Source: Aureispira sp. CCB-QB1
Lineage (GTDB): Bacteria; Bacteroidota; Bacteroidia; Chitinophagales; Saprospiraceae
Length of the DNA stretch: 64,000 bases
Assembly (NCBI RefSeq): GCF_000724545.1
Contig: NZ_JHBV01000043.1
Coordinates: 186,001 to 250,000 of the forward strand
Direction: 5' to 3'
Positions 1 through 64,000 of this stretch are shown here, in pieces. Each line of letters starts with the position of its first letter. Within the stretch, counting starts at the first letter, position 1. Position numbers and translations under genes: made by a program. The notes under the pieces are model-generated. The model did not search any database, was not told where the DNA came from, and saw only the letters and a list, made by a program, of their open reading frames with translations.

Positions 1-3000
1 GAGCAGTCAATGAATCGGTGTGCATGGTCCAACAACCATTAATATCTGTTACTGTAACAGCATAAGTGCCTCTAGAAAGTCCGACGGCAGTAGTGTTGGT
101 TTGCCCTCCTGACCAGACATAGCTATAGGCACCAGTTCCACCTGTTGCACTCACTATCGCTGTTCCATCGTTGGCATCGTGACAACTAACATTATACCCA
201 TTGTAGTTGGAGGTGATGTTAGTTGTGATAACAATTTGTGGTGGATGCATGAGTGTAACACTGTCTAGGGCTGTACAACCTTGTGCATCTGTGACGGTTA
301 CGGGGTAAGTGCTAGCCTGTAAGCCTGTGATGGTATCGGTTGTTTCGCCATTAAACCATTGATAACTATATCCAGGAACTCCCCCAGAAGCACTAATCAT
401 GGCAATTCCATCGTTTCCATCGGCACAAGAAATTTGTTGCCCATTGTATGGGGTAAAAATAGTAGTATGGGTAATAATAGGAGAAGGACTATGAATGGAA
501 TCCTCAATAGTAGCGGAACATCCATTGGCATCCGTGACAGTGGCTTGATAAACCCCTTGGCCTAAGTTATGATTAGAAACGGAGTGGTTGCCATTGCTCC
601 AAGCATACGAATAAGGGGCTGTGCCTCCACTGACAGTAAGCGTAATACTACCATCGTTACTATCAAAACAGTTGGCATCATTCACCAAGCTTGCAATTTG
701 AATAGAATCGGTTTCGCTCAAGGTAATTGCCATGGCAGCTGAACAGCCATCTATATCTTCAACGGTTACTTGATAAACACCTGCACAAAGCCCTGTTGCC
801 AAAGCCGTAGTTTGATTGTTCGGGTCATTCCATGTGAAGTTGTAAGGGCTACTACTGTTTCCGCCCGATGCGGATACAACAATAGAACCATCACAATGAC
901 CAAAGCAACTAGGGCTTGTTTGATTGATAACACTTAGGTTCAACGAAGTATTAGCAGGAATTAGTATGCTAGTATCAATGCTGCATCCATTAGCATCTGT
1001 TACCGTAACTTGGTTAAAGTTGGGGCATAGATTGTTAGGGGTAGGGCTGGTGTTCCCATTCGACCATAGGTAGGTATAAGGGGCTTGCCCGCCGCTTACT
1101 GTAACCGTTGCTGTCCCATTACAACCTGTCGAAGAACAATTGGAAGCAGTTGTGTTTTGTATCCTAATAACTAAAGGATTAGGTTCTAGAATTACAACTG
1201 AAGTACTTGTTGTGCAATTGTTTCTGTCGGTAACGGTTACTGTATGAGAACCTGCAAGGAGTTGTACTGCTGTTTGATTGGTTTCTCCATTATCCCATAA
1301 ATAACTATAAGGAGTCGTCCCTCCAGTAGGGGTTGCTGTTGCTTGACCATCGGCAAGACCTGTACAACTAACGGGTTGAATAGGAGCTGCCAAGGTTGTT
1401 AAGGGAGCAGGTTCTGCCAAATTAATCGTTTCTACAACAAAGCAGCCACTATTATCGGTGACGGTGACGGTATAACTTCCTGCACATAGGCTAGAAAGGG
1501 CATTGGTCGTATTTCCTGTATTCCAAGCGAATGTGTGTGGTGTACCTGTTGTCGGAACAACAATGCTAATCGCCCCATTACAATCGCCATTACAAGTAAT
1601 CATTTGGTCTATTGTTGGTGTTACTGCAAATGAGTTGGAATTGGCAATCGTAACAGCTAAAGTAGCAGAGCAATTGTTGACATCTGTCACCGTAACGGTA
1701 TTGGTTCCTGCACAAAGGGCTGTTGGAGTTGCGGTAGTTTCTCCATTGGGCCAAAGGTAAGTAAAGTTTCCAGCACCACCACTAGCTGTAATGGTAGCGG
1801 TTGCATCGCAAGCCCCACAACTAGCTACGGTTTGAGCGTTTAGAACAACGTTAATGCCTGCTGGTTCGCTAATGGTAACAGGAATTGTAATGGTACAATT
1901 ATTACTATCTCGAATTACAACGGTATAATTATTTGCCGTAAGATTTAAGAATGTTCCATTATTACTAAAGTTAATACCATCAAGAGAGTAACGATAAGGA
2001 GCCAAGCCAGAACCTGCTGTCGCTTGAACAATAATTTCACCATCATTATTACCAAAACAACTAACGTTAGAAGAGGCAATTAACGTTCCCGTTAATGCGC
2101 TTGGTTCAGTAATCACAATAGTTATAGAGTCTTGGCAATTATTGGCATCTTCTACCAAAATACCGTAATCTCCTGCTGGTAAATTATTAAATGTGTTGCT
2201 AGAACTGCTTATTAATAAGCCTACATTATCATATAAACTGTACGTGTAAATTGGCGTGCCGTTGGTTGCTAGTACTTGAACAGAACCAGTCGAATCACCG
2301 TTACAATTGATGTTGGTTTGATTGGCAATAGATGCTGTTACGCTTGTTGGTTGTGTAATGAGGATGCTTAAGGTATCCGAACAGCTATTGTCATCTGTCA
2401 CCGTTACTCGGTAAGCACCTGCACACAGTCCAGTAGCTTGGGCGGTTGTTTGCCCATTGGACCATAGGTAACTATAATTGCCTACCACAGAGCCACCAGT
2501 AGTAGAAAGAAAAGCAGCACCATCACAGACTCCATTGCAGGATGCTGTTGTCATCGAATCTACTTGTATGGTCATCGGATTTGGTGTGCTGATAGTTACA
2601 TTTGCTGTATCAAAACAAAGGTTGTCATCATAAACCGTAACGGTATAATTTCCAACACATAAACCAGTTGCTGTTGCTGTTGTTTGATTTCCTGCGGCGG
2701 CATCCCATAAATAAGTATAGGAAGTGGCAACACTTCCTCCAATAGCCACAACAGAGGCTTGTCCATTGCAATCGCCACTACAACTTACATCAATTGTATT
2801 AGCAATAGAAGCAGTTAGTAATAAGCCGTTATCAACAACAACACTAGCAGTATCAAAACAGCCGTTTACACCTGTAACCGTAACAAAATAAGTTCCCGCT
2901 GCCAACCCTGTAATTGTAGAATCGGTACGACCATTGCTCCAGTTAAAGGTATATGGAGCAACGCCGCCTAAAGTAACTGCTGATGCGGTACCATCATTAA

Positions 3001-3060
3001 GTCCAGAACAACTTAGAGGCGTTGACACTGGATTTAGGACAGGGTCCGTGGTAGTGGTAA
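1..3060 (-). repeat. 13 SprB-type repeats inside the giant protein gene
   Basis: Period about 225-245 bp (75-80 residues). Each unit ends in a G-x-Y-x-VTVTD-x-x-x-C motif followed by a linker; I read variants such as GTYAVTVTDINGC (near 50-75), GVYQATVTDANGC (near 525-560), GSYTVTVTDNSGC (near 1450-1480) and GNYTVTVYDDNLC (near 2630-2660). Sequence between motifs (C-x-G-x-x-DG ... Y-x-W-x-NG-x-x-T) also repeats. The array continues past the left edge. Confidence 0.85.
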
Positions 3061-6000
3061 TCATAATTTCTCCCACATTATCACCTCCCAAACTACCAAA
3101 TCCACCATCTAATTGAATGACATAAGGCGTATTAGGAGATAACCCAGTATAGGTTTGAGACCAGTTAAAAGGTTGAACGTCACAACTTGTAAAGGTTTGG
3201 CAATCGACAAGCGTATCGGGGTTATTGTCGCAGGGGGTCGCATCTTGGAATAGAGAGATATTAAATCCATCGGTTGGTGTAATACCCAAAATACAATTCC
3301 CATTAGAAACAGCATTGATGATACTGAGCGTTACGTCGCTGCCATTACAATCCGAAACAAAGTAATAATACACTGAATTTTCGGGATTGTCACCTTCTGA
3401 ACATTCAAAATATCCAGGGGCACCACCCGAAACATTTTCCCCATTTGCACCAGCTGTATTAAAGCAATAAGGAACATTGGGCAGCATCGGTATTGCCAAG
3501 GCATCCAAACAGTCATCAAACCCACAACCTTCCGAAATACACAATTCATAGTCTTCTTCATCATCGTCTCCGTCTTCATTGAATACTTGGAGCCAAACGG
3601 TAGAGCCTGGAGTAGCTGCAACCTGAAAGGATACATCGCTACTCAAACCTCCTTGATCGCAATCAATAGGCGTCAGGTTGCCACAGGTGCCCGTATAAGC
3701 TACAACGGTTAATTCAGAAAAATCGCCTAAAATACCACCACCAACATTATCGTCATTGCCTTCAATGACTGCATTGCCAGAGGCTGGCATGGTAAATTGA
3801 TACCAAGTGTCACCGCAGTTTCCTCCGCAGCCTTGTGCGAAAGCAGGGTTATAAGTAATGGTTGGTAAACCATAGTTTAATTGGGAGAACGTTCCATTGG
3901 CATTTAAGCAAGATTCAGATTGCACGGTTAGTGTAATAGCGCTATCGCAGGCATTATTAGCTGGTTCAGGATCACCTGCTACTCCTGTGCCATAACTTGG
4001 GTGTATATCTTCAATAGATATGTTGAACGTGCCCTCAATGACCAACCCAGAGCCATCGACTTGGATGAAGTAAACATTTCCAGGAACCAAGCAAGTTGCC
4101 TCTATGTTTTCCGTAATCAGAGCTGTTGGCCAAGTAGAACTTTCTATTTGTGATAATGCCCCCGTACAACTATTGTTAGACGAAGAAAATAGTCTGACTT
4201 CTGGATCCATTCCAAGAAATAGGTTGGTTGAGGTAACATCAATTTCAACACGCCCAGAAGGTGGTGCTGTAAATTGATACCAAACGGTATGAGTGGCATA
4301 GCTACCAACACCAGGTTCGCCTAGTTCTATGTTGGCGCAAACATTGGATTCACTATTGAGTGTTTGTGTTGTATTGGGAATTCCAAAATTATAGGCATTA
4401 CAAATGTCATTATTATAAGGAAAATTGCTTGTACCTCCGTCATCTCGAATCTCAAGGGTGAACCAACCGTCTTCATCGCCAAAAGCACCATTGGAGCCGT
4501 CTACTTGTAAGAAATACAAACGACCAGGTTCTAAACAATCTACGCTCAATGATTCATCTTTGTTAAAAATATCGTAATCACTGTCTACTTCTAAGAATGG
4601 ACCAGAGCAAGTGTTGTTAGGAGAATAGTACAATGCCAATTGTAAATCAATTTCGTCCCCTATGTTGTTTGGGTCGTTTTGGGCATCAATGGTTACATTA
4701 CCAGAAGCGGGAGCTGTAAAGGTAAACCAGACGGTTTTATCAACACTAAATGCAGAAGGGGTAGGTTCGCCAGGTTCGGTATCTGAACAAAGATTGGTAT
4801 AATCAATATTGTTATTAATAGAACCTCCATTGGGAACAACGCCTAGAGGTTCAGCATTACAAATAATATTATAAGGAGGGCGATAACCAGCTCCATCGTC
4901 TTGTACTTCTATTTGAAAATAGCCTTCCAAGTTCAGTGCAGAACCGTCTACTTGTACCCAATATCGTCGTCCTGGATATAGGCAGGTGACACTCACATCA
5001 GCATCAAAACTGAATAGTGGGTCTGCATCGCCATTTTCTAATAACGTCATATTTCCGGTACAAGTACCATTGCTAGACTCATAAACAGCTAATTGTAAAT
5101 CAACGGTATTACCAACACCAGCAGGATCAGATTCTACAGAAATGGTAACATTGGCAGTTGTGTTAGCGCCGGGATGATTGGGGGCGACAAAAGAAAACCA
5201 AACCGTCTGTTCAATACTAAATGGATTGGGTTCGCCTGATTCTACGTCTGCACAGAAGTTATAATAATTATTACCATTGTTAATCGAACCACCAATAGGC
5301 ACGACACCTAAGTTTTCATGTTGGCAAATTAAATCGTTGGTAGGAATAGGAACGGCTGTTGCCGCAGAAATACTAATGTCAAAGTATCCTTGAACATCCA
5401 AGAAAGAGCCATCAACCATGACATAATAGGTTTTTCCTGCTTCCAAACAGGGGACATTCAAGCTCTCGTTGAATAAATCTAAGAGCGAATAACCACTTTC
5501 AACCTCTGTTAGAGTACCTGTACAAAGGTTATTACTAGATTCAAAAACAGCTAACTGCAAATCAATGGCATCCTGATTGCCAAACGGCCAAGGCAAACTA
5601 GAAGTCGTATTAATATCAACCGCATAAGGACCTCCTGTTGCAGGAGTTGTAAATGAGTACCAGACGGTTTGATCTGTTCCAAAAGCAGAAGGTGTTGGGT
5701 CGCCCAAATCGTCGGCACAAAGGTTGTGTTGATTGGTAATGCCAACAGTTCCTGCAAAAGGATTGCCTAGTGCAATAGCATTACAGATAGAATCATTGGG
5801 CGCAACAGGAATAGAAGGGATTTCAGTAATGGTAATGTCAAAGTAGCCTTCGTGACCTTCTAATAAAACAGGTGGAGAACCATCAACTTGGATGTAATAT
5901 ATTTCACCAGGTTTTAAGCAGTAAACATCTAAATCAACGTCGTATAATAAATCATCGCCACTCACAAATTCTCTCCAAGGACCTGTACAGCCTGGCGTTT

Positions 6001-8125
6001 CCCAAACAGCAATCTGCAAATTGATAGGATCTGTTCCTCCAATAATAGGGTCAGAATTCATGTTAATATTAACGTTTCCTGTGGAAGGAGCGACAAAGGT
6101 GTACCAGACAGTTTGGTCAGCAGTAAAACCAGATGGTTGAGGTTCGCCTGTGGCTGTAGCGCAGAAGTTGTTTTGAGAACCATGGTTAGTGATAGGGCTA
6201 GTACCAACAGAGCCTCCTGTTGGGTCTCCTAATGCCAAAGCATTACAAGGATCATCGTATGGTGATGCCAAATCCCTAGGATCTCCATAAACCTCAATGT
6301 CAAAGATACCTACTTGCAAATCAGGGTCAATTAAAGACCCTTCCCCGTCTACTAATATCCAGTATTCTCGACCAGGAATTAGACATTCAACTTCCATGTC
6401 TTCGTCCCAGAGAATTCCAATTCCTTCGTGTTCTGACTTTATTTCAGTTGGAACTCCTGTACAAACCGCACCTGTTAAATCATAGACCGCTACTTGTAGG
6501 TCAATATTATCGCTGCTAAAAGGACCTCCATTATCCAAACGAATTTCTACTTTGCCAGAGGGCGGAGCAATAAACGTATACCAAACCCCTTGGTCATTTC
6601 CCCAGTTGGCAGGAATGGGTTCAAAGATATTATCTGCACAGTAGTTGTTTTGATCAATTAAGCCTACTGTACCTCCTGGAGCAGGCTGCCCTAGAGGAAT
6701 GGCGTCACAAATTAAATCATTGGGAGCTGGAAATATTCCTCCATCTGTTATCGTCAAATCAAAGATTCCATCTACATTGAGAGGGGAACCATCGACCATT
6801 ACCCAATAGTTTTCGCCAGGTGTTAAGCACTTGACGTCCATCGATTCGCCAAACAAACCTGGGGTATAATCAGAGGCAATAAAATCTAGTACCCCTGTAC
6901 ACGTTCCTGTACTAGTCCCATAGACTGCTAATTGTAAGTCGATAGGGTCGTTGGACAGAGGGAGTAAGGGGTCACTATCTGCATCTATAATCACATGCCC
7001 AGAGGGGGGGGCTTGAAAACGAAACCATACAGTTTGGTCCGAAGCCCAAGCACCAGGGTTGGGGTCGTTGGTATTGGTCGCACAAACATTGGAGCGACTT
7101 AAATTAGGAGTGGCTACCGATCCTCCATTGGGGACGGCACCCAGAAATTCGGCGTCACAAATTTCATCTCCTGCCTGTAAGATTCCTCCATCTACCACTT
7201 GCAACCCAAAGAATCCTTCTTGACCTCCTGTATTGATAACGTTGGTTCGTTCTCCATCTACTAATATAAAGTATGTTGTATTTGGGGACAGACAATTGAC
7301 AGTCATGTCTTCATCGTTTAACAGACCTAAACCTTGGTATTCTTCATCAATTAAGTTTAATGTTCCTGTACAGGTTCCATTGCTAGACTCATAAAGTGCT
7401 AATTGCAAATCAATATCGTCTCCAAAGTTTTGTGGATCACTTTCGGCTTGAATATCAATTACAGCAGAGGGGAAGGCACCAGTTGTGAATTGAAACCAAA
7501 CCCCTTGATCGTTGTCTCCACCCCAAGGATTGGGTTCGCCTATATTATCTGCACAGTAATTTCCATAATTACTCAAACCGCTATTACCAAGTGTTGTGTT
7601 AGAATTAAGTGTTCCTAAATTAATGGCATTACAGACAGTATTGTAAGCACTACCAGGCAGATTAAAACTTCCTGTTGCTGTAATGGTAAAATTGACATTT
7701 GCTGTACTTGATCCTCCTACCGCAAGGCTATAAGTAATGGCATTTCCTGGAGTTGGGGTAGCAAAATTTTGGCAAATTTGTTCCAAACAACTTTGACTAA
7801 CCACACAGGCTGCGCCATCATCTTCAAATGCTCGGAGGCAAACTTGCAAATTGGCAGGATAGTTATTCGGGCAATTGAATGTTTCGTTGTATTGCGTATT
7901 GGGTGGATTGGTAAAACAAATTCCTCTTCTAGGATAAGTGGTATAGCCTTGACCAGCAACCTCTACGCGCCAATGTGGTTCTGGAGCCCCTCCAAAAAAG
8001 CCATCGGTACAGGTCGTGGTGGAATTTCCACTGTTGATTCTCACCGTCAGAGTGACTTGTGAACATAAAGTTGTGCTAAAACACAATAATAAAGGACATA
8101 GAAGGAAGGTCAATAGTACTTTCAT
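1..8125 (-). CDS. Giant secreted SprB-repeat/adhesin-like protein (N-terminal 2,708 codons; C-terminus beyond left edge)
   Basis: One reading frame is open from an ATG at 8125 to the left edge; I translated sample stretches at both ends and in the middle and they stay in frame. It begins with a signal peptide (MKVLLTFLLCPLLLCFSTTLCSQ). After a roughly 150-residue N-terminal domain come about eight repeats of roughly 153 residues (from about 7660 to 4000), each with a CNA-x-x-LG start, a VW(Y/F)xF core and an LxPGxxYyixVDG-like end; these resemble bacterial pre-peptidase-C domains. Two more Cys-rich domains follow, then SprB-type repeats (see separate entries). Such proteins in Bacteroidota are exported by T9SS and act in surface adhesion or gliding; SprB is the known example. 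The sorting tail, if any, lies outside the window. Role is inferred from architecture only. Confidence 0.85.
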   Translation of the reverse strand, partial: MKVLLTFLLCPLLLCFSTTLCSQVTLTVRINSGNSTTTCTDGFFGGAPEPHWRVEVAGQGYTTYPRRGICFTNPPNTQYNETFNCPNNYPANLQVCLRAFEDDGAACVVSQSCLEQICQNFATPTPGNAITYSLAVGGSSTANVNFTITATGSFNLPGSAYNTVCNAINLGTLNSNTTLGNSGLSNYGNYCADNIGEPNPWGGDNDQGVWFQFTTGAFPSAVIDIQAESDPQNFGDDIDLQLALYESSNGTCTGTLNLIDEEYQGLGLLNDEDMTVNCLSPNTTYFILVDGERTNVINTGGQEGFFGLQVVDGGILQAGDEICDAEFLGAVPNGGSVATPNLSRSNVCATNTNDPNPGAWASDQTVWFRFQAPPSGHVIIDADSDPLLPLSNDPIDLQLAVYGTSTGTCTGVLDFIASDYTPGLFGESMDVKCLTPGENYWVMVDGSPLNVDGIFDLTITDGGIFPAPNDLICDAIPLGQPAPGGTVGLIDQNNYCADNIFEPIPANWGNDQGVWYTFIAPPSGKVEIRLDNGGPFSSDNIDLQVAVYDLTGAVCTGVPTEIKSEHEGIGILWDEDMEVECLIPGREYWILVDGEGSLIDPDLQVGIFDIEVYGDPRDLASPYDDPCNALALGDPTGGSVGTSPITNHGSQNNFCATATGEPQPSGFTADQTVWYTFVAPSTGNVNINMNSDPIIGGTDPINLQIAVWETPGCTGPWREFVSGDDLLYDVDLDVYCLKPGEIYYIQVDGSPPVLLEGHEGYFDITITEIPSIPVAPNDSICNAIALGNPFAGTVGITNQHNLCADDLGDPTPSAFGTDQTVWYSFTTPATGGPYAVDINTTSSLPWPFGNQDAIDLQLAVFESSNNLCTGTLTEVESGYSLLDLFNESLNVPCLEAGKTYYVMVDGSFLDVQGYFDISISAATAVPIPTNDLICQHENLGVVPIGGSINNGNNYYNFCADVESGEPNPFSIEQTVWFSFVAPNHPGANTTANVTISVESDPAGVGNTVDLQLAVYESSNGTCTGNMTLLENGDADPLFSFDADVSVTCLYPGRRYWVQVDGSALNLEGYFQIEVQDDGAGYRPPYNIICNAEPLGVVPNGGSINNNIDYTNLCSDTEPGEPTPSAFSVDKTVWFTFTAPASGNVTIDAQNDPNNIGDEIDLQLALYYSPNNTCSGPFLEVDSDYDIFNKDESLSVDCLEPGRLYFLQVDGSNGAFGDEDGWFTLEIRDDGGTSNFPYNNDICNAYNFGIPNTTQTLNSESNVCANIELGEPGVGSYATHTVWYQFTAPPSGRVEIDVTSTNLFLGMDPEVRLFSSSNNSCTGALSQIESSTWPTALITENIEATCLVPGNVYFIQVDGSGLVIEGTFNISIEDIHPSYGTGVAGDPEPANNACDSAITLTVQSESCLNANGTFSQLNYGLPTITYNPAFAQGCGGNCGDTWYQFTMPASGNAVIEGNDDNVGGGILGDFSELTVVAYTGTCGNLTPIDCDQGGLSSDVSFQVAATPGSTVWLQVFNEDGDDDEEDYELCISEGCGFDDCLDALAIPMLPNVPYCFNTAGANGENVSGGAPGYFECSEGDNPENSVYYYFVSDCNGSDVTLSIINAVSNGNCILGITPTDGFNISLFQDATPCDNNPDTLVDCQTFTSCDVQPFNWSQTYTGLSPNTPYVIQLDGGFGSLGGDNVGEIMITTTTDPVLNPVSTPLSCSGLNDGTASAVTLGGVAPYTFNWSNGRTDSTITGLAAGTYFVTVTGVNGCFDTASVVVDNGLLLTASIANTIDVSCSGDCNGQASVVAIGGSVATSYTYLWDAAAGNQTTATATGLCVGNYTVTVYDDNLCFDTANVTISTPNPMTIQVDSMTTASCNGVCDGAAFLSTTGGSVVGNYSYLWSNGQTTAQATGLCAGAYRVTVTDDNSCSDTLSILITQPTSVTASIANQTNINCNGDSTGSVQVLATNGTPIYTYSLYDNVGLLISSSSNTFNNLPAGDYGILVEDANNCQDSITIVITEPSALTGTLIASSNVSCFGNNDGEIIVQATAGSGLAPYRYSLDGINFSNNGTFLNLTANNYTVVIRDSNNCTITIPVTISEPAGINVVLNAQTVASCGACDATATITASGGAGNFTYLWPNGETTATPTALCAGTNTVTVTDVNNCSATLAVTIANSNSFAVTPTIDQMITCNGDCNGAISIVVPTTGTPHTFAWNTGNTTNALSSLCAGSYTVTVTDNSGCFVVETINLAEPAPLTTLAAPIQPVSCTGLADGQATATPTGGTTPYSYLWDNGETNQTAVQLLAGSHTVTVTDRNNCTTSTSVVILEPNPLVIRIQNTTASNCSSTGCNGTATVTVSGGQAPYTYLWSNGNTSPTPNNLCPNFNQVTVTDANGCSIDTSILIPANTSLNLSVINQTSPSCFGHCDGSIVVSASGGNSSSPYNFTWNDPNNQTTALATGLCAGVYQVTVEDIDGCSAAMAITLSETDSIQIASLVNDANCFDSNDGSITLTVSGGTAPYSYAWSNGNHSVSNHNLGQGVYQATVTDANGCSATIEDSIHSPSPIITHTTIFTPYNGQQISCADGNDGIAMISASGGVPGYSYQWFNGETTDTITGLQASTYPVTVTDAQGCTALDSVTLMHPPQIVITTNITSNYNGYNVSCHDANDGTAIVSATGGTGAYSYVWSGGQTNTTAVGLSRGTYAVTVTDINGCWTMHTDSLTA
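3990..7660 (-). repeat. About eight pre-peptidase-C-like domain repeats
   Basis: Period about 460 bp. Each unit on the minus strand has a (N/D)xxCNAxxLG start (near 7630, 7150, 6705, 6240, 5780, 5320, 4860, 4395), a CAD/GEPxP segment, a TVW(Y/F)xFxAPxSGxVxI strand, an LxLYE/YD...C segment and a C-L-x-P-G-x-x-Y-(Y/W)-(I/V)xVDG end. The domain name is my family inference; the repetition itself is directly visible. Confidence 0.7.
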
Positions 8126-8464
8126 AACAAATGTTCTAACAAAATTGCAGCAATGCAATGTTGAAGGTGGAAATTGATTGATACGAGATACTCATTTTTT
8201 GAAATGAGTGCTCTTATTTTTTTCGGATTTAGGAACTAGCGAATATACTAAAATAAAACGAAATATTTTAGGATTCATTGCAGTGTAAAGCTTAGAGGGA
8301 CATTAATTTAACTGTCTGGTTGGTTTTATAGAGAAGAAGAACAAGAGGAGAGGAATGATGATGATGGGTGTTGGAATTGAAAAGAGCAGATGCAAAAAAT
8401 GCATCTGCTCTAAAACAGCAATAGAGTTGCTTTTATTTTTATAAAAGAATCGTTATGGTAGCGA
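8126..8464. other. Intergenic region between two minus-strand genes
   Basis: 339 bp without a gene. It should hold the promoter and 5' leader of the giant gene. A hairpin ACTCATTT-tttg-AAATGAGT lies at 8190-8209, inside the expected leader of the giant gene. The terminator of the lipoprotein gene is at 8383-8411. I see no clear TAnnTTTG box on the minus strand. Confidence 0.5.
8383..8411 (-). terminator. Rho-independent terminator after the FN3 lipoprotein gene
   Basis: Perfect 12-bp stem (AGAGCAGATGCA / TGCATCTGCTCT) with a 5-nt loop, followed on the minus strand by a short TTT run. It lies about 55-80 bp downstream of the stop codon of the 8465-9421 gene. Confidence 0.75.
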
Positions 8465-9421
8465 CTAGTTAATATTCACATTTAATGGACCAACCCAGTT
8501 TGTGGGAGTTCCATCCTTGCAAATTGTTCGAACATAAAAATCGTAATCTTTGTTTCGAGTTAGCGGACCATAAAACACAGTCACACTTCTTGCTGTGCTT
8601 GTCACGGTTTCTATATTTCCAGAAGTAGGAGCATATCCATTACTAACTAAATTAAGTTCGTAATCGGTATTGCCTCCATTATCTTCCCAAGTACATTCTG
8701 CCCCAAATGGTCGGGAAAGGCTATCTCTAACAATCGAAAATGATAAATTGGATGGTGGCATGCAAATATTGAAATTTTCAGAGGCATAATGTGTGAATGG
8801 TCCAGCCCAATCGCTCCAACCTAATGTATTGTTACAATAACCTCGGACATAAAAATCATAGACTTTTCCTTGCTCTAATACCATGTCTCTACAATTCATA
8901 TTATTGGTTGTAATTTTTTCTCCTGCACTTGCGGACGTTCCTGCAATTCCATAACTCACTTCGTAATAAGAAGAACTTGTATTATTATTATAATTATTCC
9001 AAACAAACCCAGAGTTGCCAACAAAAGTTAGACCATGTGGAGCTTCACAAAAATCCCCAAAGTTGATTAAAACAGGATTAGACCAGTATATAACAGATAA
9101 GTCATTGAGTGTAGCAGAAACATTAAATGTATAGATACCACCTGATCGAATAGACAACTCACTTATTGTTTTGGTAATGGTGCTGGTTTCTGTTGTTGTA
9201 AAGTCTCCAAAATGGCTTGAACTAGCATTAGAATTGCTATACGTTATTTCATAGTATTGAACATCTTGACCTGTAGCCGAAAAATTAAATACAAGATCAT
9301 TGTTTGATTTTGTAACTGAAAAAGAGGCAATTTGAGTGCCAGTAGGTTTCTCTTCTTGGCAAGAGGTTAGATAGAATATTCCCAAAAGAAAAAGGCAGAT
9401 GTACTGGGGTGAGCAATGCAT
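8465..9421 (-). CDS. Fibronectin type III lipoprotein, function unknown
   Basis: 318 residues starting with a lipoprotein signal (LFLLGIFYLTSC; lipobox LTSC, Cys21), so probably anchored in the outer membrane or periplasm. The rest looks like three fibronectin-III-type beta-sandwich repeats: residues about 30-125, 130-220 and 225-318. Each of the last two ends in a YDFYVRG/YDFYVRT strand (K-x-YDFYVRxxC), typical of Bacteroidota FN3 proteins that read 'kvYdfyVra.C'. No catalytic domain is visible. It stands alone, with its own terminator downstream. A role in surface binding is possible but not shown. Confidence 0.75.
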   Translation of the reverse strand: MHCSPQYICLFLLGIFYLTSCQEEKPTGTQIASFSVTKSNNDLVFNFSATGQDVQYYEITYSNSNASSSHFGDFTTTETSTITKTISELSIRSGGIYTFNVSATLNDLSVIYWSNPVLINFGDFCEAPHGLTFVGNSGFVWNNYNNNTSSSYYEVSYGIAGTSASAGEKITTNNMNCRDMVLEQGKVYDFYVRGYCNNTLGWSDWAGPFTHYASENFNICMPPSNLSFSIVRDSLSRPFGAECTWEDNGGNTDYELNLVSNGYAPTSGNIETVTSTARSVTVFYGPLTRNKDYDFYVRTICKDGTPTNWVGPLNVNIN

Positions 9422-9476
9422 AAGTATGTTGATTTTTTTTTATAAAAAGAGTTGTAAAATAACGATTTATTAGTGC

Positions 9477-9501
9477 TAAGCAATCGTTCAAAGAAAGTTA
9501 T
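9477..9501 (+). repeat. Possible partial copy of the 10.7/49.1-kb dispersed repeat
   Basis: The 25 bp starting TAAGCAATCGTTCA differ from the beginning of the 10.7-kb copy at five positions. The stretch overlaps the stop codon of the pirin gene on the minus strand. Similarity over such a short stretch may be chance. Confidence 0.35.
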
Positions 9502-10379
9502 CTTTTTAGAGCAGGCATTGGAATATACGTATTGTCGTCAGGAACCATTGGAAATTCTTTGTTTTCCCAATCTTTTTGAGCCTCTTTTAAGCGAGTTTTG
9601 CTATGAGAAACAAAATTCCAAAGCAGATAATGTTCCTCAGGCAACGGAGCCCCGCCAAACAGCAAAAGTTGCGTTTGAGCGTCCAAGCAAATTTCGCAAG
9701 CTTCATTGGTTTTGCTAATGAGCATTTGCCCTGCTTCAACTCGTTCTTCTTGATCGCTAATAGAGCCTTTGACAATAACAAAAGCAACTTCCCCTTTTAA
9801 TTGATTTTTCAGCGAAATGGTTGTCGCTTTTTCAGCGTAGATGTCAACCATAAATAGGGGAGAATAACCTTGTAAGGGAGCTGATTTACCGAAGGCATTT
9901 CCCGCTACTAGTTTGAATCGAACACCATTCTCTGTCCAAGTTGGAATTTCTGAACTTGGATAATAATCAAATCTTGGTTCCATTTCTTCCTTTTCCTTGG
10001 GAAGTGCTACCCAAATTTGATAGCCGTGCATGGTAAATGTTTCTTCTTGTCGTTTGTGTTGAGGTGTCCGTTCTGTGTGGGTAACCCCACATCCTGCTGT
10101 CATAAAACCAACATCGCCTGGAGTGATAATTTGAATACTGCCGATGCTATCTCGATGCTCTATTTCTCCCTCAAAAAGATAGGTTAGGGTACTTAACCCA
10201 ATGTGCGGATGTTGATCTACATCTAAGTACTGACCATTTCCTAATTCTGCTGGTCCTATGTGATCTATGAATGTGAATGGACCCACTTGTCTTTTTTTGC
10301 GAAAAGGCAATAACCTTCCGACCATAAAGTTTCCTAAATCAGTCTGTCTTTCGTTTACTAGTAATTTGTTATTAGCCAT
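9498..10379 (-). CDS. Pirin family protein (cupin)
   Basis: 293 residues, the usual pirin length. The N-terminal cupin carries the metal-binding set HPHIGLSTLTY (about residues 57-67) and a later THTE (about 100-103), which match the four iron ligands (three His, one Glu) of pirins. The motif GPFTFIDHIGPAELG is also characteristic. Some pirins are quercetin 2,3-dioxygenases and others act in transcription or stress responses, so a specific substrate cannot be given. Monocistronic; the neighbour upstream is divergent. Confidence 0.9.
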   Translation of the reverse strand: MANNKLLVNERQTDLGNFMVGRLLPFRKKRQVGPFTFIDHIGPAELGNGQYLDVDQHPHIGLSTLTYLFEGEIEHRDSIGSIQIITPGDVGFMTAGCGVTHTERTPQHKRQEETFTMHGYQIWVALPKEKEEMEPRFDYYPSSEIPTWTENGVRFKLVAGNAFGKSAPLQGYSPLFMVDIYAEKATTISLKNQLKGEVAFVIVKGSISDQEERVEAGQMLISKTNEACEICLDAQTQLLLFGGAPLPEEHYLLWNFVSHSKTRLKEAQKDWENKEFPMVPDDNTYIPMPALKR

Positions 10380-10798
10380 ATTCGTTATTTTATGAAAAGT
10401 CCATTGTTTGTACTATCTACAAATATAAATAATTTTACGTTTTTAGTAGGAAGATAATTCTCTGGTTTTGACTTTACTTTAGAGAGGCTTATACCAAAAT
10501 GATACTTTTTAGGAAGGTCTTATTATTAGAATGTGACTTTGCTTGCTTTTTTGAGGTCTTGGATTGACGAAATAAAATTATCTCCAAAAAAATGCCATTG
10601 ATACTAAGGTGTTTGTGGTGATAGGCTACTTTTTATTAATTATAGCCTCAACAATTGCGACAGTATTCTAGTTTATAGATGGAAATAGAAATAGATTCGC
10701 AATAAATTAAGTAATCGTTCAGAAAAAATTATATAAAAATAAGTCTATTTTTTAGCTATATTTTTTCTGCCCACTTACTTATCAAGAAAAAAATAGGA
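10380..10798. other. Divergent intergenic region (pirin / oxidoreductase)
   Basis: 419 bp between divergent genes, so it must hold both promoters. The right end (10709-10798) is a dispersed repeat. No coding sequence is evident in the AT-rich remainder. Confidence 0.5.
10709..10798 (+). repeat. Dispersed repeat copy A, upstream of oxidoreductase gene
   Basis: Matches the two ends of a longer copy at 49139-49330: AAGTAATCGTTCAGAAAAAA at the left and a block around TATTTTTTAGCTATATTTTT, CTGCCCACTTACTT and AAATAGG at the right. Copy A lacks about 105 bp found in the middle of the other copy. Both copies end 0-7 bp before a start codon. Confidence 0.75.
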
Positions 10799-11878
10799 AT
10801 GAAAAACAAAGCAGCAAACCCCATTAAGTTTACTTGTGGTGCCAGTATGAAGAACAGATTTATGTTGGCTCCAATGACCAACACACAGAGCCATGAAGAT
10901 GGGCAACTTTCTAAAGAAGAATTAAATTGGCTAAAAATGAGAGCAGAGGGACAATTTGGTTTGGTAATGACCTGTGCTACCCATGTTCAAGAAATAGGAA
11001 AAGGGTTCCCTGGACAATTAGGACTCTTTTCTGATGAGCATATAGAGGGGCATAAAAAATTAACGCGTGCGATTAAGGAAAATGGCAGCTTGATTGTTAG
11101 TCAATTACATCATGCGGGAATGCGTTCTCCAATGGATTTGCTTCAAGATAAGCCCGTTTGCCCCTCTGATAATGAGAAACACAATGCACGTGGGCTTTCT
11201 TTAGAAGAGGTGAAACAACTTCGAGATGATTTTATTCAAGCAGCAATTCGAGCAAAAGAAAGCGGATATGATGGTGTGGAAATTCATGGAGCACATGGAT
11301 ATATTTTAACCCAATTTTTGAGTGCTGCAATCAATCATCGGACAGATGAGTATGGAGGAAGTTTGGAAAATAGAGCGCGCATTTTGTTGGAAATAGTTGA
11401 TGGTGTTCGAACGACTTGTGGTTCTGATTTTTTATTGGGAGTGCGCTTATCGCCCGAACGATTTGGAATGGACTTAAGAGAGGTTACAACCATTTGTCAG
11501 CAGTTGATTGATGGTGGAAAGATTGACTTTTTAGATGTTTCTTTGTGGGATTCCTTCAAAGAGCCAGAGGAGGAGCAATACAAAGGAAAATCTTTATTGA
11601 CTTATTTTACAGAACTTGACCGTAAAAATGTTTTGCTGACTGTTGCAGGAGGAATAAAAAGTGCTCAGGATGTTAGAGAGGTTTTAGATGCAGGAGTCGA
11701 TTTTGTGACGATTGGACATTCTGCAATATTGCATCATGATTTTCCGAAAAAAGTGATGGAAAATGATAATTTTGAACCTACACCAACTCCTGTCTCCAAA
11801 GATTATCTTCGAAAAGAAGGATTGGGAGAAGATTTTATCGAATACATGACTCGATGGTCGGGGTTTGTAAAACAATAG
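10799..11878 (+). CDS. Old yellow enzyme family NADH:flavin oxidoreductase
   Basis: 359 residues, single TIM-barrel domain of the OYE family; FMN-dependent reduction of activated alkenes or similar substrates in the cytoplasm. Diagnostic sequence: LMLAPMTNT near the N-terminus, QLHHAGMRS around residue 100, the family signature EIHGAHGYILTQFLS (about 162-176) followed by N-x-R-x-DEYGGSLENRAR, and a C-terminal FMN-phosphate site around GGIKSAQD...FVTIGHSAI. Monocistronic, with a terminator at 11983. The physiological substrate is unknown. Confidence 0.9.
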   Translation: MKNKAANPIKFTCGASMKNRFMLAPMTNTQSHEDGQLSKEELNWLKMRAEGQFGLVMTCATHVQEIGKGFPGQLGLFSDEHIEGHKKLTRAIKENGSLIVSQLHHAGMRSPMDLLQDKPVCPSDNEKHNARGLSLEEVKQLRDDFIQAAIRAKESGYDGVEIHGAHGYILTQFLSAAINHRTDEYGGSLENRARILLEIVDGVRTTCGSDFLLGVRLSPERFGMDLREVTTICQQLIDGGKIDFLDVSLWDSFKEPEEEQYKGKSLLTYFTELDRKNVLLTVAGGIKSAQDVREVLDAGVDFVTIGHSAILHHDFPKKVMENDNFEPTPTPVSKDYLRKEGLGEDFIEYMTRWSGFVKQ

Positions 11879-11896
11879 TAGCAGCGTAGCTAACTA
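11878..11896 (+). repeat. 19-nt dispersed repeat, copy 1
   Basis: GTAGCAGCGTAGCTAACTA, starting at the last base of the oxidoreductase stop codon. Same word as at 17985-18003 (central base A) and, inverted, at 42114-42132 (central base C). Confidence 0.8.
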
Positions 11897-11982
11897 CTAT
11901 AAAAGAAACGTCCGAAAAAGTTTAAGATGCTGAAAACTAAAAGGATAATCTAGCATAAATTAGTATTGTGTTATAAAAAAGG

Positions 11983-12014
11983 AGTCGTCAATTGAAAATC
12001 AATTGGCGACTTTT
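11983..12014 (+). terminator. Rho-independent terminator after the oxidoreductase gene
   Basis: 12-bp stem AGTCGTCAATTG/CAATTGGCGACT with one G-T wobble, 5-nt loop and a short T run. Confidence 0.75.
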
Positions 12015-12138
12015 AGGTTGATGCCAAAGGATCATTTTTAGAATGAGAATAGTTTACTAAGAAAATGTATTAACTTAATAGCAAGTACCGTATGAGTGTT
12101 AATAAGACCCCTTTTTTAAATTGAAATCATTATTTAAT

Positions 12139-14133
12139 ATGAGAATAGGATTAACTGCTTTATTACTGTGTTTGGGATGTTTGTTGCAAGCGCAAAATGA
12201 ATTTTCAAGTAAGCAATATCAATTTATTGCTTATGATAAGATTCCGACTTGGAAAGGAGTTGCTACTAATTGGAATGAATCTTTAAAAAAAGTGTATTTA
12301 TTTGATGTAGAACAGTACAAAGGGCATGGTAATTTTGTTTGTTATGGTTTGAAAACAGGACTTCGATTTAATCAGTTTAAAGAATTGGTACGTCATCCTG
12401 ACAAGAGAGTTTATTTGCCTATTTTTTTGTACGATTTACGGACAATGCCCATTCAAAAAGATGGGCAAGTATATACTTGGGCGGTGCGGTTAGAGGATTA
12501 TAGTTATACCGATAGTCGTTGGTCTATGGAACGTACTTTTGTAGAGTTGATGGAAGTGGTAGAACGATATATCAAACAGCAAGTTCCTGAAGTAGGAAAG
12601 GGAATTGCTATTTTAGCAAGCCCAAGTGCTTCCTTACCTAATTTAACAATTCGAGAAGGGATCGAAAAGGCGGGATATGTTACCATGACATTGGGTGAAT
12701 TGATTAAAAGAGCCTCTAAAAAAGAAGCTAAAGAAAAGACAAAAATTGCTCCTAAACAAGATGGATATTGGTCGGCTAATGTCTTAAATGAGGGGGTGGC
12801 AGTTGGTTATTTACGGTTTGTAAAGGAAGGAGAGGAAACACAAGTCCAAAGCGATTTTAAAAATATTTTGCTTTATCAGCAAATTCCTTATCGAGTACCG
12901 ATTGCAAATGGAATACTTACTTTGGCACCTCAAACACCTTTTTCGCACATCAACCTTTTAGCCAAAAACCGAGGAACAGCAAATGCTTATTTAACGCAAC
13001 AGTTACCAAGTGATTTTCGAGCAAAATATGAGAATAAGTTGGTGAAAATTATTTGCAAGAAAGAGAAAGGAAAAAACATTCTAACAATAGAACCTATTTC
13101 TGAACAAGCGGCTCAGTTGCATTGGTCGAGTCAACGAAAATTGAAGATTGATTTACCAAAACCAGATGTATCTGTTCGTGCTTTTTCACATTTTACGACA
13201 GGAGATAGATCGGTGCAAACGGTTACTTGTATAGGGGCAAAAGCAAGTAATTATGCTTTGTTGTATCATGAATTACCCAACTATACTCGACCTGGTTTTG
13301 CAATTCCTTTTTACTTTTATTTTCAAACGATACAAGCTTGTGGGGCAGATCAACTGATTCAAACACTGCTAAAACAGAAACACCAATGGACAAAAGAACG
13401 TTTGCACAAGCAGTTGGAAACTATTAGAAATGCAATAATGGGAGCTACTTTGAAGGAGCAAGTTTTTAAGGAACTAGAGATTATCTGTAAGCAATATTAC
13501 AAAGGCAAAAAAATCCGCTTGCGTAGTTCGACCAATTGTGAAGATTTGCCAGAATTTAATGGGGCTGGATTATATGTTTCCAAAGGTTTTTGGGAGGGGA
13601 GCGAACGAACTGTTATACAGCAAAAAATATTGGAAGTCTATGGGTCTTTGTGGTTGGCTCGTGCATTTGAAGAACGTGATTTTTTTGGAATTGATCATAG
13701 TAAAGCCGCAATGGGAATCTTGATCAACGAAGCTTTTCCTGATGAATATGCCAATGGAGTGGCATTGACATTGCCCAACCCTACAGGAACGCCAAGTATT
13801 CATATTAACACACAATATGGTGAACAATCTGTTACAAATCCTGAAGGTAAAGCCGTGCCAGAGGTAATTTATTTTCGGCAGTTGAATAGCAAATGGTATG
13901 TCACAGAGTCCAAGTCGTCTATACACAATATTTTTGTTGAAAATGCGACACTGACACCCCTTGTTCGTCAATTGCAAAGTGCTTGTGCAACATTGGATAC
14001 CTTGCTGAAAAAAGAGCTTGAACACCCTACACATTATGGAGTGGATGTAGAATTTAAAATTATGAAAGAAGAAAATAAATTTCGATTGTACCTAAAACAA
14101 GCGCGTCTGTTGAATGTAAATTTGCCTGAGTAA
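12139..14133 (+). CDS. Exported PPDK-like protein (swivelling-His and ATP-binding domains)
   Basis: 664 residues from ATG 12139 (an in-frame TTG at 12121 adds six). A signal peptide (MRIGLTALLLCLGCLLQAQ) predicts export. The C-terminal half, about residues 365-664, matches the PEP/pyruvate-binding ATP domain of PPDK and PEP synthase: GAKASNYALLYHELP, PGFAIPFYF, then RLRSSTNCEDLPEFNGAGLY (R462 region). Ahead of it, around residue 266-284, FSHINLLAKNRGTANAYL resembles the phosphohistidine swivelling segment (SHaaivAR-x-G), with His270 as the candidate. This order, His domain before ATP domain, is that of glucan-water dikinases rather than PEP synthase. ATP is not expected outside the cytoplasm, so the substrate and even catalysis are uncertain. 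Confidence 0.75.
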   Translation: MRIGLTALLLCLGCLLQAQNEFSSKQYQFIAYDKIPTWKGVATNWNESLKKVYLFDVEQYKGHGNFVCYGLKTGLRFNQFKELVRHPDKRVYLPIFLYDLRTMPIQKDGQVYTWAVRLEDYSYTDSRWSMERTFVELMEVVERYIKQQVPEVGKGIAILASPSASLPNLTIREGIEKAGYVTMTLGELIKRASKKEAKEKTKIAPKQDGYWSANVLNEGVAVGYLRFVKEGEETQVQSDFKNILLYQQIPYRVPIANGILTLAPQTPFSHINLLAKNRGTANAYLTQQLPSDFRAKYENKLVKIICKKEKGKNILTIEPISEQAAQLHWSSQRKLKIDLPKPDVSVRAFSHFTTGDRSVQTVTCIGAKASNYALLYHELPNYTRPGFAIPFYFYFQTIQACGADQLIQTLLKQKHQWTKERLHKQLETIRNAIMGATLKEQVFKELEIICKQYYKGKKIRLRSSTNCEDLPEFNGAGLYVSKGFWEGSERTVIQQKILEVYGSLWLARAFEERDFFGIDHSKAAMGILINEAFPDEYANGVALTLPNPTGTPSIHINTQYGEQSVTNPEGKAVPEVIYFRQLNSKWYVTESKSSIHNIFVENATLTPLVRQLQSACATLDTLLKKELEHPTHYGVDVEFKIMKEENKFRLYLKQARLLNVNLPE

Positions 14134-14183
14134 GTATACTTCTATACTTCCAGAAGTAGTGTAAGAGGAGGAACAGCTATATT

Positions 14184-14594
14184 TTAGCCATTAACAGACT
14201 TTAGGTAAAAACCAATCGCAATAAAACCGCCAAAAATTAATACTCCTGCTGCTAGTGGTCCCCAAATACTATTGGTATCATAAACTTTGTGCTCTTTTAA
14301 ATGATAATTCCAAAAAGGACCAATTAACAATAGACTGCTAAAGGCATTAAGCAGAGGATATAGAATAGGAAAAGGGATTGAAGATAGTATTGGGTAAATT
14401 TTAGAAATGACAAACCCATTGACGATTGCGATGGATAAAATGGTAGGAAAAATCAGGTGCTTTTTGTTGACTACCTGTAAATTGGATATATATACAAAAG
14501 CTCCAAATAAAGAACCGAAGAATGTGGATAAAAATAAAATAGATGCTTTGGAAAAAAAGGAAGGGATTTCTCTTTGATCGTCAATAACTTTCAT
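14184..14594 (-). CDS. Small four-helix membrane protein, unknown
   Basis: 136 residues with about four hydrophobic segments (approx. 18-36, 48-66, 72-95, 110-131) separated by short loops, one with charged HLKEHKVYD. No family recognised. It follows the transglutaminase-like and DJ-1 genes on the same strand (20-bp and 6-bp gaps), so it is probably the last gene of that small operon. Confidence 0.6.
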   Translation of the reverse strand: MKVIDDQREIPSFFSKASILFLSTFFGSLFGAFVYISNLQVVNKKHLIFPTILSIAIVNGFVISKIYPILSSIPFPILYPLLNAFSSLLLIGPFWNYHLKEHKVYDTNSIWGPLAAGVLIFGGFIAIGFYLKSVNG

Positions 14595-14614
14595 GGATGT
14601 AATTTTAGAATGTT

Positions 14615-15196
14615 TTACTGTTTAGTGGCAGAAATTTGGTGAATGTAAAAATAGTCGCTAATAACAGGATCAATATATATAGCCTTATTTGTCTGTAAAT
14701 CAATGATAACATTATAGTCGTGATTTTTAAAAAAGGAACTACTAAAAAATCTATGTAAATCCATCCCCAAAAAATCTATTTTTCCAACAAGATGTTGAGC
14801 TTTATACTTTGCTTGAAGTTGTTGATCTTGAAAAATGAAATTGACAATAGAGTTAAACAAAGCAGCATAGCCAATACAATTTGCTTTGCCTGTTTTTAAA
14901 ACGGTATTAGGATTTCTAGAACTTTTTATAGTTGTAAACGAAAGCGTTTTATTCGTAAGGCAGTGAGCTACATAGAGAATATCTTTCAGGGAAATTTTCG
15001 ATGTTTGAGAGGTGTTGATGCATTTGACAACTTCTTGTTGCACTATTTTGATAAATCTTTTATCCTCTAACAAAATAGTGGCTCTCTGATCAATTGCAGA
15101 ATAAGAAAACATCATTATGAACAAACAGGTTCTAAAAAGGAATGTTAGAATGAGTAGCATGCTTACTATCTTGAATCGTCTGTACGAGTTTTTCAT
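14615..15196 (-). CDS. Transglutaminase-like membrane-anchored/exported protein
   Basis: 193 residues; N-terminal hydrophobic segment (MLLILTFLFRTCLFIMMF, about 13-30). The middle carries KTGKANCIGYAALFNSI, the Cys motif of the transglutaminase-like fold, and the C-terminal part has KNHDYNVIIDL...KAIYIDP, matching the His and Asp positions of the usual H-x-W-x-x-V ... D-P pattern. So a Cys-His-Asp triad is visible. Family assignment is inferred from these motifs; the protein is short and may be a peptidase-type rather than cross-linking enzyme. Operon with DJ-1 upstream (6-bp gap) and a membrane protein downstream. Confidence 0.55.
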   Translation of the reverse strand: MKNSYRRFKIVSMLLILTFLFRTCLFIMMFSYSAIDQRATILLEDKRFIKIVQQEVVKCINTSQTSKISLKDILYVAHCLTNKTLSFTTIKSSRNPNTVLKTGKANCIGYAALFNSIVNFIFQDQQLQAKYKAQHLVGKIDFLGMDLHRFFSSSFFKNHDYNVIIDLQTNKAIYIDPVISDYFYIHQISATKQ

Positions 15197-15202
15197 AAGC
15201 CA

Positions 15203-15781
15203 TTATACCTTCCAAATCCCATTCTTAAACAGCTGAAACCATTTTTCAATTGTAGCAAGGTCATATAATTCTAATTGCAAGAATATTTCTTTGGCAAATT
15301 CGATTGGAGCAATCCCATTAGCAGTTATAATATGGCGACTAGAAGTAGCTAGCGCATCAGTATAATTGACAGCACCAGTATATTGAGGAGCAATACTTTG
15401 CAAATAATGAAGGGCATTGCTAGTGTGTTTGATTTGATTGAGAAGACCGAGTTTGCCTAAGTAGGTTGTTGCAGCACAGATAGCAGCAATACTTTTTTTG
15501 TTTTCGACTAAGGATTTGACCAGCGTTTCTATTTCATTATTTTTATTGCGCTCCCATGCACTCCCGCCAGGAAGTACCAATAAATCAACTTCTTGCGGAT
15601 CAATTTGTTCCAATGAAACATTAGGCATCACCTGTAATCCTCCCATAGATGAGACAGCTTGTCCTGTACTTGAGAAATAAATAAGTTCAATCGACTGACT
15701 TTTTTTGATTTCAGGAGAAAGAAAAGCAATTTCCCAGTCTGAAAATCCGTCAAAGAGAAAGATAAATACTTTTTTATGCAT
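15203..15781 (-). CDS. DJ-1/PfpI (ThiJ) family protein
   Basis: 192 residues, one DJ-1/PfpI domain. Glu17 (DWEIAF) and the nucleophile elbow AAICAATTYLGK (Cys102) are the expected catalytic pair; LVLPGG at about 68-73 is also typical. Family members are glyoxalases, deglycases, isonitrile hydratases, peptidases or transcription-linked sensors; the activity here cannot be told. First gene of a likely three-gene minus-strand operon with the transglutaminase-like and membrane proteins. Confidence 0.85.
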   Translation of the reverse strand: MHKKVFIFLFDGFSDWEIAFLSPEIKKSQSIELIYFSSTGQAVSSMGGLQVMPNVSLEQIDPQEVDLLVLPGGSAWERNKNNEIETLVKSLVENKKSIAAICAATTYLGKLGLLNQIKHTSNALHYLQSIAPQYTGAVNYTDALATSSRHIITANGIAPIEFAKEIFLQLELYDLATIEKWFQLFKNGIWKV

Positions 15782-15906
15782 AAAATCATTTTGAGTACTT
15801 TTAACTAAGGTAGCGCACAGTACTAGATTAATAATGTTTGGTTTCGAAATGAGAATGGTTTTTATAGCGAATTACCAATTGTCATTTCTTATAGCCTAAA
15901 AAATAA

Positions 15907-15926
15907 CCTCTAGCAATTGCTAGAGG
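15907..15926 (-). terminator. Rho-independent terminator after the 16010-16420 gene
   Basis: Perfect 20-nt palindrome CCTCTAGCAATTGCTAGAGG followed on the minus strand by TTATTTTTTA. Confidence 0.8.
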
Positions 15927-16009
15927 CTAAGGTATTAATTGATTATTGAAGTTTTATATTTTGGTATAAAAATATATTGAAGTATCGACTGTTAGAGTAT
16001 TAATAGATT

Positions 16010-16420
16010 CTAAAAGTTAATGTAGTTGTGAGCCCCTAGGACAGTTACTTTCATGCCTTTAGGAACAAAAATTTGATATTCTAACACTTCTTCTAACACT
16101 TCTCCTTTGATGCTTACTTGGTGTGCTATTCTAGGCATTTGAATTTTCATGACACCATCAATAGTTTCAGAAGAAATAGCATAGCGCCCTAGGCTTACCA
16201 AACGCATCAGAACCTGATCACTAAAATTATTGATTTCTATGTTGCTCATGACACGTACATAATCTTCATCCCATTCGTTGACCAAAACACGACCAACCAT
16301 ATCAACGACTAGTTCTTTTGAATCGGTGTCAAAAGATTTGATTAAAGCTTTTTGTCCTTGTGAAAAAGACATAGGGAGGAGTACTATATTTAAAATTAAA
16401 GTAAAAATTATATGCTTCAT
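16010..16420 (-). CDS. Small exported protein, unknown function
   Basis: 136 residues with a signal peptide (MKHIIFTLILNIVLLPMSFSQ). The mature part is beta-rich; the stretch VLVNEWDEDYVRVMSNIEI and VLEYQIFVPKGMKVTVLG resembles the repeated 'adhesin-like' beta-solenoid segments of Bacteroidota proteins that end in GxYxVxVPkgxxvxv, but it is too short for a firm call. Monocistronic with its own terminator. Confidence 0.65.
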   Translation of the reverse strand: MKHIIFTLILNIVLLPMSFSQGQKALIKSFDTDSKELVVDMVGRVLVNEWDEDYVRVMSNIEINNFSDQVLMRLVSLGRYAISSETIDGVMKIQMPRIAHQVSIKGEVLEEVLEYQIFVPKGMKVTVLGAHNYINF

Positions 16421-16816
16421 AATTACTATTTTTTGAAGGTGAGATAATAGTACGTTGTCATCGATTATTATCCTGTATTGGATGTATTCTCTTGCAACAT
16501 ATTTTGATTAAAATTTTTAATTATTAAGGATTAAAACTTGTATTGATAAAACAAATAATTGGATTAAAAAGTTGGTTTTATTACTCCTAGAATTGCTAAA
16601 TATTAGTTAAAATTCACGACTGCGAATAACAATCGAATTGGATAGTTGAGGTGGTGTGGATGAAACCTTTGTAAAGCTTTTTTAAGAAAGGGAATGATAT
16701 GGTATTAAGACAATTATAATGTATTTTAGCTTAAAAAGCAAGTGGGTAAGTAGGATGATTAGAAAGTGTTTAGGTAGGTAGAGTAATTGTTGTAAAACAA
16801 AAAAAAGTAAAGAAAA
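16421..16816. other. Divergent intergenic region upstream of the his promoter
   Basis: AT-rich, without a gene I can support. It holds the (unlocated) promoter of the minus-strand exported-protein gene. Confidence 0.4.
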
Positions 16817-16849
16817 TTTGGAAGTTTCAGAAAAAAAATACTAGGTTTG
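16817..16849 (+). promoter_or_regulatory. Bacteroidetes-type promoter of the his operon
   Basis: TTTG at 16817-16820, 21-nt spacer, TAGGTTTG at 16842-16849: a full match to the Bacteroidetes sigma-ABfr consensus (TTTG / TAnnTTTG). Transcription should start near 16855, about 30 nt before the leader peptide start. Confidence 0.75.
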
Positions 16850-16886
16850 TAGTAACAAATCAGAAAAAACACTTCTAATAATAATT

Positions 16887-16997
16887 ATGTTTTTGAGTAA
16901 CACACATACACATCATATCCATCATTTGCTGCATTGTCAGTCAAGTGAGGCTACTGTATGTGTCCATCATTCTACTCATCATAATTTCCATTCCTAG
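16887..16997 (+). CDS. His operon leader peptide (36 aa, 11 His)
   Basis: ATG at 16887, stop TAG at 16995. Translation: MFLSNTHTHHIHHLLHC then QSSEATVCVHHSTHHNFHS. Histidine makes up 11 of 36 residues in two clusters (codons 7-16 and 27-35), while most of the remainder is ordinary. It lies between the his promoter and an intrinsic terminator and hisG. Low charged His-tRNA would stall ribosomes on these codons and should prevent the terminator from forming. I could not identify the antiterminator pairing by eye. Confidence 0.85.
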   Translation: MFLSNTHTHHIHHLLHCQSSEATVCVHHSTHHNFHS

Positions 16998-17026
16998 CGA
17001 ATCAATTAGGTAGAAGACAAAATACG

Positions 17027-17059
17027 AAAAGGCTTATCACTTGGTGATAAGCCTTTTTT
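17027..17059 (+). terminator. His operon attenuator terminator
   Basis: 10-bp GC-containing stem GGCTTATCAC/GTGATAAGCC extended by A-T pairs, 3-nt loop (TTG), then TTTTTTGTTTTTT. It starts 30 nt after the leader stop codon and ends 50 nt before the hisG ATG, so it would block the operon unless antitermination occurs. Confidence 0.85.
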
Positions 17060-17108
17060 GTTTTTTGCCCATCTTATATTTCTCTTTTTAATTACAACAA
17101 ACAAGGTC

Positions 17109-17972
17109 ATGAACAACGAAATTCTTCGTATTGCCATCCAAAAGTCAGGTCGGCTAACTGAAAAATCAATGCAATTGTTAAGCGATTGTGGTATTCAATT
17201 GCAAAATGGAAAACGAAAGTTATTGTCACCCGCAACTAATTTCCCTTTAGAAATTTATTATTTGAGAGATGATGATATCCCTCAATATGTAGAAGATGGC
17301 GTTGCTGATATCGGTATTTTAGGGGAAAATGTTTTATTAGAAGAACAAGCTAAAGTAGACAAGATATTGGACTTGGGCTTTGCACAATGTCGCTTGTCTT
17401 TGGCCATTCCTAAAAATGAAGTTTATACTGGATTGGATTATTGGCAAGGAAAAAAAATTGCTACCACTTATTCCAACATCTTACGACAATATCTAAAAGA
17501 AAAACACATCGAGGCAGACATACACTCTATTAGTGGCTCTGTTGAAATAGCACCTAGCATTGGATTGGCCGAAGGGATTTGTGATTTGGTTAGTTCGGGC
17601 TCTACTTTATTGAGCAATGGCTTGAAAGAGGTAGAAGTTATACTAAAATCGCAAGCGGTACTCATTGCCAATCAAAACTTATCCCTTGGCAAGCAACAGA
17701 TTCTCGAACAATTACTCTTTAGAATTCGAGCAAAACAAGCCGCTGCTCATAACAAATACATTCTACTGAATGCTCCAAATGACAGAATAGAAGCAATTTG
17801 TGCTTTGTTGCCAGGTATGAAAAGCCCTAGCATTTTGCCCTTGAAAGATAAAAATTGGAGCTCTTTACACTCTGTAGTTCAGGAACAGGCTTTTTGGGAG
17901 GTGATTGATAAGCTCAAAGCCGCAGGGGCCGAAGGTATTTTGGTCATTCCCATTGAAAAAATGATTGTATAG
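17109..17972 (+). CDS. hisG: ATP phosphoribosyltransferase, long form
   Basis: Catalyses ATP + PRPP to phosphoribosyl-ATP, the first committed step of histidine synthesis. 287 residues from ATG 17109 (MNNEILRIAIQKSGRL). An in-frame upstream start at 17058 is rejected because it falls in the T-tract of the attenuator. Visible features: GRLTEKSMQLL near the N-terminus, DIGILGENVL, and the PRPP loop region EIAPSIGLAEGICDLVSSGSTL (about 150-171). The extra C-terminal domain (about 210-287, ending KAAGAEGILVIPIEKM) is the ACT-like regulatory domain of the HisG-long type, so histidine feedback without HisZ is expected. Confidence 0.95.
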   Translation: MNNEILRIAIQKSGRLTEKSMQLLSDCGIQLQNGKRKLLSPATNFPLEIYYLRDDDIPQYVEDGVADIGILGENVLLEEQAKVDKILDLGFAQCRLSLAIPKNEVYTGLDYWQGKKIATTYSNILRQYLKEKHIEADIHSISGSVEIAPSIGLAEGICDLVSSGSTLLSNGLKEVEVILKSQAVLIANQNLSLGKQQILEQLLFRIRAKQAAAHNKYILLNAPNDRIEAICALLPGMKSPSILPLKDKNWSSLHSVVQEQAFWEVIDKLKAAGAEGILVIPIEKMIV

Positions 17973-17984
17973 TTATGAATTATA

Positions 17985-18003
17985 GTAGCAGCGAAGCTAA
18001 CTA
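17985..18003 (+). repeat. 19-nt dispersed repeat, copy 2 (hisG-hisD gap)
   Basis: GTAGCAGCGAAGCTAACTA in the 76-bp gap between hisG and hisD; identical to the 11878 copy except for the tenth base. Confidence 0.8.
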
Positions 18004-18048
18004 TTGGAATCAATCTATTTGTCTAAAATTAAAACAGAAAAAAACGTT

Positions 18049-19344
18049 ATGAAAATTATTGAGTATCCTAAAAACTGGGAAGCTTTGTTGCAACGTCCTG
18101 TTATCGAGACAGAAAACCTAGAAGGGCTTGTGAAAAATATTCTCTCTAGGGTAAAGGAAAGGGGAGATGCAGCGGTAAAAGAATACACCCAAAAGTTTGA
18201 TCAAGTCGCCATAGATAACTTGAGTGTTTCGGAGGATGAAATTAAAGCAGCCATCCAATTAGTGCCTGAAGACTTAAAAGCAGCCATTCAAGCTGCCAAA
18301 AAAAATATAGAAACCTTTCACGAGAGTCAAAGAGATAGCGTGAAAGTGGTTGAAACCACTTCAGGAATCAATTGTTGGAGAAAAAGTGTGGCGATTGACA
18401 AAGTGGGCTTGTATATCCCAGCAGGAACAGCGCCTTTGTTTTCTACGGTTTTAATGTTGGGGGTTCCTGCAAAATTAGCGGGTTGCCAAGAAATTATTCT
18501 ATGTTCACCACCGACTCAAGAGGGTAAAATCAATCCCGTTATTTTATACACTGCCAGTTTGGTTGGGTGCACCCAAATTTTTAAAGTAGGTGGGGTACAG
18601 GCTATTGGAGCGATGGCTTCTGGAACAGAAAGCATTCCTAAGGTATACAAAATTTTTGGACCAGGGAATCAATATGTTACTTGTGCCAAGCAACTGGTCA
18701 GTCAACAAGGTGTTGCGATAGATATGCCTGCAGGACCTTCTGAGTTGTTAGTTTGGGCAGATGAACAAGCCAATCCTGCTTTTGTTGCGGCTGACTTACT
18801 TTCTCAAGCAGAACATGGAGTGGATAGCCAAGTTATGTTGGTTAGTGATAATATGAAGGTCGTTGAAGAAGTTCAAAGTGCTATAAGCCAGCAAATTGAA
18901 CGGTTGCCAAGAAAAGACATCGCAAAAGTAGCCCTTCAAAATAGTCGAGCCGTTGTATTGCAGAACTCAGAAGAAATGATTCGATTTATCAACGCATATG
19001 CACCCGAGCACTTAATTCTAAATCTAGTTGAGGCAGATAAAATGGCTGAAAAAATAACCAATGCAGGATCGGTCTTTTTAGGAAACTTCACGCCTGAATC
19101 GTTGGGAGACTACGCTTCAGGAACCAACCACACCTTACCAACCAATGGCTTTGCTTGCAATTATAGCGGTGTTTCACTAGACTCCTTTGTCAAAAAAATA
19201 ACATTTCAAAAAGCGAGTATCAAAGGCTTAAAAAACATTGGATGGGCAGTTGAATTAATGGCTGCTGCCGAAGAGTTGGAGGCACACAAAAATGCTGTCA
19301 GTATTCGATTAAGAACACTAAAATCTACAGACATTAAAAATTAG
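18049..19344 (+). CDS. hisD: Histidinol dehydrogenase
   Basis: Oxidises histidinol to histidine in two NAD-dependent steps (last step of the pathway). 432 codons from ATG 18049 (MKIIEYPKNW); the earlier in-frame TTG at 18004 lies beside a repeat and adds an unlikely extension. Family segments present: GLYIPAGTAPLFSTVLM, the NAD/substrate region KVYKIFGPGNQYV, DMPAGPSELLVWAD, LSQAEHGVDSQ (Zn-ligand Gln/His), and APEHL with the catalytic Glu-His pair. Second gene of the his operon. Confidence 0.96.
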   Translation: MKIIEYPKNWEALLQRPVIETENLEGLVKNILSRVKERGDAAVKEYTQKFDQVAIDNLSVSEDEIKAAIQLVPEDLKAAIQAAKKNIETFHESQRDSVKVVETTSGINCWRKSVAIDKVGLYIPAGTAPLFSTVLMLGVPAKLAGCQEIILCSPPTQEGKINPVILYTASLVGCTQIFKVGGVQAIGAMASGTESIPKVYKIFGPGNQYVTCAKQLVSQQGVAIDMPAGPSELLVWADEQANPAFVAADLLSQAEHGVDSQVMLVSDNMKVVEEVQSAISQQIERLPRKDIAKVALQNSRAVVLQNSEEMIRFINAYAPEHLILNLVEADKMAEKITNAGSVFLGNFTPESLGDYASGTNHTLPTNGFACNYSGVSLDSFVKKITFQKASIKGLKNIGWAVELMAAAEELEAHKNAVSIRLRTLKSTDIKN

Positions 19345-19348
19345 AAGT

Positions 19349-20398
19349 ATGAAAAAAATAAAGGAACTGGTTTGCCCCCATATTTTAAATATGACTCCTT
19401 ATGCCTCGGCACGTTCAGAGTTTAAGGGGAATGCTAACGTATTTTTAGATGCCAATGAGAATACCATTCGAACCAATTACAATCGTTATCCTGATCCATT
19501 GCAAAACGATTTGAAAAAAGCCATTGAGCCTTTGGTGGAATTAGATGCCACGCAAATTTTTTTGGGAAACGGAAGTGATGAGGCTATTGATTTATTGTTG
19601 CGTATTTTTTGCAACTCTGGAAAAGATGCCATTATTACATTGCCACCAACTTATGGGATGTACGAAGTATCTGCTTGTTTGAATAATATTCAGGTCATAG
19701 AAGTACCCTTAGAATTAGATTATCAACCTAACGTAGAAGGCATCTTAGCGGCACAAAGCGAACGAACAAAGATACTCTTTCTGTGCAGCCCCAACAATCC
19801 AACAGGGAATGATTTTGATGTAGGAAAACTACAGCAGCTGATCGAAAAATTTGAGGGAATCGTAGTTGTAGACGAGGCCTACATACACTTCTCAACGCAG
19901 GCTTCTTGCACACGATGGATTCAAAAATATCCTAATTTGGTGGTGTTGCAAACCTTTTCTAAAGCTTGGGGAATGGCTGGCATTCGATTGGGGATGGCAT
20001 TGGCAAGCCCAGAAATCATTGCCTTGTTCAACAAAGTTAAGCCGCCTTATAATGTTAATGTATTAACGCAAAAATACGCCTTGAGTCAACTACAAGATTG
20101 GAGTACTTTGAAAGAAGACATTGCTACGATTTTATCCGAACGAGCATTGCTAGCAAAAGCCTTGTCTAAGCTAGTGTTTGTAGAAGAAATCTACCCATCT
20201 GCATCGAATTTCTTATTAGTAAAAGTCACGCAAGCTGATACAATTTATCAATATTTAATAGAACAAGGGATTATCATCAGAAACCGAAGCAAGGTGATTT
20301 TGTGTGATAATTGTTTGAGAATAACGATAGGAACAAAAGTAGAAAATGAGAAGCTGCTAGCGGTTTTAAGTAGTTATTCCACTTTAAAAATAAAATAA
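19349..20398 (+). CDS. hisC: Histidinol-phosphate aminotransferase
   Basis: PLP enzyme converting imidazole-acetol phosphate and glutamate to histidinol phosphate. 349 residues, usual size. Fold-type I aminotransferase signs: [32 protein letters not shown], and the PLP-lysine motif [15 protein letters not shown]. The C-terminal [10 protein letters not shown] is the usual Arg substrate-binding end. Starts 4 bp after hisD. Confidence 0.96.
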
Positions 20399-20400
20399 CA

Positions 20401-21537
20401 ATGAGCAAAAAAGTATTATTTATAGACAGAGATGGCACTATAGTAATTGAGCCACCTATTGATTATCAGTTGGATAGTTTGGAGAAACTAGAGTATTACC
20501 CTAAAGTATTTCAATACCTTTCTAAAATAGCAGTGGAATTAGATTATGAGTTAGTTATGGTAACCAATCAAGATGGTTTGGGAACAGATTCTTTTCCAGA
20601 AGCAACATTTTGGCCTGCTCAGAATAAAATTATTCAAGCTTTTAAAAATGAGGAAGTTGTGTTTGGTGAGGTTTTGATTGATCGTTCTTTTCCTGCTGAT
20701 AATGCGCCAACTAGAAAGCCTAGAACGGGCTTGTTGACCCAATACCTAGAAGGGGATTATGATTTGGAAAATTCCTTTGTAATAGGAGATCGCTTGACCG
20801 ATATGGAGTTGGCTAAGAATCTAGGCGCAAAAGGAATTTGGTTAAATCCTTCGGAGTTGGGAAAAGAAGAGTGTGCGGCAAGAGTGGAGCAATTAAAACA
20901 GACGATTCAACTAACCACCAAGGATTGGCAAGAGGTTTATGAGTGTTTAAAATTACCATCTAGGATGGTGCAAATAGAGCGAAATACCAAAGAGACTCAA
21001 ATTAAAATCCAGTTGAATTTAGATGGAACCGCTAAGACCAATAATCAGACAGGAATTCGCTTTTTCGACCATATGTTGGATCAACTGGCACGTCATGCGG
21101 GAATTGATTTAGAGGTATTGGTTGAGGGAGATTTGGATGTGGATGAACATCACACGATTGAAGATACAGCCATAGCTTTGGGCGAAGCATTTAGAAAGGC
21201 TTTGGGTAATAAAAAGGGAATAGAACGTTATGGTTTTTGCTTGCCAATGGATGATTGTCTAGCGCAAGTGGCATTGGATTTTGGAGGACGAAATTGGATC
21301 GTCTGGGAAGCAGAGTTTAAGCGAGAAATGGTTGGGAAAATGCCTACAGAAATGTTTTTTCACTTTTTTAAGTCTTTTTCTGATGCGGCACGTTGCAATT
21401 TGAATATTCAAGCTAATGGAACGAATGAGCACCACAAGATAGAAGCCATTTTTAAGGCTTGGGCAAAGGCTATCAAGATGGCTATCAAGCGAGATGTTTA
21501 CAACCAGCGTTTGCCTTCAACGAAAGGAGTATTGTAA
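20401..21537 (+). CDS. hisB: Bifunctional histidinol-phosphatase / imidazoleglycerol-phosphate dehydratase
   Basis: 378 residues, two domains. About 1-165: HAD-type histidinol phosphatase with FIDRDGT (nucleophile Asp) and KPRTGLL and [12 protein letters not shown]. About 185-378: IGP dehydratase with [47 protein letters not shown], and [14 protein letters not shown] carrying the metal-binding His clusters. This fused arrangement is the same as in enterobacteria and many Bacteroidota. Two bp after hisC. Confidence 0.96.
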
Positions 21538-21597
21538 GCTTGGGTCGGTATGGGGGATTTAAAAATTACAAAATTAACGAACTATTGAAACAATAAA

Positions 21598-22185
21598 ATG
21601 AAAGTAGCAATTATAGATTATAATGCAGGAAATACCCGTTCGGTACAATTTGCGTTGGAACGTTTGGGAGTAGTACCCATTTTGACAAAAGAAGCTGCTG
21701 TTCTTTCTGAGGCAGACAAAGTAATTTTTCCTGGAGTTGGTGCCGCCAATTCAACTATGGCTTATTTAGAGCAAACAGGTTTGGATGTGGTGATTAAAAA
21801 TTTGAAAAAGCCTGTATTGGGAATTTGTTTAGGGATGCAATTGCTTTGCGATTTTTCGGAAGAAGGAAATGTCAAAGGTTTAGGAATTTTTCCACAACAG
21901 GTGAAACGTTTTATGCCTCAAAAAGGAATGAAAGTGCCACATATGGGATGGAATCAACTGTCTTGTGAGCCTACAGCCTTGTTAGAGGGAGTTGCTTCGG
22001 GGAGCTATGTATACTTTGTACACGGCTACTATGTAGAGGCAAGTGTCCATACAATCGCCCGTTGTAATTATGGAGGAGCATTTAGCGCAGCGTTACACAA
22101 AGATAATTTTTATGCGACACAATTTCATCCTGAAAAGTCGGGAAGTGTTGGCGCAAAAATTTTAAAAAACTTTATAGACTTATAA
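21598..22185 (+). CDS. hisH: Imidazole glycerol phosphate synthase glutaminase subunit
   Basis: 195 residues, class I glutamine amidotransferase. The nucleophile elbow GICLGMQLL contains the catalytic Cys, and the His-Glu pair is in TQFHPEKSG near the C-terminus. Supplies ammonia to HisF. It follows hisB after a 60-bp gap, the largest inside the operon apart from that before hisD. Confidence 0.95.
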   Translation: MKVAIIDYNAGNTRSVQFALERLGVVPILTKEAAVLSEADKVIFPGVGAANSTMAYLEQTGLDVVIKNLKKPVLGICLGMQLLCDFSEEGNVKGLGIFPQQVKRFMPQKGMKVPHMGWNQLSCEPTALLEGVASGSYVYFVHGYYVEASVHTIARCNYGGAFSAALHKDNFYATQFHPEKSGSVGAKILKNFIDL

Positions 22186-22190
22186 AAATT

Positions 22191-22919
22191 ATGATAAAAA
22201 TTATACCTGCAATAGATATTATTAATGGTCAATGTGTGCGCTTGACACAAGGAGATTATGAACAAAAAAAAGTATACAATACCAATCCTGTAGAGGTCGC
22301 CAAATCGTTTGAAGATGCTGGCATTCAGCAGTTGCACTTGGTAGATTTGGATGGAGCCAAAGCGAAGCATATTGTTAATGCTAGTGTTTTAGAAAATATC
22401 GTCAAAGAAACCAATTTGAGGATTGACTTTGGGGGAGGAATTAAATCGGATAAAGACCTTAATGTTGCCTTTTATGCAGGAGCAAGTCAAATTACAGCGG
22501 GAAGCATTGCGGTCTCCAATCCTGAGTTAGTAAGTCGCTGGATAGAAGTTTATGGAGCCGATAAGATTATATTGGGAGCCGATGTTAAAGGAGTGAAAAT
22601 AGCTGTTCATGGTTGGCAAAAAGAAAGTTCAGAAGAGTTATTTCCTTTTTTAGAGAACTATTTAAAAAAGGGAATAGAATACTGTATTTGTACGGATGTG
22701 GCCAAAGATGGTTTGTTACAAGGAACATCTGTTGGCTTATATGAGACTATTATCAAGCATTTTCCTAAGGTAAAATTGATTGCTAGTGGAGGCGTCAATT
22801 CGATTCAGGAGATTGAGCATTTAGAGGAGTTAGGCTGTCATGGAGTGATTATAGGTAAGGCTATTTATGAAGGAAAAATTAAATTAAAAGAACTCGAAAA
22901 ATTCATAGTATCATGTTGA
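22191..22919 (+). CDS. hisA: ProFAR isomerase (phosphoribosylformimino-AICAR-phosphate isomerase)
   Basis: 242-residue TIM barrel, start [15 protein letters not shown] with the catalytic Asp near residue 8, second catalytic Asp in [14 protein letters not shown], and phosphate-binding loops FGGGIKSD and ASGGVNS. Amadori isomerisation giving PRFAR for HisF-HisH. Five bp after hisH; its end overlaps the hisF start by 7 bp. Confidence 0.95.
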
Positions 22920-23668
22920 CAAAACGAATTATTCCCTGTTTAGATATAAAAGATGGGCGAACGGTAAAAGGGGTTAATTTTGTAGGTTTAAGAGATGCTG
23001 GTGACCCCATTGAATTGGCAAAAAAATACACAGAAGCAGGGGCAGATGAACTGGTGTTTTTGGATATAACGGCTAGTCATGAAAAACGAAAAACATTAGT
23101 GGATTTGGTGGAAAAAGTAGCACAAGCTATTTCAATTCCTTTTACGGTTGGCGGTGGAATTAGCACGGTTGAAGATGTAGCACGTCTATTGCAAGCGGGA
23201 GCGGATAAAATTACAATTAATTCTGCTGCGGTTCGCCAACCTAATTTGATTCAAGAGCTAGCGAATTGCTTTGGAAGCCAATGTGTCGTGGTGGCAATAG
23301 ATGCTAAGTTAGAAAACGGTCACTGGCGTGTTTATACAGGAGGAGGTCGTCAAAAGAGTGACTGGGAATTACTGGCTTGGGCAAAAGAAGTAGAGCAACT
23401 GGGAGCGGGTGAAATTTTATTTACCTCTATGGACCACGATGGGACTAAAAAAGGCTTTGCCAATGAGCTATTGGCTTTGTTGTCAAAAGAGCTGACCATT
23501 CCTATTATTGCTTCTGGAGGAGCTGGAAATTTAGGGCATTTTAAAGATGCTTTTGAGGTAGGATTAGCCGATGCGGCTTTGGCCGCTAGTATTTTTCATT
23601 TTGAAGAAATTAGCATCCCTGAGTTAAAAAATTATTTAAATCAACATAAGATAGCTGTACGATTATAA
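22913..23668 (+). CDS. hisF: Imidazole glycerol phosphate synthase cyclase subunit
   Basis: 251-residue TIM barrel paralogous to HisA. Catalytic Asp in [14 protein letters not shown] and in [12 protein letters not shown], phosphate loops TVGGGIST and IIASGGAGN. Cyclises PRFAR with ammonia from HisH to give IGP and AICAR. Overlaps hisA by 7 bp and hisIE by 1 bp, which suggests translational coupling. Confidence 0.96.
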
Positions 23669-24261
23669 TGATAGAATTGAATTACGAAAAAACAGGAGGC
23701 TTAGTACCCGCGATTATACAAGATGCCAAGACAAAAAATGTCTTAATGTTGGGGTACATGAATCAAGCTGCTTTTGAGCAGACAAAAGCTACAAAACTAG
23801 TAACATTTTATAGCAGAACGAAGAAGCGTTTGTGGACAAAAGGAGAAACTTCGGGTAACTATTTGAAAGTACTTGCTATCCAAGTGGATTGTGATAAAGA
23901 TACTTTGCTAATACAAGTGCAGCCTAAAGGCCCCGCTTGTCATAAAGGGACAGGAACCTGTTTTAATACAGAGAATAAGTCCAATTTTGATTTGAAATAC
24001 TTAGAGACTGTCATTCAGTCAAGGAAAAATAATTTGAAAAATAGTTCGTACACTGCTCAATTATTAGAAAAGGGGATCAACAAAGTAGCTCAAAAGTTGG
24101 GAGAAGAAGCCATAGAGTTGGTGATAGAAGCCAAGGATGATAACAAGGAATTGTTCTTGGGAGAGGCTGCGGATTTAATGTATCATTATTTAGTGCTACT
24201 GGCGGCTAAAAACTATACTTTGAGCGAGGTATTAGCTGTTTTAGAAAAGCGCCATCAATAA
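23668..24261 (+). CDS. hisI: Bifunctional phosphoribosyl-AMP cyclohydrolase / phosphoribosyl-ATP pyrophosphatase
   Basis: 197 residues, HisIE fusion catalysing steps 2 and 3. N-terminal HisI (about 1-110): VLMLGYMNQAAFEQT, WTKGETSGN, VDCDKDTLL and GPACHKGTGTCF, with the metal-binding Asp and Cys residues. C-terminal HisE (about 110-197): KVAQKLGEEAIELVIEAKD and EAADLMYHYLVLL, the acidic metal-binding helices. Last gene of the operon; no gene of the pathway beyond ribose-phosphate supply is missing. Confidence 0.95.
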   Translation: MIELNYEKTGGLVPAIIQDAKTKNVLMLGYMNQAAFEQTKATKLVTFYSRTKKRLWTKGETSGNYLKVLAIQVDCDKDTLLIQVQPKGPACHKGTGTCFNTENKSNFDLKYLETVIQSRKNNLKNSSYTAQLLEKGINKVAQKLGEEAIELVIEAKDDNKELFLGEAADLMYHYLVLLAAKNYTLSEVLAVLEKRHQ

Positions 24262-24295
24262 CAGTTTTGTATGGCTTTTTTATTGTTTAAAATGA

Positions 24296-24332
24296 TTAGA
24301 CAGTGCCTTTGTAAGTCTTGGGCACTGTCTAA
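24296..24332. terminator. Hairpin between convergent hisIE and 24340 gene
   Basis: Perfect 12-bp stem TTAGACAGTGCC/GGCACTGTCTAA with a 13-nt loop. It sits between two converging stop codons, so it probably stops transcription from both sides, though the T-tracts are weak. Confidence 0.6.
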
Positions 24333-24339
24333 CGAAAAG

Positions 24340-25056
24340 CTATTTTTTTGTTGTTTTAGCCTCTTGCTTTAGGCGTTCTTTTCGAGCTTTTTTCTGATCA
24401 TTGTTGCTTTCGTAAATGGTGTAGTTTTCATATTTTGCCTTATTGTTTTCTGCCCAAATATCCTTTCCTATATTACAAACTAAAACCAATTCACGATAAA
24501 GTTCGTTGCCCAATTCAATGCGTTTTTCTACAGAAATGTCTCTATCAGAAACTTTATCTTGTTGGATATGAATGGTATTTTCAAATGCTGCTGCTGCTCT
24601 TTGAACAGCATCTATGTGAGGCTGCCTCAAGCCTGTTTCCGCCAAAAAGTCCAACAGTTTATTAGAAACACGTACAACACGACGCCCACAAAGTAGCAAC
24701 TTAGGATCACTCATATCATTCATTTTGATAGTACCAAACTTTCGGTAATGTCCCGAACGCGTATTGTATTTGCTAGCAACGCGAGTCATAACGGATCGAA
24801 TGGCTGTTTTTAGTTTTTCTTTTGCATCATTTTTCTTGCTAGTAGCTTCCATTTGATTGCCAATCAACTCGTCATCATCTGGCAAATCAGAGAATCTTTT
24901 ACACAATTGCTCAAAGTGCTTGATTTTACTATCAGCATAAGCATAACTTTCAAATTCTTTCTGATCTCGTTTGATATATTGGATGCGTTCTTTGCATTGG
25001 GCATACAAATCTGCATCAGGGAAATTATATTCTCTATTGATACTCTGTTTTTTCAT
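24340..25056 (-). CDS. Hypothetical cytoplasmic helical protein
   Basis: 238 residues, no signal peptide or membrane segment, highly charged with a Lys-rich C-terminus (KKARKERLKQEAKTTKK). Predominantly helical in appearance. The middle contains RSVMTRVASKYNTRSGHYRKFGTIKMNDMSD, and later helices have ELGNELYRELVLVCNIGKDIW. The pattern resembles Bacteroidota proteins of unknown function that occur as several paralogs per genome, but I cannot name the family. It is at the left edge of the STAS/terpene island on the opposite strand. Confidence 0.6.
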   Translation of the reverse strand: MKKQSINREYNFPDADLYAQCKERIQYIKRDQKEFESYAYADSKIKHFEQLCKRFSDLPDDDELIGNQMEATSKKNDAKEKLKTAIRSVMTRVASKYNTRSGHYRKFGTIKMNDMSDPKLLLCGRRVVRVSNKLLDFLAETGLRQPHIDAVQRAAAAFENTIHIQQDKVSDRDISVEKRIELGNELYRELVLVCNIGKDIWAENNKAKYENYTIYESNNDQKKARKERLKQEAKTTKK

Positions 25057-25283
25057 ATTTATAAATAATCTGTTAACATTTTTAGTTAAGTAAAACTAAT
25101 TTTTTTTTACACAAATGTCAAGTTTTGCTTCTTATTTGTTTCTAAATTTTACTCCGATATAATTTTTTTAGCAAAGTTAAGTGTTAAGGTTGTATTTAAT
25201 ATTTTAAATATTTGATATTTTAATTGATTATATCTAATATAATTTATATTTTGATATTGTTATTATTGAAAAATGAAAGGGAT

Positions 25284-25697
25284 ATGAAGGAATACAAAAC
25301 AAGAGCGTTGACAATCAAAGTTCGACCTGATGGAATTATCGAAATGCATACCAATGAGGGTTGGGATCAACCCGATACGGTTGAGATTGCCAAAGAGAAT
25401 ATCGAAATGTTAATTAAAGCAGTAGATAATAAGCCGAGAGCTTTGCTGAGCTATATGCCAAGTACTTATATGAGTAAAGAAGTGTTGGATTGTTATGACA
25501 AAGCAGAAATTGGTGAAGTGGCAAGTGCTATGTTAACGACTTCTTTTGGTGCCAAGGTTATGGGTAATGCTTATTTGAAATTGACAGGAAAAGCGGCTAA
25601 ATCAAGTCAAATTAAAAATCAAGCTCCTGTTAGAATTTTTAGCAAAAAAGAAGATGCTGTCGTTTGGCTTTTGAGCCAAATAGCCAAGCATCAATAG
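25284..25697 (+). CDS. STAS/SpoIIAA-like small protein, paralog 1 of 7
   Basis: 137 residues from ATG 25284 (MKEYKTRALTIKVRPDGI); a longer in-frame start at 25224 would add a hydrophobic, AT-encoded extension absent from all paralogs. The family pattern is an N-terminal strand K-x-(R/K)ALTI-x-VRPD-(G/D)I-(V/I)E, a helix with IAKENIEMLIKAVD, a Y-(L/M)SKEVL segment, the core FG(S/A)KVxGNxxLKLTGK, and a C-terminal P-V-R-I-F-x-K-x-x-x-A-x-x-WLL. This fits Bacteroidota proteins with a STAS/SEC14-type fold (my inference). Such domains bind proteins or hydrophobic ligands. No catalytic residue pattern is seen. Confidence 0.8.
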   Translation: MKEYKTRALTIKVRPDGIIEMHTNEGWDQPDTVEIAKENIEMLIKAVDNKPRALLSYMPSTYMSKEVLDCYDKAEIGEVASAMLTTSFGAKVMGNAYLKLTGKAAKSSQIKNQAPVRIFSKKEDAVVWLLSQIAKHQ

Positions 25698-25898
25698 ATT
25701 TTTTGGCGACAAATTGTCTTGCTTATTTTTGGTGCAGGTGGTTAATTAATAAATTAAATACCTTGCTCCAATAAATAATATGGATTTCGTATGTCTAAAA
25801 TTAAAAAATATATTAATTTCGCACTCTTTAATTCAACCCCCCTCAATCAAAAGCCTTCTAATACGAAATTAATTTACATTTATTAAGATTAGATAACC

Positions 25899-26309
25899 AT
25901 GAAATTAACAACACGAGCATTGACAATTATTGTTCGCCCTGATGGAATTGTAGAGATTTTAAACAATGAAAACTGGAATGACGCAGACACAATAGAAATT
26001 GCTCAAGAAAATATTGCAATGTTAAAAAAAGCAGTAGATGGACAACCAAGAGCTATGTTGAGTCACATGCCAAGTACATACATGTCAAAAGAGGTATTGG
26101 AGTGTTACGAAAATGCTGAGATAGGAGAAATAGCTAGCGCTTTGTTAACAACTTCCTTTGGATCAAAAGTAGTCGGAAATTTGTTTTTAAAATTGACAGG
26201 TAAAGCTGCTACGAAAAGCGTAGAAGGCAAGGCTCCAGTAAAGATATTTACAAAAAAAGAGGATGCTGAAGCATGGTTGCTAGAACAAATAGCAAACCAT
26301 ACAAATTGA
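25899..26309 (+). CDS. STAS/SpoIIAA-like small protein, paralog 2 of 7
   Basis: 136 residues, very close to paralog 1: RALTIIVRPDGIVEI, IAQENIAMLKKAVDGQPRAMLSHMPSTYMSKEVLECY, TTSFGSKVVGNLFLKLTGK, APVKIFTKKEDAEAWLLEQIA. The 201-bp gap from paralog 1 has its own AT-rich leader and no terminator hairpin I can see, so the two may be cotranscribed or separately expressed. Confidence 0.8.
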   Translation: MKLTTRALTIIVRPDGIVEILNNENWNDADTIEIAQENIAMLKKAVDGQPRAMLSHMPSTYMSKEVLECYENAEIGEIASALLTTSFGSKVVGNLFLKLTGKAATKSVEGKAPVKIFTKKEDAEAWLLEQIANHTN

Positions 26310-26408
26310 TGTAATTCAAAACGATAGAAGTTGAAGGATAGCAGCAAGGTGTATGGTTGATAGATCGTAGTTCTGTTTCACTGATTTGGCATTTGATTTA
26401 TAAGAAAT

Positions 26409-26429
26409 AAGCTTATTTTAATTGTCAAT
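26409..26429 (+). promoter_or_regulatory. Shared upstream 21-bp element before paralog 3
   Basis: The 21 bp containing AGCTTATTTTAATTGTCAA are identical to 26957-26977, upstream of paralog 4. The distance to the start codon is 18 bp here and 24 bp there. Could be part of a promoter, a leader element or a duplication remnant. Confidence 0.5.
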
Positions 26430-26447
26430 TTAGCTAAAAGAAGAAAA

Positions 26448-26861
26448 ATGGAATACAAAACAAAATCTATCACAATTAAGGTTCGGCCAGATGATATTGT
26501 AGAAGTGACCAATAACGAAGAGTGGGAAAATATAGATACAATTGAAACCGCTACTGAAAATGCCAAGGTGCTAAAAAAAGCAGTAAATGGAAAAAAGAGA
26601 GGTATCTTGAGCCATATGCCAGATACGTATGTTGGAAAAGAAGTGCTGGAATGTTATATCAAGGCAGAAATAGGAGAAGTCGCAACTGCTTTAATGACTC
26701 GGTCTTTTGCTTCTAAAGTAGTTGGAAACATTTATTTGAAATTAACAGGAAAAAAGAAAAATGCAGAACAGGAAAGTGACAAACCTCCTGTCAAAATATT
26801 TACCAAACGAGAACTAGCGGAAGCATGGTTATTGGAGCAAATCGCTCTCTATTCAAAATAA
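26448..26861 (+). CDS. STAS/SpoIIAA-like small protein, paralog 3 of 7
   Basis: 137 residues. Differs from paralogs 1-2 in the helix (ETATENAKVLKKAVNGKKRGILSHMPDTYVGKEVLECY) but keeps the fold-core FASKVVGNIYLKLTGK and PPVKIFTKRELAEAWLLEQIA. Most like paralog 4, with which it shares a 21-bp upstream element, suggesting that the two arose by duplication after the family split. Confidence 0.8.
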   Translation: MEYKTKSITIKVRPDDIVEVTNNEEWENIDTIETATENAKVLKKAVNGKKRGILSHMPDTYVGKEVLECYIKAEIGEVATALMTRSFASKVVGNIYLKLTGKKKNAEQESDKPPVKIFTKRELAEAWLLEQIALYSK

Positions 26862-26956
26862 AGGGTTGAAGAGTAAGCCTTATCTTTGAAAAATTGATAT
26901 AGGAATACTTTTTATTAAATCACAATTTTATTATTTGAGCTTTTTTGTCGAAAAAA

Positions 26957-26977
26957 AAGCTTATTTTAATTGTCAAT
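26957..26977 (+). promoter_or_regulatory. Shared upstream 21-bp element before paralog 4
   Basis: Identical to 26409-26429; the leaders differ to the right of the element. Confidence 0.5.
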
Positions 26978-27001
26978 GTTTAACCCCAAAAACAGAGCGA
27001 T

Positions 27002-27412
27002 ATGGAATTTAAAACTAAATCAATGACTATTGTAGTCCGACCAGATGACATTGTAGAAGTAATCAATAATGAATATTGGGACAAGCCTGATACAATTGAA
27101 ACGGCTACTGAAAATGCTAAAGCTTTGAAAAAAGCTGTGGACAAGAAGCAAAGAGGCATATTAAGACATCTGCCTGATCATTATATAGGAAAAGAGGTCT
27201 TGGAATGTTATATCAATGGAGAGATAGATGAAGTGGCTACAGCACTATTGATTACATCGTATGGATCAAAAGTAGTCGGTAATCTGTATTTAAAACTGAT
27301 AAAAAAATATTCTGAGTCTAATGATAAGCAAGCGACATTTTTAGTAGATATTTTCACTGAAAAAGAAGCTGCTGAAAAATGGTTACTCAATGAAATTGCT
27401 AAACGCAAGTAA
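27002..27412 (+). CDS. STAS/SpoIIAA-like small protein, paralog 4 of 7 (most divergent)
   Basis: 136 residues. Keeps VRPDDIVEVINNEYW, ETATENAKALKKAVDKKQRGILRHLPDHYIGKEVLECY and YGSKVVGNLYLKL, but the LTGK segment became LIKKYSESNDKQATFLVDIFTEKE and the usual T/S-SFGSK is TSYGSK. The most diverged copy of the set. A bidirectional terminator follows. Confidence 0.8.
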   Translation: MEFKTKSMTIVVRPDDIVEVINNEYWDKPDTIETATENAKALKKAVDKKQRGILRHLPDHYIGKEVLECYINGEIDEVATALLITSYGSKVVGNLYLKLIKKYSESNDKQATFLVDIFTEKEAAEKWLLNEIAKRK

Positions 27413-27434
27413 TTTTACTTTGACGATAAAAAAC

Positions 27435-27467
27435 AAAAGCCATTTCCAATCTTTGGAAATGGCTTTT
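27435..27467. terminator. Bidirectional terminator between paralog 4 and terpene synthase A
   Basis: Perfect 13-bp stem AAAAGCCATTTCC/GGAAATGGCTTTT, 7-nt loop, A/T tracts on both sides, between convergent genes. Confidence 0.85.
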
Positions 27468-27485
27468 TGTATGAAAAAGATTCGA

Positions 27486-28556
27486 TTATGATGCTCTTTG
27501 GTTAATTTGTTCAGACGAATACTTCATGTCTTCTAAAATATGCTGGTGGTGGCGATATCTATTGGTTACAAATTGCCAATGATAAGTAGCGGATAGAATA
27601 GAATTAAGCCCATCGGCAAATTGCAAAACGGTTACCTTTTCTTCTACTGTTAAGCCCTTAATATCGGTACGAATTTGTTTGATCATCTTCTTAAATTCGG
27701 CGTGGCAATTATTAACCAAATCAATGGATTTTTGAATTGCTTTATCTAAGGTTTTTGTTTGTTTAAGCACCCCAAAACTATTCACTAAATTGAACTGGCT
27801 ATGGCTTTCCTTAGGATAAGAAAATATATCATTTGATAATCCTCCAATATCTGCACATAAGTCAATAGCGGTTTGCAAGCTAGGTACTTTCTCTAGAAGA
27901 TCGTGATTTAAATACCTGCCCGTGCAATATTCAATTAAATAAATGGCAACATACATCCCCGAAAAGTTTCTTCTTAATAGAATATATTCTTCTGTCGATT
28001 CGTAGGCATCTGGTTTTAATTGATCTCTCAAATGTTCAAACAAAAGCCAAGATAATTTTTTGAAAAAAGTAGGTTCGCAACTTTGAAATATTTTGTTTCG
28101 AACCCATTGTAATGCAGTGCAAACTGTTTTTATCTCATTGCTAGTTAGTTGGTTATAATAAATGCTGTTTATTTTTCCTGTTTGCCAGATATACATCAAC
28201 TCAGACAAAGCAGGTTTGTCTTCCTGTTGGTTCTTTTCTATATCTTCTCCAAATAAATCATCAATGTAATACAGCAAATCATATAGAATATTAACAATAA
28301 CGATTCTGTACTTTCCAGATTTTGGATATAAAAACGAGGTCATTGTTGTATGGGCTGCATAGGATTGGTCAATTTGGATATTTAGTTCTTTGGATAAACG
28401 TGAAGTTGCCAATAAAATGCTCTCCATTGCTTCATGATGTTGGGGTCTTAGTTCTGAAATACTGAGCTGTTGAGAGTTAAAAGTGGTTGTGGTTCGTAGT
28501 GTGAAATGATTTGAAAAAAAGTCGAAATTTTTAGTGGTTGTATTTCTTTCTTTCAT
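27486..28556 (-). CDS. Class I terpene synthase A
   Basis: 356 residues, all-alpha class I terpene cyclase. The two metal-binding motifs are present: Asp-rich YYIDDLFGED (DD at 99-100, DDxxxE type) and the NSE triad SNDIFSYPKE (242-250), followed by HSQFNLVN. These bind the three Mg ions and the pyrophosphate of a prenyl diphosphate; farnesyl diphosphate is the usual bacterial substrate, but product and chain length cannot be read from sequence. No signal peptide or membrane segment. It shares the MKERN start and most motif surroundings with synthase B (33.7 kb), clearly a duplicate. Unusual in that the gene is surrounded by STAS-like paralogs. Confidence 0.85.
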   Translation of the reverse strand: MKERNTTTKNFDFFSNHFTLRTTTTFNSQQLSISELRPQHHEAMESILLATSRLSKELNIQIDQSYAAHTTMTSFLYPKSGKYRIVIVNILYDLLYYIDDLFGEDIEKNQQEDKPALSELMYIWQTGKINSIYYNQLTSNEIKTVCTALQWVRNKIFQSCEPTFFKKLSWLLFEHLRDQLKPDAYESTEEYILLRRNFSGMYVAIYLIEYCTGRYLNHDLLEKVPSLQTAIDLCADIGGLSNDIFSYPKESHSQFNLVNSFGVLKQTKTLDKAIQKSIDLVNNCHAEFKKMIKQIRTDIKGLTVEEKVTVLQFADGLNSILSATYHWQFVTNRYRHHQHILEDMKYSSEQINQRAS

Positions 28557-29437
28557 AGTGTGTGGTTTCTTTTAAAAGGGATAAATAAATGGCATTGTGA
28601 GGTTCCCTAATTTGCTTATTTATAGAAGCCTAATTCTTTGTTAGATGCTGCATAGTTTTGGTTTATTGTTGGTTCTGAATTATTTTATGCAGTTAACAGT
28701 TTTGTTCAGTCAATGCAAGGCTTCGCCAGTCTTCGCAAAACGTCAATAAGAGTATTACAAAGGAGGAACAGCACAAGCTTTTAAAAATGAAATTGCAAAA
28801 AATAGAGGCTTCTTACCCTTAGATATTAAGATTAGATTGTGTTAATAAATTTTGTAAGAAAGTGTCAACTGGTACGTGTACTCCTTAATAGAGTGAGTGG
28901 TATATTCGCTATACAGTATTGAAGGGAATAATTTGTGGGCGAAACTACTTTTAAAAGTAAGTATGTCGTTTTACTATGTTGTTTACAAATATAAACAAAA
29001 TAATCAAATGTTTTAATTAATATAAAATTAATTTTAATAAATTATATGTGTCAATTTGTAACGGCTTTTAATGAGCTGCTAATATAAATTAATTTCTTTT
29101 TTTTATTAGTATCTAGATTGGTTTCTTAAAAATATATTGTACTTTAATTCTTGATATTTATTATAAATAAGTATTAGAATTGAATTATACGAGAGGATAT
29201 TGGAATTTTTGACCAAAATAAGTAAATACATATAAATAAAGAACCCTATATGGTCTTGTTAAGGTGTAGTTTACATATATTTATTGTACAGTTAAAAAAT
29301 TAATTTATTTTTGGAGTAAAAAAAAGATTCTCAAATCTCTCTTGTACTTATATTTTATAACATACTTAATAATTGATGTTATTGGAGGATTTCCCCTTGG
29401 CATTATATTCAATAGATAATTATTAATTACAAAAAAA
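28557..29437. other. 881-bp intergenic region upstream of synthase A
   Basis: AT-rich, without a supportable gene, between divergent synthase A and paralog 5. It holds a block (28762-28900) homologous to a block upstream of synthase B. The part right of 28975 is extremely AT-rich. Confidence 0.6.
28762..28900 (-). repeat. Upstream element shared by both terpene synthase genes, copy A
   Basis: Aligns with 34138-34272: GGAGG(A/G)ACAG(C/T)ACAA at one end, a shared GATATTAA, AATTTTGTAAGAAAGT, CAA-(C/T)-TGGTACG, and the hairpin-like (A/G)CTCC-loop-GAG(T/C) with G(A/C)GTG at the other end. It lies about 205-345 bp upstream of the synthase A start. Confidence 0.65.
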
Positions 29438-29854
29438 ATGGAGTTCAAAACAAGAGCCTTGACGATTACAGTTCGACCAGATGACATTGTAGACATTGTG
29501 CCAAATGAAGATTGGGTGGAGCCCGATACGATGGAAATCGCCAAAGAAAATGTCGCTGCCATGAAAAAAGCAGTAGATGGAAAACCTAGGGGGTTGCTTA
29601 GTCGCACACCAAGTACGTATCTAAGCAAAGAGGTAATGAACTATTATAGTGAAGCAGAAGTAGGAGAAGTGGCTACTGTTATATTGACCAATTCGTTTGG
29701 ATCAAAAGTAGTCGGAAACCTTTTCTTAAAACTAACAGGAAAAAGCAGAGGAGATGCTCCTATACGTATTTTTTCGGCAAGCAACAAAGAAGAAGGGATT
29801 GCTTGGTTATTAGAGCATATTAATAAAGCTAAAAAACAGGCTAAAAGGGGCTAA
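29438..29854 (+). CDS. STAS/SpoIIAA-like small protein, paralog 5 of 7
   Basis: 138 residues (MEFKTRALTITVRPDDIV). Close to paralogs 6 and 7: NEDWVEPDTMEIAKENVAAMKKAVDGKPRGLLSRTPSTYLSKEVMNYY, NSFGSKVVGNLFLKLTGKSRGDAPIRIF. C-terminus Lys-rich. The first of three copies that lie between the two biosynthetic blocks, transcribed away from synthase A and toward the P450. Confidence 0.8.
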   Translation: MEFKTRALTITVRPDDIVDIVPNEDWVEPDTMEIAKENVAAMKKAVDGKPRGLLSRTPSTYLSKEVMNYYSEAEVGEVATVILTNSFGSKVVGNLFLKLTGKSRGDAPIRIFSASNKEEGIAWLLEHINKAKKQAKRG

Positions 29855-29982
29855 AATAATAGTTTTTAGTTATATTTCTTTTTTATGAATTTATGTTTTC
29901 ATATATTTAGATATACTGTTGAGTTTACTTAGAATTATAAAACAACATAAAAGTATAATAAAGAACCTTAAACATAAAGATT

Positions 29983-30390
29983 ATGGAATACAGAACTAAA
30001 GCACTAATTATCAAGGTTAGACCAGATGATATTGTTGAGATTATCCCTGATAAGAACTGGGTAGAACCTGATACCTTAGAAATTGCCAAAGAGAACGTGG
30101 CAGCAATAAGAAAAGCAGTAGATGGAAAACCCAGAGGGCTGTTGAGCGAAAACCCCAATACTTATCTTAGTAGAGAAGTTATGAACTACTACAATGAGGC
30201 GTATGTAGGAGAAGTGGCTACAGCAATGTTAAGCACTTCTTTTGGGTCAAAAATAGTAGGCAATCTATTTTTGAAGTTAACAGGCAAAAGTAGAGGAGAT
30301 GCACCTGTTCGTATTTTTGCAATGAGCGATCGAAAAGCAGCAATTGAGTTCTTGTTAGATGAAATTGCCAAAGCCAAAAAACGAAAATGA
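29983..30390 (+). CDS. STAS/SpoIIAA-like small protein, paralog 6 of 7
   Basis: 135 residues (MEYRTKALIIKVRPDDIVEI). Most similar to paralogs 5 and 7: WVEPDTLEIAKENVAAIRKAVDGKPRGLLS, NTYLSREVMNYYNEA, TSFGSKIVGNLFLKLTGKSRGDAPVRIF. The short leaders of 6 and 7 also resemble each other just before the ATG (CTTAAACATAAAGATT and CTTTAAATATAGAAACT). Confidence 0.8.
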   Translation: MEYRTKALIIKVRPDDIVEIIPDKNWVEPDTLEIAKENVAAIRKAVDGKPRGLLSENPNTYLSREVMNYYNEAYVGEVATAMLSTSFGSKIVGNLFLKLTGKSRGDAPVRIFAMSDRKAAIEFLLDEIAKAKKRK

Positions 30391-30504
30391 TAAAATTAAG
30401 AAAAATATAAAAATACTCCTATATATTTTATGTTTAATTGTTATAATAATGTTATATTTATTAGGCTTAATATGTGATTGTAACAAACTTTAAATATAGA
30501 AACT

Positions 30505-30927
30505 ATGGAATACAGGACTAGAGCACTAATCATCAAGGTTCGACCCGACGATATTGTTGAAATATTGCCTAACAAAGAATGGACAGAGCCTGATACATTA
30601 GAAATTGCACAAGAAAATGTGGCTGCTATGAGAAAAGCGGTAGATGGCAAAGTGAGGGGATTGTTAAGTAATACGGCAAATACTTATCTTAGTAAAGAAG
30701 TTCTAAAATGTTATTCTGAAGCAGAAATAGGAGAAGTCGCAACAGCAATGTTAACCACTTCTTTTGGTTCAAAGATTGTCGGAAACCTTTTTTTGAAAAT
30801 AACTGGTAAATCCAAGTTGACAGATGGCAAAAGAGGACAAGCTCCTGTCAAAATATTTGATGAAAAAAAACGAGACGAGGCAATCAAATGGTTGCTAGAA
30901 TGTATCGAAAAAAAGAAAAATGGATAA
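30505..30927 (+). CDS. STAS/SpoIIAA-like small protein, paralog 7 of 7
   Basis: 140 residues; a five-residue insertion (SKLTDGKRGQ) separates the core from APVKIF. Otherwise WTEPDTLEIAQENVAAMRKAVDGKVRGLLS and TSFGSKIVGNLFLKITGK. The last copy, converging on the P450 gene with a strong bidirectional terminator between them. Confidence 0.8.
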   Translation: MEYRTRALIIKVRPDDIVEILPNKEWTEPDTLEIAQENVAAMRKAVDGKVRGLLSNTANTYLSKEVLKCYSEAEIGEVATAMLTTSFGSKIVGNLFLKITGKSKLTDGKRGQAPVKIFDEKKRDEAIKWLLECIEKKKNG

Positions 30928-30947
30928 AATATTACATCAGAGAAATA

Positions 30948-30984
30948 AAAAAACTATCTATTGAATTTCAGTAGATAGTTTTTT
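30948..30984. terminator. Bidirectional terminator between paralog 7 and P450
   Basis: 13-bp stem AAAAAACTATCTA/TAGATAGTTTTTT, 11-nt loop, at the end of two convergent genes. Confidence 0.8.
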
Positions 30985-30997
30985 TATGCCTATTCTA

Positions 30998-32359
30998 TTA
31001 GCTAGCTGGATTTCTTTTTTGAACTCGAACCTTAATACCATTCGTTGGACTTAGAGTAAGCAAAGGTTTAAAACCTATGTTTTGTCCTGGCGATAAGACA
31101 AATTTGTACCTCCGAATAAACATGGCTAAAATGAATTGCATTTCCATAATAGCAAAATTTTTCCCAATACAAATTCTTGGCCCTCCTCCAAAAGGTAAAT
31201 AAGAAAAAGGAACCTGTTCTTTTTTATTTTCTGGAGTGAAACGCTCAGGGTCAAAACATTCAGGATCTTTCCAGTACTTAGGATTATGATGTAGACCATA
31301 TACAAATGCTGCAATGTCTTCTCCTTTTTTGATTTTGATACCCGAAAACTCGTCATCTTCTACGGGTTCTCGGTCAATAAGCCAGACAACGGGATACATT
31401 CGCATTGTTTCTTCTAGGACTTGTAGTGGATAAGTCAATGAGCGAATACTTTCGATGGAAGGTTCTTCATCTCCCAATATTTCTGTGACTGATTGCAGCA
31501 CTTTTTCTTCAATTCCAGGGTGTTTGGCTAGCAAATAGAAGAGCCAAGCCATTGTAACAGCAGATGTTTTGTTGCCTGCAACAATCAAAATAATAGATTC
31601 ATCTAGCAACTGTTTATTCGTCATCTTAGAACCATCTTCATACTCGGTATCCAACAACATACCTAGCAAATCATCTTTTGATTCGCCAGATTTTTTTCGT
31701 TCTTCGATGAAATCTAAGATAAATTTATCTCGAATATTTTTTTGTTTGACAATATGCTTATAAGCGCCATTGAGATGATACCAAGGTTTTAGAAATGGTT
31801 GTTTGGCAACAGCGACAATGTATTCATTTGCTTTGGCAATGCTATCATCAATAACATCAATTTTTTCATTGTCAAACTCTTGCCCGAACAAGCTTTTGGA
31901 AACTACTTTTGATGCCAAGTAAGTCATTTCTTTTTCGAGATCAATTTCTTGGTTTGTTTCTGCATACACGTCCAAGATATTATCCATATATTGATTGATT
32001 TCATCAAGCATAATTTTAGAAATGCCAACTAATTTTTTTTTGTGAAAACCAGCTTGGATAGCTCTGCGTTGTTTCAACCAATATTTTCCGTCAGATGTAA
32101 AAAGACCATCTCCAATTTGATCTCTTACAAAAGTTCTAACTAAAGAGGTTTTGATATAGTTAGAATTATTCTTTTGTAAAAAATACCGAATCAATTCAGC
32201 GTCATCGGTTAGGGTAAGTTTGTTAGGAAGTTTGATAAGACCATCATTCTGGTCTAATATTTCTTTAAAAAAAAGGATCAAGTTGCGATTCATACTAGGA
32301 AGCTTGCGTAAAAAAGCAAGCAATCCCATTTTAGGAACATTAACTTCAGGGTTCTCCAT
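30998..32359 (-). CDS. Cytochrome P450
   Basis: 453 residues, soluble form. All family marks are present: C-helix WLKQRR (W94), I-helix AGNKTSA (261-267), ExxR (E317-R320 in LEETMR), PERF (about 370) and the haem loop FGGGPRICIG with Cys397. The I-helix acid that normally precedes the conserved Thr (AG-x-D/E-T) is Lys264 here, read directly as codon AAA on the minus strand. Redox partners are not in the window. It follows synthase B on the same strand after 225 bp, so it is a good candidate to oxidise the terpene, but a hairpin at 32498 lies between them. Confidence 0.92.
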   Translation of the reverse strand: MENPEVNVPKMGLLAFLRKLPSMNRNLILFFKEILDQNDGLIKLPNKLTLTDDAELIRYFLQKNNSNYIKTSLVRTFVRDQIGDGLFTSDGKYWLKQRRAIQAGFHKKKLVGISKIMLDEINQYMDNILDVYAETNQEIDLEKEMTYLASKVVSKSLFGQEFDNEKIDVIDDSIAKANEYIVAVAKQPFLKPWYHLNGAYKHIVKQKNIRDKFILDFIEERKKSGESKDDLLGMLLDTEYEDGSKMTNKQLLDESIILIVAGNKTSAVTMAWLFYLLAKHPGIEEKVLQSVTEILGDEEPSIESIRSLTYPLQVLEETMRMYPVVWLIDREPVEDDEFSGIKIKKGEDIAAFVYGLHHNPKYWKDPECFDPERFTPENKKEQVPFSYLPFGGGPRICIGKNFAIMEMQFILAMFIRRYKFVLSPGQNIGFKPLLTLSPTNGIKVRVQKRNPAS

Positions 32360-32497
32360 TATGAAAATATATTAAGTGTTTTGAATCAATAATCCACTAA
32401 CTTTATAGTTGTGTAATACTAAAAAATTAGTGACTGTTTAGGTATAGACATTGATAGTCAGACCAATAAAAATTTGAGGAAATAACAATAGAATTAA

Positions 32498-32529
32498 ATG
32501 ACCTTAGTCTACTAAAAGACTAAGGTCAT
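32498..32529 (-). terminator. Hairpin after synthase B, before P450
   Basis: Perfect 13-bp stem ATGACCTTAGTCT/AGACTAAGGTCAT, 6-nt loop, about 55 bp beyond the synthase B stop, with only a weak T tract (TTTAATT) on the minus strand. May terminate fully or partly. Confidence 0.6.
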
Positions 32530-32584
32530 ACTTTGTATTAAGATAATAAATTTCATTATCATTCAGTCGATAATTCCATTTACT

Positions 32585-33715
32585 TTATGCATGTTTCTTG
32601 ATTAGAGGAATCAAATTCTTAACTTTCGAATTGAATGTATAAGTAGATTCGTGTTTCAAGTCTTCCAAAATGTGGTTGTCATGTCTGAAACGCTGAGTAA
32701 CAAATTGCCAGTGGTAGCTTGCTGATAAAATATCTTTTAGACCCTCTGCAAATTTTAACACAGTAATTTGTTGCTCTTCAGATAAAACCTTAACCTCTGT
32801 TTGAAGTTGCTCTATGGCTTGGTCAAATTCAAAGTGACAGTCGTTAACTAGGTCGATAGAATTTTGAACAGCTTCTTTTAATGTCATTTCTGGATGAGCA
32901 ACTAAATAACTGTTGACCAAATTAAACTTGCTGTGACTTTCTTTGGGATAGGAGAAAATATCGTTTGATAAACCTCCAATATCAGCACATGCATCAATTG
33001 CTTTTTGTAGACTAGGTACTTTTTCTAAAGTACCTGCGGCAAGGTATCTATTGTTGCAGTATTCTACAAGAAACGCAACAGGGTACATTCCACCAAAACG
33101 TCTTCTTAGCAAAATATATTCGTCTACAGTGCTAAAGTCTTTAGGCTCCAACTGATCTTTCAAATGCTCAAAAAGCAGACCAGATAGTTTTTTGAAAAAT
33201 GCAGGCTCAGAGCTCTGAAATAACTTAGTTCTAATCCAAAGTAAAGCGTTATAGATGTTCTTAATTTTTGGGTTTTTAATAGCATCTAAAAAGCCATCTT
33301 GGATTTTTCCAGTTTTCCAAATTTGCATCATTGCCATCAATGAAGGACGCTCGTCGTCTTCTCCAATTTCTATGTCCTCTCCAAAAAGATCATCGATGTA
33401 ATATAGAAAATCGTAGAGAACATTGGCAATGACCAATCTATACCTACCTGAGTTGGGGTATAAAAATGCAGTCATACTTGTATGAGCAGAATAGACCTCT
33501 TCTAGTTGAATATCTAACTCTTTGGTCAATTTAGAGGTAGCTTTCAAAATATCTTGAATAGCTTCGTGATAGTGTATTTCTAGTGTAGAAATGGTTAGCT
33601 GCTTAGAGTTGAAGGGGCTAACAGGGCATGCGGATAAATTGTCTTGAAAATCGTTAGCGATTTGTGATACGTTGGGTTTGTTACCTTCGTTTGCTTCTTG
33701 ATTTCTTTCTTTCAT
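32585..33715 (-). CDS. Class I terpene synthase B
   Basis: 376 residues. Asp-rich motif YYIDDLFGED (DD at 108-109) and NSE triad SNDIFSYPKE (251-259), then HSKFNLVNS. Overall very similar to synthase A, with differences concentrated in the N-terminal tail, the region after the Asp motif and the C-terminus (extra SKVKNLIPLIKKHA). Both enzymes start MKERN. Likely substrate is farnesyl or geranyl diphosphate. Its upstream block (34138-34272) resembles that of synthase A, so the duplication included the regulatory region. Confidence 0.86.
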   Translation of the reverse strand: MKERNQEANEGNKPNVSQIANDFQDNLSACPVSPFNSKQLTISTLEIHYHEAIQDILKATSKLTKELDIQLEEVYSAHTSMTAFLYPNSGRYRLVIANVLYDFLYYIDDLFGEDIEIGEDDERPSLMAMMQIWKTGKIQDGFLDAIKNPKIKNIYNALLWIRTKLFQSSEPAFFKKLSGLLFEHLKDQLEPKDFSTVDEYILLRRRFGGMYPVAFLVEYCNNRYLAAGTLEKVPSLQKAIDACADIGGLSNDIFSYPKESHSKFNLVNSYLVAHPEMTLKEAVQNSIDLVNDCHFEFDQAIEQLQTEVKVLSEEQQITVLKFAEGLKDILSASYHWQFVTQRFRHDNHILEDLKHESTYTFNSKVKNLIPLIKKHA

Positions 33716-34137
33716 GGTACAATTTCTTTATAAGGGGTTGAAAAATAAGATTGTACATTTTCCCTGTTTTTATCCATTAGATATAAGACTATTACGATCA
33801 TCACTAACACTAAGTGTTGCTTTTTGGTTAGGACATACAAAAGCCGTTTTAACTATCTAAAAACATTGTGATAATTAACTGGAGTAATGGAAAGTAATTC
33901 GTACTTTCAATAGATAAAAATCTATACTGGATAAGGTGAATATCTCGGGCTATATGTTGTGATTTTTGTTTTAAAACAGAAGGATCTCGCTTGATATAAC
34001 TTATCAATAAAAAAAGTTAAATGAAGAAAAGTTAAATGAAGGCATAAGATGTCCCAATGATTGTGGTGGTTCAATCATCAACAAACATTAAGCACATAAA
34101 TCACCTAACTAGACAACAGCCTTAGCAGCGTTGAATA

Positions 34138-34272
34138 GGAGGGACAGTACAAACTTTAAAATTAAAATTGTAAAATAGGAGGTATCTCACTCTTGCGATA
34201 TTAAAAATGGGTTGTTTCTAATTTTGTAAGAAAGTCAATTGGTACGGATTGCTCCCTAAGTGGAGCGAGTGA
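34138..34272 (-). repeat. Upstream element shared by both terpene synthase genes, copy B
   Basis: Counterpart of 28762-28900. Contains the hairpin GCTCC-CTAAGT-GGAGC (34251-34266); the corresponding positions in copy A are ACTC...GAGT, so the outer pair has changed from G-C to A-T while pairing is kept. It starts about 420 bp from the synthase B ATG, against about 205 bp in copy A. Confidence 0.65.
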
Positions 34273-34506
34273 TAATATAAGCGGTACGGTATAGAGAGGT
34301 TGTTAAAATAGGAAACTTTGAGTTATGGTTGTTGGTGAAGTTAGGGAATTAAAAATTGATTGTGTTAAAAGTTAAATAAATAATAGTTTTGTTGTGCGTG
34401 TATTGTCTGTATTACTTAGTAATACTAATATACGTAAAAAAAATGAATATTACAAATTATGTAACGGAAAAAAGTTAATTTAGCAAATTATTAACTGTGT
34501 GTTAGT

Positions 34507-34539
34507 TTTGTGTTAATGGATATGTTTTTTGTAACTTTA
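34507..34539 (+). promoter_or_regulatory. Candidate xdhA promoter
   Basis: TTTG (34507-34510), exactly 21 nt, then TAACTTTA (34532-34539): same spacing as the his promoter, one mismatch to TAnnTTTG. About 65 bp before the xdhA start. Confidence 0.55.
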
Positions 34540-34604
34540 TGAAAGTTAGTATTTTAACTTTTTTAAAGTGAAAAAATAAATGATTTAAAAAAAAGTTTAA
34601 TAAA

Positions 34605-35999
34605 ATGATAAAATTTATTCTTAATAATGAATTAATAGAAACTGACTTACCATCGGGGATGGTATTGGCAGATTATATACGATATAAAGAATGTCTAACA
34701 GGAACCAAGCTCGGATGTCGTGAAGGTGATTGTGGCGCTTGTACCGTTTTAGTTGGAACAAGAGTTGGATCAGAGGTAATTTACGAATCGGTTACTTCTT
34801 GCTTGATGCCATTAGGTAATGCGCAAAGCAAGCATATTGTTACCGTAGAAGGTGTTAATATTATAAGATTAAATAAAATACAAGCAGCAATAGCGGATGA
34901 AGGAGGAACTCAATGTGGTTTCTGTACCCCTGGTTTTATCATGTCTTTATGCGGTTTTGCCTTGTCCAAAGAGCCTAAAAATCAAGAAAAAGGAATTTTG
35001 GCGATAGCTGGTAATATCTGCCGATGCACGGGCTACAAATCAATTGAGCGAGCGCTTGAACAGATTGTGCAAGAATTGCAAGAACTAGATACCAACAATA
35101 GGATAAATTGGTTGGTTGAAAATGGTTTTTTGCCCAATTATTTTGTCAATATTGAAACGAAACTCAAGGAATGTGTGCTTCAAGAAACTGATTTGGGGCA
35201 TGATGCACAAAAAGTTTTCGTAGGGGGAGGGACAGATTTGTATGTACAGCGCCCCACCGAAATGTTGCCCGCAGAGATAGTTCATACAACGCAACGACAA
35301 GATTTAAAGGGGATTTGGAAGGCAAATGGGCGATGTCATATTGGTGCCTCTACCTCTACCGAAGCACTCAAGCAGTCGCCACTTATACAAAGTTTAAGCC
35401 CTAATAGTGATCATTTTTTTAATTTAATATCTTCATTGCAAATTCGGAATATGGCAACCGTAGCAGGAAACCTTGTTAATGCTTCTCCTATTGGTGATTT
35501 GGCGGTGTTCTTGTTAGCGTTGAATAGTAATATCATATTAAATGACAATGGGGCATTGAGAGAAATTCCACTAAAGAACTTTTTTAAGGGCTATAAAACA
35601 CTGGATAAAAAAGAAACAGAGTTTGTTCAAGAAATCAATTTTGATCTGCCAACAGAGAAGCATTATTTTAATTTTGAAAAAGTTTGTAAGCGTACTTATT
35701 TGGATATTGCTTCTGTTAATACTGCGATAAACATAGAGTGCAATTTGCACGGTGAAATTACAAAAGCAAGCCTAGCAGCAGGAGGTGTTGCACCTGTTCC
35801 TAAGTACTTAACCAAGACAAGTGCTTACTTAACAGGACAAACAGTTTCAGAAGCTCTTTTTAAAAATTCTTTGGACATAGCACAAGAAGAGATCAGCCCA
35901 ATTTCCGATGTTAGAGGTTCTGAAGCATACAAGCGTTTGTTGTTGCGTCAATTGATGAAAGCACATTATCAAGTCTTATTTCCTGAATTCGTAGTGTAA
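34605..35999 (+). CDS. xdhA: Xanthine dehydrogenase small subunit (2Fe-2S and FAD)
   Basis: 464 residues. N-terminal plant-type ferredoxin domain: Cys38, Cys43, Cys46 and Cys66 (GCREGDCGACTV ... TSCLMP). Second 2Fe-2S domain: Cys104, Cys107, Cys139, Cys141 (CGFCTPG and CRCTGY). FAD domain from about 170, with VGGGTDLYVQRP near 200 and IRNMATVAGNLVNASPIGD, ending in the CO-dehydrogenase flavoprotein C-terminal domain. Passes electrons from XdhB to NAD. Its partner gene lies 3.7 kb away (39749), separated by two unrelated surface-protein genes and three terminators, so it is expressed separately. Confidence 0.93.
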   Translation: MIKFILNNELIETDLPSGMVLADYIRYKECLTGTKLGCREGDCGACTVLVGTRVGSEVIYESVTSCLMPLGNAQSKHIVTVEGVNIIRLNKIQAAIADEGGTQCGFCTPGFIMSLCGFALSKEPKNQEKGILAIAGNICRCTGYKSIERALEQIVQELQELDTNNRINWLVENGFLPNYFVNIETKLKECVLQETDLGHDAQKVFVGGGTDLYVQRPTEMLPAEIVHTTQRQDLKGIWKANGRCHIGASTSTEALKQSPLIQSLSPNSDHFFNLISSLQIRNMATVAGNLVNASPIGDLAVFLLALNSNIILNDNGALREIPLKNFFKGYKTLDKKETEFVQEINFDLPTEKHYFNFEKVCKRTYLDIASVNTAINIECNLHGEITKASLAAGGVAPVPKYLTKTSAYLTGQTVSEALFKNSLDIAQEEISPISDVRGSEAYKRLLLRQLMKAHYQVLFPEFVV

Positions 36000-36036
36000 T
36001 GATATTTTGTTGCTTTTTTAGTTGTATCAATATTTG

Positions 36037-36074
36037 AGTTCTATGGGGATATACATCTTGATGGGACTTTTTTT
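36037..36074 (+). terminator. Rho-independent terminator after xdhA
   Basis: Stem AGTTCTAT/ATGGGACT (two G-T wobbles), 16-nt loop, followed by seven T. Confidence 0.6.
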
Positions 36075-36169
36075 ATCCTTGTTTTTGAGGAAGAATATCC
36101 TTAGGTTATTAAAAATACGTATACTTAATATATGTAATTTTACGGATGGTAAGCACTAAATTTTTCATC

Positions 36170-36177
36170 TACTTTTG
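36170..36177 (+). promoter_or_regulatory. -7 box of the first S74 surface-protein gene
   Basis: TACTTTTG (TAnnTTTG), 35 bp before the ATG. The leader ATTCAATCAC..TTAAAACTTAAAT is almost identical to that of the second gene (38 kb). No convincing TTTG at the -33 position. Confidence 0.55.
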
Positions 36178-36211
36178 AAAGTATTCAATCACTTTTAAAA
36201 CTTAAATATAA

Positions 36212-37786
36212 ATGAAAAGTTTAAAATTATGCTTAGGCTCAATGTTGCTGTGCGCTGCAATTAGTCTTTATGGGCAAACCCCAACGTATTATGGTTCTGG
36301 AGCAGGAACGGCAGGTTCTTATAATTCATTTTTTGGTCAACGTGCTGGTACTGCTACTACAGCTAGTTATAATTCAGCTGTTGGAGCTTTTAGTTTGTAT
36401 ACCAATACCACGGGGCAGAGAAATGTTGCCATGGGCTACAGTTCTTTGAGAAAGAATACAACAGGAAGTTACAATATTGGGGTTGGTATGAGTTCCTTAT
36501 ACAATAACACCATAGGAAATTATAATGTAGCGGTAGGTTATTATACCTTAAACAAAAATAGCAATGGAATTCATAATGTAGGGATTGGATATTATACCTT
36601 GTATAGTAATACTGAAGGGATTGACAACGTAGCAACGGGAAGCAACGCTTTGTTTTATAATACAACAGGAAATTCGAATGTGGCTACAGGAAGTCATTCG
36701 TTACAAGAAAATACAACGGGCAGCGAAAATGTAGCAACGGGATATCGTGCTATGTTTTATAATACGACAGGTTATAAAAATACAGCTATCGGTACTAGGG
36801 CTCTAGAAGATAATACTTTAGGTTATAATAATGTTGGTGTTGGAGCTGATGCTTTGAAAAATAACGCAGGAGGATATCGAAATGTGGCCATAGGTAATAC
36901 TGCTTTAGGCTATAACACAACGGGGATAGGCAATACTGCTATAGGATATAGCGCTGGTCCAGGATCAGCAGGTAGTGGTTATTTCTATTCTTCTGGTTTA
37001 GGAGCTTATGCTATCCCTACTGCTTCGTATCAAGTAAGGGTAGGACATACTGGAATTACTAGCATAGGCGGTGCCCAAAATTGGACGAATTTATCAGATG
37101 GGCGTTTCAAAGAAGATGTAAAGGAAAATGTTGTTGGTCTGGACTTTATCAAAGCTTTGCGCCCTGTGAGTTATTATGTTAACAAAGAGGCTGTCAATCA
37201 ATTTTTAGACGTAGAGTTAGAAGAGGCTGCTATTAACAATACAAAGCAATATCAAACAGGATTTATTGCTCAAGAAGTAGAAGCAACAGCCAAAGAGTTG
37301 GGCTTTGAATATTTTGGAGGAGTCGATGCTCCTAAAAATGGAAATGATTATTATGGATTGCGGTACGCAGAATTTGTCGTGCCATTGGTAAAATCTGTAC
37401 AAGAATTAAGTGCTCAAAATGATGAATTAAAAGCATTGATACAGGAGCAACAAGCTCAAATTGATGCTTTGTTGAAAGCCAATGCACCAATAACTTTAGA
37501 TTCTAAAACGCTACCTACTTTGTCTAAAGCAAAATTATACCAAAATACGCCCAATCCATTTTCAAAAGAAACGCAAATTAAACTATTTGTCCCTGAAGAA
37601 GTACAGCAGGCAATAATTCAAGTTTGTACGATAGATGGAAAACAATTGTTTTTGAAAGAGGTGTCTGACCGCAATGAAACGTTGGTGACCATTGAAACTA
37701 ATAATCTATCAGCAGGAATTTATCTGTACACATTGATTGTTGATAATGAGATTGTTACTACGAAAAAAATGGTTGTAACAGAATAA
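36212..37786 (+). CDS. T9SS surface protein with head repeats and peptidase S74 domain, copy 1
   Basis: 524 residues. Signal peptide (to about 21, SLYGQ). Residues about 30-250: roughly ten 23-24-residue repeats of the N-T-x-G-x-x-N-x-A-(V/I/T)G-x-x-(A/S)L type, like trimeric-adhesin or phage-fibre stalks. Residues about 288-400: peptidase S74 (intramolecular chaperone) domain with LSDGRFKED (Ser295, Lys300 dyad) and GFIAQEVEA. A coiled coil follows (about 396-423), then a T9SS type A sorting tail (LYQNTPNPFSKETQIKLF ... GIYLYTLIVDN). So a trimeric, self-assembling surface fibre exported by T9SS is predicted. Own promoter and terminator. Confidence 0.85.
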   Translation: MKSLKLCLGSMLLCAAISLYGQTPTYYGSGAGTAGSYNSFFGQRAGTATTASYNSAVGAFSLYTNTTGQRNVAMGYSSLRKNTTGSYNIGVGMSSLYNNTIGNYNVAVGYYTLNKNSNGIHNVGIGYYTLYSNTEGIDNVATGSNALFYNTTGNSNVATGSHSLQENTTGSENVATGYRAMFYNTTGYKNTAIGTRALEDNTLGYNNVGVGADALKNNAGGYRNVAIGNTALGYNTTGIGNTAIGYSAGPGSAGSGYFYSSGLGAYAIPTASYQVRVGHTGITSIGGAQNWTNLSDGRFKEDVKENVVGLDFIKALRPVSYYVNKEAVNQFLDVELEEAAINNTKQYQTGFIAQEVEATAKELGFEYFGGVDAPKNGNDYYGLRYAEFVVPLVKSVQELSAQNDELKALIQEQQAQIDALLKANAPITLDSKTLPTLSKAKLYQNTPNPFSKETQIKLFVPEEVQQAIIQVCTIDGKQLFLKEVSDRNETLVTIETNNLSAGIYLYTLIVDNEIVTTKKMVVTE

Positions 37787-37813
37787 AAAAATTTAGATAG
37801 TTACTTTTTTATC

Positions 37814-37848
37814 ATCCCATCAAGATCGCTTTTCTTGATGGGATTTTT
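37814..37848 (+). terminator. Rho-independent terminator after S74 copy 1
   Basis: Perfect 11-bp stem ATCCCATCAAG/CTTGATGGGAT, 9-nt loop, T5 tail. Confidence 0.85.
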
Positions 37849-37962
37849 CTGTAGGTGGCATAAATGTTAAAATTAATTGAATGTTCGTATAATAAATTGT
37901 TGATTTTTATTTGTTTAGATGAAATTGAAATATTGGTTTTTATCACAAATGAAAAATTTCAT

Positions 37963-37994
37963 GTTGACCCAATAGGCAGATAGTCATAGCTTTG
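37963..37994 (+). promoter_or_regulatory. Promoter of S74 copy 2
   Basis: GTTG (37963-37966), 20-nt spacer, TAGCTTTG (37987-37994), 33 bp before the ATG. The leader matches that of copy 1, so the duplication included the leader and -7 region. Confidence 0.6.
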
Positions 37995-38027
37995 AATCAT
38001 TCAATCACACTTAAAACTTAAATAAAA

Positions 38028-39497
38028 ATGAAAAAATTAGGATGGTTAATTGGGCTTTGTTGCTCAGTTGGATTGGTTAATGGTCAAACAAATACTAGTT
38101 ATGGAACAGGTGCAGGAACGGGAGGTACAGGTAGTACTTTTTTAGGATACTATTCAGGTAAAAGCACTACTATAGGAACCAATAATGTCGGTGTTGGCTT
38201 TTACTCCTTATATAGTAATACTTCTGGTTATAGCAACATAGGAATAGGCAGTTTGTCTTTGCATGACAATACTATAGGAGATGAAAATGTAGGATTAGGT
38301 ACATTTTCATTACGTTCTAATACAACAGGTAGCCGAAATACAGCTATCGGAAATTCTGCTCTTAACAAGAATACAACAGGAGCATATAATACAGCATTAG
38401 GAGGCTCTGCTTTAGAAAAAAATGAAACAGGAAATTATAATACAAGTACTGGTTATCAAGCAATGTATGACAATCTTAATGGTGCTTATAATACTTCTCA
38501 TGGTGCCTTTTCCTTATCTAGTAATACAATAGGAGATAAAAATACAGCTATGGGAAATAACGCTGCACGAGTTAACACAACAGGCAAAAACTTGACAGCA
38601 ATAGGTTATGATGCTTTGAGATACAATACAACTGGTACAGGAAATACAGCTATAGGCTATAAAGCAGGACCTACATCGGCAGGGAGTGCTTATTTGTATT
38701 CTTCAGGTTTGGGGGCTTATGCTATACCGACTGCTTCTTATCAAGTTAGGGTAGGACATTTTGGCATTACTAGCATAGGTGGCGCTCAAAATTGGACGAA
38801 TTTATCAGATGGGCGCTTCAAAGAAGATGTAAAGGAAAATGTTGTTGGTCTGGACTTTATCAAAGCTTTGCGCCCTGTAAGTTATTATGTCAATAATGAG
38901 GCTGTTAATCAATTTTTGGGTGTTGAATTAGAGGAGGCTGCTATTAACAATACAAAGCAATACCAAACAGGATTTATTGCTCAAGAAGTAGAAGCAACAG
39001 CCAAAGAGTTGGGCTTTGAATATTTTGGAGGAGTCGATGCTCCTAAAAATGAAAACGATCACTATGGGTTGCGGTACGCAGAATTTGTCGTGCCATTGGT
39101 CAAATCTGTGCAAGAATTAAGTGCTCAAAATGATGAATTAAAAGCATTGATACAGAAGCAACAAGCTCAAATTGATGCTTTGTTGAAAGCCAATACACCA
39201 GTAACGTTAGATTCTGAAATGTTATCGACTGTATCAAAAGCAAAATTGTATCAAAATACTCCCAATCCATTTTCAAAAGCAACGCAAATTAAGGTATTTC
39301 TTCCTAAAGAAACAGAACAGGCATTGTTGCAAGTAGGCACGATTGATGGCAAACAGTTGTTGATAAAGGAGATTCAAGATAGAGGTGAGGCAACCATGAC
39401 ATTAGATGGCAGTTCTTTAGAGGCTGGAATCTATCTCTATACGCTGATTGTTGATAATAAGATAGTAGCTAGTAAAAAAATGGTTCTGACTAAGTAA
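38028..39497 (+). CDS. T9SS surface protein with head repeats and peptidase S74 domain, copy 2
   Basis: 489 residues, same order as copy 1: signal peptide (to about 19, LVNGQ), fewer head repeats (about 30-215), S74 domain with LSDGRFKED and GFIAQEVEA, coiled coil, T9SS type A tail. The S74 and coiled-coil parts are nearly identical to copy 1 (only a few residue changes; the DNA is almost unchanged too), while the repeats and the sorting tail have diverged much more. Own promoter and terminator. Confidence 0.85.
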   Translation: MKKLGWLIGLCCSVGLVNGQTNTSYGTGAGTGGTGSTFLGYYSGKSTTIGTNNVGVGFYSLYSNTSGYSNIGIGSLSLHDNTIGDENVGLGTFSLRSNTTGSRNTAIGNSALNKNTTGAYNTALGGSALEKNETGNYNTSTGYQAMYDNLNGAYNTSHGAFSLSSNTIGDKNTAMGNNAARVNTTGKNLTAIGYDALRYNTTGTGNTAIGYKAGPTSAGSAYLYSSGLGAYAIPTASYQVRVGHFGITSIGGAQNWTNLSDGRFKEDVKENVVGLDFIKALRPVSYYVNNEAVNQFLGVELEEAAINNTKQYQTGFIAQEVEATAKELGFEYFGGVDAPKNENDHYGLRYAEFVVPLVKSVQELSAQNDELKALIQKQQAQIDALLKANTPVTLDSEMLSTVSKAKLYQNTPNPFSKATQIKVFLPKETEQALLQVGTIDGKQLLIKEIQDRGEATMTLDGSSLEAGIYLYTLIVDNKIVASKKMVLTK

Positions 39498-39526
39498 TAA
39501 AGGTAATTCGTTTATAAAAAATAATC

Positions 39527-39562
39527 AATCCTATTGAGATCATGACTCAGTAGGATTTTTTT
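39527..39562 (+). terminator. Rho-independent terminator after S74 copy 2
   Basis: 12-bp stem AATCCTATTGAG/CTCAGTAGGATT (one G-T), 7-nt loop, T8 tail. Confidence 0.85.
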
Positions 39563-39748
39563 TGCGAAATAGAATCAACTTGCTTGAGTTGGTGAATAAT
39601 CAAAGAGATAGAACAAGACCTATAAGGTTCAACAGCTGTAAAATAAAATCATTTTTTATTTTATAGCAAAAAAAATGTAAGTATATTGAATGTCGAATGA
39701 ATTTGAACGAACAACAAAAAAGTTGTTATTGGCCAAGAAAAAGATACG

Positions 39749-42004
39749 ATGAAAAATATAGATTCATATACACATACACGAGGCGAATCCATTTATGTAG
39801 ATGATTTGCCAATTTTAGGTGGAACTTTGTTTGCTGCTATTTTTGACGCTCCAATAGCACATGGAAAAATCACAAAACTGGATGTAACGAAGGCAAAGCA
39901 ATTAGCAGGGGTAAAATACATTATTACCCATCGAGATATTCCTGGAGAGAATCAAATTGGAGGCATTTTTCCTGACGAACCTGCCTTGGCTGATGGAGAA
40001 GTACATTTTAGAGGGCAACCAATTGCTTTGATTTTGGCAACGACCAAAGAAGCGGCACACAAAGCATTAAAGGCAATTGTCTTTGAAGTAGAGGAATTAC
40101 CAATTATTGTTGATCCTAGAGAGGCGGCTGCCAAAGGTGAAATTATTGGTTCGGTTCGAACATTTCGATTGGGAGATGTTGAGCAAGCGTGGAAAGACTG
40201 TGTGTATATCTATGAAGGGCGTGCCGACTGCAATGGTCAAGAACATTTGTATATAGAAGGTCAAGGAGCGTATGCTTTTCCTGTTGAAAATGATTGCATT
40301 CGTATCGTATCATCTACTCAAGGGCCAACTCAAGTACAGCGAGGAATTGCACGAGTCTTAGGAGTACCCATGCACAAGGTCGAAGTCGATGTACGTCGTT
40401 TGGGAGGAGGTTTTGGTGGCAAAGAAGATCAAGCCACGCCTTTTGCTGTCTTGGCTGCTTTGGGAGCATATTTGAGCAAAAAACCTGTTAAATTGGTCTT
40501 AGATAGGGAAGAAGATATGCGCATGACAGGAAAAAGACATCCATATTCCGCAGATTTTAAGATTGGGTTGGATCGCAATTTCAAAATTATGGCCTATGAG
40601 GCAGATTATTATCAAAATGCAGGTGCTGCGGCAGACTTGTCTCCAGCAGTATTAGAACGAACATTGTTTCATGCTACCAATGCTTATTTTGTGCCGAATA
40701 CACGCTTATCGGCAACAAGTTGCCGCACCAACTTACCGCCTAATACTGCTTTTCGAGGCTTTGGTGGACCTCAAGGAAAATTTATCATCGAGTCAGCCAT
40801 TACAATGGCAGCAGAAGCCTTAAATATTGATCGTGCCATTATTCAAAAAGCGAACTTACTGAAAGATGGCGATGAATTTTCTTATGGGCAAATTGTTGAA
40901 AACTGTGAAGCTGAAAAGACTTGGAATCAAGCGGAACAAGATTATAAAATAGAGCAAATTAGGGAGCGTGTGGCAGCATTCAATGCTACGAATCAATACT
41001 TGAAAAAAGGAGTAGCGTTAATGCCTATTTGTTTCGGAATTTCCTTTACCAATACTCCTATGAATCATGCTCGTGCACTTGTTCATATCTATCAAGATGG
41101 TAGTGTTGGAGTTAGTACAGGAGCGGTAGAAATGGGGCAGGGGGTCAATACTAAAATGGTACAAGTAGCTGCTCAAACATTTGGAATAAATCCTGATCGA
41201 ATAAAGTTAGAAACTACCAATACGACGCGGGTTGCCAATACGTCACCAACCGCAGCAAGTGCAGGGGCAGATTTGAACGGGCGGGCTTTACAAATTGCTT
41301 GCAAGGCTATACGATTAAGGTTAAAAGCCTTTGTACAAAAAGAATTTAATTTAGAATCTATTGATGCGGTCAATTTACAGGACGAGTGGGTGTATGTAGA
41401 TGGTGAAAAAACGGACTGGACTTGGGAAGATTTGATCTTAAATGCTTTTGGAGCAAGAATCCAATTGTCAGAGAAAGGGCATTATGCTACGCCTAGGGTG
41501 AAATTTGATAAAACGACAGAAAAGGGACATCCCTTTGCATATCATGTTTATGGAACAGCCATTACAGAAGTCACCGTAGATTGCATTCGAGGTACCTACG
41601 AATTTGATGCGGTTCATATTGTACACGATTTTGGACAGAGTATGAACAAAATAATCGACAAAGGTCAAGTGGAAGGTGGTTTGGTACAAGGTATGGGGTG
41701 GTTGACAATGGAAGATTTGCGTTATAATAAAGAAGGACGTTTGTTGTCGGCTGCTTTGTCTACTTATAAAGTACCAGATGTTTTTTCTGTCCCCAAAGAA
41801 ATTAATATCAAATTCTTAGATACCAATCATTCTAATTTAGCAATTATGAAGTCGAAAGCAGTAGGTGAACCGCCATTAATGTATGGTATAGGGGCACATT
41901 TTGCGATTACAGATGCTATAAAAGCCTTCAATCCTAAGGCTATAGGATTGTTTGAAGCTCCCATGACACACGAACGGGTTTTGATGGCTTTGTATCGTAA
42001 ATAA
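39749..42004 (+). CDS. xdhB: Xanthine dehydrogenase molybdopterin-binding large subunit
   Basis: 751 residues, usual size for XdhB. Aldehyde oxidase/xanthine dehydrogenase a/b hammerhead N-terminal domain (about 1-110), then the Mo-cofactor domain: GQEHLYIEGQGAYA, RRLGGGFGGKEDQ (Mo-pterin), FRGFGGPQGKFIIE, MGQGVNTKMVQVAAQ, and SKAVGEPPLMYG with the catalytic Glu. Oxidises hypoxanthine and xanthine to urate with XdhA. No XdhC Mo-insertase gene is in the window. Followed by the urate-oxidising PuuD gene. Confidence 0.94.
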   Translation: MKNIDSYTHTRGESIYVDDLPILGGTLFAAIFDAPIAHGKITKLDVTKAKQLAGVKYIITHRDIPGENQIGGIFPDEPALADGEVHFRGQPIALILATTKEAAHKALKAIVFEVEELPIIVDPREAAAKGEIIGSVRTFRLGDVEQAWKDCVYIYEGRADCNGQEHLYIEGQGAYAFPVENDCIRIVSSTQGPTQVQRGIARVLGVPMHKVEVDVRRLGGGFGGKEDQATPFAVLAALGAYLSKKPVKLVLDREEDMRMTGKRHPYSADFKIGLDRNFKIMAYEADYYQNAGAAADLSPAVLERTLFHATNAYFVPNTRLSATSCRTNLPPNTAFRGFGGPQGKFIIESAITMAAEALNIDRAIIQKANLLKDGDEFSYGQIVENCEAEKTWNQAEQDYKIEQIRERVAAFNATNQYLKKGVALMPICFGISFTNTPMNHARALVHIYQDGSVGVSTGAVEMGQGVNTKMVQVAAQTFGINPDRIKLETTNTTRVANTSPTAASAGADLNGRALQIACKAIRLRLKAFVQKEFNLESIDAVNLQDEWVYVDGEKTDWTWEDLILNAFGARIQLSEKGHYATPRVKFDKTTEKGHPFAYHVYGTAITEVTVDCIRGTYEFDAVHIVHDFGQSMNKIIDKGQVEGGLVQGMGWLTMEDLRYNKEGRLLSAALSTYKVPDVFSVPKEINIKFLDTNHSNLAIMKSKAVGEPPLMYGIGAHFAITDAIKAFNPKAIGLFEAPMTHERVLMALYRK

Positions 42005-42113
42005 TCGCTGAATAGTGCTGCTCAGTTTTGGGTTGAATGAAGTAACCAAGTAGTTCGCAAACAAAGCGATTCAGTAGTAGCGGTTTTTATAGAAATCGTG
42101 AGTGCTGTGCTTT

Positions 42114-42132
42114 TAGTTAGCTGCGCTGCTAC
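42114..42132 (-). repeat. 19-nt dispersed repeat, copy 3 (inverted)
   Basis: Reverse complement reads GTAGCAGCGCAGCTAACTA, the same word with the tenth base C, in the xdhB-puuD gap. Confidence 0.8.
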
Positions 42133-42226
42133 TGCGTGGTTTCAACGAACTATTGTTAAGTAGATAGCAAAACTAACAAAGTCATGCAAATTGTTCGGAA
42201 ATGATAAACAATAAGAATAACAATAT

Positions 42227-43645
42227 ATGGGCATAGTAGAAACAATGATAGGGATTGTTGTGAGCATCTGTTTGTTTGGAACAGTTATCATTAAAAAAAT
42301 GGTGGCACAATATGAAGCAGATCCTAAACGTCAGAATGAAAAGGATAAGGATTTTGCTGCTAATATGAGCTTTTTTCGAAAGTGGCTTTTTTTTATAGCC
42401 TTCTTTTTTGGAGCAGCTTATTTGATTTATAATCAAGTAGCAGGAACTCCTTGGCAAGCGCACTTGCATGAGTGGTTAGATTTGATTTTCCGTTGGTTGC
42501 ACATCATCTTTGGTATCTCGTGGGTAGGTGCTTCTTTTTATTTTGTGTTCTTAGAAAATTCATTGAATAGAGAACATGGTATTCGAGATGAATTGGCTGG
42601 AAACCTATGGGCAATTCACGGAGGAGGCTTTTATTTTTTAGAAAAATACAAAGTAGCTCCAAAAAAAATTCCACCCCACTTACATTGGTTTAAATACGAG
42701 GCTTATTTTACTTGGTTAACAGGAACTTGTTTGTTGACAATTGTCTATTATTTTAATGCCGAGTCCTTTTTATTAAACCCAGAAATTACCGAACTAACAC
42801 CTGTATTGGGAGTTATGATTGGCATTTCGTCTATTCTATTTTCTTGGATATTTTACGAACTCTTGTCCCAAACTTCTTTGTTAGCGCCCAATAAACGACC
42901 TGTTTTTTTCTTGATAATGGTCATTTATCTCTTGCTTGTTGCCTATGTTTTATCTATTGTTTTTAATCCAAGAGCAGCATATATTCATATGGGGGCAATT
43001 ATGGGAACGATGATGGCAGGCAATGTCTTTTTTGTGATTATTCCAGCTCAAAAAGAAATGGTGTTTGCAGCCCAAGAAGGGCGGGAACCCGATGGAGAAG
43101 TTGGCAAGCGGGCAGGTTGGCGTTCTTATCATAATAATTATTTTACATTACCTGTTTTGTTCATTATGATTAGCAACCATTTCCCAAGTACCTTTGGAAA
43201 TGAGCATAGTGTTTTAGTCTTATTACTAATATCCTTGGCAGGAGCAGGAATCAAGCATTTTCACAATCAGTGGGAGCGAGGCGAATTAAATCGTTGGATT
43301 GTTCCTGTTAGTTTGCTATTGTTAGTAATAACGATTTACTGGACGGCTCCAAAGTCTAGAGAGGACTTGGCAAATGCAGCTAAAGTGCCCTTCTCGGAGG
43401 TGGAAATGATTATAGGGCAGCGTTGCCGTCCCTGTCATTCCAAAAATCCAACAGATGATGTGTTTATTGTGGCACAAGGAGGAATGATGTTTGACACGCC
43501 TGAACAAATTATTGCAGCCAAGGATAAAATTATGAATCGGGCTGTTATCACCAAAACAATGCCGCAAGGAAATAAAACAAGAATGACAATGGACGAACGA
43601 ACCAAAATAGAGACTTGGATTATGCAGGGGGCTGGATTAGAATAG
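42227..43645 (+). CDS. puuD: Urate hydroxylase PuuD type, membrane protein with cytochrome c domain
   Basis: 472 residues. About seven to eight hydrophobic segments (first at 4-24, next near 48-66 and 78-104), with HEWLDLIFRWLHIIFGISWVG, WAIHGGGFYFLEKYK, and PHLHWFKYEAYFTWLTG typical of the urate hydroxylase PuuD family. C-terminal periplasmic cytochrome c: CRPCH (Cys400, Cys403, His404) and KTMPQGN (Met445) as likely axial ligand. Predicted to convert urate to 5-hydroxyisourate with electrons to a respiratory chain rather than O2. Sits between xanthine dehydrogenase and allantoinase. Hydrolase and decarboxylase for the next steps are not in the window. Confidence 0.9.
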   Translation: MGIVETMIGIVVSICLFGTVIIKKMVAQYEADPKRQNEKDKDFAANMSFFRKWLFFIAFFFGAAYLIYNQVAGTPWQAHLHEWLDLIFRWLHIIFGISWVGASFYFVFLENSLNREHGIRDELAGNLWAIHGGGFYFLEKYKVAPKKIPPHLHWFKYEAYFTWLTGTCLLTIVYYFNAESFLLNPEITELTPVLGVMIGISSILFSWIFYELLSQTSLLAPNKRPVFFLIMVIYLLLVAYVLSIVFNPRAAYIHMGAIMGTMMAGNVFFVIIPAQKEMVFAAQEGREPDGEVGKRAGWRSYHNNYFTLPVLFIMISNHFPSTFGNEHSVLVLLLISLAGAGIKHFHNQWERGELNRWIVPVSLLLLVITIYWTAPKSREDLANAAKVPFSEVEMIIGQRCRPCHSKNPTDDVFIVAQGGMMFDTPEQIIAAKDKIMNRAVITKTMPQGNKTRMTMDERTKIETWIMQGAGLE

Positions 43646-43648
43646 TTT

Positions 43649-44428
43649 ATGAAAGAGCAAGGACGCTTTTGGGAGCACATTCAGAATTTGATTAAAACTG
43701 GTGCTCCATCCAATATAGATTTAGCCCTCCAATTGGCAGCAGGGCAAGGAATTGCGGCTGATGTCGTGATGAAAGATTGGGATGTTTTGTTAGACTTTTT
43801 AGACATCGTAAAAGGAAAAAAACATCAATTACCAGATCTTTTTAAGATTCAAGAGATTTCTTATTATAATGGGAATTTGTGGCGCATACCCAACAATATT
43901 GGCTATTTGTCTGGTTTAGAAAGATTGGAGTTAAGTTCTTGCGGTGTTGACGAGTTGCCTTGTGAAATAGGTTTTTTAAAGAATTTGAAACAATTGTATT
44001 TGATTGGGAATAACCTGTTCTCATTGCCCAATGAAATTGGAGAATTGCAAGAATTGGAAACAATAGACGTGACGAGGAATCAAATTAACGAGCTGCCTGA
44101 TTCGTTGGCGAACTTGGAACAGCTAACTACTTTAAATTTGTATTTCAACCCAATTAGTTGCTTGCCTACAGAAATGCACCGTCTCAAAAAATTAGAACGT
44201 TTAAATTTGGGAAAGACCACCCTTTGGTCTTTTGTAGCTACGATTGAATGCTTGGTTGATACACCATTAACGTACTTGTCATTAGAGGACAATCATCTGC
44301 AAACGCTGCCAGAAGAATTGAAGTATTTGGATTGCTTGCAACAGTTGAATCTGAGTCGAAATAAATTTTCAGATCAAGAGAAAGAGCGAATTCAGTCCTT
44401 ATTACCTAACTGCACAATTTATTTTTAA
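43649..44428 (+). CDS. Leucine-rich repeat protein inside the purine catabolism cluster
   Basis: 259 residues, no signal peptide. Residues 1-80 are mixed helix, followed by about seven LRRs of 23-ish residues (L-x-x-L-x-L-x-x-N-x-(L/I)-x-x-LP-x-x-(I/L)), for example LKQLYLIGNNLFSLPNEIGEL. Intracellular LRR of the type common in Bacteroidota; a binding role is all the sequence supports. It begins 3 bp after the puuD stop and 4 bp before the allantoinase gene, so it is part of the same transcript. Confidence 0.85.
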   Translation: MKEQGRFWEHIQNLIKTGAPSNIDLALQLAAGQGIAADVVMKDWDVLLDFLDIVKGKKHQLPDLFKIQEISYYNGNLWRIPNNIGYLSGLERLELSSCGVDELPCEIGFLKNLKQLYLIGNNLFSLPNEIGELQELETIDVTRNQINELPDSLANLEQLTTLNLYFNPISCLPTEMHRLKKLERLNLGKTTLWSFVATIECLVDTPLTYLSLEDNHLQTLPEELKYLDCLQQLNLSRNKFSDQEKERIQSLLPNCTIYF

Positions 44429-44432
44429 GAAT

Positions 44433-45776
44433 ATGGAAGAAAGTTTTGTTATTTATAGTGAACGTGTTGTTTTGCCAGAAGCGATTGGAGCCTTCTCCAT
44501 CACCATTACAAAAGGAAAAATAACAGCCATCAAAAAAGGTCGTCAAAACCTTGAAAACTTGCCTTTTTATGATTATACCAAATTGGTAATCATGCCGGGC
44601 ATTATTGATCCTCATGTTCATATCAACGAACCAGGAAGAACCGAATGGGAAGGTTTCGATACAGGAACAACAGCAGCAGCAGCGGGAGGAGTAACGACAC
44701 TAGTAGATATGCCTTTGAATGCTTCACCCGTAACAATTAATACACAAGAACTGCATAATAAATTGGCTGCTACGGAAGGAAAATTACATATTAATAGTGG
44801 ATTTTGGGGCGGTATAGTTCCTAGTAATACGGCTGATTTGGTGCCCTTAGCCAAAGCTGGTGTATTGGGGTTCAAAGCATTTTTGACGCACAGTGGAATT
44901 GATGAATTCCCCAATGTTGATGAACAAACATTGTGTGCTGCCTATGAAGTTTTGAAAGGAACTAATCTGCCGATTCTTGCACATTGTGAATTGACAACAG
45001 GAAGTTATGATCAGGATTTGCAACAGGATCCTATGAGCTATGCTGCTTATTTAAAATCTAGACCCAAACATTGGGAAAATAATGCGGTTGCTTTGATGTT
45101 AAAATTAGCAGAAAAATACCAACATCCGACGCACATCGTGCATTTGGCGTCGGCGGATTCGCTAGATACTATTCGAGCTGCCAAAAAACGAGGAGTACCG
45201 ATTACCGTAGAAACTTGTCCGCATTATCTTTACTTTTGTGCAGAGGATATACCCAATGCAGATACCCGTTTTAAATGTGCGCCACCCATTCGAGAACGTG
45301 CCAATAATGAATTGCTTTGGGATGCTTTGTTAGATGGAACATTGGATTTTATTGGTTCAGATCATTCTCCTGCACCTCCTGCAATCAAGGCATTGGATAC
45401 AGGCAACCTTCAAAAAGCTTGGGGGGGGATATCTGGCATTCAATTGACATTATCTGCCTTGTGGACAAAAGGACAAGCTTACGGTTTGAGTTTGGAACGT
45501 CTTAGTATGCTGTTATGTCAAGCACCCGCTCAATTTATAGGTTTTGAAGATAAAAAAGGTAAAATAGCGGTAGGGTATGATGCTGATTTTGTAATTTGGA
45601 GCCCAGAAGCTTCTTTTTTGGTCAGTCTAGATACGCTTCAAACAAAACATAAAGTTTCCCCTTATGAGGGACAAAAATTGACAGGAGTGGTAGAGGCTAC
45701 CATTGTAAATGGGAATTTTGTTTGGACTAAAGAGGGCTTAACAAGTAAAAACAAAGGAGCTTTATTATTAAAATAA
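44433..45776 (+). CDS. allB: Allantoinase (dihydroorotase superfamily)
   Basis: 447 residues, metal-dependent amidohydrolase of the allantoinase type; hydrolyses allantoin to allantoate. Zn-ligand motifs: DPHVHINEPGRTEWEGF (first His pair), GFKAFLTHSG (bridging Lys, expected carbamylated), LAHCE, IVHLASADS, GSDHSP. The GRTEWEGFDTGTTAAAAGGVTTLVDMP segment is characteristic of allantoinase rather than dihydroorotase, and the position after puuD supports it. Confidence 0.92.
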   Translation: MEESFVIYSERVVLPEAIGAFSITITKGKITAIKKGRQNLENLPFYDYTKLVIMPGIIDPHVHINEPGRTEWEGFDTGTTAAAAGGVTTLVDMPLNASPVTINTQELHNKLAATEGKLHINSGFWGGIVPSNTADLVPLAKAGVLGFKAFLTHSGIDEFPNVDEQTLCAAYEVLKGTNLPILAHCELTTGSYDQDLQQDPMSYAAYLKSRPKHWENNAVALMLKLAEKYQHPTHIVHLASADSLDTIRAAKKRGVPITVETCPHYLYFCAEDIPNADTRFKCAPPIRERANNELLWDALLDGTLDFIGSDHSPAPPAIKALDTGNLQKAWGGISGIQLTLSALWTKGQAYGLSLERLSMLLCQAPAQFIGFEDKKGKIAVGYDADFVIWSPEASFLVSLDTLQTKHKVSPYEGQKLTGVVEATIVNGNFVWTKEGLTSKNKGALLLK

Positions 45777-45861
45777 GCAAGCCATAGAGCATTAGAGTAA
45801 CTTTGTGCTTAGTTTGCTGAACGACTATTGATTTTATACCAATCAAAAACAAAAAAAGGTT

Positions 45862-46674
45862 ATGAAACTATTGTACATGGGGGTACTGCTTGTGTTTGGA
45901 ATAGCGGCTTGCACTTCTCCCAAAGAAGAACATGCAACCATGAACTTGGATGAATTGTACAAAAACAATCAAGTAGAAGGATGTTTTTTGTTAAAATCTT
46001 TGAATAGTGATCAGTTGTATGTGTATAACTCGAACCGCTGTGAACGAGGCTTTATTCCCGCTTCTACCTTTAAAATTCCTAACTCTATTATCGCATTGGA
46101 GACAGGGGTAGCAATGGATGAAAATTTATACATTGAATGGGATTCTGTTGTTCGAAAAATATCTGCATGGAATCAAGGGCATACTTTAAAATCAGCTTAT
46201 CAGGTTTCTTGTGTGCCCTATTATCAAGAAATAGCACGTCGGATAGGACCTATGAAAATGCAAGAATGGGTTGGTAAATTGCAGTTTGGACGAATGGATA
46301 TTCAGAAGGAAAATTTGGATGAATTTTGGTTGAAAGGCAAATCTGAAATTACACCATATCAGCAGTTGGATTTTATGGAGCGATTGGTCGAAAATAAGTT
46401 GCCAATAAAACCATCTACCGCACATAAGATGCGGGATATTATGCTGATTGCTTCGGATTCTTCTGGAATGGAAATGAGAGGGAAAACCGGTTGGGGAATT
46501 GTAGATGAACAAAATATTGGTTGGTTTGTAGGTTATGTAGAACGACCAGATGGAGAGCGTTTTGTATTTGTTAATAATGTACAAGCTGGCATTAACGAGA
46601 TTGATGACAAAACCTTTATGATGTGCCGAAAAAGTATTGTTGGAGCGGTGTTAAAAGACTTGGGGGTTATTTGA
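45862..46674 (+). CDS. Class D beta-lactamase-like lipoprotein
   Basis: 270 residues. Lipobox GIAAC (Cys17). Catalytic set of class D enzymes: STFK (Ser68, Lys71; the Lys would be carbamylated), SCV (Ser116-Val118), and KTG (Lys208-Gly210). The third usual motif (Y/F-G-N) is FGR (142-144). WVGK before it and WFVGYVERP after KTG fit the family. Serine beta-lactamase is the likely function, but some class D-like proteins are sensor domains or esterases; no BlaR-type sensor lies next to it. Distance to neighbours suggests a single gene. Confidence 0.85.
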   Translation: MKLLYMGVLLVFGIAACTSPKEEHATMNLDELYKNNQVEGCFLLKSLNSDQLYVYNSNRCERGFIPASTFKIPNSIIALETGVAMDENLYIEWDSVVRKISAWNQGHTLKSAYQVSCVPYYQEIARRIGPMKMQEWVGKLQFGRMDIQKENLDEFWLKGKSEITPYQQLDFMERLVENKLPIKPSTAHKMRDIMLIASDSSGMEMRGKTGWGIVDEQNIGWFVGYVERPDGERFVFVNNVQAGINEIDDKTFMMCRKSIVGAVLKDLGVI

Positions 46675-46723
46675 AATACTATTTTTATTAAAACTCCGAT
46701 AAGAGTTTGCTGAATACAATGCC

Positions 46724-47341
46724 ATGAAACATCGCTTATATTCTTTACCTAGTTTTTTTGAGGGGGAAGCAAGTTTATTAAATAGCTTATTTGAAGTTGG
46801 CTTGCCTTGCTTGCATCTTCGCAAACCACAACAGACACTAGACGCTTATACTTGTTTGTTAGAGCAAATAGATGTTTCATATTATTCAAGAATTATTGTA
46901 CACCAATATCCTGAATTAGTATCAAAATTTGGTTTGTTGGGCTTGCATTTGACAGAAGCTGCTCGACAGCATTTGAACAACGAAGAATTACAGGCATTGA
47001 TCTCAGAACAACACCAAAATGGATGCTTGGTAGGAACTTCTGTGCATCAAAAAAAAGCATTGTTTAGTCTACCCTCAAATTTAGATTATAGCACGGTTAG
47101 CCCTATTTTTCCTAGTATTTCCAAAAAAAATTACCAACCTACAGAGCATTGGCAAATAACCGAATTGGAATTTTCTTTTGCCTTAGTAGGGCTAGGAGGG
47201 ATGGGAATGGAAACCTTAGAGGTTGCTTATGAATGGGGCTTTCGAGAAGTTGCTTTTTTAGGGGCGGTATGGAATGACTTGTCTAGTGTCCTTCAAAATT
47301 ATCAGTTATTATGCAAAAAAATAAACGACCTTACGCTTTAA
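46724..47341 (+). CDS. Thiamin-phosphate synthase-like (TenI/ThiE family)
   Basis: 205 residues, thiamin-synthase TIM-barrel. Recognisable: CLHLRKPQ (substrate strand), LLGLHLTE, GTSVHQK, STVSPIFPSISKK (phosphate loop region), GLGGMGMETL. Several loops are shorter or altered compared with ThiE; it may be a TenI-type (thiazole tautomerase) paralog while the downstream fused ThiE has the synthase role. Its 3' end overlaps thiD by 31 bp. Confidence 0.75.
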   Translation: MKHRLYSLPSFFEGEASLLNSLFEVGLPCLHLRKPQQTLDAYTCLLEQIDVSYYSRIIVHQYPELVSKFGLLGLHLTEAARQHLNNEELQALISEQHQNGCLVGTSVHQKKALFSLPSNLDYSTVSPIFPSISKKNYQPTEHWQITELEFSFALVGLGGMGMETLEVAYEWGFREVAFLGAVWNDLSSVLQNYQLLCKKINDLTL

Positions 47342-48069
47342 GTATTGCGGGGTTTGATCCTAGTGGGGGGGCTGGTTTGGTCTCAGATGCTAAAACGATG
47401 GAAGCTCATAAAGTTCAAGGTTTGACAGTCGCCACTGCAATAACCGTTCAACATGAGTCTGTTTTTCAGAGGGTAGAATGGGGAAAAATAGATTTAATCA
47501 AACAGCAAATAAATTTACTTTTCCAACAATATCAGATTGATTGCTGTAAAATTGGATTGATAGAAAATTGGGAGGTGTTATTAGAAATAACAACCTTGCT
47601 ATTAGACTTAAATCCACAAATAAAAATTATTGTTGATCCTATTTTTAGAGCTAGTGCGGGGTTTGATTTTCACCAACAAGTCAGTGTGCAATACTTAGAA
47701 AAGTGGCTGCCCAACATTTATTTATTAACTCCTAATGCGCAGGAATTAGCAAAAATTGATGCGCAGGCAACAAACTTAATGACAGTAGCAGAACGCTTGT
47801 CGGAGTACTGCAATATATTGTATAAAGGCGGTCATAATCCCATGCAAAAAGGAACCGATTTTTTATTGACAAAGGGCGAGTTGTACGAGTACCGACCTAA
47901 AACAATTACTACTTATGAAAAACATGGTTCAGGCTGTGTTCTTTCTGCGGCGATTGTTGCTAATTTAGCTTTGGGAAAGACTTTGCCAGTAGCTTGCAAA
48001 CAGGCAAAAGATTATATTACTCGTTTTTTGAATTCAAATGAAACGTTGTTGGGGTACCACCATTTTTGA
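47311..48069 (+). CDS. thiD: Hydroxymethylpyrimidine/phosphomethylpyrimidine kinase
   Basis: 252 residues, ribokinase-family fold. SIAGFDPSGGAGLVSDAKTMEAH is the ThiD signature; VDPIFRASAG, LLTPNAQELA and the anion-hole KHGSGCVLSAAI follow. Phosphorylates HMP and HMP-P for thiamin synthesis. Translationally coupled: overlaps the TenI-like gene by 31 bp; TGATG overlap with the next gene. Confidence 0.93.
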   Translation: MQKNKRPYALSIAGFDPSGGAGLVSDAKTMEAHKVQGLTVATAITVQHESVFQRVEWGKIDLIKQQINLLFQQYQIDCCKIGLIENWEVLLEITTLLLDLNPQIKIIVDPIFRASAGFDFHQQVSVQYLEKWLPNIYLLTPNAQELAKIDAQATNLMTVAERLSEYCNILYKGGHNPMQKGTDFLLTKGELYEYRPKTITTYEKHGSGCVLSAAIVANLALGKTLPVACKQAKDYITRFLNSNETLLGYHHF

Positions 48070-49121
48070 TGATTATGAAAGAAGCATATGAAGTACGAGC
48101 TTTAAATAAAAAGGAATTGGAATGGAAGAAAGATGCGCTGGATTTAGCTGCTGCTTTTTTTGAAAAATACGCTCCTCAAATGGATTTTATAACCGATAAG
48201 GCAGCCGCTTTGGATGTTGTGTTGAAAGGTGTTATGCAAGAATCTTGGTGGCAGCGTCCTCGTAAATTTGCTATTGTGACGGGATTAGGATATGGCTTGG
48301 GGCAAACATTGGTTGATGAATTGAATTTTGAATGGATTGTTTATCAAGATACATATGGGAAAGATGTTGCTGTACAACATGCTGCTTCTGGCATTATTGC
48401 GTTTCCAATTTCTGCAATTCGAAAACGATTAAAAAGCAAAGAATATACTTTTGTAGTAGATTATTTTAAAACACTAAAAGAAGAGATAAACATGGCAAAA
48501 AAGGACTTGCCTCAATTACATTATGTTTCACAAGAGCAAAAAGATTTGACACATTTGGAGGCGATAGAAAAGGCTTGTAAGGCGGGCTGCAAATGGGTAC
48601 AGTTGAGGATGAAAAACGTGTCTTATGAAACGTATTTGGAGACAGCTTTAGCGGCTAAAGATCTTTGTCGAAAGTATGATGCTTTGTTAACTATTAATGA
48701 TAATCCGCAGGTAGCAGCCGCGTCAGGGGCAGATGGTTTGCATTTGGGAAAGGAAGATATGTCTCCAACAGAAGCCCGAAAAATAGTAGGAAATATACTG
48801 ATAGGAGGAACGGCAAATACGTGGGAAGATGTGGTGCGATTGTCTAAAGAGCCTATTGATTATATTGGTCTGGGACCACTACGATACACGACTACAAAAG
48901 AGAAGTTGAGTCCAATTCTAGGTGTTCAGGGGTATCAAGATGTTTTAAGTAAAATGAAAGCGGCTTTGATTGATTTGCCTGTCTATGCGATTGGTGGGAT
49001 TCGACAAGAGGATATTGTTGGAGTGTTAAAAACGGGGGTGTATGGCATTGCGGTGTCTGGTCTGATTACGAATGCTGAGGATCCTCGTTCGGTTTGTGAG
49101 GCGGTGTTGGAGTTGTTTTAG
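48069..49121 (+). CDS. thiE: DUF3806-like domain fused to thiamin-phosphate synthase
   Basis: 351 residues from ATG 48069 (TGATG overlap with thiD). Residues about 1-141 resemble the DUF3806 type (WWQRPRKFAIVTGLGYGLGQTLVDELNFEWI ... DTYGKDVAVQH ... IIAFPISAIRKRLKSKE). Residues about 142-351 are a complete ThiE: KWVQLRMKN, LTINDNPQVAAASGADGLHLG, GGTANTWED, DYIGLGPLRYTTTKEK, YAIGGI, VSGLI. ThiE joins HMP-PP and thiazole phosphate. An in-frame ATG at 48492 could also allow a separate ThiE. The fusion is real in the sequence given, since no stop or frame change intervenes. Confidence 0.82.
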   Translation: MIMKEAYEVRALNKKELEWKKDALDLAAAFFEKYAPQMDFITDKAAALDVVLKGVMQESWWQRPRKFAIVTGLGYGLGQTLVDELNFEWIVYQDTYGKDVAVQHAASGIIAFPISAIRKRLKSKEYTFVVDYFKTLKEEINMAKKDLPQLHYVSQEQKDLTHLEAIEKACKAGCKWVQLRMKNVSYETYLETALAAKDLCRKYDALLTINDNPQVAAASGADGLHLGKEDMSPTEARKIVGNILIGGTANTWEDVVRLSKEPIDYIGLGPLRYTTTKEKLSPILGVQGYQDVLSKMKAALIDLPVYAIGGIRQEDIVGVLKTGVYGIAVSGLITNAEDPRSVCEAVLELF

Positions 49122-49138
49122 GGAGCATAGAGGCTGGT

Positions 49139-49330
49139 AAGTAATCGTTCAGAAAAAACTATATAAAAAACAACCTTCTTTTTGCGCTACTCTTTATCGA
49201 AACATCTTGCTTTAGCCCGCTACCACGCAGTAGCACCGCAGGTAAAGCTGCACTGTTCCTCTTCGATTAGCACTAAAAATAAGCCTATTTTTTAGCTATA
49301 TTTTTTTCTGCCCACTTACTTAAAAATAGG
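49139..49330 (+). repeat. Dispersed repeat copy B, with about 105 bp extra
   Basis: Ends match copy A (10709-10798): AAGTAATCGTTCAGAAAAAA / TATTTTTTAGCTATATTTTT and CTGCCCACTTACTT. About 105 bp between roughly 49170 and 49275 are absent from copy A and contain CAGTAGCACCGCAGGTAAAG, which resembles the 19-nt dispersed word. Confidence 0.75.
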
Positions 49331-49336
49331 AAAACA

Positions 49337-49606
49337 ATGATTTTAGATGCTACAGAAAAAGGTAGGAACAAAACGTCTTTGTTTCAACGGATGCAGTATA
49401 TTGGAATAGTAATTTTGATAGGAACAAACTGTATACTGTTGTTGCGCTATCAATTGGATGCTTCAGGGGCGTTTATAACAACTTGTCCTAATGAACCATG
49501 TACTCCGCCAATAACAGCATTTATGAATAATTTTTGGAAGTATTTATTGGGAGCTAATCTAGTAGGAGGCGTGGTTTTTGCTTTTTTGCATAAAAAAGCA
49601 AGTTAG
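49337..49606 (+). CDS. Small membrane protein, unknown
   Basis: 89 residues with two hydrophobic segments (about 22-44 and 66-84). Between them a loop with two Cys (ITTCPNEPCTPP). Start directly behind dispersed repeat copy B. Coding confidence rests on the two clean membrane segments and length; no family recognised. Confidence 0.5.
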   Translation: MILDATEKGRNKTSLFQRMQYIGIVILIGTNCILLLRYQLDASGAFITTCPNEPCTPPITAFMNNFWKYLLGANLVGGVVFAFLHKKAS

Positions 49607-49750
49607 GCGAAAGTCAATTAAATGCTAATTTGACTTATGTTGATAGATACAAACTTTATAATAGGTAAAAGGCTAATAATCAAAGCCTTCAATAGAAAGT
49701 ATCTATTGTGGGTTTTAGGAGGCATATGTTATAATTTACTGCTTGCTATT

Positions 49751-50509
49751 TTAATTTTTTCTAATAATATGAAGGTAAATAGTATTTAAAATGCTAATAT
49801 TAATTTGGGGGCACTTATTGCACTTTTTGATTATTTCGCTATTTTCTATTTTTATATCTTCTTCTTTTACTCCACGTTTTAATAAATATGCTTTTATTTT
49901 GGATATTGCTTGGAGCATCTTCCGTTTTTTTCCCTTTGTCCTACTGGAGTAGATAAATATTTCATATTCCTTTGTATTATTAGTATAACATTGAATGAGA
50001 GTTTTTATTAAAGGTTTTTCTCTCTTTTTGAGCCTAGTAGAACCTTTCAAAAAATAGACCCCTGCATAATTAGGAAATTTATAAGTTTTGTAATATTCAT
50101 TGCCAAAAATTACAGCTTCTTTATTATATTCTCTATTCATACAATATTCAAACTCTTTTTCATAATATATTTTCCAAATGGGACTATATAAACTATCTAG
50201 GTGTTTTTTAATTTCATTAATGTAGTCAATAACTCCTATAGGAGGAGGAACATATCCCCCGCACATAAAGAATCTTTGGTCTTCAATTTTTAAACCATAT
50301 TTCGCCCCAACTTTATTTTCACAAAAAGCAATATGTTCATAAAGATCATCCCATAGTATTTTATAAAGCGTTCCTTTTTTGATATGTTCCTTAGCTAACT
50401 TTAAATTTATTGTATCACCACTAGATTTCATCGTAGCTTTGTTTTGACTAAAAACAGGATAGTGAAGTATAAATGTTAGGCCTATGTAGATGTAGATCTT
50501 TAGTTTCAT
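49751..50509 (-). CDS. Exported protein with weak OmpA-like C-terminus
   Basis: 253 residues from ATG 50509, which starts a signal peptide (MKLKIYIYIGLTFILHYPVFSQ); a longer start at 50569 adds 20 residues without one. Most of the protein is unrecognised. Residues about 180-245 (EIFIYSSRTKGKKRKMLQAISKIKAYLLKRGVKEEDIKI) resemble the alternating pattern of an OmpA-like domain but lack its Asp/Arg peptidoglycan motif. Low GC and Lys-rich composition differ from neighbours. Confidence 0.6.
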   Translation of the reverse strand: MKLKIYIYIGLTFILHYPVFSQNKATMKSSGDTINLKLAKEHIKKGTLYKILWDDLYEHIAFCENKVGAKYGLKIEDQRFFMCGGYVPPPIGVIDYINEIKKHLDSLYSPIWKIYYEKEFEYCMNREYNKEAVIFGNEYYKTYKFPNYAGVYFLKGSTRLKKREKPLIKTLIQCYTNNTKEYEIFIYSSRTKGKKRKMLQAISKIKAYLLKRGVKEEDIKIENSEIIKKCNKCPQINISILNTIYLHIIRKN

Positions 50510-50773
50510 TTTTACTTTTCTTTTTAGATGAAAATAAACTTTAAAGGTAACCTGTGGAAAAAAAAACAATTTTACAAAAGCTTAATTTTGAGTGCTTTTT
50601 GTAAATTAATAATTAAACACATTTCTTATAAGCTTAAACTAAATATTAGTACAGTTATTGTCGAAATGCTGTTCTTTTGTAAGGACAAAATGAAGTACAT
50701 AGTGCAATTCAAAATATTGAAGGAGTTAAGAATTGCATGGTGTATGAACTAACCACCTACAAATAGAACAACA

Positions 50774-51940
50774 ATGCTTCAATTAGCAACCAATAAAGCA
50801 AAAGACTGGATGTTTGGTAAGATACATGGCAATAACTTAATCTACAATACTTGTTGGGAAGATCCAGAGTGTGATAGAAGGCTGTTGGAACTTAATCCAG
50901 AGAGTGAAGTTGTAATGATTACTAGTGCAGGATGCAACGCTTTAGATTATTCCTTAGATGACCCTACTGCCATTCATTGTGTCGATGTGAATTATCGCCA
51001 AAATGCCTTGTTAGAACTTAAAAAAGCATTTTATCAAGCAGGTACTTACAAAACACTGTTTCGTTTTTTTGGAGAAGGTAGCCACGAAACGCCAGAGTAT
51101 TGTTATCAAAACTATTTGAGAGATTATCTGCCTACTTATGCGCAACGTTTTTGGGATAAAAAGATTGAACCTTATTTTGGAGCTTATCGCTTTCGCCCAA
51201 GTTTCTATTTTTATGGTACCGCAGGTACCTTTGCTTGGTTGTTTGGTTGTTATATGCGTCTGCGTCGCTCTTTGTATGATAATGTCCAACAGTTGCTACA
51301 TGCCCCCACTTTAGAGATACAAGCCTATTGGTACAATATAGTAGAGCAGAAAATCATTGGGAATTTTATTCAGTGGGCAATGAAACAGCCTGTTACTTTG
51401 AGTTTGTTAGGGATTCCACGTACCCAATCTAAACTGGTAGAAACAGAATATATGGGGGGCGTCATTCAATTTATACAAGACTCTTTGCGCTATATTTTTA
51501 CACAGTTACCAATACAAGACAACTATTTTTGGCAACTTTATATTAATGGGCGTTACACCGAAGATTGTTGCCCGAACTACCTCAAGAAAGCAAATTTTGA
51601 ACGCTTGCAAGAAACACATACCAAGATTCAAACCCACACGACGACCATCTCTAATTTTTTAAAACAAAACCCCAAAGCATATAGCCATTACGTGTTGTTG
51701 GACCACCAAGACTGGTTGGCTGCCAATGATACCAAAGCATTAAAAGAAGAATGGCGGTTAATTCTTAAAAATAGTCGTCCAGGAACCAAAATTTTGTTGC
51801 GTTCTGGGGCAAGTGAAATCAACTTCTTCCCTGATTTTGTACAAGAAAAAGTAAATTTTGAGCATACTCAAACAGCTACAGAACATTTAAAAGATCGCGT
51901 AGGCACTTATGGCAGTGTTTATTGTGGGATTGTTCGATAA
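50774..51940 (+). CDS. btaA: BtaA-like SAM:diacylglycerol 3-amino-3-carboxypropyltransferase
   Basis: 388 residues, DUF3419/BtaA family. Characteristic starts: NLIYNTCWEDPECDRRLLEL and ITSAGCNALDYSLDDP (SAM-binding), HCVDVNYRQNALLELKKAFYQ, and a C-terminal half ending LKDRVGTYGSVYCGIVR. BtaA moves the 3-amino-3-carboxypropyl group of SAM to diacylglycerol, giving diacylglyceryl homoserine, the first step of betaine-lipid (DGTS) synthesis. Likely membrane-associated. The neighbouring BtaB-like methyltransferase supports the call. Confidence 0.85.
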   Translation: MLQLATNKAKDWMFGKIHGNNLIYNTCWEDPECDRRLLELNPESEVVMITSAGCNALDYSLDDPTAIHCVDVNYRQNALLELKKAFYQAGTYKTLFRFFGEGSHETPEYCYQNYLRDYLPTYAQRFWDKKIEPYFGAYRFRPSFYFYGTAGTFAWLFGCYMRLRRSLYDNVQQLLHAPTLEIQAYWYNIVEQKIIGNFIQWAMKQPVTLSLLGIPRTQSKLVETEYMGGVIQFIQDSLRYIFTQLPIQDNYFWQLYINGRYTEDCCPNYLKKANFERLQETHTKIQTHTTTISNFLKQNPKAYSHYVLLDHQDWLAANDTKALKEEWRLILKNSRPGTKILLRSGASEINFFPDFVQEKVNFEHTQTATEHLKDRVGTYGSVYCGIVR

Positions 51941-52063
51941 AAAAAAAATACCTCCTTTTGTCCTAATAAAAAATAATTTTCACACCAGTAAGTGGGGCGA
52001 AAAGTATAACATAAAGCAATGTTCCTTTTTGACAGCTACTTATTGATTAAGCTACATTAAACT

Positions 52064-52711
52064 ATGATTCCAGCATTTCAAGATACTAGTTCGCAAAAAC
52101 ATGCGATGAAGAAGTATTACAAATTTCAATCTAAAATCTATGATAGCACTCGATGGATGTTCCTATTTGGGCGAACGAATTTGGTGCATCAGTTGCCTAT
52201 AGCTAGAGATGCTGCCATTCGAATACTAGAAGTGGGGTGTGGAACAGGTTATAATTTAGAAAAATTTGCAGCGTATTATGTTAATGCTCAATTGGTAGGA
52301 ATGGATGTTTCGGAAGACATGATAGAGTTGTCAAAGAAAAAACTAGCTCCCTACTCCAATCGAATTGATTTGTTGTCTAGGGCTTATGGAGACACTGCTT
52401 TCTCTACCCAGAATAGCTTTGACGTGGTGGTATTTTCCTATGCGTTGACAATGATTAACCCACAATGGAAGGAATTAATCGATCAAGCTTACAAAGATAT
52501 AAAACCAGGTGGAATCATAGCAGTGGTTGATTTTCATCAAACGAGTAACCCTATTTTTAAGTTACACATGAAAAACAATCACGTTCGGATGGACGCTCAC
52601 TTGTTACCTGTTTTAGAAAATAAATTTTCTACTTTATCATCCGATGTACAACGAGCTTATTTAGGAATGTGGGAATATTTTTCATTTGTAGGTATTAAAT
52701 CGTATCAATAA
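52064..52711 (+). CDS. btaB: BtaB-like N-methyltransferase
   Basis: 215 residues, class I SAM methyltransferase: motif I ILEVGCGTGYNLEKFA, motif II region FDVVVFSYALTMI, GGIIAVVDFH. The C-terminal part (NNHVRMDAHL, YLGMWEYFSFVG) resembles BtaB, which trimethylates diacylglyceryl homoserine to DGTS. It follows btaA after 123 bp and precedes the phosphoesterase by 2 bp. Assignment depends partly on context, since class I methyltransferases are hard to separate. Confidence 0.8.
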   Translation: MIPAFQDTSSQKHAMKKYYKFQSKIYDSTRWMFLFGRTNLVHQLPIARDAAIRILEVGCGTGYNLEKFAAYYVNAQLVGMDVSEDMIELSKKKLAPYSNRIDLLSRAYGDTAFSTQNSFDVVVFSYALTMINPQWKELIDQAYKDIKPGGIIAVVDFHQTSNPIFKLHMKNNHVRMDAHLLPVLENKFSTLSSDVQRAYLGMWEYFSFVGIKSYQ

Positions 52712-52713
52712 AA

Positions 52714-53574
52714 ATGGCAAAAAGAAGAAAATTAGACCTTCTAGTTTTATCGGATATACATTTGGGAACCTATGGTTGTCACGCAAAGGAGTTGCTGACT
52801 TATTTGAAGTCTGTAAAACCTAAAATATTGGTTCTAAATGGAGATATTATAGATATTTGGCAATTTAAAAAAAGCTACTTTCCAAAATCTCATTTGGCAG
52901 TCGTTAGTCAGATTATCAAAATGGCTTCTAAAGGGACTAAGGTGTATTACCTCACAGGTAATCACGATGAGATGTTGCGAAAATTTGCTCCTTTGCAAAT
53001 GGGAAATTTTTATATGGACAATAAATTACTGTTAGAACTAGATGGGAAAGTCGCTTGGTTCTTTCACGGAGATGTATTTGATACTTCTGTTACTTGCGCC
53101 AAGTGGTTGGCAAAATTAGGAGGGGTGGGCTACGATGCTTTGGTAGCCATTAATTTATGGGTCAATCATATCTTAAAATCAATGGGTAAGCCAAGAATGT
53201 CGTTGTCCAAAAAGGTTAAAGATAGTGTCAAGCGGGCTGTAAAATATGTTCAAGACTTTGAAACAGTTGCATCAGAGTTGGCAATCGAAAAAAACTATGA
53301 TTACGTAGTATTAGGACATATTCATCAGCCACAAATGCGTACCATTACAACGTCGAAAGGTAGCACTATGTACCTTAATTCAGGTGACTGGATTGAAAAC
53401 TTAACAGCACTAGAATATACAGAAGGAAACTGGTCTATTTATCAATATGATGAAGCTGATTTTGATACGACAATTCCAATGGAGGAATTACAAGAAATTA
53501 ATTATGAAATGGTCTATGCTTCTGTAACGGAGGGAAAAGTTCAACAAATATTTAAAGAGCTTATTTTACAATAA
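52714..53574 (+). CDS. Calcineurin-like metallophosphoesterase (PlcP- or LpxH-like)
   Basis: 286 residues with all metal-binding motifs: SDIHLG, NGDIID, GNHDE, FFHGDVFD, GHIHQP. No signal peptide; middle residues YDALVAINLWVNHILKSMG suggest membrane association. Annotated homologs are called UDP-2,3-diacylglucosamine diphosphatase (LpxH), but members next to btaAB can be PlcP, the phospholipase C that turns phospholipids into diacylglycerol and so supplies BtaA in lipid remodelling. The 2-bp gap to btaB favours the second reading; sequence alone cannot decide. Confidence 0.85.
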   Translation: MAKRRKLDLLVLSDIHLGTYGCHAKELLTYLKSVKPKILVLNGDIIDIWQFKKSYFPKSHLAVVSQIIKMASKGTKVYYLTGNHDEMLRKFAPLQMGNFYMDNKLLLELDGKVAWFFHGDVFDTSVTCAKWLAKLGGVGYDALVAINLWVNHILKSMGKPRMSLSKKVKDSVKRAVKYVQDFETVASELAIEKNYDYVVLGHIHQPQMRTITTSKGSTMYLNSGDWIENLTALEYTEGNWSIYQYDEADFDTTIPMEELQEINYEMVYASVTEGKVQQIFKELILQ

Positions 53575-53607
53575 GAAGTTTATCAGGTTAGTATTTACGG
53601 GTTAGAG

Positions 53608-53640
53608 AACCTCTGGGGTATGTTGCCTTAGGGGTTTTTT
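53608..53640 (+). terminator. Terminator after the btaAB-phosphoesterase operon
   Basis: 7-bp stem AACCTCT/AGGGGTT (one G-T), loop of 15, T6 tail. Confidence 0.6.
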
Positions 53641-53822
53641 GTATTAATAATAGTTAAGAAATGGGGATAGAGGTTTTGTTTGTATTGGTTTGTTTATTAT
53701 GTGGTTATGTTTGTGTGGGTAGCCTTTTTTGAAACTTTTGTGTTCTTTTGTATTTTTTATTTTTATATTTTTTTAGTTAGTTTGTAAAATTAGTTGCACC
53801 ATTTTATATCTAACCTAAGTTT

Positions 53823-55403
53823 ATGAACGACGATAATCAAATTTCCCATCCCAATAAACGGGCTTCTCTAGCAGTAACTCTTATTTATCTAGGAATAATT
53901 ATAGTTTCTTTTTTTTATGTATACAACCGTATTTTTGATGGAAAAATAAACCTAAATGGCGACAATATTAGTTACTATTTGTTAGGTCAAGCCTTAGCAA
54001 CGGGGCAAGGATACGTGAATACAACAAGTAGAGCAAAGCAACCGCACAGGCATTTTCCTGTAGGTTATCCATTGGTTGTTGCTGCTGCTTCAAAAGTTTA
54101 TTCAAGCGAAATCATATTTATTAAAAGAGTCAATGGCTTTTTATTGATAAGTGCTGTGGTTATCTTGTTTTTGTTGCTAAAATCAATTACTCAAAATAAC
54201 CATATTTCATTTGTTGTTGCTTTATTTTGTATTCTTAATTCCAATTTGTTGAATTACTCATATATAATGATGAGTGAAATATCATTTTTATTTTTCTCTA
54301 TCTTAGCGTTATGGATGGCTACTAAGGTTAACTTCGATAAGCCTATTGTCAAAAATGGGCTGTTTTTTATGTTAATCTTGTGCGTTGTATTTGTTTTTCA
54401 TATTAAAATGACGGGACTGGCTTTGTTTTTAGCAATAGCTACCTATTTGTTAATCAATAAGGAAAAAAAGTATTTGTTGGCATTTGGATTAGGATTTATA
54501 GTGTGTTCGCTGCCTTGGTATTTGAGATCAAGAAGCTTGGGTGGAAATTCACATATGAAAAGCTTATTGCTGAAAAATCCTTATGAACCAGAATTAGGGG
54601 CGATAGGAATAGCAGATTTTATAGAGCGAGTGGTGTCTAATATAGGGCGTTACATTGCGAGAGAAATTCCTTCGAGTACGTTTAATTATGTCAATATAAC
54701 TAGTTATAGCGAAGCACTATCTTGGGGCGAATTTTTAGTAGGAGCGAGTATAGTATCAGTCATGTTGTTAGGGCTTTATAAAATGAAAATATATAGGTCA
54801 TTAATCGGCAGCTATTTATTTTTCTTTTTAGGAATACTAGTTCTATGGCCCAAAGTATGGTATGGAATACGATTTATTCTACCAATTGTTCCATTATTAT
54901 TGTTTGCTTTTGTATATGGAATAGAGCAGCTTGTTACTAGTTTGGCGCAAAAGGTTCGTTTCCAAAAACAAGTGCCTTACATTCCCATTGCGCTGCTTCT
55001 GGGGGCATTATTTTTGGTGCCCAGTTATTTAGAGCCATTAAAGGCGTTGGAAAGGGCAAGCAAACAGCCTTATCCTATTAGCTATGCAAACTACTTTAAA
55101 TTAGCCAATTGGGTTAATGAAAACACCCCAAGAGGTTCGTTAACTTGCTGCCGAAAGCCCATCTTATTCAGTTTGTACTCCAATAAATACTCCGTACCGT
55201 ATAAGAATACATTGAACCAGCAGGAATTTATAGAAGATTTAGAAAAAAAAGGTGTTGATTATGTTGTTTTGGATCAATTGGGCTATTCGTCTACAGCAAA
55301 ATATTTATACCCTACCATCAAAAATAATCCTGAACGATTTGAAGTGATTGCTTATATGGAAGAAGACCCCATTACTTATTTACTAAAATTTAAGAAAAAA
55401 TAG
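53823..55403 (+). CDS. Membrane glycosyltransferase, GT-C type (PMT/ArnT-like)
   Basis: 526 residues with about ten to eleven hydrophobic segments (first at 15-36; others near 100-120, 130-150, 165-200, 215-230, 295-320, 330-375, 390-410). The first loop has DGKINLNGDNISYYLLGQALATGQGY and HFPVGYPLVVAA, matching the Asp-containing loop and P-G-Y-P of GT-C transferases that use polyprenyl-phosphate sugars. The C-terminal 90 residues are soluble. Donor, acceptor and pathway are unknown. Confidence 0.75.
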   Translation: MNDDNQISHPNKRASLAVTLIYLGIIIVSFFYVYNRIFDGKINLNGDNISYYLLGQALATGQGYVNTTSRAKQPHRHFPVGYPLVVAAASKVYSSEIIFIKRVNGFLLISAVVILFLLLKSITQNNHISFVVALFCILNSNLLNYSYIMMSEISFLFFSILALWMATKVNFDKPIVKNGLFFMLILCVVFVFHIKMTGLALFLAIATYLLINKEKKYLLAFGLGFIVCSLPWYLRSRSLGGNSHMKSLLLKNPYEPELGAIGIADFIERVVSNIGRYIAREIPSSTFNYVNITSYSEALSWGEFLVGASIVSVMLLGLYKMKIYRSLIGSYLFFFLGILVLWPKVWYGIRFILPIVPLLLFAFVYGIEQLVTSLAQKVRFQKQVPYIPIALLLGALFLVPSYLEPLKALERASKQPYPISYANYFKLANWVNENTPRGSLTCCRKPILFSLYSNKYSVPYKNTLNQQEFIEDLEKKGVDYVVLDQLGYSSTAKYLYPTIKNNPERFEVIAYMEEDPITYLLKFKKK

Positions 55404-55480
55404 GACGTTTTGAGGTGAGTTTATGGGGGATTGTCACTAGTAGTGATAGGATTTTGTTACCAAGAGAAGAGATACCTAAT

Positions 55481-55516
55481 AAAAAATGCAGTAAATAAGT
55501 AGCTTATTTACTGCAT
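55481..55516 (-). terminator. Rho-independent terminator after hemL
   Basis: Perfect 14-bp stem ATGCAGTAAATAAG/CTTATTTACTGCAT, 3-nt loop, followed on the minus strand by TTTTT. Confidence 0.85.
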
Positions 55517-55563
55517 TGCATAATCAAATATTATAAGGAATAGTCGATTAGAATAAAGGAGCC

Positions 55564-56853
55564 TTATTGATGCACCAAATCCATACCTTGACAAATTTTG
55601 TCAACAGCATTAGCTAGTTCTTCAGTAGTATGAGCCGAAGAAATAAAGCCTACCTCGTAGCCAGAAGGACCTAAGTAAATGCCATTGTCAAGCAAATAAG
55701 CATGCAAGATTTTAAATTTCTCCATACTATCAGGATTAATTTGGTCGGCACGGCGAATATCGTCTTTGGAGAATGCAATCCAGAAGATTGAACCAATGGT
55801 ATTGATATGAACTTCATAACCTTTATTATCACAATAAGATTGAATTTTGGCTACAAAATCTTGTGTTGTTTGCTCTAAATTCGCATAAAAACCTTCTTCT
55901 AGTAATTGAGAAGCAGCTGTAAAACCAGCTGCCATAGCTACAGGATTACCAGACAATGTTCCTGCTTGGTAAACACCACCATCGGGAGCGACATTACCCA
56001 TGATTTCGGCACTTGCTCCATAAGCACCAACAGGCATACCGCCACCAATAATTTTTCCATAAGTAATAATATCTGGCTGAATATCGTAGTAACCAGCAGC
56101 CCCCTCAAATCCTACACGGAAACCAGAAATTACCTCGTCAAAAATCAACAACACATTGTATTGTGTACACAGCTTGCGCAAACCTTCTAAATAAGAACGA
56201 TGTTGCAGCAATAGACCATTGTTGGCAGGAACTGGTTCAATAATTACACAAGCAATTTGATTGCCATGTTCTTTAAATGTTGCTTCTACTGCGTCCAAAT
56301 CATTTAGTGGGGCAACTAAAGTTTCTTTCGCAAATGCTTCAGGAATACCTGCGGAGCTACTTACTCCAAAAGTAACCAAGCCCGACCCTGCGTTAACCAA
56401 TAGAGAATCGACATGACCGTGGTAACAACCATCAAATTTAAGAATTTTATCTTTGCCTGTAACGCCTCTGGCCAAACGGATGGCAGACATGACAGCTTCT
56501 GTTCCAGAACTTACGAAACGTATTTTTTCAATAAATCGGTTGTTGTTAAGAATCAACTTTCCCAGTTTGTTTTCCCAACGAGTTGGAGTGCCAAAAGATG
56601 TCCCATTTGCTACTGTAGCAACGATAACTTCTCGGATAGCATCATTATTGTGTCCTAAAATAAGTGGTCCCCAAGAACAACAAAAGTCTGTAAACTGATT
56701 GTCGTCCTCATCCCAAATTTGTGAGCCATTCCCTTTTTTGATAAACAAAGGAGCCCCTTTTACAGATTTAAAAGCACGTACAGGAGAGCTCACTCCTCCT
56801 GGAAAATAATTTTTTGCTTCTGCATACAATTCTTCTGAAATCTTTCTTTGCAT
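55564..56853 (-). CDS. hemL: Glutamate-1-semialdehyde 2,1-aminomutase
   Basis: 429 residues, usual length. PLP fold-type I aminotransferase: NYFPGGVSSPVRAFKSV at the N-terminus, SSGTEAVMSAIRLARGVTGKDKILKFDGCYHGHVD, IIEPVPAN, LIFDEVISGFRV, and the PLP-lysine motif ITYGKIIGGGMPVGAYG. Converts glutamate-1-semialdehyde to 5-aminolevulinate in the C5 haem pathway. Monocistronic. Confidence 0.96.
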   Translation of the reverse strand: MQRKISEELYAEAKNYFPGGVSSPVRAFKSVKGAPLFIKKGNGSQIWDEDDNQFTDFCCSWGPLILGHNNDAIREVIVATVANGTSFGTPTRWENKLGKLILNNNRFIEKIRFVSSGTEAVMSAIRLARGVTGKDKILKFDGCYHGHVDSLLVNAGSGLVTFGVSSSAGIPEAFAKETLVAPLNDLDAVEATFKEHGNQIACVIIEPVPANNGLLLQHRSYLEGLRKLCTQYNVLLIFDEVISGFRVGFEGAAGYYDIQPDIITYGKIIGGGMPVGAYGASAEIMGNVAPDGGVYQAGTLSGNPVAMAAGFTAASQLLEEGFYANLEQTTQDFVAKIQSYCDNKGYEVHINTIGSIFWIAFSKDDIRRADQINPDSMEKFKILHAYLLDNGIYLGPSGYEVGFISSAHTTEELANAVDKICQGMDLVHQ

Positions 56854-57100
56854 TTTTAACTTTATTTTTTAGTAAGCACAAAATATTACTTCAAGCCATT
56901 TAAGTTTCGTTCTTGTGCTAATCACATTACCCCGTTGATTTTTCAATAGAGTATTACTAATTATTAATATTCTTATTAGAGCACAAAGATGTAAAAAAGA
57001 CAATAGATTGTTATCAAGAAATGGTAAAAAGGTGACCAAATTGACGACAAGTGCTGATAATGTTGTGCAAAATTCAGTAGCTTCTTATTCGGCTAAGGCA

Positions 57101-58933
57101 TTAATAGTTTGAGTCCGTTAAACTTTCTAAAAAAACAACCAAAGCAGCTTTTTCTGCATCGGTTAGATTAAGTTGATCTTCGGGTAGAGTTTGATGTGGT
57201 AAATCTAATCCCATTCCTACACCGCCACCTAAGTCATAAAACTCAATTACCTTTTCTAATGTTTTGATAGAGCCATTATGCATATAAGGTGCTGTTAAAG
57301 CTACATTCCGAATGCTAACGGTTTTAAATGAATTGGCAAAAAAATCATAGTTATCTTTGGTAATGCCGTTGTTGATTCGTCCCAAGTCTTTGTCTAGTTT
57401 GGGGTGGTCAAAATTCTCATCGTCCAAGACTCCCAAGACTTCAGATTCAGAATCAACATATCTAGGAGGGACTAAGCCACTAAAAGTAGGTGGAAAATGA
57501 CAAGTAGCGCATTGAGCTTTGCCCATAAATAAATTAAAACCCTGTCTCAATTCTTCTGGTATTGTTTCCGTTTTGGTTTGAACCAATTGATCAAAAGGTG
57601 AATCAAAGCGAGGCAAACTCATCAAATAACTTTTGAGAGCATGATTGATGCTTGCTGTGCTGATTGGGTTGGGGTGTTGAGCATAGCTTGTTGCAAATTT
57701 CTGTTGATAATCTTTATTTTGATGCAATTTCTTAATAATAGATGTATAATCGCTGTTAAATTCTTTTTCATTGTGGATGACATGATCAAATTGATTTTTC
57801 AAATCATGGGCTCGCAAATCAAAAAAATAAGCACTGGCATAAATACTGTAATTTAGAGAAGGAGAATTGCGGCTAGTTGTCTGCGTTTTATCTCCATTCA
57901 TACTGCGCTCTAATTGGTCGGTAAAGGCTAGTTTTTCGTTGTGACAAGTGGCACAAGATGTTTTGAGGTTGTCTGAAAGAATAGGATCGTTAAAAAGCTG
58001 TTTGCCAAGTTCAATTTGAGCCGATTGTATTTGCTGATTAGGAATATTCGTATAATAAGAGGCATTTAAAAAGTCAGCTTGAAAGGGATTGGTAAAACTG
58101 CTATTTAGAGGCAGTTGATAACGATTTAACTCTTCTTTGGTTTCTAAATTAGCACCGACCCTAATCGCCTCTAGATTTTCTAATATAGGAATAAGCTGCC
58201 CAACCAAATAAGCATAACGATCAAAATCATCAAAAGAATCATAATTAATCGCATTAAACTGTTGTTCTATAGTTGAAATTAATTGGGGAGAAAAACGTTC
58301 TTTATAAGAGAGTAAGGTGTTCAAAATACCTTGATTGACTTGTTTGAAATCCTCAATAGCATTATCAGAAGCAGGTGTGTCAAAACCTGTAATTCCTAAA
58401 GTAAAGGAACGAATAAGAGCCTCTTTCATCGCATGAATAATCATGGCATCATAAAAACGAATAGAGGTTACTCTGGTTCTAAAACGCTGAATTTCTGTTT
58501 TTAAGTATGTAACAGTTTTTTGAATTGGTTCTACAGTGACTTGCTCTTCAAAAAGCTGTTCATCAATAACTTGAAAGCCGCCAGGATAATGTGTTTCCTT
58601 GTTGGCAACTTTTGGAGTAGGTTTTAGCAAAGGAGATTCATTGATGCTACGTTCATACAATTGAGGATCTAGATAAGCGATCAAAAATTCTGCTTGCTTA
58701 AAAGGTATTCGAGCTTTGAGATAAGTCGCCCTAGCTTGTTGGATGTTCTTATCTTTTAGATCTAAAAGTAGTTGTTCCAAGTGTGTTTGAAGTTGATCCA
58801 ATTGACTCAAAAAATTGGTCTTGATCTGAAGGGTAGGAATAGAGGTTTCGGGTTTGGGAGAGGCGGTATCTGTTGTGCTTGAAACCATTACAAATAAGGT
58901 AATCAGCGCAATAATTAGGAAAGAATATTTCAT
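57101..58933 (-). CDS. Dihaem cytochrome c peroxidase/MauG family protein with extra N-terminal helical domain
   Basis: 611 codons from ATG 58933 (MKYSFLIIALITLF signal segment; an earlier start at 58990 has no signal). Residues about 40-290 form a long helical domain, present in some Bacteroidota peroxidases and faintly like imelysin. Residues about 300-611 are a cytochrome-c-peroxidase domain with two CATCH haem sites (Cys327-His331 and Cys475-His479) and the C-terminal YMHNGSIKTLEKVIEFYDLGGG, typical of the family. Periplasmic peroxide reduction or other oxidation; true substrate not evident. Confidence 0.88.
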   Translation of the reverse strand: MKYSFLIIALITLFVMVSSTTDTASPKPETSIPTLQIKTNFLSQLDQLQTHLEQLLLDLKDKNIQQARATYLKARIPFKQAEFLIAYLDPQLYERSINESPLLKPTPKVANKETHYPGGFQVIDEQLFEEQVTVEPIQKTVTYLKTEIQRFRTRVTSIRFYDAMIIHAMKEALIRSFTLGITGFDTPASDNAIEDFKQVNQGILNTLLSYKERFSPQLISTIEQQFNAINYDSFDDFDRYAYLVGQLIPILENLEAIRVGANLETKEELNRYQLPLNSSFTNPFQADFLNASYYTNIPNQQIQSAQIELGKQLFNDPILSDNLKTSCATCHNEKLAFTDQLERSMNGDKTQTTSRNSPSLNYSIYASAYFFDLRAHDLKNQFDHVIHNEKEFNSDYTSIIKKLHQNKDYQQKFATSYAQHPNPISTASINHALKSYLMSLPRFDSPFDQLVQTKTETIPEELRQGFNLFMGKAQCATCHFPPTFSGLVPPRYVDSESEVLGVLDDENFDHPKLDKDLGRINNGITKDNYDFFANSFKTVSIRNVALTAPYMHNGSIKTLEKVIEFYDLGGGVGMGLDLPHQTLPEDQLNLTDAEKAALVVFLESLTDSNY

Positions 58934-58990
58934 AAGAATAGTGTAATTAGTAACAGCGTAGAGATATATGCTTGTTGGGTAGAATAGCAA

Positions 58991-59020
58991 ATTCTGTAAG
59001 GAAGTAAATCCCTACAGAAT
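58991..59020 (-). terminator. Terminator after the PhoX-like gene
   Basis: Stem ATTCTGTAAGG/CCCTACAGAAT (one mismatch) with an 8-nt loop, downstream of the 59052 stop codon. Confidence 0.55.
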
Positions 59021-59051
59021 CTTGCTTTAAACTAATAATGTGTATGACAAA

Positions 59052-60881
59052 CTATTGAACAATCAGTTTTTTAGTTATACCTGCCTTATTTTGTATGAAG
59101 TAAGTACCTGCTGCCAAGTGGGCAACATCAATTTGGTTAACATTTCTATAGACTTCTAACCTTCTACCATGCAAATCATAAATGGCAAAATCACCTACTT
59201 CTTTGAAATAAACTGTACGAGAAACAGGATTTGGATAAAAATCATAGTCCGCTTGTTCTTGTTGGATATTTTTGATCGTAGTAATACTTTGATCCCAACC
59301 TGTGATGGCGTACGTTAAAGAGTGGTTGTAAGGGAAAGGGTTGCTGCTGCTAGGGTGTTGAGAGTTAACAAAGATTGTTTTTCCGTCAGGACTTGCAATT
59401 GCCCCTGTGATTTCAGCTCCTTTAGCCGCTACAGAAATACGTGTCAAATCGCTTACAGTAGGCGTGTTATCAGACATATCAAACAAGTACAATTCACAAG
59501 TTCTATCCGACAAGCCAGCAGGAACTCTACCATGAGAAGTACCATTTAAGTCTTCACAAATCATCATATAAGATTGACCATTAACATTGATAAAGTTTAA
59601 ACCATCAGGATTAGAAAGGTGGTTGTAAGGATAGTGCGTAGAATCTGGTGAATTGGCATAATGAGGACCTCCTTCTAAGAACGATGTCATGGCATCGGTG
59701 GCAGGATCAAATTGCAAAACACGACCATAGTAGTCCCAGTAATCACTAGAATCAGGATGTGTACCTTGTACAAAAGCTGCTCTATTAAGCGTATGTGTAG
59801 CGTGTGTTGCACCAGCAGCAGACTCATCTGCCCATCTTGATGCAGGATTGTCACGACCTGTTTCAGTTAAATATACTTTGTTAGAATTTGGATCTTTGGC
59901 AATCCATTCCAAACGATTGAACATTGTTGCTCCAACTGCAACGGCTTCATTTTTGAAGTTAAGCATTTTATTAGGATCTGTATTATCAATTTCAATCCAT
60001 TTGCTACCAGTTGCATCTTGTTTGTATACATAAGTTTTGCCTACGGTAAAATCGCCTACGTTATCTGCCACAAATTTGGTAAAAAAGGCAGGAGTATCGT
60101 CAACAGTTAGGTAAACTGTGCGGTTGTCAGGCATAACAACACCACCTTCAAACGCTTGTCTTCCCCAGTTGTATTGCTTGCGAATTGCTACAGCTTGTCG
60201 AGGATCAATTTCAGTCATGTAGTTGTAGTTTTGGTATTTTTGAATGGTCTGACCATTCCAACCAGGAAAACCAGCAGGAGCCGCTTGTCCATTGGCAGTA
60301 CCTGTACCGATCGTAAACAAAGAAGTATCTCTATCTGCAATATCAGTGTTGTCTCCACGGAACCATTCTTCAGCTGTCCAAATTCTTCCATCTACTGTAG
60401 ACGTAATACCACCACAATTCATTCCTGTTTCACCTGTATGATTAACAAAGTCAACATTAAAGAATTTTCCAGAACGTCCATCTAATAATGTTTGATTGAC
60501 TACAATGATAGAATCTGTCAAGGAATCTCTATCAATTAAAAAGGTTGTCATTCCTCCGCCATCTCCAAGATTGTCATTAGAAACAACTTTTTCATGGTTG
60601 ATTGAAATCCATCCCAAGTGTTGTCCTGAAGCATCAGGTGTAAATCCAATAAAGTCATTCCAATCTTTAGAAACGACAGTTTGAGCTGGCTGCCCATAAG
60701 TTGCTGTTGCCTCTACCATGTCATACCCCCCGATAAAAATCACTTGTGATTTTAATGGAGAAGGTGGCATAAGTACCGTTTCTGCTCCAAAAGCAGGTTG
60801 TATAGTGGCGTCAAATTGGATTTGTGCAAATCCAGTAGCACTAAAGAAAACACAAAGAAGTAGTAGTGTTAGCTTTTTCAT
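59052..60881 (-). CDS. PhoX-like (DUF839) secreted phosphatase-family protein with T9SS tail
   Basis: 609 residues. Signal peptide (MKKLTLLLLCVFFSATGFAQ). The body matches DUF839/PhoX beta-propeller: HLGWISINHEKV, NCGGITSTVDGRIWTAEEW, FEGGVVMPDNRTVYLTVDD, NPDGLNFINVNGQSYMMICEDL, GAEITGAIASPDGKTIFVNSQHP. These align with the metal-binding and phosphate regions of PhoX, a Ca/Fe alkaline phosphatase. Residues about 535-609 (YPNPVSRTVYF ... LAAGTYFI) are a T9SS type A sorting tail, so it is exported and cell-surface bound. Activity on phosphate esters is inferred. Confidence 0.85.
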   Translation of the reverse strand: MKKLTLLLLCVFFSATGFAQIQFDATIQPAFGAETVLMPPSPLKSQVIFIGGYDMVEATATYGQPAQTVVSKDWNDFIGFTPDASGQHLGWISINHEKVVSNDNLGDGGGMTTFLIDRDSLTDSIIVVNQTLLDGRSGKFFNVDFVNHTGETGMNCGGITSTVDGRIWTAEEWFRGDNTDIADRDTSLFTIGTGTANGQAAPAGFPGWNGQTIQKYQNYNYMTEIDPRQAVAIRKQYNWGRQAFEGGVVMPDNRTVYLTVDDTPAFFTKFVADNVGDFTVGKTYVYKQDATGSKWIEIDNTDPNKMLNFKNEAVAVGATMFNRLEWIAKDPNSNKVYLTETGRDNPASRWADESAAGATHATHTLNRAAFVQGTHPDSSDYWDYYGRVLQFDPATDAMTSFLEGGPHYANSPDSTHYPYNHLSNPDGLNFINVNGQSYMMICEDLNGTSHGRVPAGLSDRTCELYLFDMSDNTPTVSDLTRISVAAKGAEITGAIASPDGKTIFVNSQHPSSSNPFPYNHSLTYAITGWDQSITTIKNIQQEQADYDFYPNPVSRTVYFKEVGDFAIYDLHGRRLEVYRNVNQIDVAHLAAGTYFIQNKAGITKKLIVQ

Positions 60882-61336
60882 AATTTAGGTTTGATAAAGT
60901 GTTGTAATGAATGTTTTTTCCTAGTCACAGGAAGTCTATTTCCGCTGCAAAAGTACCGCCTATTTGTTAACCTAAATTAAAGGAAGAGATAAAGAATATT
61001 GAAATTGGTGTTAAGTAGTTTATTTGAACAATATTTGTTTTGGGGATTGTTTAACGGTCTGAAAAACTATTAGTTGTGGTAGTTGGAGTCTTGTGTGAAT
61101 TTTGCTTTTATCTTTCGTTTGTGTAAATATTGAGTTGCTTGAAATTAACATTAAGATAGCCTATAATTAAATTTAAGCCAATCTATGAACATTACTTTTG
61201 TGCTCGAAATGAACAGAAAAACAAGGTCTTAAATAAGTTAACGGATAGTGTGTTGCCCTTAAAAATAGCAAGCACTAGAGTTCTAAATGTAAGACGTTAC
61301 TGTTTGCAAATCTTTATAAACTAAAATAAGAGACGA
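60882..61336. promoter_or_regulatory. Divergent promoter region of the PhoX-like and choice-of-anchor-I genes
   Basis: 455 bp, no gene. A -7 type box TACTTTTG occurs on the minus strand at 60955-60948 (67 bp before the PhoX-like start) and another on the plus strand at 61193-61200 (137 bp before the other start). Neither has a clear TTTG at -33, and I find no obvious Pho-box repeat. Confidence 0.45.
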
Positions 61337-63133
61337 ATGAAATCTATTTTACCCCTTTTATGCTTATTGATAGCTCAGTTTACGTATGCTCAAAACATAT
61401 CTGTTACGGAATTAGGGCGTTATACCGATGGTCGAGATGGTGCTTGTGAAATTTCAGCTTATGACTCCACTACTAATCAATTGATTATTACCAATGCCGC
61501 TTCGGACTCTATTGATATGGTTGATATAAGCAATCCAAGTATGCCTATGCACATGGGTGGGATTGATGTAACCTTGTATGGTGGCGGTGTGAATTCTGTC
61601 GTCAATCTAAACAATGGCTATTTTGCAGCAGCAATTGAGGCTGTTGTTAAACAAGATTCTGGGAAAGTAGTCTTTTTTGATCAAACAGGAGCTTATGTAA
61701 ATGAGGTTACTGTTGGACACTTGCCAGATATGTTGACAGTCACTAAAGATGGAAACAAAGTATTGGTAGCTTGTGAAGGAGAACCGAACGATGCTTATAC
61801 AATCGATCCTGAAGGTTCTATTGTTATTATAGATATTAGCGGGGGAGTTGCTGCTGTGAATACTAGCCATGTGAAATTCTTAACGTTCACAGATGCCCCA
61901 ACAACTATTGCTGGAAGTATTCAAAAACCAGGAACAACGCTTGCAGAAGATTTAGAACCAGAATACATTGCTGTTAACCAAACTTCTACCTTGGCAGCTG
62001 TTGCCTGTCAAGAAAACAACGTGTTGATATTAGTAGATTTGACAGCAGATACCATACTGACATATAAAGGACTTGGATTTAAAGATCATAGTGTAGTCGG
62101 CAATGGTTTTGATGCAACCAATACAGATGGTATCATTAATATTTTAACTCAAAATGTAAAAGGCGTTTACCAACCAGATGCTATTGCCGCTTACTCTGTA
62201 GGTGGGATGACTTATTTCGTTTCTGCTAATGAAGGAGATGGAAGAGATTATGGAGGCTACAGTTCAGAAACAAGAATTAAAAATTTAACATTGGATTCGA
62301 TGGCTTTTCCAACAGCGAATATACTTCAAGGTGATAATTTTTTAGGACGTTTAAAAACATTTACAGCAGACGTTATTGGTGATACAGATGGCGATGGTGA
62401 TGTAGATGAATTGTATAGCTATGGAGCGCGTTCATTTTCAATTTGGGATGAAACAGGTAATTTGATTTGGGATAGTGGCGATGCAATTGAGCAATATATT
62501 GCTGCCAATCATCCTGCTTTCTTTAATTGTAACGATGGTTTGGCTTCAAAAATGGATAACCGTTCAGATGATAAAGGACCAGAACCGGAAGCTGTTGCGA
62601 TTGGTAAAATCGGAAATCGATTTTATGCTTTTATTGGCTTAGAACGTCAAGGAGGGATTATGGTTTATGATGTAACGAACCCTAATAGCCCTATATTTGA
62701 GGCTTTTATTAATAATTTTGATGCAACATCAGGAACAATGACGGATATCGCACCAGAAGGTTTGGTGTTTGTTCCCGCAGCCGAAAGTCACAATGGTAAA
62801 AATATGCTGATTGTTAGCAATGAAGTATCAGGAACAACAACCATTTATGAAATAGTTGATTTGTTATCTTCTGTAATGGTATCTGCGATAGATGCAAAGG
62901 GAAGTGTTTATCCTAATCCGACATCGAACGAATTGACGATTGAAATGGATTCTTACAATAAAGAGGTGCAATACTACCTAACCAATACCGTAGGACAACA
63001 GATAGAGCAAGGTGTTTTTATGGGGACAACAACCTTATCTTTAGGAAATTTGTCAACAGGTATGTATTATGTAACAATACAAGATGCGACCAACCCATCC
63101 AGCGTATGGACGACAAAAGTTGTTAAAAACTAA
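61337..63133 (+). CDS. Choice-of-anchor I secreted protein with T9SS tail
   Basis: 598 residues. Signal peptide (MKSILPLLCLLIAQFTYAQ). Beta-propeller-like body of the choice-of-anchor I type: NAASDSIDMVDISNP, HLPDMLTVTKDGNKVLVACEGEPND, DLEPEYIAVNQTS, SANEGDGRDYGGY, GARSFSIWDETGNLIWDSGD, PEPEAVAIGKIG, DIAPEGLVFVP. Residues about 525-598 (GSVYPNPTSNELTIEMDS) are a T9SS sorting tail. Such proteins are often called alkaline-phosphatase-like; the function is unproven. It is divergent from the PhoX-like gene. Confidence 0.82.
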   Translation: MKSILPLLCLLIAQFTYAQNISVTELGRYTDGRDGACEISAYDSTTNQLIITNAASDSIDMVDISNPSMPMHMGGIDVTLYGGGVNSVVNLNNGYFAAAIEAVVKQDSGKVVFFDQTGAYVNEVTVGHLPDMLTVTKDGNKVLVACEGEPNDAYTIDPEGSIVIIDISGGVAAVNTSHVKFLTFTDAPTTIAGSIQKPGTTLAEDLEPEYIAVNQTSTLAAVACQENNVLILVDLTADTILTYKGLGFKDHSVVGNGFDATNTDGIINILTQNVKGVYQPDAIAAYSVGGMTYFVSANEGDGRDYGGYSSETRIKNLTLDSMAFPTANILQGDNFLGRLKTFTADVIGDTDGDGDVDELYSYGARSFSIWDETGNLIWDSGDAIEQYIAANHPAFFNCNDGLASKMDNRSDDKGPEPEAVAIGKIGNRFYAFIGLERQGGIMVYDVTNPNSPIFEAFINNFDATSGTMTDIAPEGLVFVPAAESHNGKNMLIVSNEVSGTTTIYEIVDLLSSVMVSAIDAKGSVYPNPTSNELTIEMDSYNKEVQYYLTNTVGQQIEQGVFMGTTTLSLGNLSTGMYYVTIQDATNPSSVWTTKVVKN

Positions 63134-63147
63134 TAGGAATAAATACA

Positions 63148-63195
63148 TTTTAGAATTGAAAATGAGGTAAGTAAAACTCATTTTCAATTCTAAAA
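63148..63195. terminator. Bidirectional terminator, choice-of-anchor-I / MORN-like gene
   Basis: Perfect 19-bp stem TTTTAGAATTGAAAATGAG and its complement, 10-nt loop, between convergent genes. Confidence 0.9.
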
Positions 63196-63205
63196 TATAA
63201 ATGTC

Positions 63206-64000
63206 TTATTCCAAATCAATATTGATAGAATTCCCTTGGCTATCAATCATATTAACACTATTAGCTTCGTACTTAAAAGTATGCACGATATAACCATTCG
63301 GATCTAACATCTTCTTTAACTTTCCATCCTCATAAATGTAGGTGTTTTTGAGTAATTGGTCTTTCCCGTATTCTTTCCATTCACCCGTTCTAGCATAGGT
63401 TTGGGTAACAACACGCTTATTCGGATCAAAAAGGCTAGCCGTATGTGGGCTATGACTGCCTTTTAGTTTAAGCCCTCCATCTTCATAAAATGCTAAGTAA
63501 TCTCCTTCACGAACCGTTTTCCTATCTTTGACTGTGATGTTGGCAATTCTTGGTTGTGCTTCCAATCCGTACGTGCGATACAAGTTGAAACGTCGGTTTA
63601 GTTCGCTCGGAGCAATAGAATATCCAGGTTCGTTCAGCCAAGTAATATATTCATAATGCATGCTGGGAAAGTCTTCTTCCACCAATAAGAAATGGTGCTC
63701 ATAAGGAAGTTTTAGGCTAAAGAAAGTCGTATCTCTAGTGGTTTCATCAGTAATGATAACATGGGTGCCTTGTTCTTGCAATTGTCCATTTTTGTAATAA
63801 CGCTTAAATTCACCTTCTTCCAAGCCATTGTTATAAGTAGAAGCATATTTAAGCTGACCATTGTCATAATAATGATTGAATCGACCATGTGGAACGCCAT
63901 TGTTATAAGAACCTGCTAAATAAGTTTGGTTGGCAATTCTAATTTTCCAAAGACCAGTACGTTGCCCTTGTTCGTTGTAATTACCTGTTTCGATAAAATC
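63206..64000 (-). CDS. MORN/YwqK-type repeat protein (C-terminal part; N-terminus beyond right edge)
   Basis: The frame is open from the right edge (64000) to a TAA at 63206-63208; 264 residues are visible. The N-terminal visible part is made of repeats of the form N-G-x-x-x-G-x-(F/W)-x-x-Y-x-(D/E/N)-(N/D)GQLxxxxxY, e.g. HGRFNHYYDNGQLKYA and EGEFKRYYKNGQLQ. The rest (EGDYLAFYEDGGLKLKG, TGEWKEYGKDQLLKNTYIYEDGKLKKM) continues this pattern. This is the YwqK/MORN-variant repeat, linked in Bacteroidota to surface or toxin-immunity proteins; the role is unknown. The first complete start lies outside the window. Confidence 0.75.
   Translation of the reverse strand, partial: DFIETGNYNEQGQRTGLWKIRIANQTYLAGSYNNGVPHGRFNHYYDNGQLKYASTYNNGLEEGEFKRYYKNGQLQEQGTHVIITDETTRDTTFFSLKLPYEHHFLLVEEDFPSMHYEYITWLNEPGYSIAPSELNRRFNLYRTYGLEAQPRIANITVKDRKTVREGDYLAFYEDGGLKLKGSHSPHTASLFDPNKRVVTQTYARTGEWKEYGKDQLLKNTYIYEDGKLKKMLDPNGYIVHTFKYEANSVNMIDSQGNSINIDLE

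Follow-up and report, generated by a model that had tools for sequence, protein, structure and literature searches.

Bacterial sesquiterpene clusters of the albaflavenone and pentalenene type combine a class I terpene synthase (TS) with a cytochrome P450, and to our knowledge arrays of STAS-like genes are no part of them. STAS-like folds are able to bind ligands. SiaC (DUF1987), a diguanylate cyclase partner, is related to STAS proteins and, according to PMC8457831, modulates a signalling protein adjacent to it. Our literature searches found no paper joining SpoIIAA-like or STAS domain proteins with a terpene synthase, none on STAS domains with HAMP in Bacteroidetes, and none under the name of Pfam family DUF7793 (PF25056).

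We looked into an island in the window, by which we mean the 64,000-nucleotide stretch of the Aureispira sp. CCB-QB1 genome that was analyzed. The ORF list confirmed the seven paralogous ORFs of 135 to 140 amino acids (aa) that a preliminary description had reported. All seven lie on the + strand, and the - strand carries one P450 and two terpene synthases, which are intact and of class I. Copies 1 (25284..25697; its ATG at 25284 is internal to a longer frame that opens with TTG at 25224) and 2 (25899..26309; ortholog at 14798-15208 of locus L119) form subgroup Q, and copies 3 (26448..26861) and 4 (27002..27412) form subgroup R. Copy 4 converges with TS A (27486..28556, -), and a terminator-like hairpin lies between them (27435..27467; z of -5.0 on the + strand and -6.2 on the - strand for the folded segment 27425-27480). 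Beyond the divergent intergenic region (28557..29437) follow the copies of subgroup P, copy 5 (29438..29854; relatives at L119 17343 and L120 3916), copy 6 (29983..30390), and copy 7 (30505..30927; relatives at L119 16218 and L120 3107). A long hairpin (30945..30987; z of -9.6 for 30940-30992) separates copy 7 from the convergent P450 (30998..32359, -; motifs FGGGPRICIG and ETMR), next to TS B (32585..33715, -). Copies 2 to 7 are 52 to 69% identical to copy 1. One border of the island, common to four species, is a 238-aa ORF (24340..25056, -) that is ∼90% identical in L119 and L120 and has no Pfam match at an E value of ≤0.01; the other is a xanthine-dehydrogenase-type FAD/FeS subunit (34605..35999, +), found in the window, in L119, and in genome G540, the L120 contig beginning before the corresponding position. 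An assembly artifact was rejected because another genome of this species (G127, two contigs) contains the seven matching copies and both synthases in the same order. A sigma-70 promoter scan was uninformative (41 found versus 46.4 expected), and seven intergenic stretches yielded no DUF7793 relics at an E value of ≤0.1.

Genome-wide, PF19086 retrieved two synthases, both in the island (65.4 and 73.2 bits, for a cut-off of 23.7), and a profile of the seven copies retrieved 13 copies, seven of them in the island. Both synthases carry the metal-binding motifs DDLFGED and NDIFSYPKE. Their matches to NF041168 and NF041167 were far below cut-off, and we discarded the idea of encapsulin cargo.

Judged from their sequences, the seven copies are divergent relatives of DUF7793, whose members are predicted to fold in the SpoIIAA/STAS manner. 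All seven score below the curated PF25056 cut-off (16.9 to 23.4 versus 26 bits), and we therefore call them DUF7793-like. Five of the six other copies of the same genome pass this cut-off, and the seven-copy profile matched all six with E values of 1e-23 to 7e-49. Alignment A2 contains 61 family members, with some row starts placed by hand at an in-frame ATG (alignment A4 keeps 47 of these rows); at an E value of ≤0.01, PF25056 matched all 61 and the SpoIIAA-like family PF11964 matched 27. The predicted structure of copy 7 (pLDDT 89.8) has its strands and helices in the order b b b a b a b a b a, and that of another family member, L107 (pLDDT 91.8), has the STAS-type order with one extra short helix. 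The L107 model matched 2q3l (SpoIIAA-like, E value of 2.3e-5), 4xs5 (STAS, 6.4e-5), and 1tid (SpoIIAA, 5.5e-4), with a TM score of ∼0.6, as well as SpoIIAA 1h4z and RsbS 6jhk. The STAS/SpoIIAA-like fold that had been proposed is supported for the family, the model of copy 7 itself giving no PDB match at an E value of ≤1e-3 and a weak best match, SiaC (0.05).

A PDB search with the seven-copy profile alone gave no credible match, and the family profile hit the solved chain 3bl4 (E value of 3.7e-16). Although 3bl4 is the nearest solved sequence relative of L107 (33% identity), the two superpose poorly (TM score of 0.35 to 0.39, root mean square deviation near 15 Å); may a domain swap be the reason? 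Position 63, the phospho-acceptor position at the start of helix 2, is a serine in five of the seven island copies and a glycine in copies 3 and 4, and serine plus threonine amount to 43% of the 61 members, so a phosphorylatable residue is not conserved there. The STAS families PF01740 and PF13466 did not match any island copy; a classical STAS_2 identity was dismissed, as the two PF13466 matches of the genome lie outside the island. A comparison of the 61 members with PADLOC defence genes gave six families with one member each (best E value of 0.002), and this assignment was also rejected.

We then evaluated the age of the copies with a tree of 60 copies from the genus (G127 left out) and five others as the outgroup, taken from 108 family ORFs. 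The tree supports the groups 1-2, 3-4, and 5-7, as previously described. Since orthologs of these subgroups occur in other species, the duplications are not recent, and the dN/dS values of the copies (0.04 to 0.16 where computable) correspond to purifying selection. By these phylogenetic criteria, the island copies are old paralogs. A topology uniting all 16 island copies of four species in one clade was weakly rejected (p-AU of 0.037), and the same topology minus one odd copy was not (p-AU of 0.18).

Both gene families occur together in four species of the Aureispira group (five of the nine genomes of the genus), and DUF7793 adjoins a synthase in all five genomes. The linked copies number 7, 5, 2, and 2 in the four species and lie between common border genes, and the TS-P450-TS order is found in three species. 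Gene order indicates that the linkage between TS and DUF7793 is inherited within the genus. The family comprises 8 to 28 copies at dispersed loci in the four species and in Saprospira grandis, and two or none in other members of the genus.

Elsewhere, the recurrent neighbors of the family are signalling genes. We found a gene with a HAMP-like N terminus directly downstream in 12 of 20 DUF7793 regions of a phylum sample (6 of 13 genera besides this one) and did not find it in the other eight, among which L118, without a family match in our scripts, was counted as a miss. The 12 genes comprise two histidine kinases, two hybrid kinases, and eight AraC-type regulators, the latter from two genera of one family and checked with Pfam in L099 only. 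A profile of the four kinase N termini recovered all eight AraC-type N termini (E values of 7e-13 to 4e-6). Four further genes, none of which had gone into this profile, also adjoin DUF7793, one of them encoding a HAMP-like/STAS protein in S. grandis. In four genomes (G000, G540, G541, and G545), another set of copies (1, 1, 4, and 1) is flanked by cheW and cheY in the vicinity of a globin-PAS-HAMP receptor. In the window's genome, this che operon is followed by CheR, STAS, SpoIIE-type, and RsbW-like genes; G127 has no che-operon copy. The HAMP-like profile matched neither the window, which thus shows no adjacent HAMP-like regulator, nor the Aureispira che receptors at an E value of ≤1e-3. Partner-switch-type signalling, one of the earlier suggestions, draws its support from the family's neighbors elsewhere; among the island genes, we recognized no regulator gene, no RsbW-type kinase, and no PP2C phosphatase.

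On balance, we favor the view that the products of the seven genes are cytosolic adaptors in signalling, with a STAS fold and of the DUF7793 group, one array of which is stably linked to a terpene locus. In many members of the group, the gene for the small STAS-like protein immediately precedes that for a cytoplasmic regulator; the small protein would dock on the HAMP-like or STAS part of that regulator and switch its output, be it a kinase, an AraC-type activator, or a chemotaxis receptor, in a mode like that of partner-switch proteins minus the invariant phospho-serine. One array sits at the terpene locus and has kept that place as four species diverged, with copies being acquired, lost, and relocated in the meantime. 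We think it most likely that the copies work chiefly in trans, on signalling proteins; that they tune the terpene genes beside them is less likely. Weighing against the adaptor view are the island without a recognized regulator gene, the scores of the seven copies under the DUF7793 cut-off, the weak structural match of copy 7, the poor superposition on 3bl4, the variable phospho-acceptor position, the eight phylum regions where no HAMP-like gene was found, the che receptors that the profile did not match, and the G127 genome with no che-operon copy. A functional coupling of the array to the terpene genes is possible; because the family sits in signalling operons elsewhere, a direct part in terpene chemistry can only be conjectured.

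The linkage may well be that of a passenger, a reading to which we give a little under an even chance: the array and the terpene genes would be accessory genes brought together once, without function, in a variable spot of an ancestor, and this single event accounts for all four species. In five genomes, 69 of 87 copies and 15 of 20 arrays (two or more copies) lie away from a synthase, as do just 6 of 13 copies in the window's genome. Among 16 other TS-bearing genomes, 13 are devoid of DUF7793 and three have it, never beside the synthase. DUF7793 flanks only 3 of 15 TS loci in a GTDB scan in which some flanks were short. In the phylum sample, this genome set aside, none of the 4 genomes with a synthase is among the 19 with DUF7793, an outcome that is also expected by chance. 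The preliminary description had named paralogs far from any terpene gene in relatives as counter-evidence to its reading, and this is in large part what we found; the linkage to TS nevertheless persists inside the genus and recurs once, more weakly, in S. grandis. There, a DUF7793 copy lies within ∼0.1 kb of a very divergent synthase (rough chance of 6.5e-4, computed after the fact), which speaks against a mere passenger; yet this copy is frameshifted, and the synthase is ∼31% identical to TS B. Also at odds with a passenger, the copies were rearranged but retained in the island: they all lie beyond TS A in L119, all between the P450 and TS A in L120, and at both places in the window.

Cis-linked regulation, in which the copies of the island would pass on or titrate a signal setting the expression of TS A, TS B, and the P450, appears unlikely to us, even though adjacency holds in each of the five genomes of the genus that have both families. 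Part of the TS A/copy 5 intergenic region is 72.9% identical over 166 nucleotides to the region upstream of TS B, and therefore one regulator could act on both. However, no DNA-binding or kinase domain was recognized in the island genes, the 238-aa border ORF included, arrays and enzymes are transcribed convergently with hairpins between them, and G544, of the same genus, has a synthase without DUF7793. The latter synthase belongs to another clade (L123) in a tree of 21 rows, from which L131 (in two frames), L133, L073, and additional G355 and G422 copies were omitted. More speculative still, and in our estimate improbable, is a bank of STAS-fold adaptors that is cis-linked to the pathway and adjusts terpenoid output to signals. 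Its diverged copies, differing in partner or ligand preference, would vie for a single HAMP- or STAS-type regulator encoded at another place in the genome, and terpenoid production would thereby be coupled to the sensory network that, via the che-operon copy, steers chemotaxis. Any terpene-specific role is disfavored because most copies and arrays lie away from synthases, most TS genomes lack the family, and hairpins part the arrays from the enzymes. Least of all do we expect the copies to carry, sense, or scaffold terpenoids, as first surmised from adjacency, or to act on prenyl diphosphates in a SEC14-like way: nothing was found in favor of such binding beyond adjacency and the SEC14 domains 3peg and 3pg7 low in the structural list of a family member (E values of 0.07 to 0.08), no SEC14/CRAL-TRIO Pfam match exists in the island copies or the 61 members, and the many copies away from synthases and those in chemotaxis and kinase operons speak against it.

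The adaptor reading gives an uncharacterized family a testable function: in Bacteroidota, its STAS-fold proteins would be partners to HAMP-like regulators, to chemotaxis receptors, and to STAS relays. The analysis also documents a conserved terpene locus and a strong expansion of DUF7793 in several Aureispira-group species and S. grandis. If the copies do control the terpene locus, the output of a natural product would depend on a family of sensory adaptors.

Compared with described systems, the island copies belong by profile to the same sequence family as DUF7793, under its curated cut-off. With SpoIIAA/RsbS-type antagonists, they share size and, as the matches of the L107 model to 1tid, 1h4z, and 6jhk suggest, probably the fold class, but they lack both the classical STAS Pfam matches and the conserved helix-2 phospho-serine. 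SiaC is the top, weak structural match of copy 7, but no cyclase or SiaA/B-like gene was recognized in the island. The island resembles albaflavenone- and pentalenene-type clusters in its intact TS motifs and in its P450, whose nearest NCBIfam models are albaflavenone monooxygenase and pentalenene oxygenase, although the P450 scores far below the cut-offs of both.

The ORF listing reproduced the positions and strands given in the preliminary description of the island: the seven DUF7793-like copies are on the forward strand, and terpene synthase (TS) A, TS B, and the P450 are on the reverse strand. Each copy matches DUF7793 (PF25056, SpoIIAA/STAS-type fold group) at 16.9 to 23.4 bits, below the Pfam cutoff of 26; 13 DUF7793-like copies occur in the whole genome, distributed over five loci, and the island accounts for seven. 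Both class I terpene synthases (PF19086) of the genome lie in the island. TS A and TS B each contain the DDLFGED and NDIFSYPKE motifs, and the P450 contains FGGGPRICIG. A second genome of the species (G127), in two contigs, has the same island gene set. Two long hairpins lie between the members of the convergent pairs copy 4/TS A (z, -5.0/-6.2) and copy 7/P450 (z, -9.6) of the window, and the arrays and the enzymes are therefore probably transcribed separately. The product of the gene at 36212 to 37786 combines a Peptidase_S74 (endosialidase-type chaperone) domain with a Por secretion tail.

We then looked into the distribution of the island in nine genomes of the genus. DUF7793-like genes were found in six, TS in six, and both in five, covering four species (two genomes belong to one species), and TS adjoins DUF7793 in all five. 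G543 has DUF7793 without TS, G544 has TS without DUF7793, and neither was found in G021 and G542. The gene order is TSb-P450-3 copies-TSa-4 copies in the window, TSb-P450-TSa-5 copies in L119 (TS locus of G541), and TSb-P450-2 copies-TSa in L120 (TS locus of G545); G540 has one TS, which clusters with TS A (support, 96/97 in the TS tree), and 2 copies, with no P450 between the borders. A 238-aa ORF with no Pfam match (24340 to 25056), ∼90% identical in L119 and L120, borders the island in four species. Beyond it lie histidine biosynthesis genes in the window and G540 and a different gene in L120, and the L119 stretch stops at the ORF. The second border is a xanthine-dehydrogenase-type gene (xdh; FAD/FeS subunit, 34605 to 35999, forward strand) in the window, L119, and G540; the L120 contig starts shortly before TS B. 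Several species of the genus have inherited the linkage of TS and DUF7793, and the earlier observation of STAS-like paralogs among terpene genes stands.

Identity to the L119 and L120 counterparts is 79 to 80% for TS B and 70 to 75% for TS A. Stretches upstream of TS A and of TS B are related to each other (512 nt at 67.6% in L119 and 166 nt at 72.9% in the window), and in L120 part of the xdh N terminus survives as a remnant 5' of TS A (4814 to 4906). From the related upstream DNA and this remnant, we infer that TS A and TS B stem from duplication of a segment that comprised the end of xdh, the adjoining intergenic DNA, and the synthase gene.

Evaluation of DUF7793 neighbors elsewhere in the phylum revealed, in 12 of 20 fetched regions (6/13 by genus), a DUF7793 gene immediately followed on its own strand by a gene with a HAMP-like N-terminal segment; no such gene was seen next to DUF7793 in the other eight. 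Eight of the downstream genes are of the AraC type (Pfam-checked in L099 alone), seven in one genus and the eighth in a second genus of the same family, and the others encode histidine kinases (L107, L108) or hybrid kinases (L114, L116). The Pfam HAMP model matches two of five regulators scanned, L107 under and L116 over the cutoff. A profile of the four kinase N termini retrieved all eight AraC-type N termini (E, 7e-13 to 4e-6), and the 40 matches listed for the reverse, AraC-type profile include L107, L108, L114, and a truncated copy of the L116 gene (E, 1e-5) but not L116 itself. Four matches outside the profile input also adjoin DUF7793 (L094, L095, L159, and L068 from Saprospira grandis, which combines a HAMP-like segment with a STAS domain). 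The set searched was drawn mostly from regions retrieved because they carry DUF7793 or TS and is thus not a genome-wide control. DUF7793 copies also lie between cheW and cheY, beside a globin-PAS-HAMP receptor gene, in this genome (one), G540 (one), G541 (four), and G545 (one), with a Pfam check of the receptor or CheW in each. In this genome (L053, 129 to 13249, contig C5), the operon comprises the globin-PAS-HAMP receptor, CheW, DUF7793-like, CheY, CheB, CheA, and CheR genes. Genes for a STAS protein, a SpoIIE-type phosphatase, and an RsbW-like kinase come next, along with a SulP-type gene recognized by sequence look only. G127 lacks this C5 copy (12 versus 13 copies).

In a tree of 65 rows, each island subgroup (copies 1-2, 3-4, and 5-7) includes sequences of other species of the genus, and the che-operon copies place near subgroups 1-4. 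Among the copies compared, synonymous divergence is about 1 at the low end and saturated at the high end, and dN/dS, where computable, is 0.04 to 0.16, with the usual doubt at such large distances. A single clade of all 16 island copies was weakly rejected (P = 0.037) and, without L119 15440, was not rejected (P = 0.18). Because of these relatives in other species, the high synonymous divergence, and the clade tests, the island is seen to consist of diverged members kept for long, some possibly of separate origin. At a common site in four species (L055, L135, L143, and L151), 3, 3, 2, and 3 DUF7793-like genes, respectively, are flanked by glycosyltransferase-like and cytidylate-kinase-like genes (named by sequence look).

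The array may be a passenger beside the terpene genes, with no functional tie to them, or the island copies may act in cis and set the expression of the linked terpene genes. In favor of a specific link, the adjacency persists in the genus despite rearrangement. Also in favor, the single TS found in S. grandis (G057) lies ∼0.1 kb from a DUF7793 pair (L049, 10364 to 11657); against a specific link, the copy nearer the TS is frameshifted, and this TS, with about 31% identity to TS B, has a very long branch in the TS tree. The rough chance of adjacency for one randomly placed gene is 1e-4 in this genome, 1.8e-4 in G540, and 6.5e-4 in S. grandis, figures that are post hoc and come partly from nonindependent genus genomes. 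In five genomes, 15 of 20 arrays of at least two copies lie away from any TS, and 18 of 87 copies are at TS loci (7/13 in this genome, 2/8 in G540, 5/25 in G541, 2/13 in G545, and 2/28 in S. grandis). DUF7793 occurs in the flanks, several of them short, of 3/15 TS loci from GTDB genomes, and in 3 of 16 further TS-bearing genomes (the 16 seemingly include G544, as G548), each time away from TS. Among 395 genomes of the phylum, PF19086 is found in 5, PF25056 in 20, and both in this genome only, numbers so small that chance alone would also give zero overlap; among 150 genomes of the family, the seven-copy profile matches 3, TS B matches 5, and both match three. Carriage of terpenoids by the DUF7793-like copies is the least likely reading. 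Six DUF7793-like genes stand in tandem in G541 (L145, 1430 to 4510), on a contig where the TS search was negative, and two TS-bearing Flavobacteriaceae genomes have small DUF7793 relatives in neighboring pairs or triplets, distant from TS (L161, L164, L166).

We consider the island proteins best read as STAS-fold signaling adaptors, a reading that we hold at somewhat better than even. Models of copy 7 (pLDDT, 89.8) and of the L107 member (pLDDT, 91.8) both have the STAS strand-helix order. The L107 model matches SpoIIAA-like and STAS structures (E ≤ 1e-3; TM, about 0.6), and the matches of copy 7 are weak (SiaC, E of 0.05; an anti-sigma antagonist, E of 0.5). The solved relative of the family profile, which spans nearly the whole chain, is the uncharacterized protein 3bl4, on which the L107 model superposes poorly (TM, 0.35 to 0.39) despite its being the nearest solved sequence relative. 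DUF7793 pairs a known fold with an uncharacterized family, and what is unusual is its expansion and genomic setting. Unlike in classical antagonists, the phospho-serine place is not conserved in the family; therefore, if DUF7793 proteins are partner switches, they probably act by binding and not by invariant phosphorylation.
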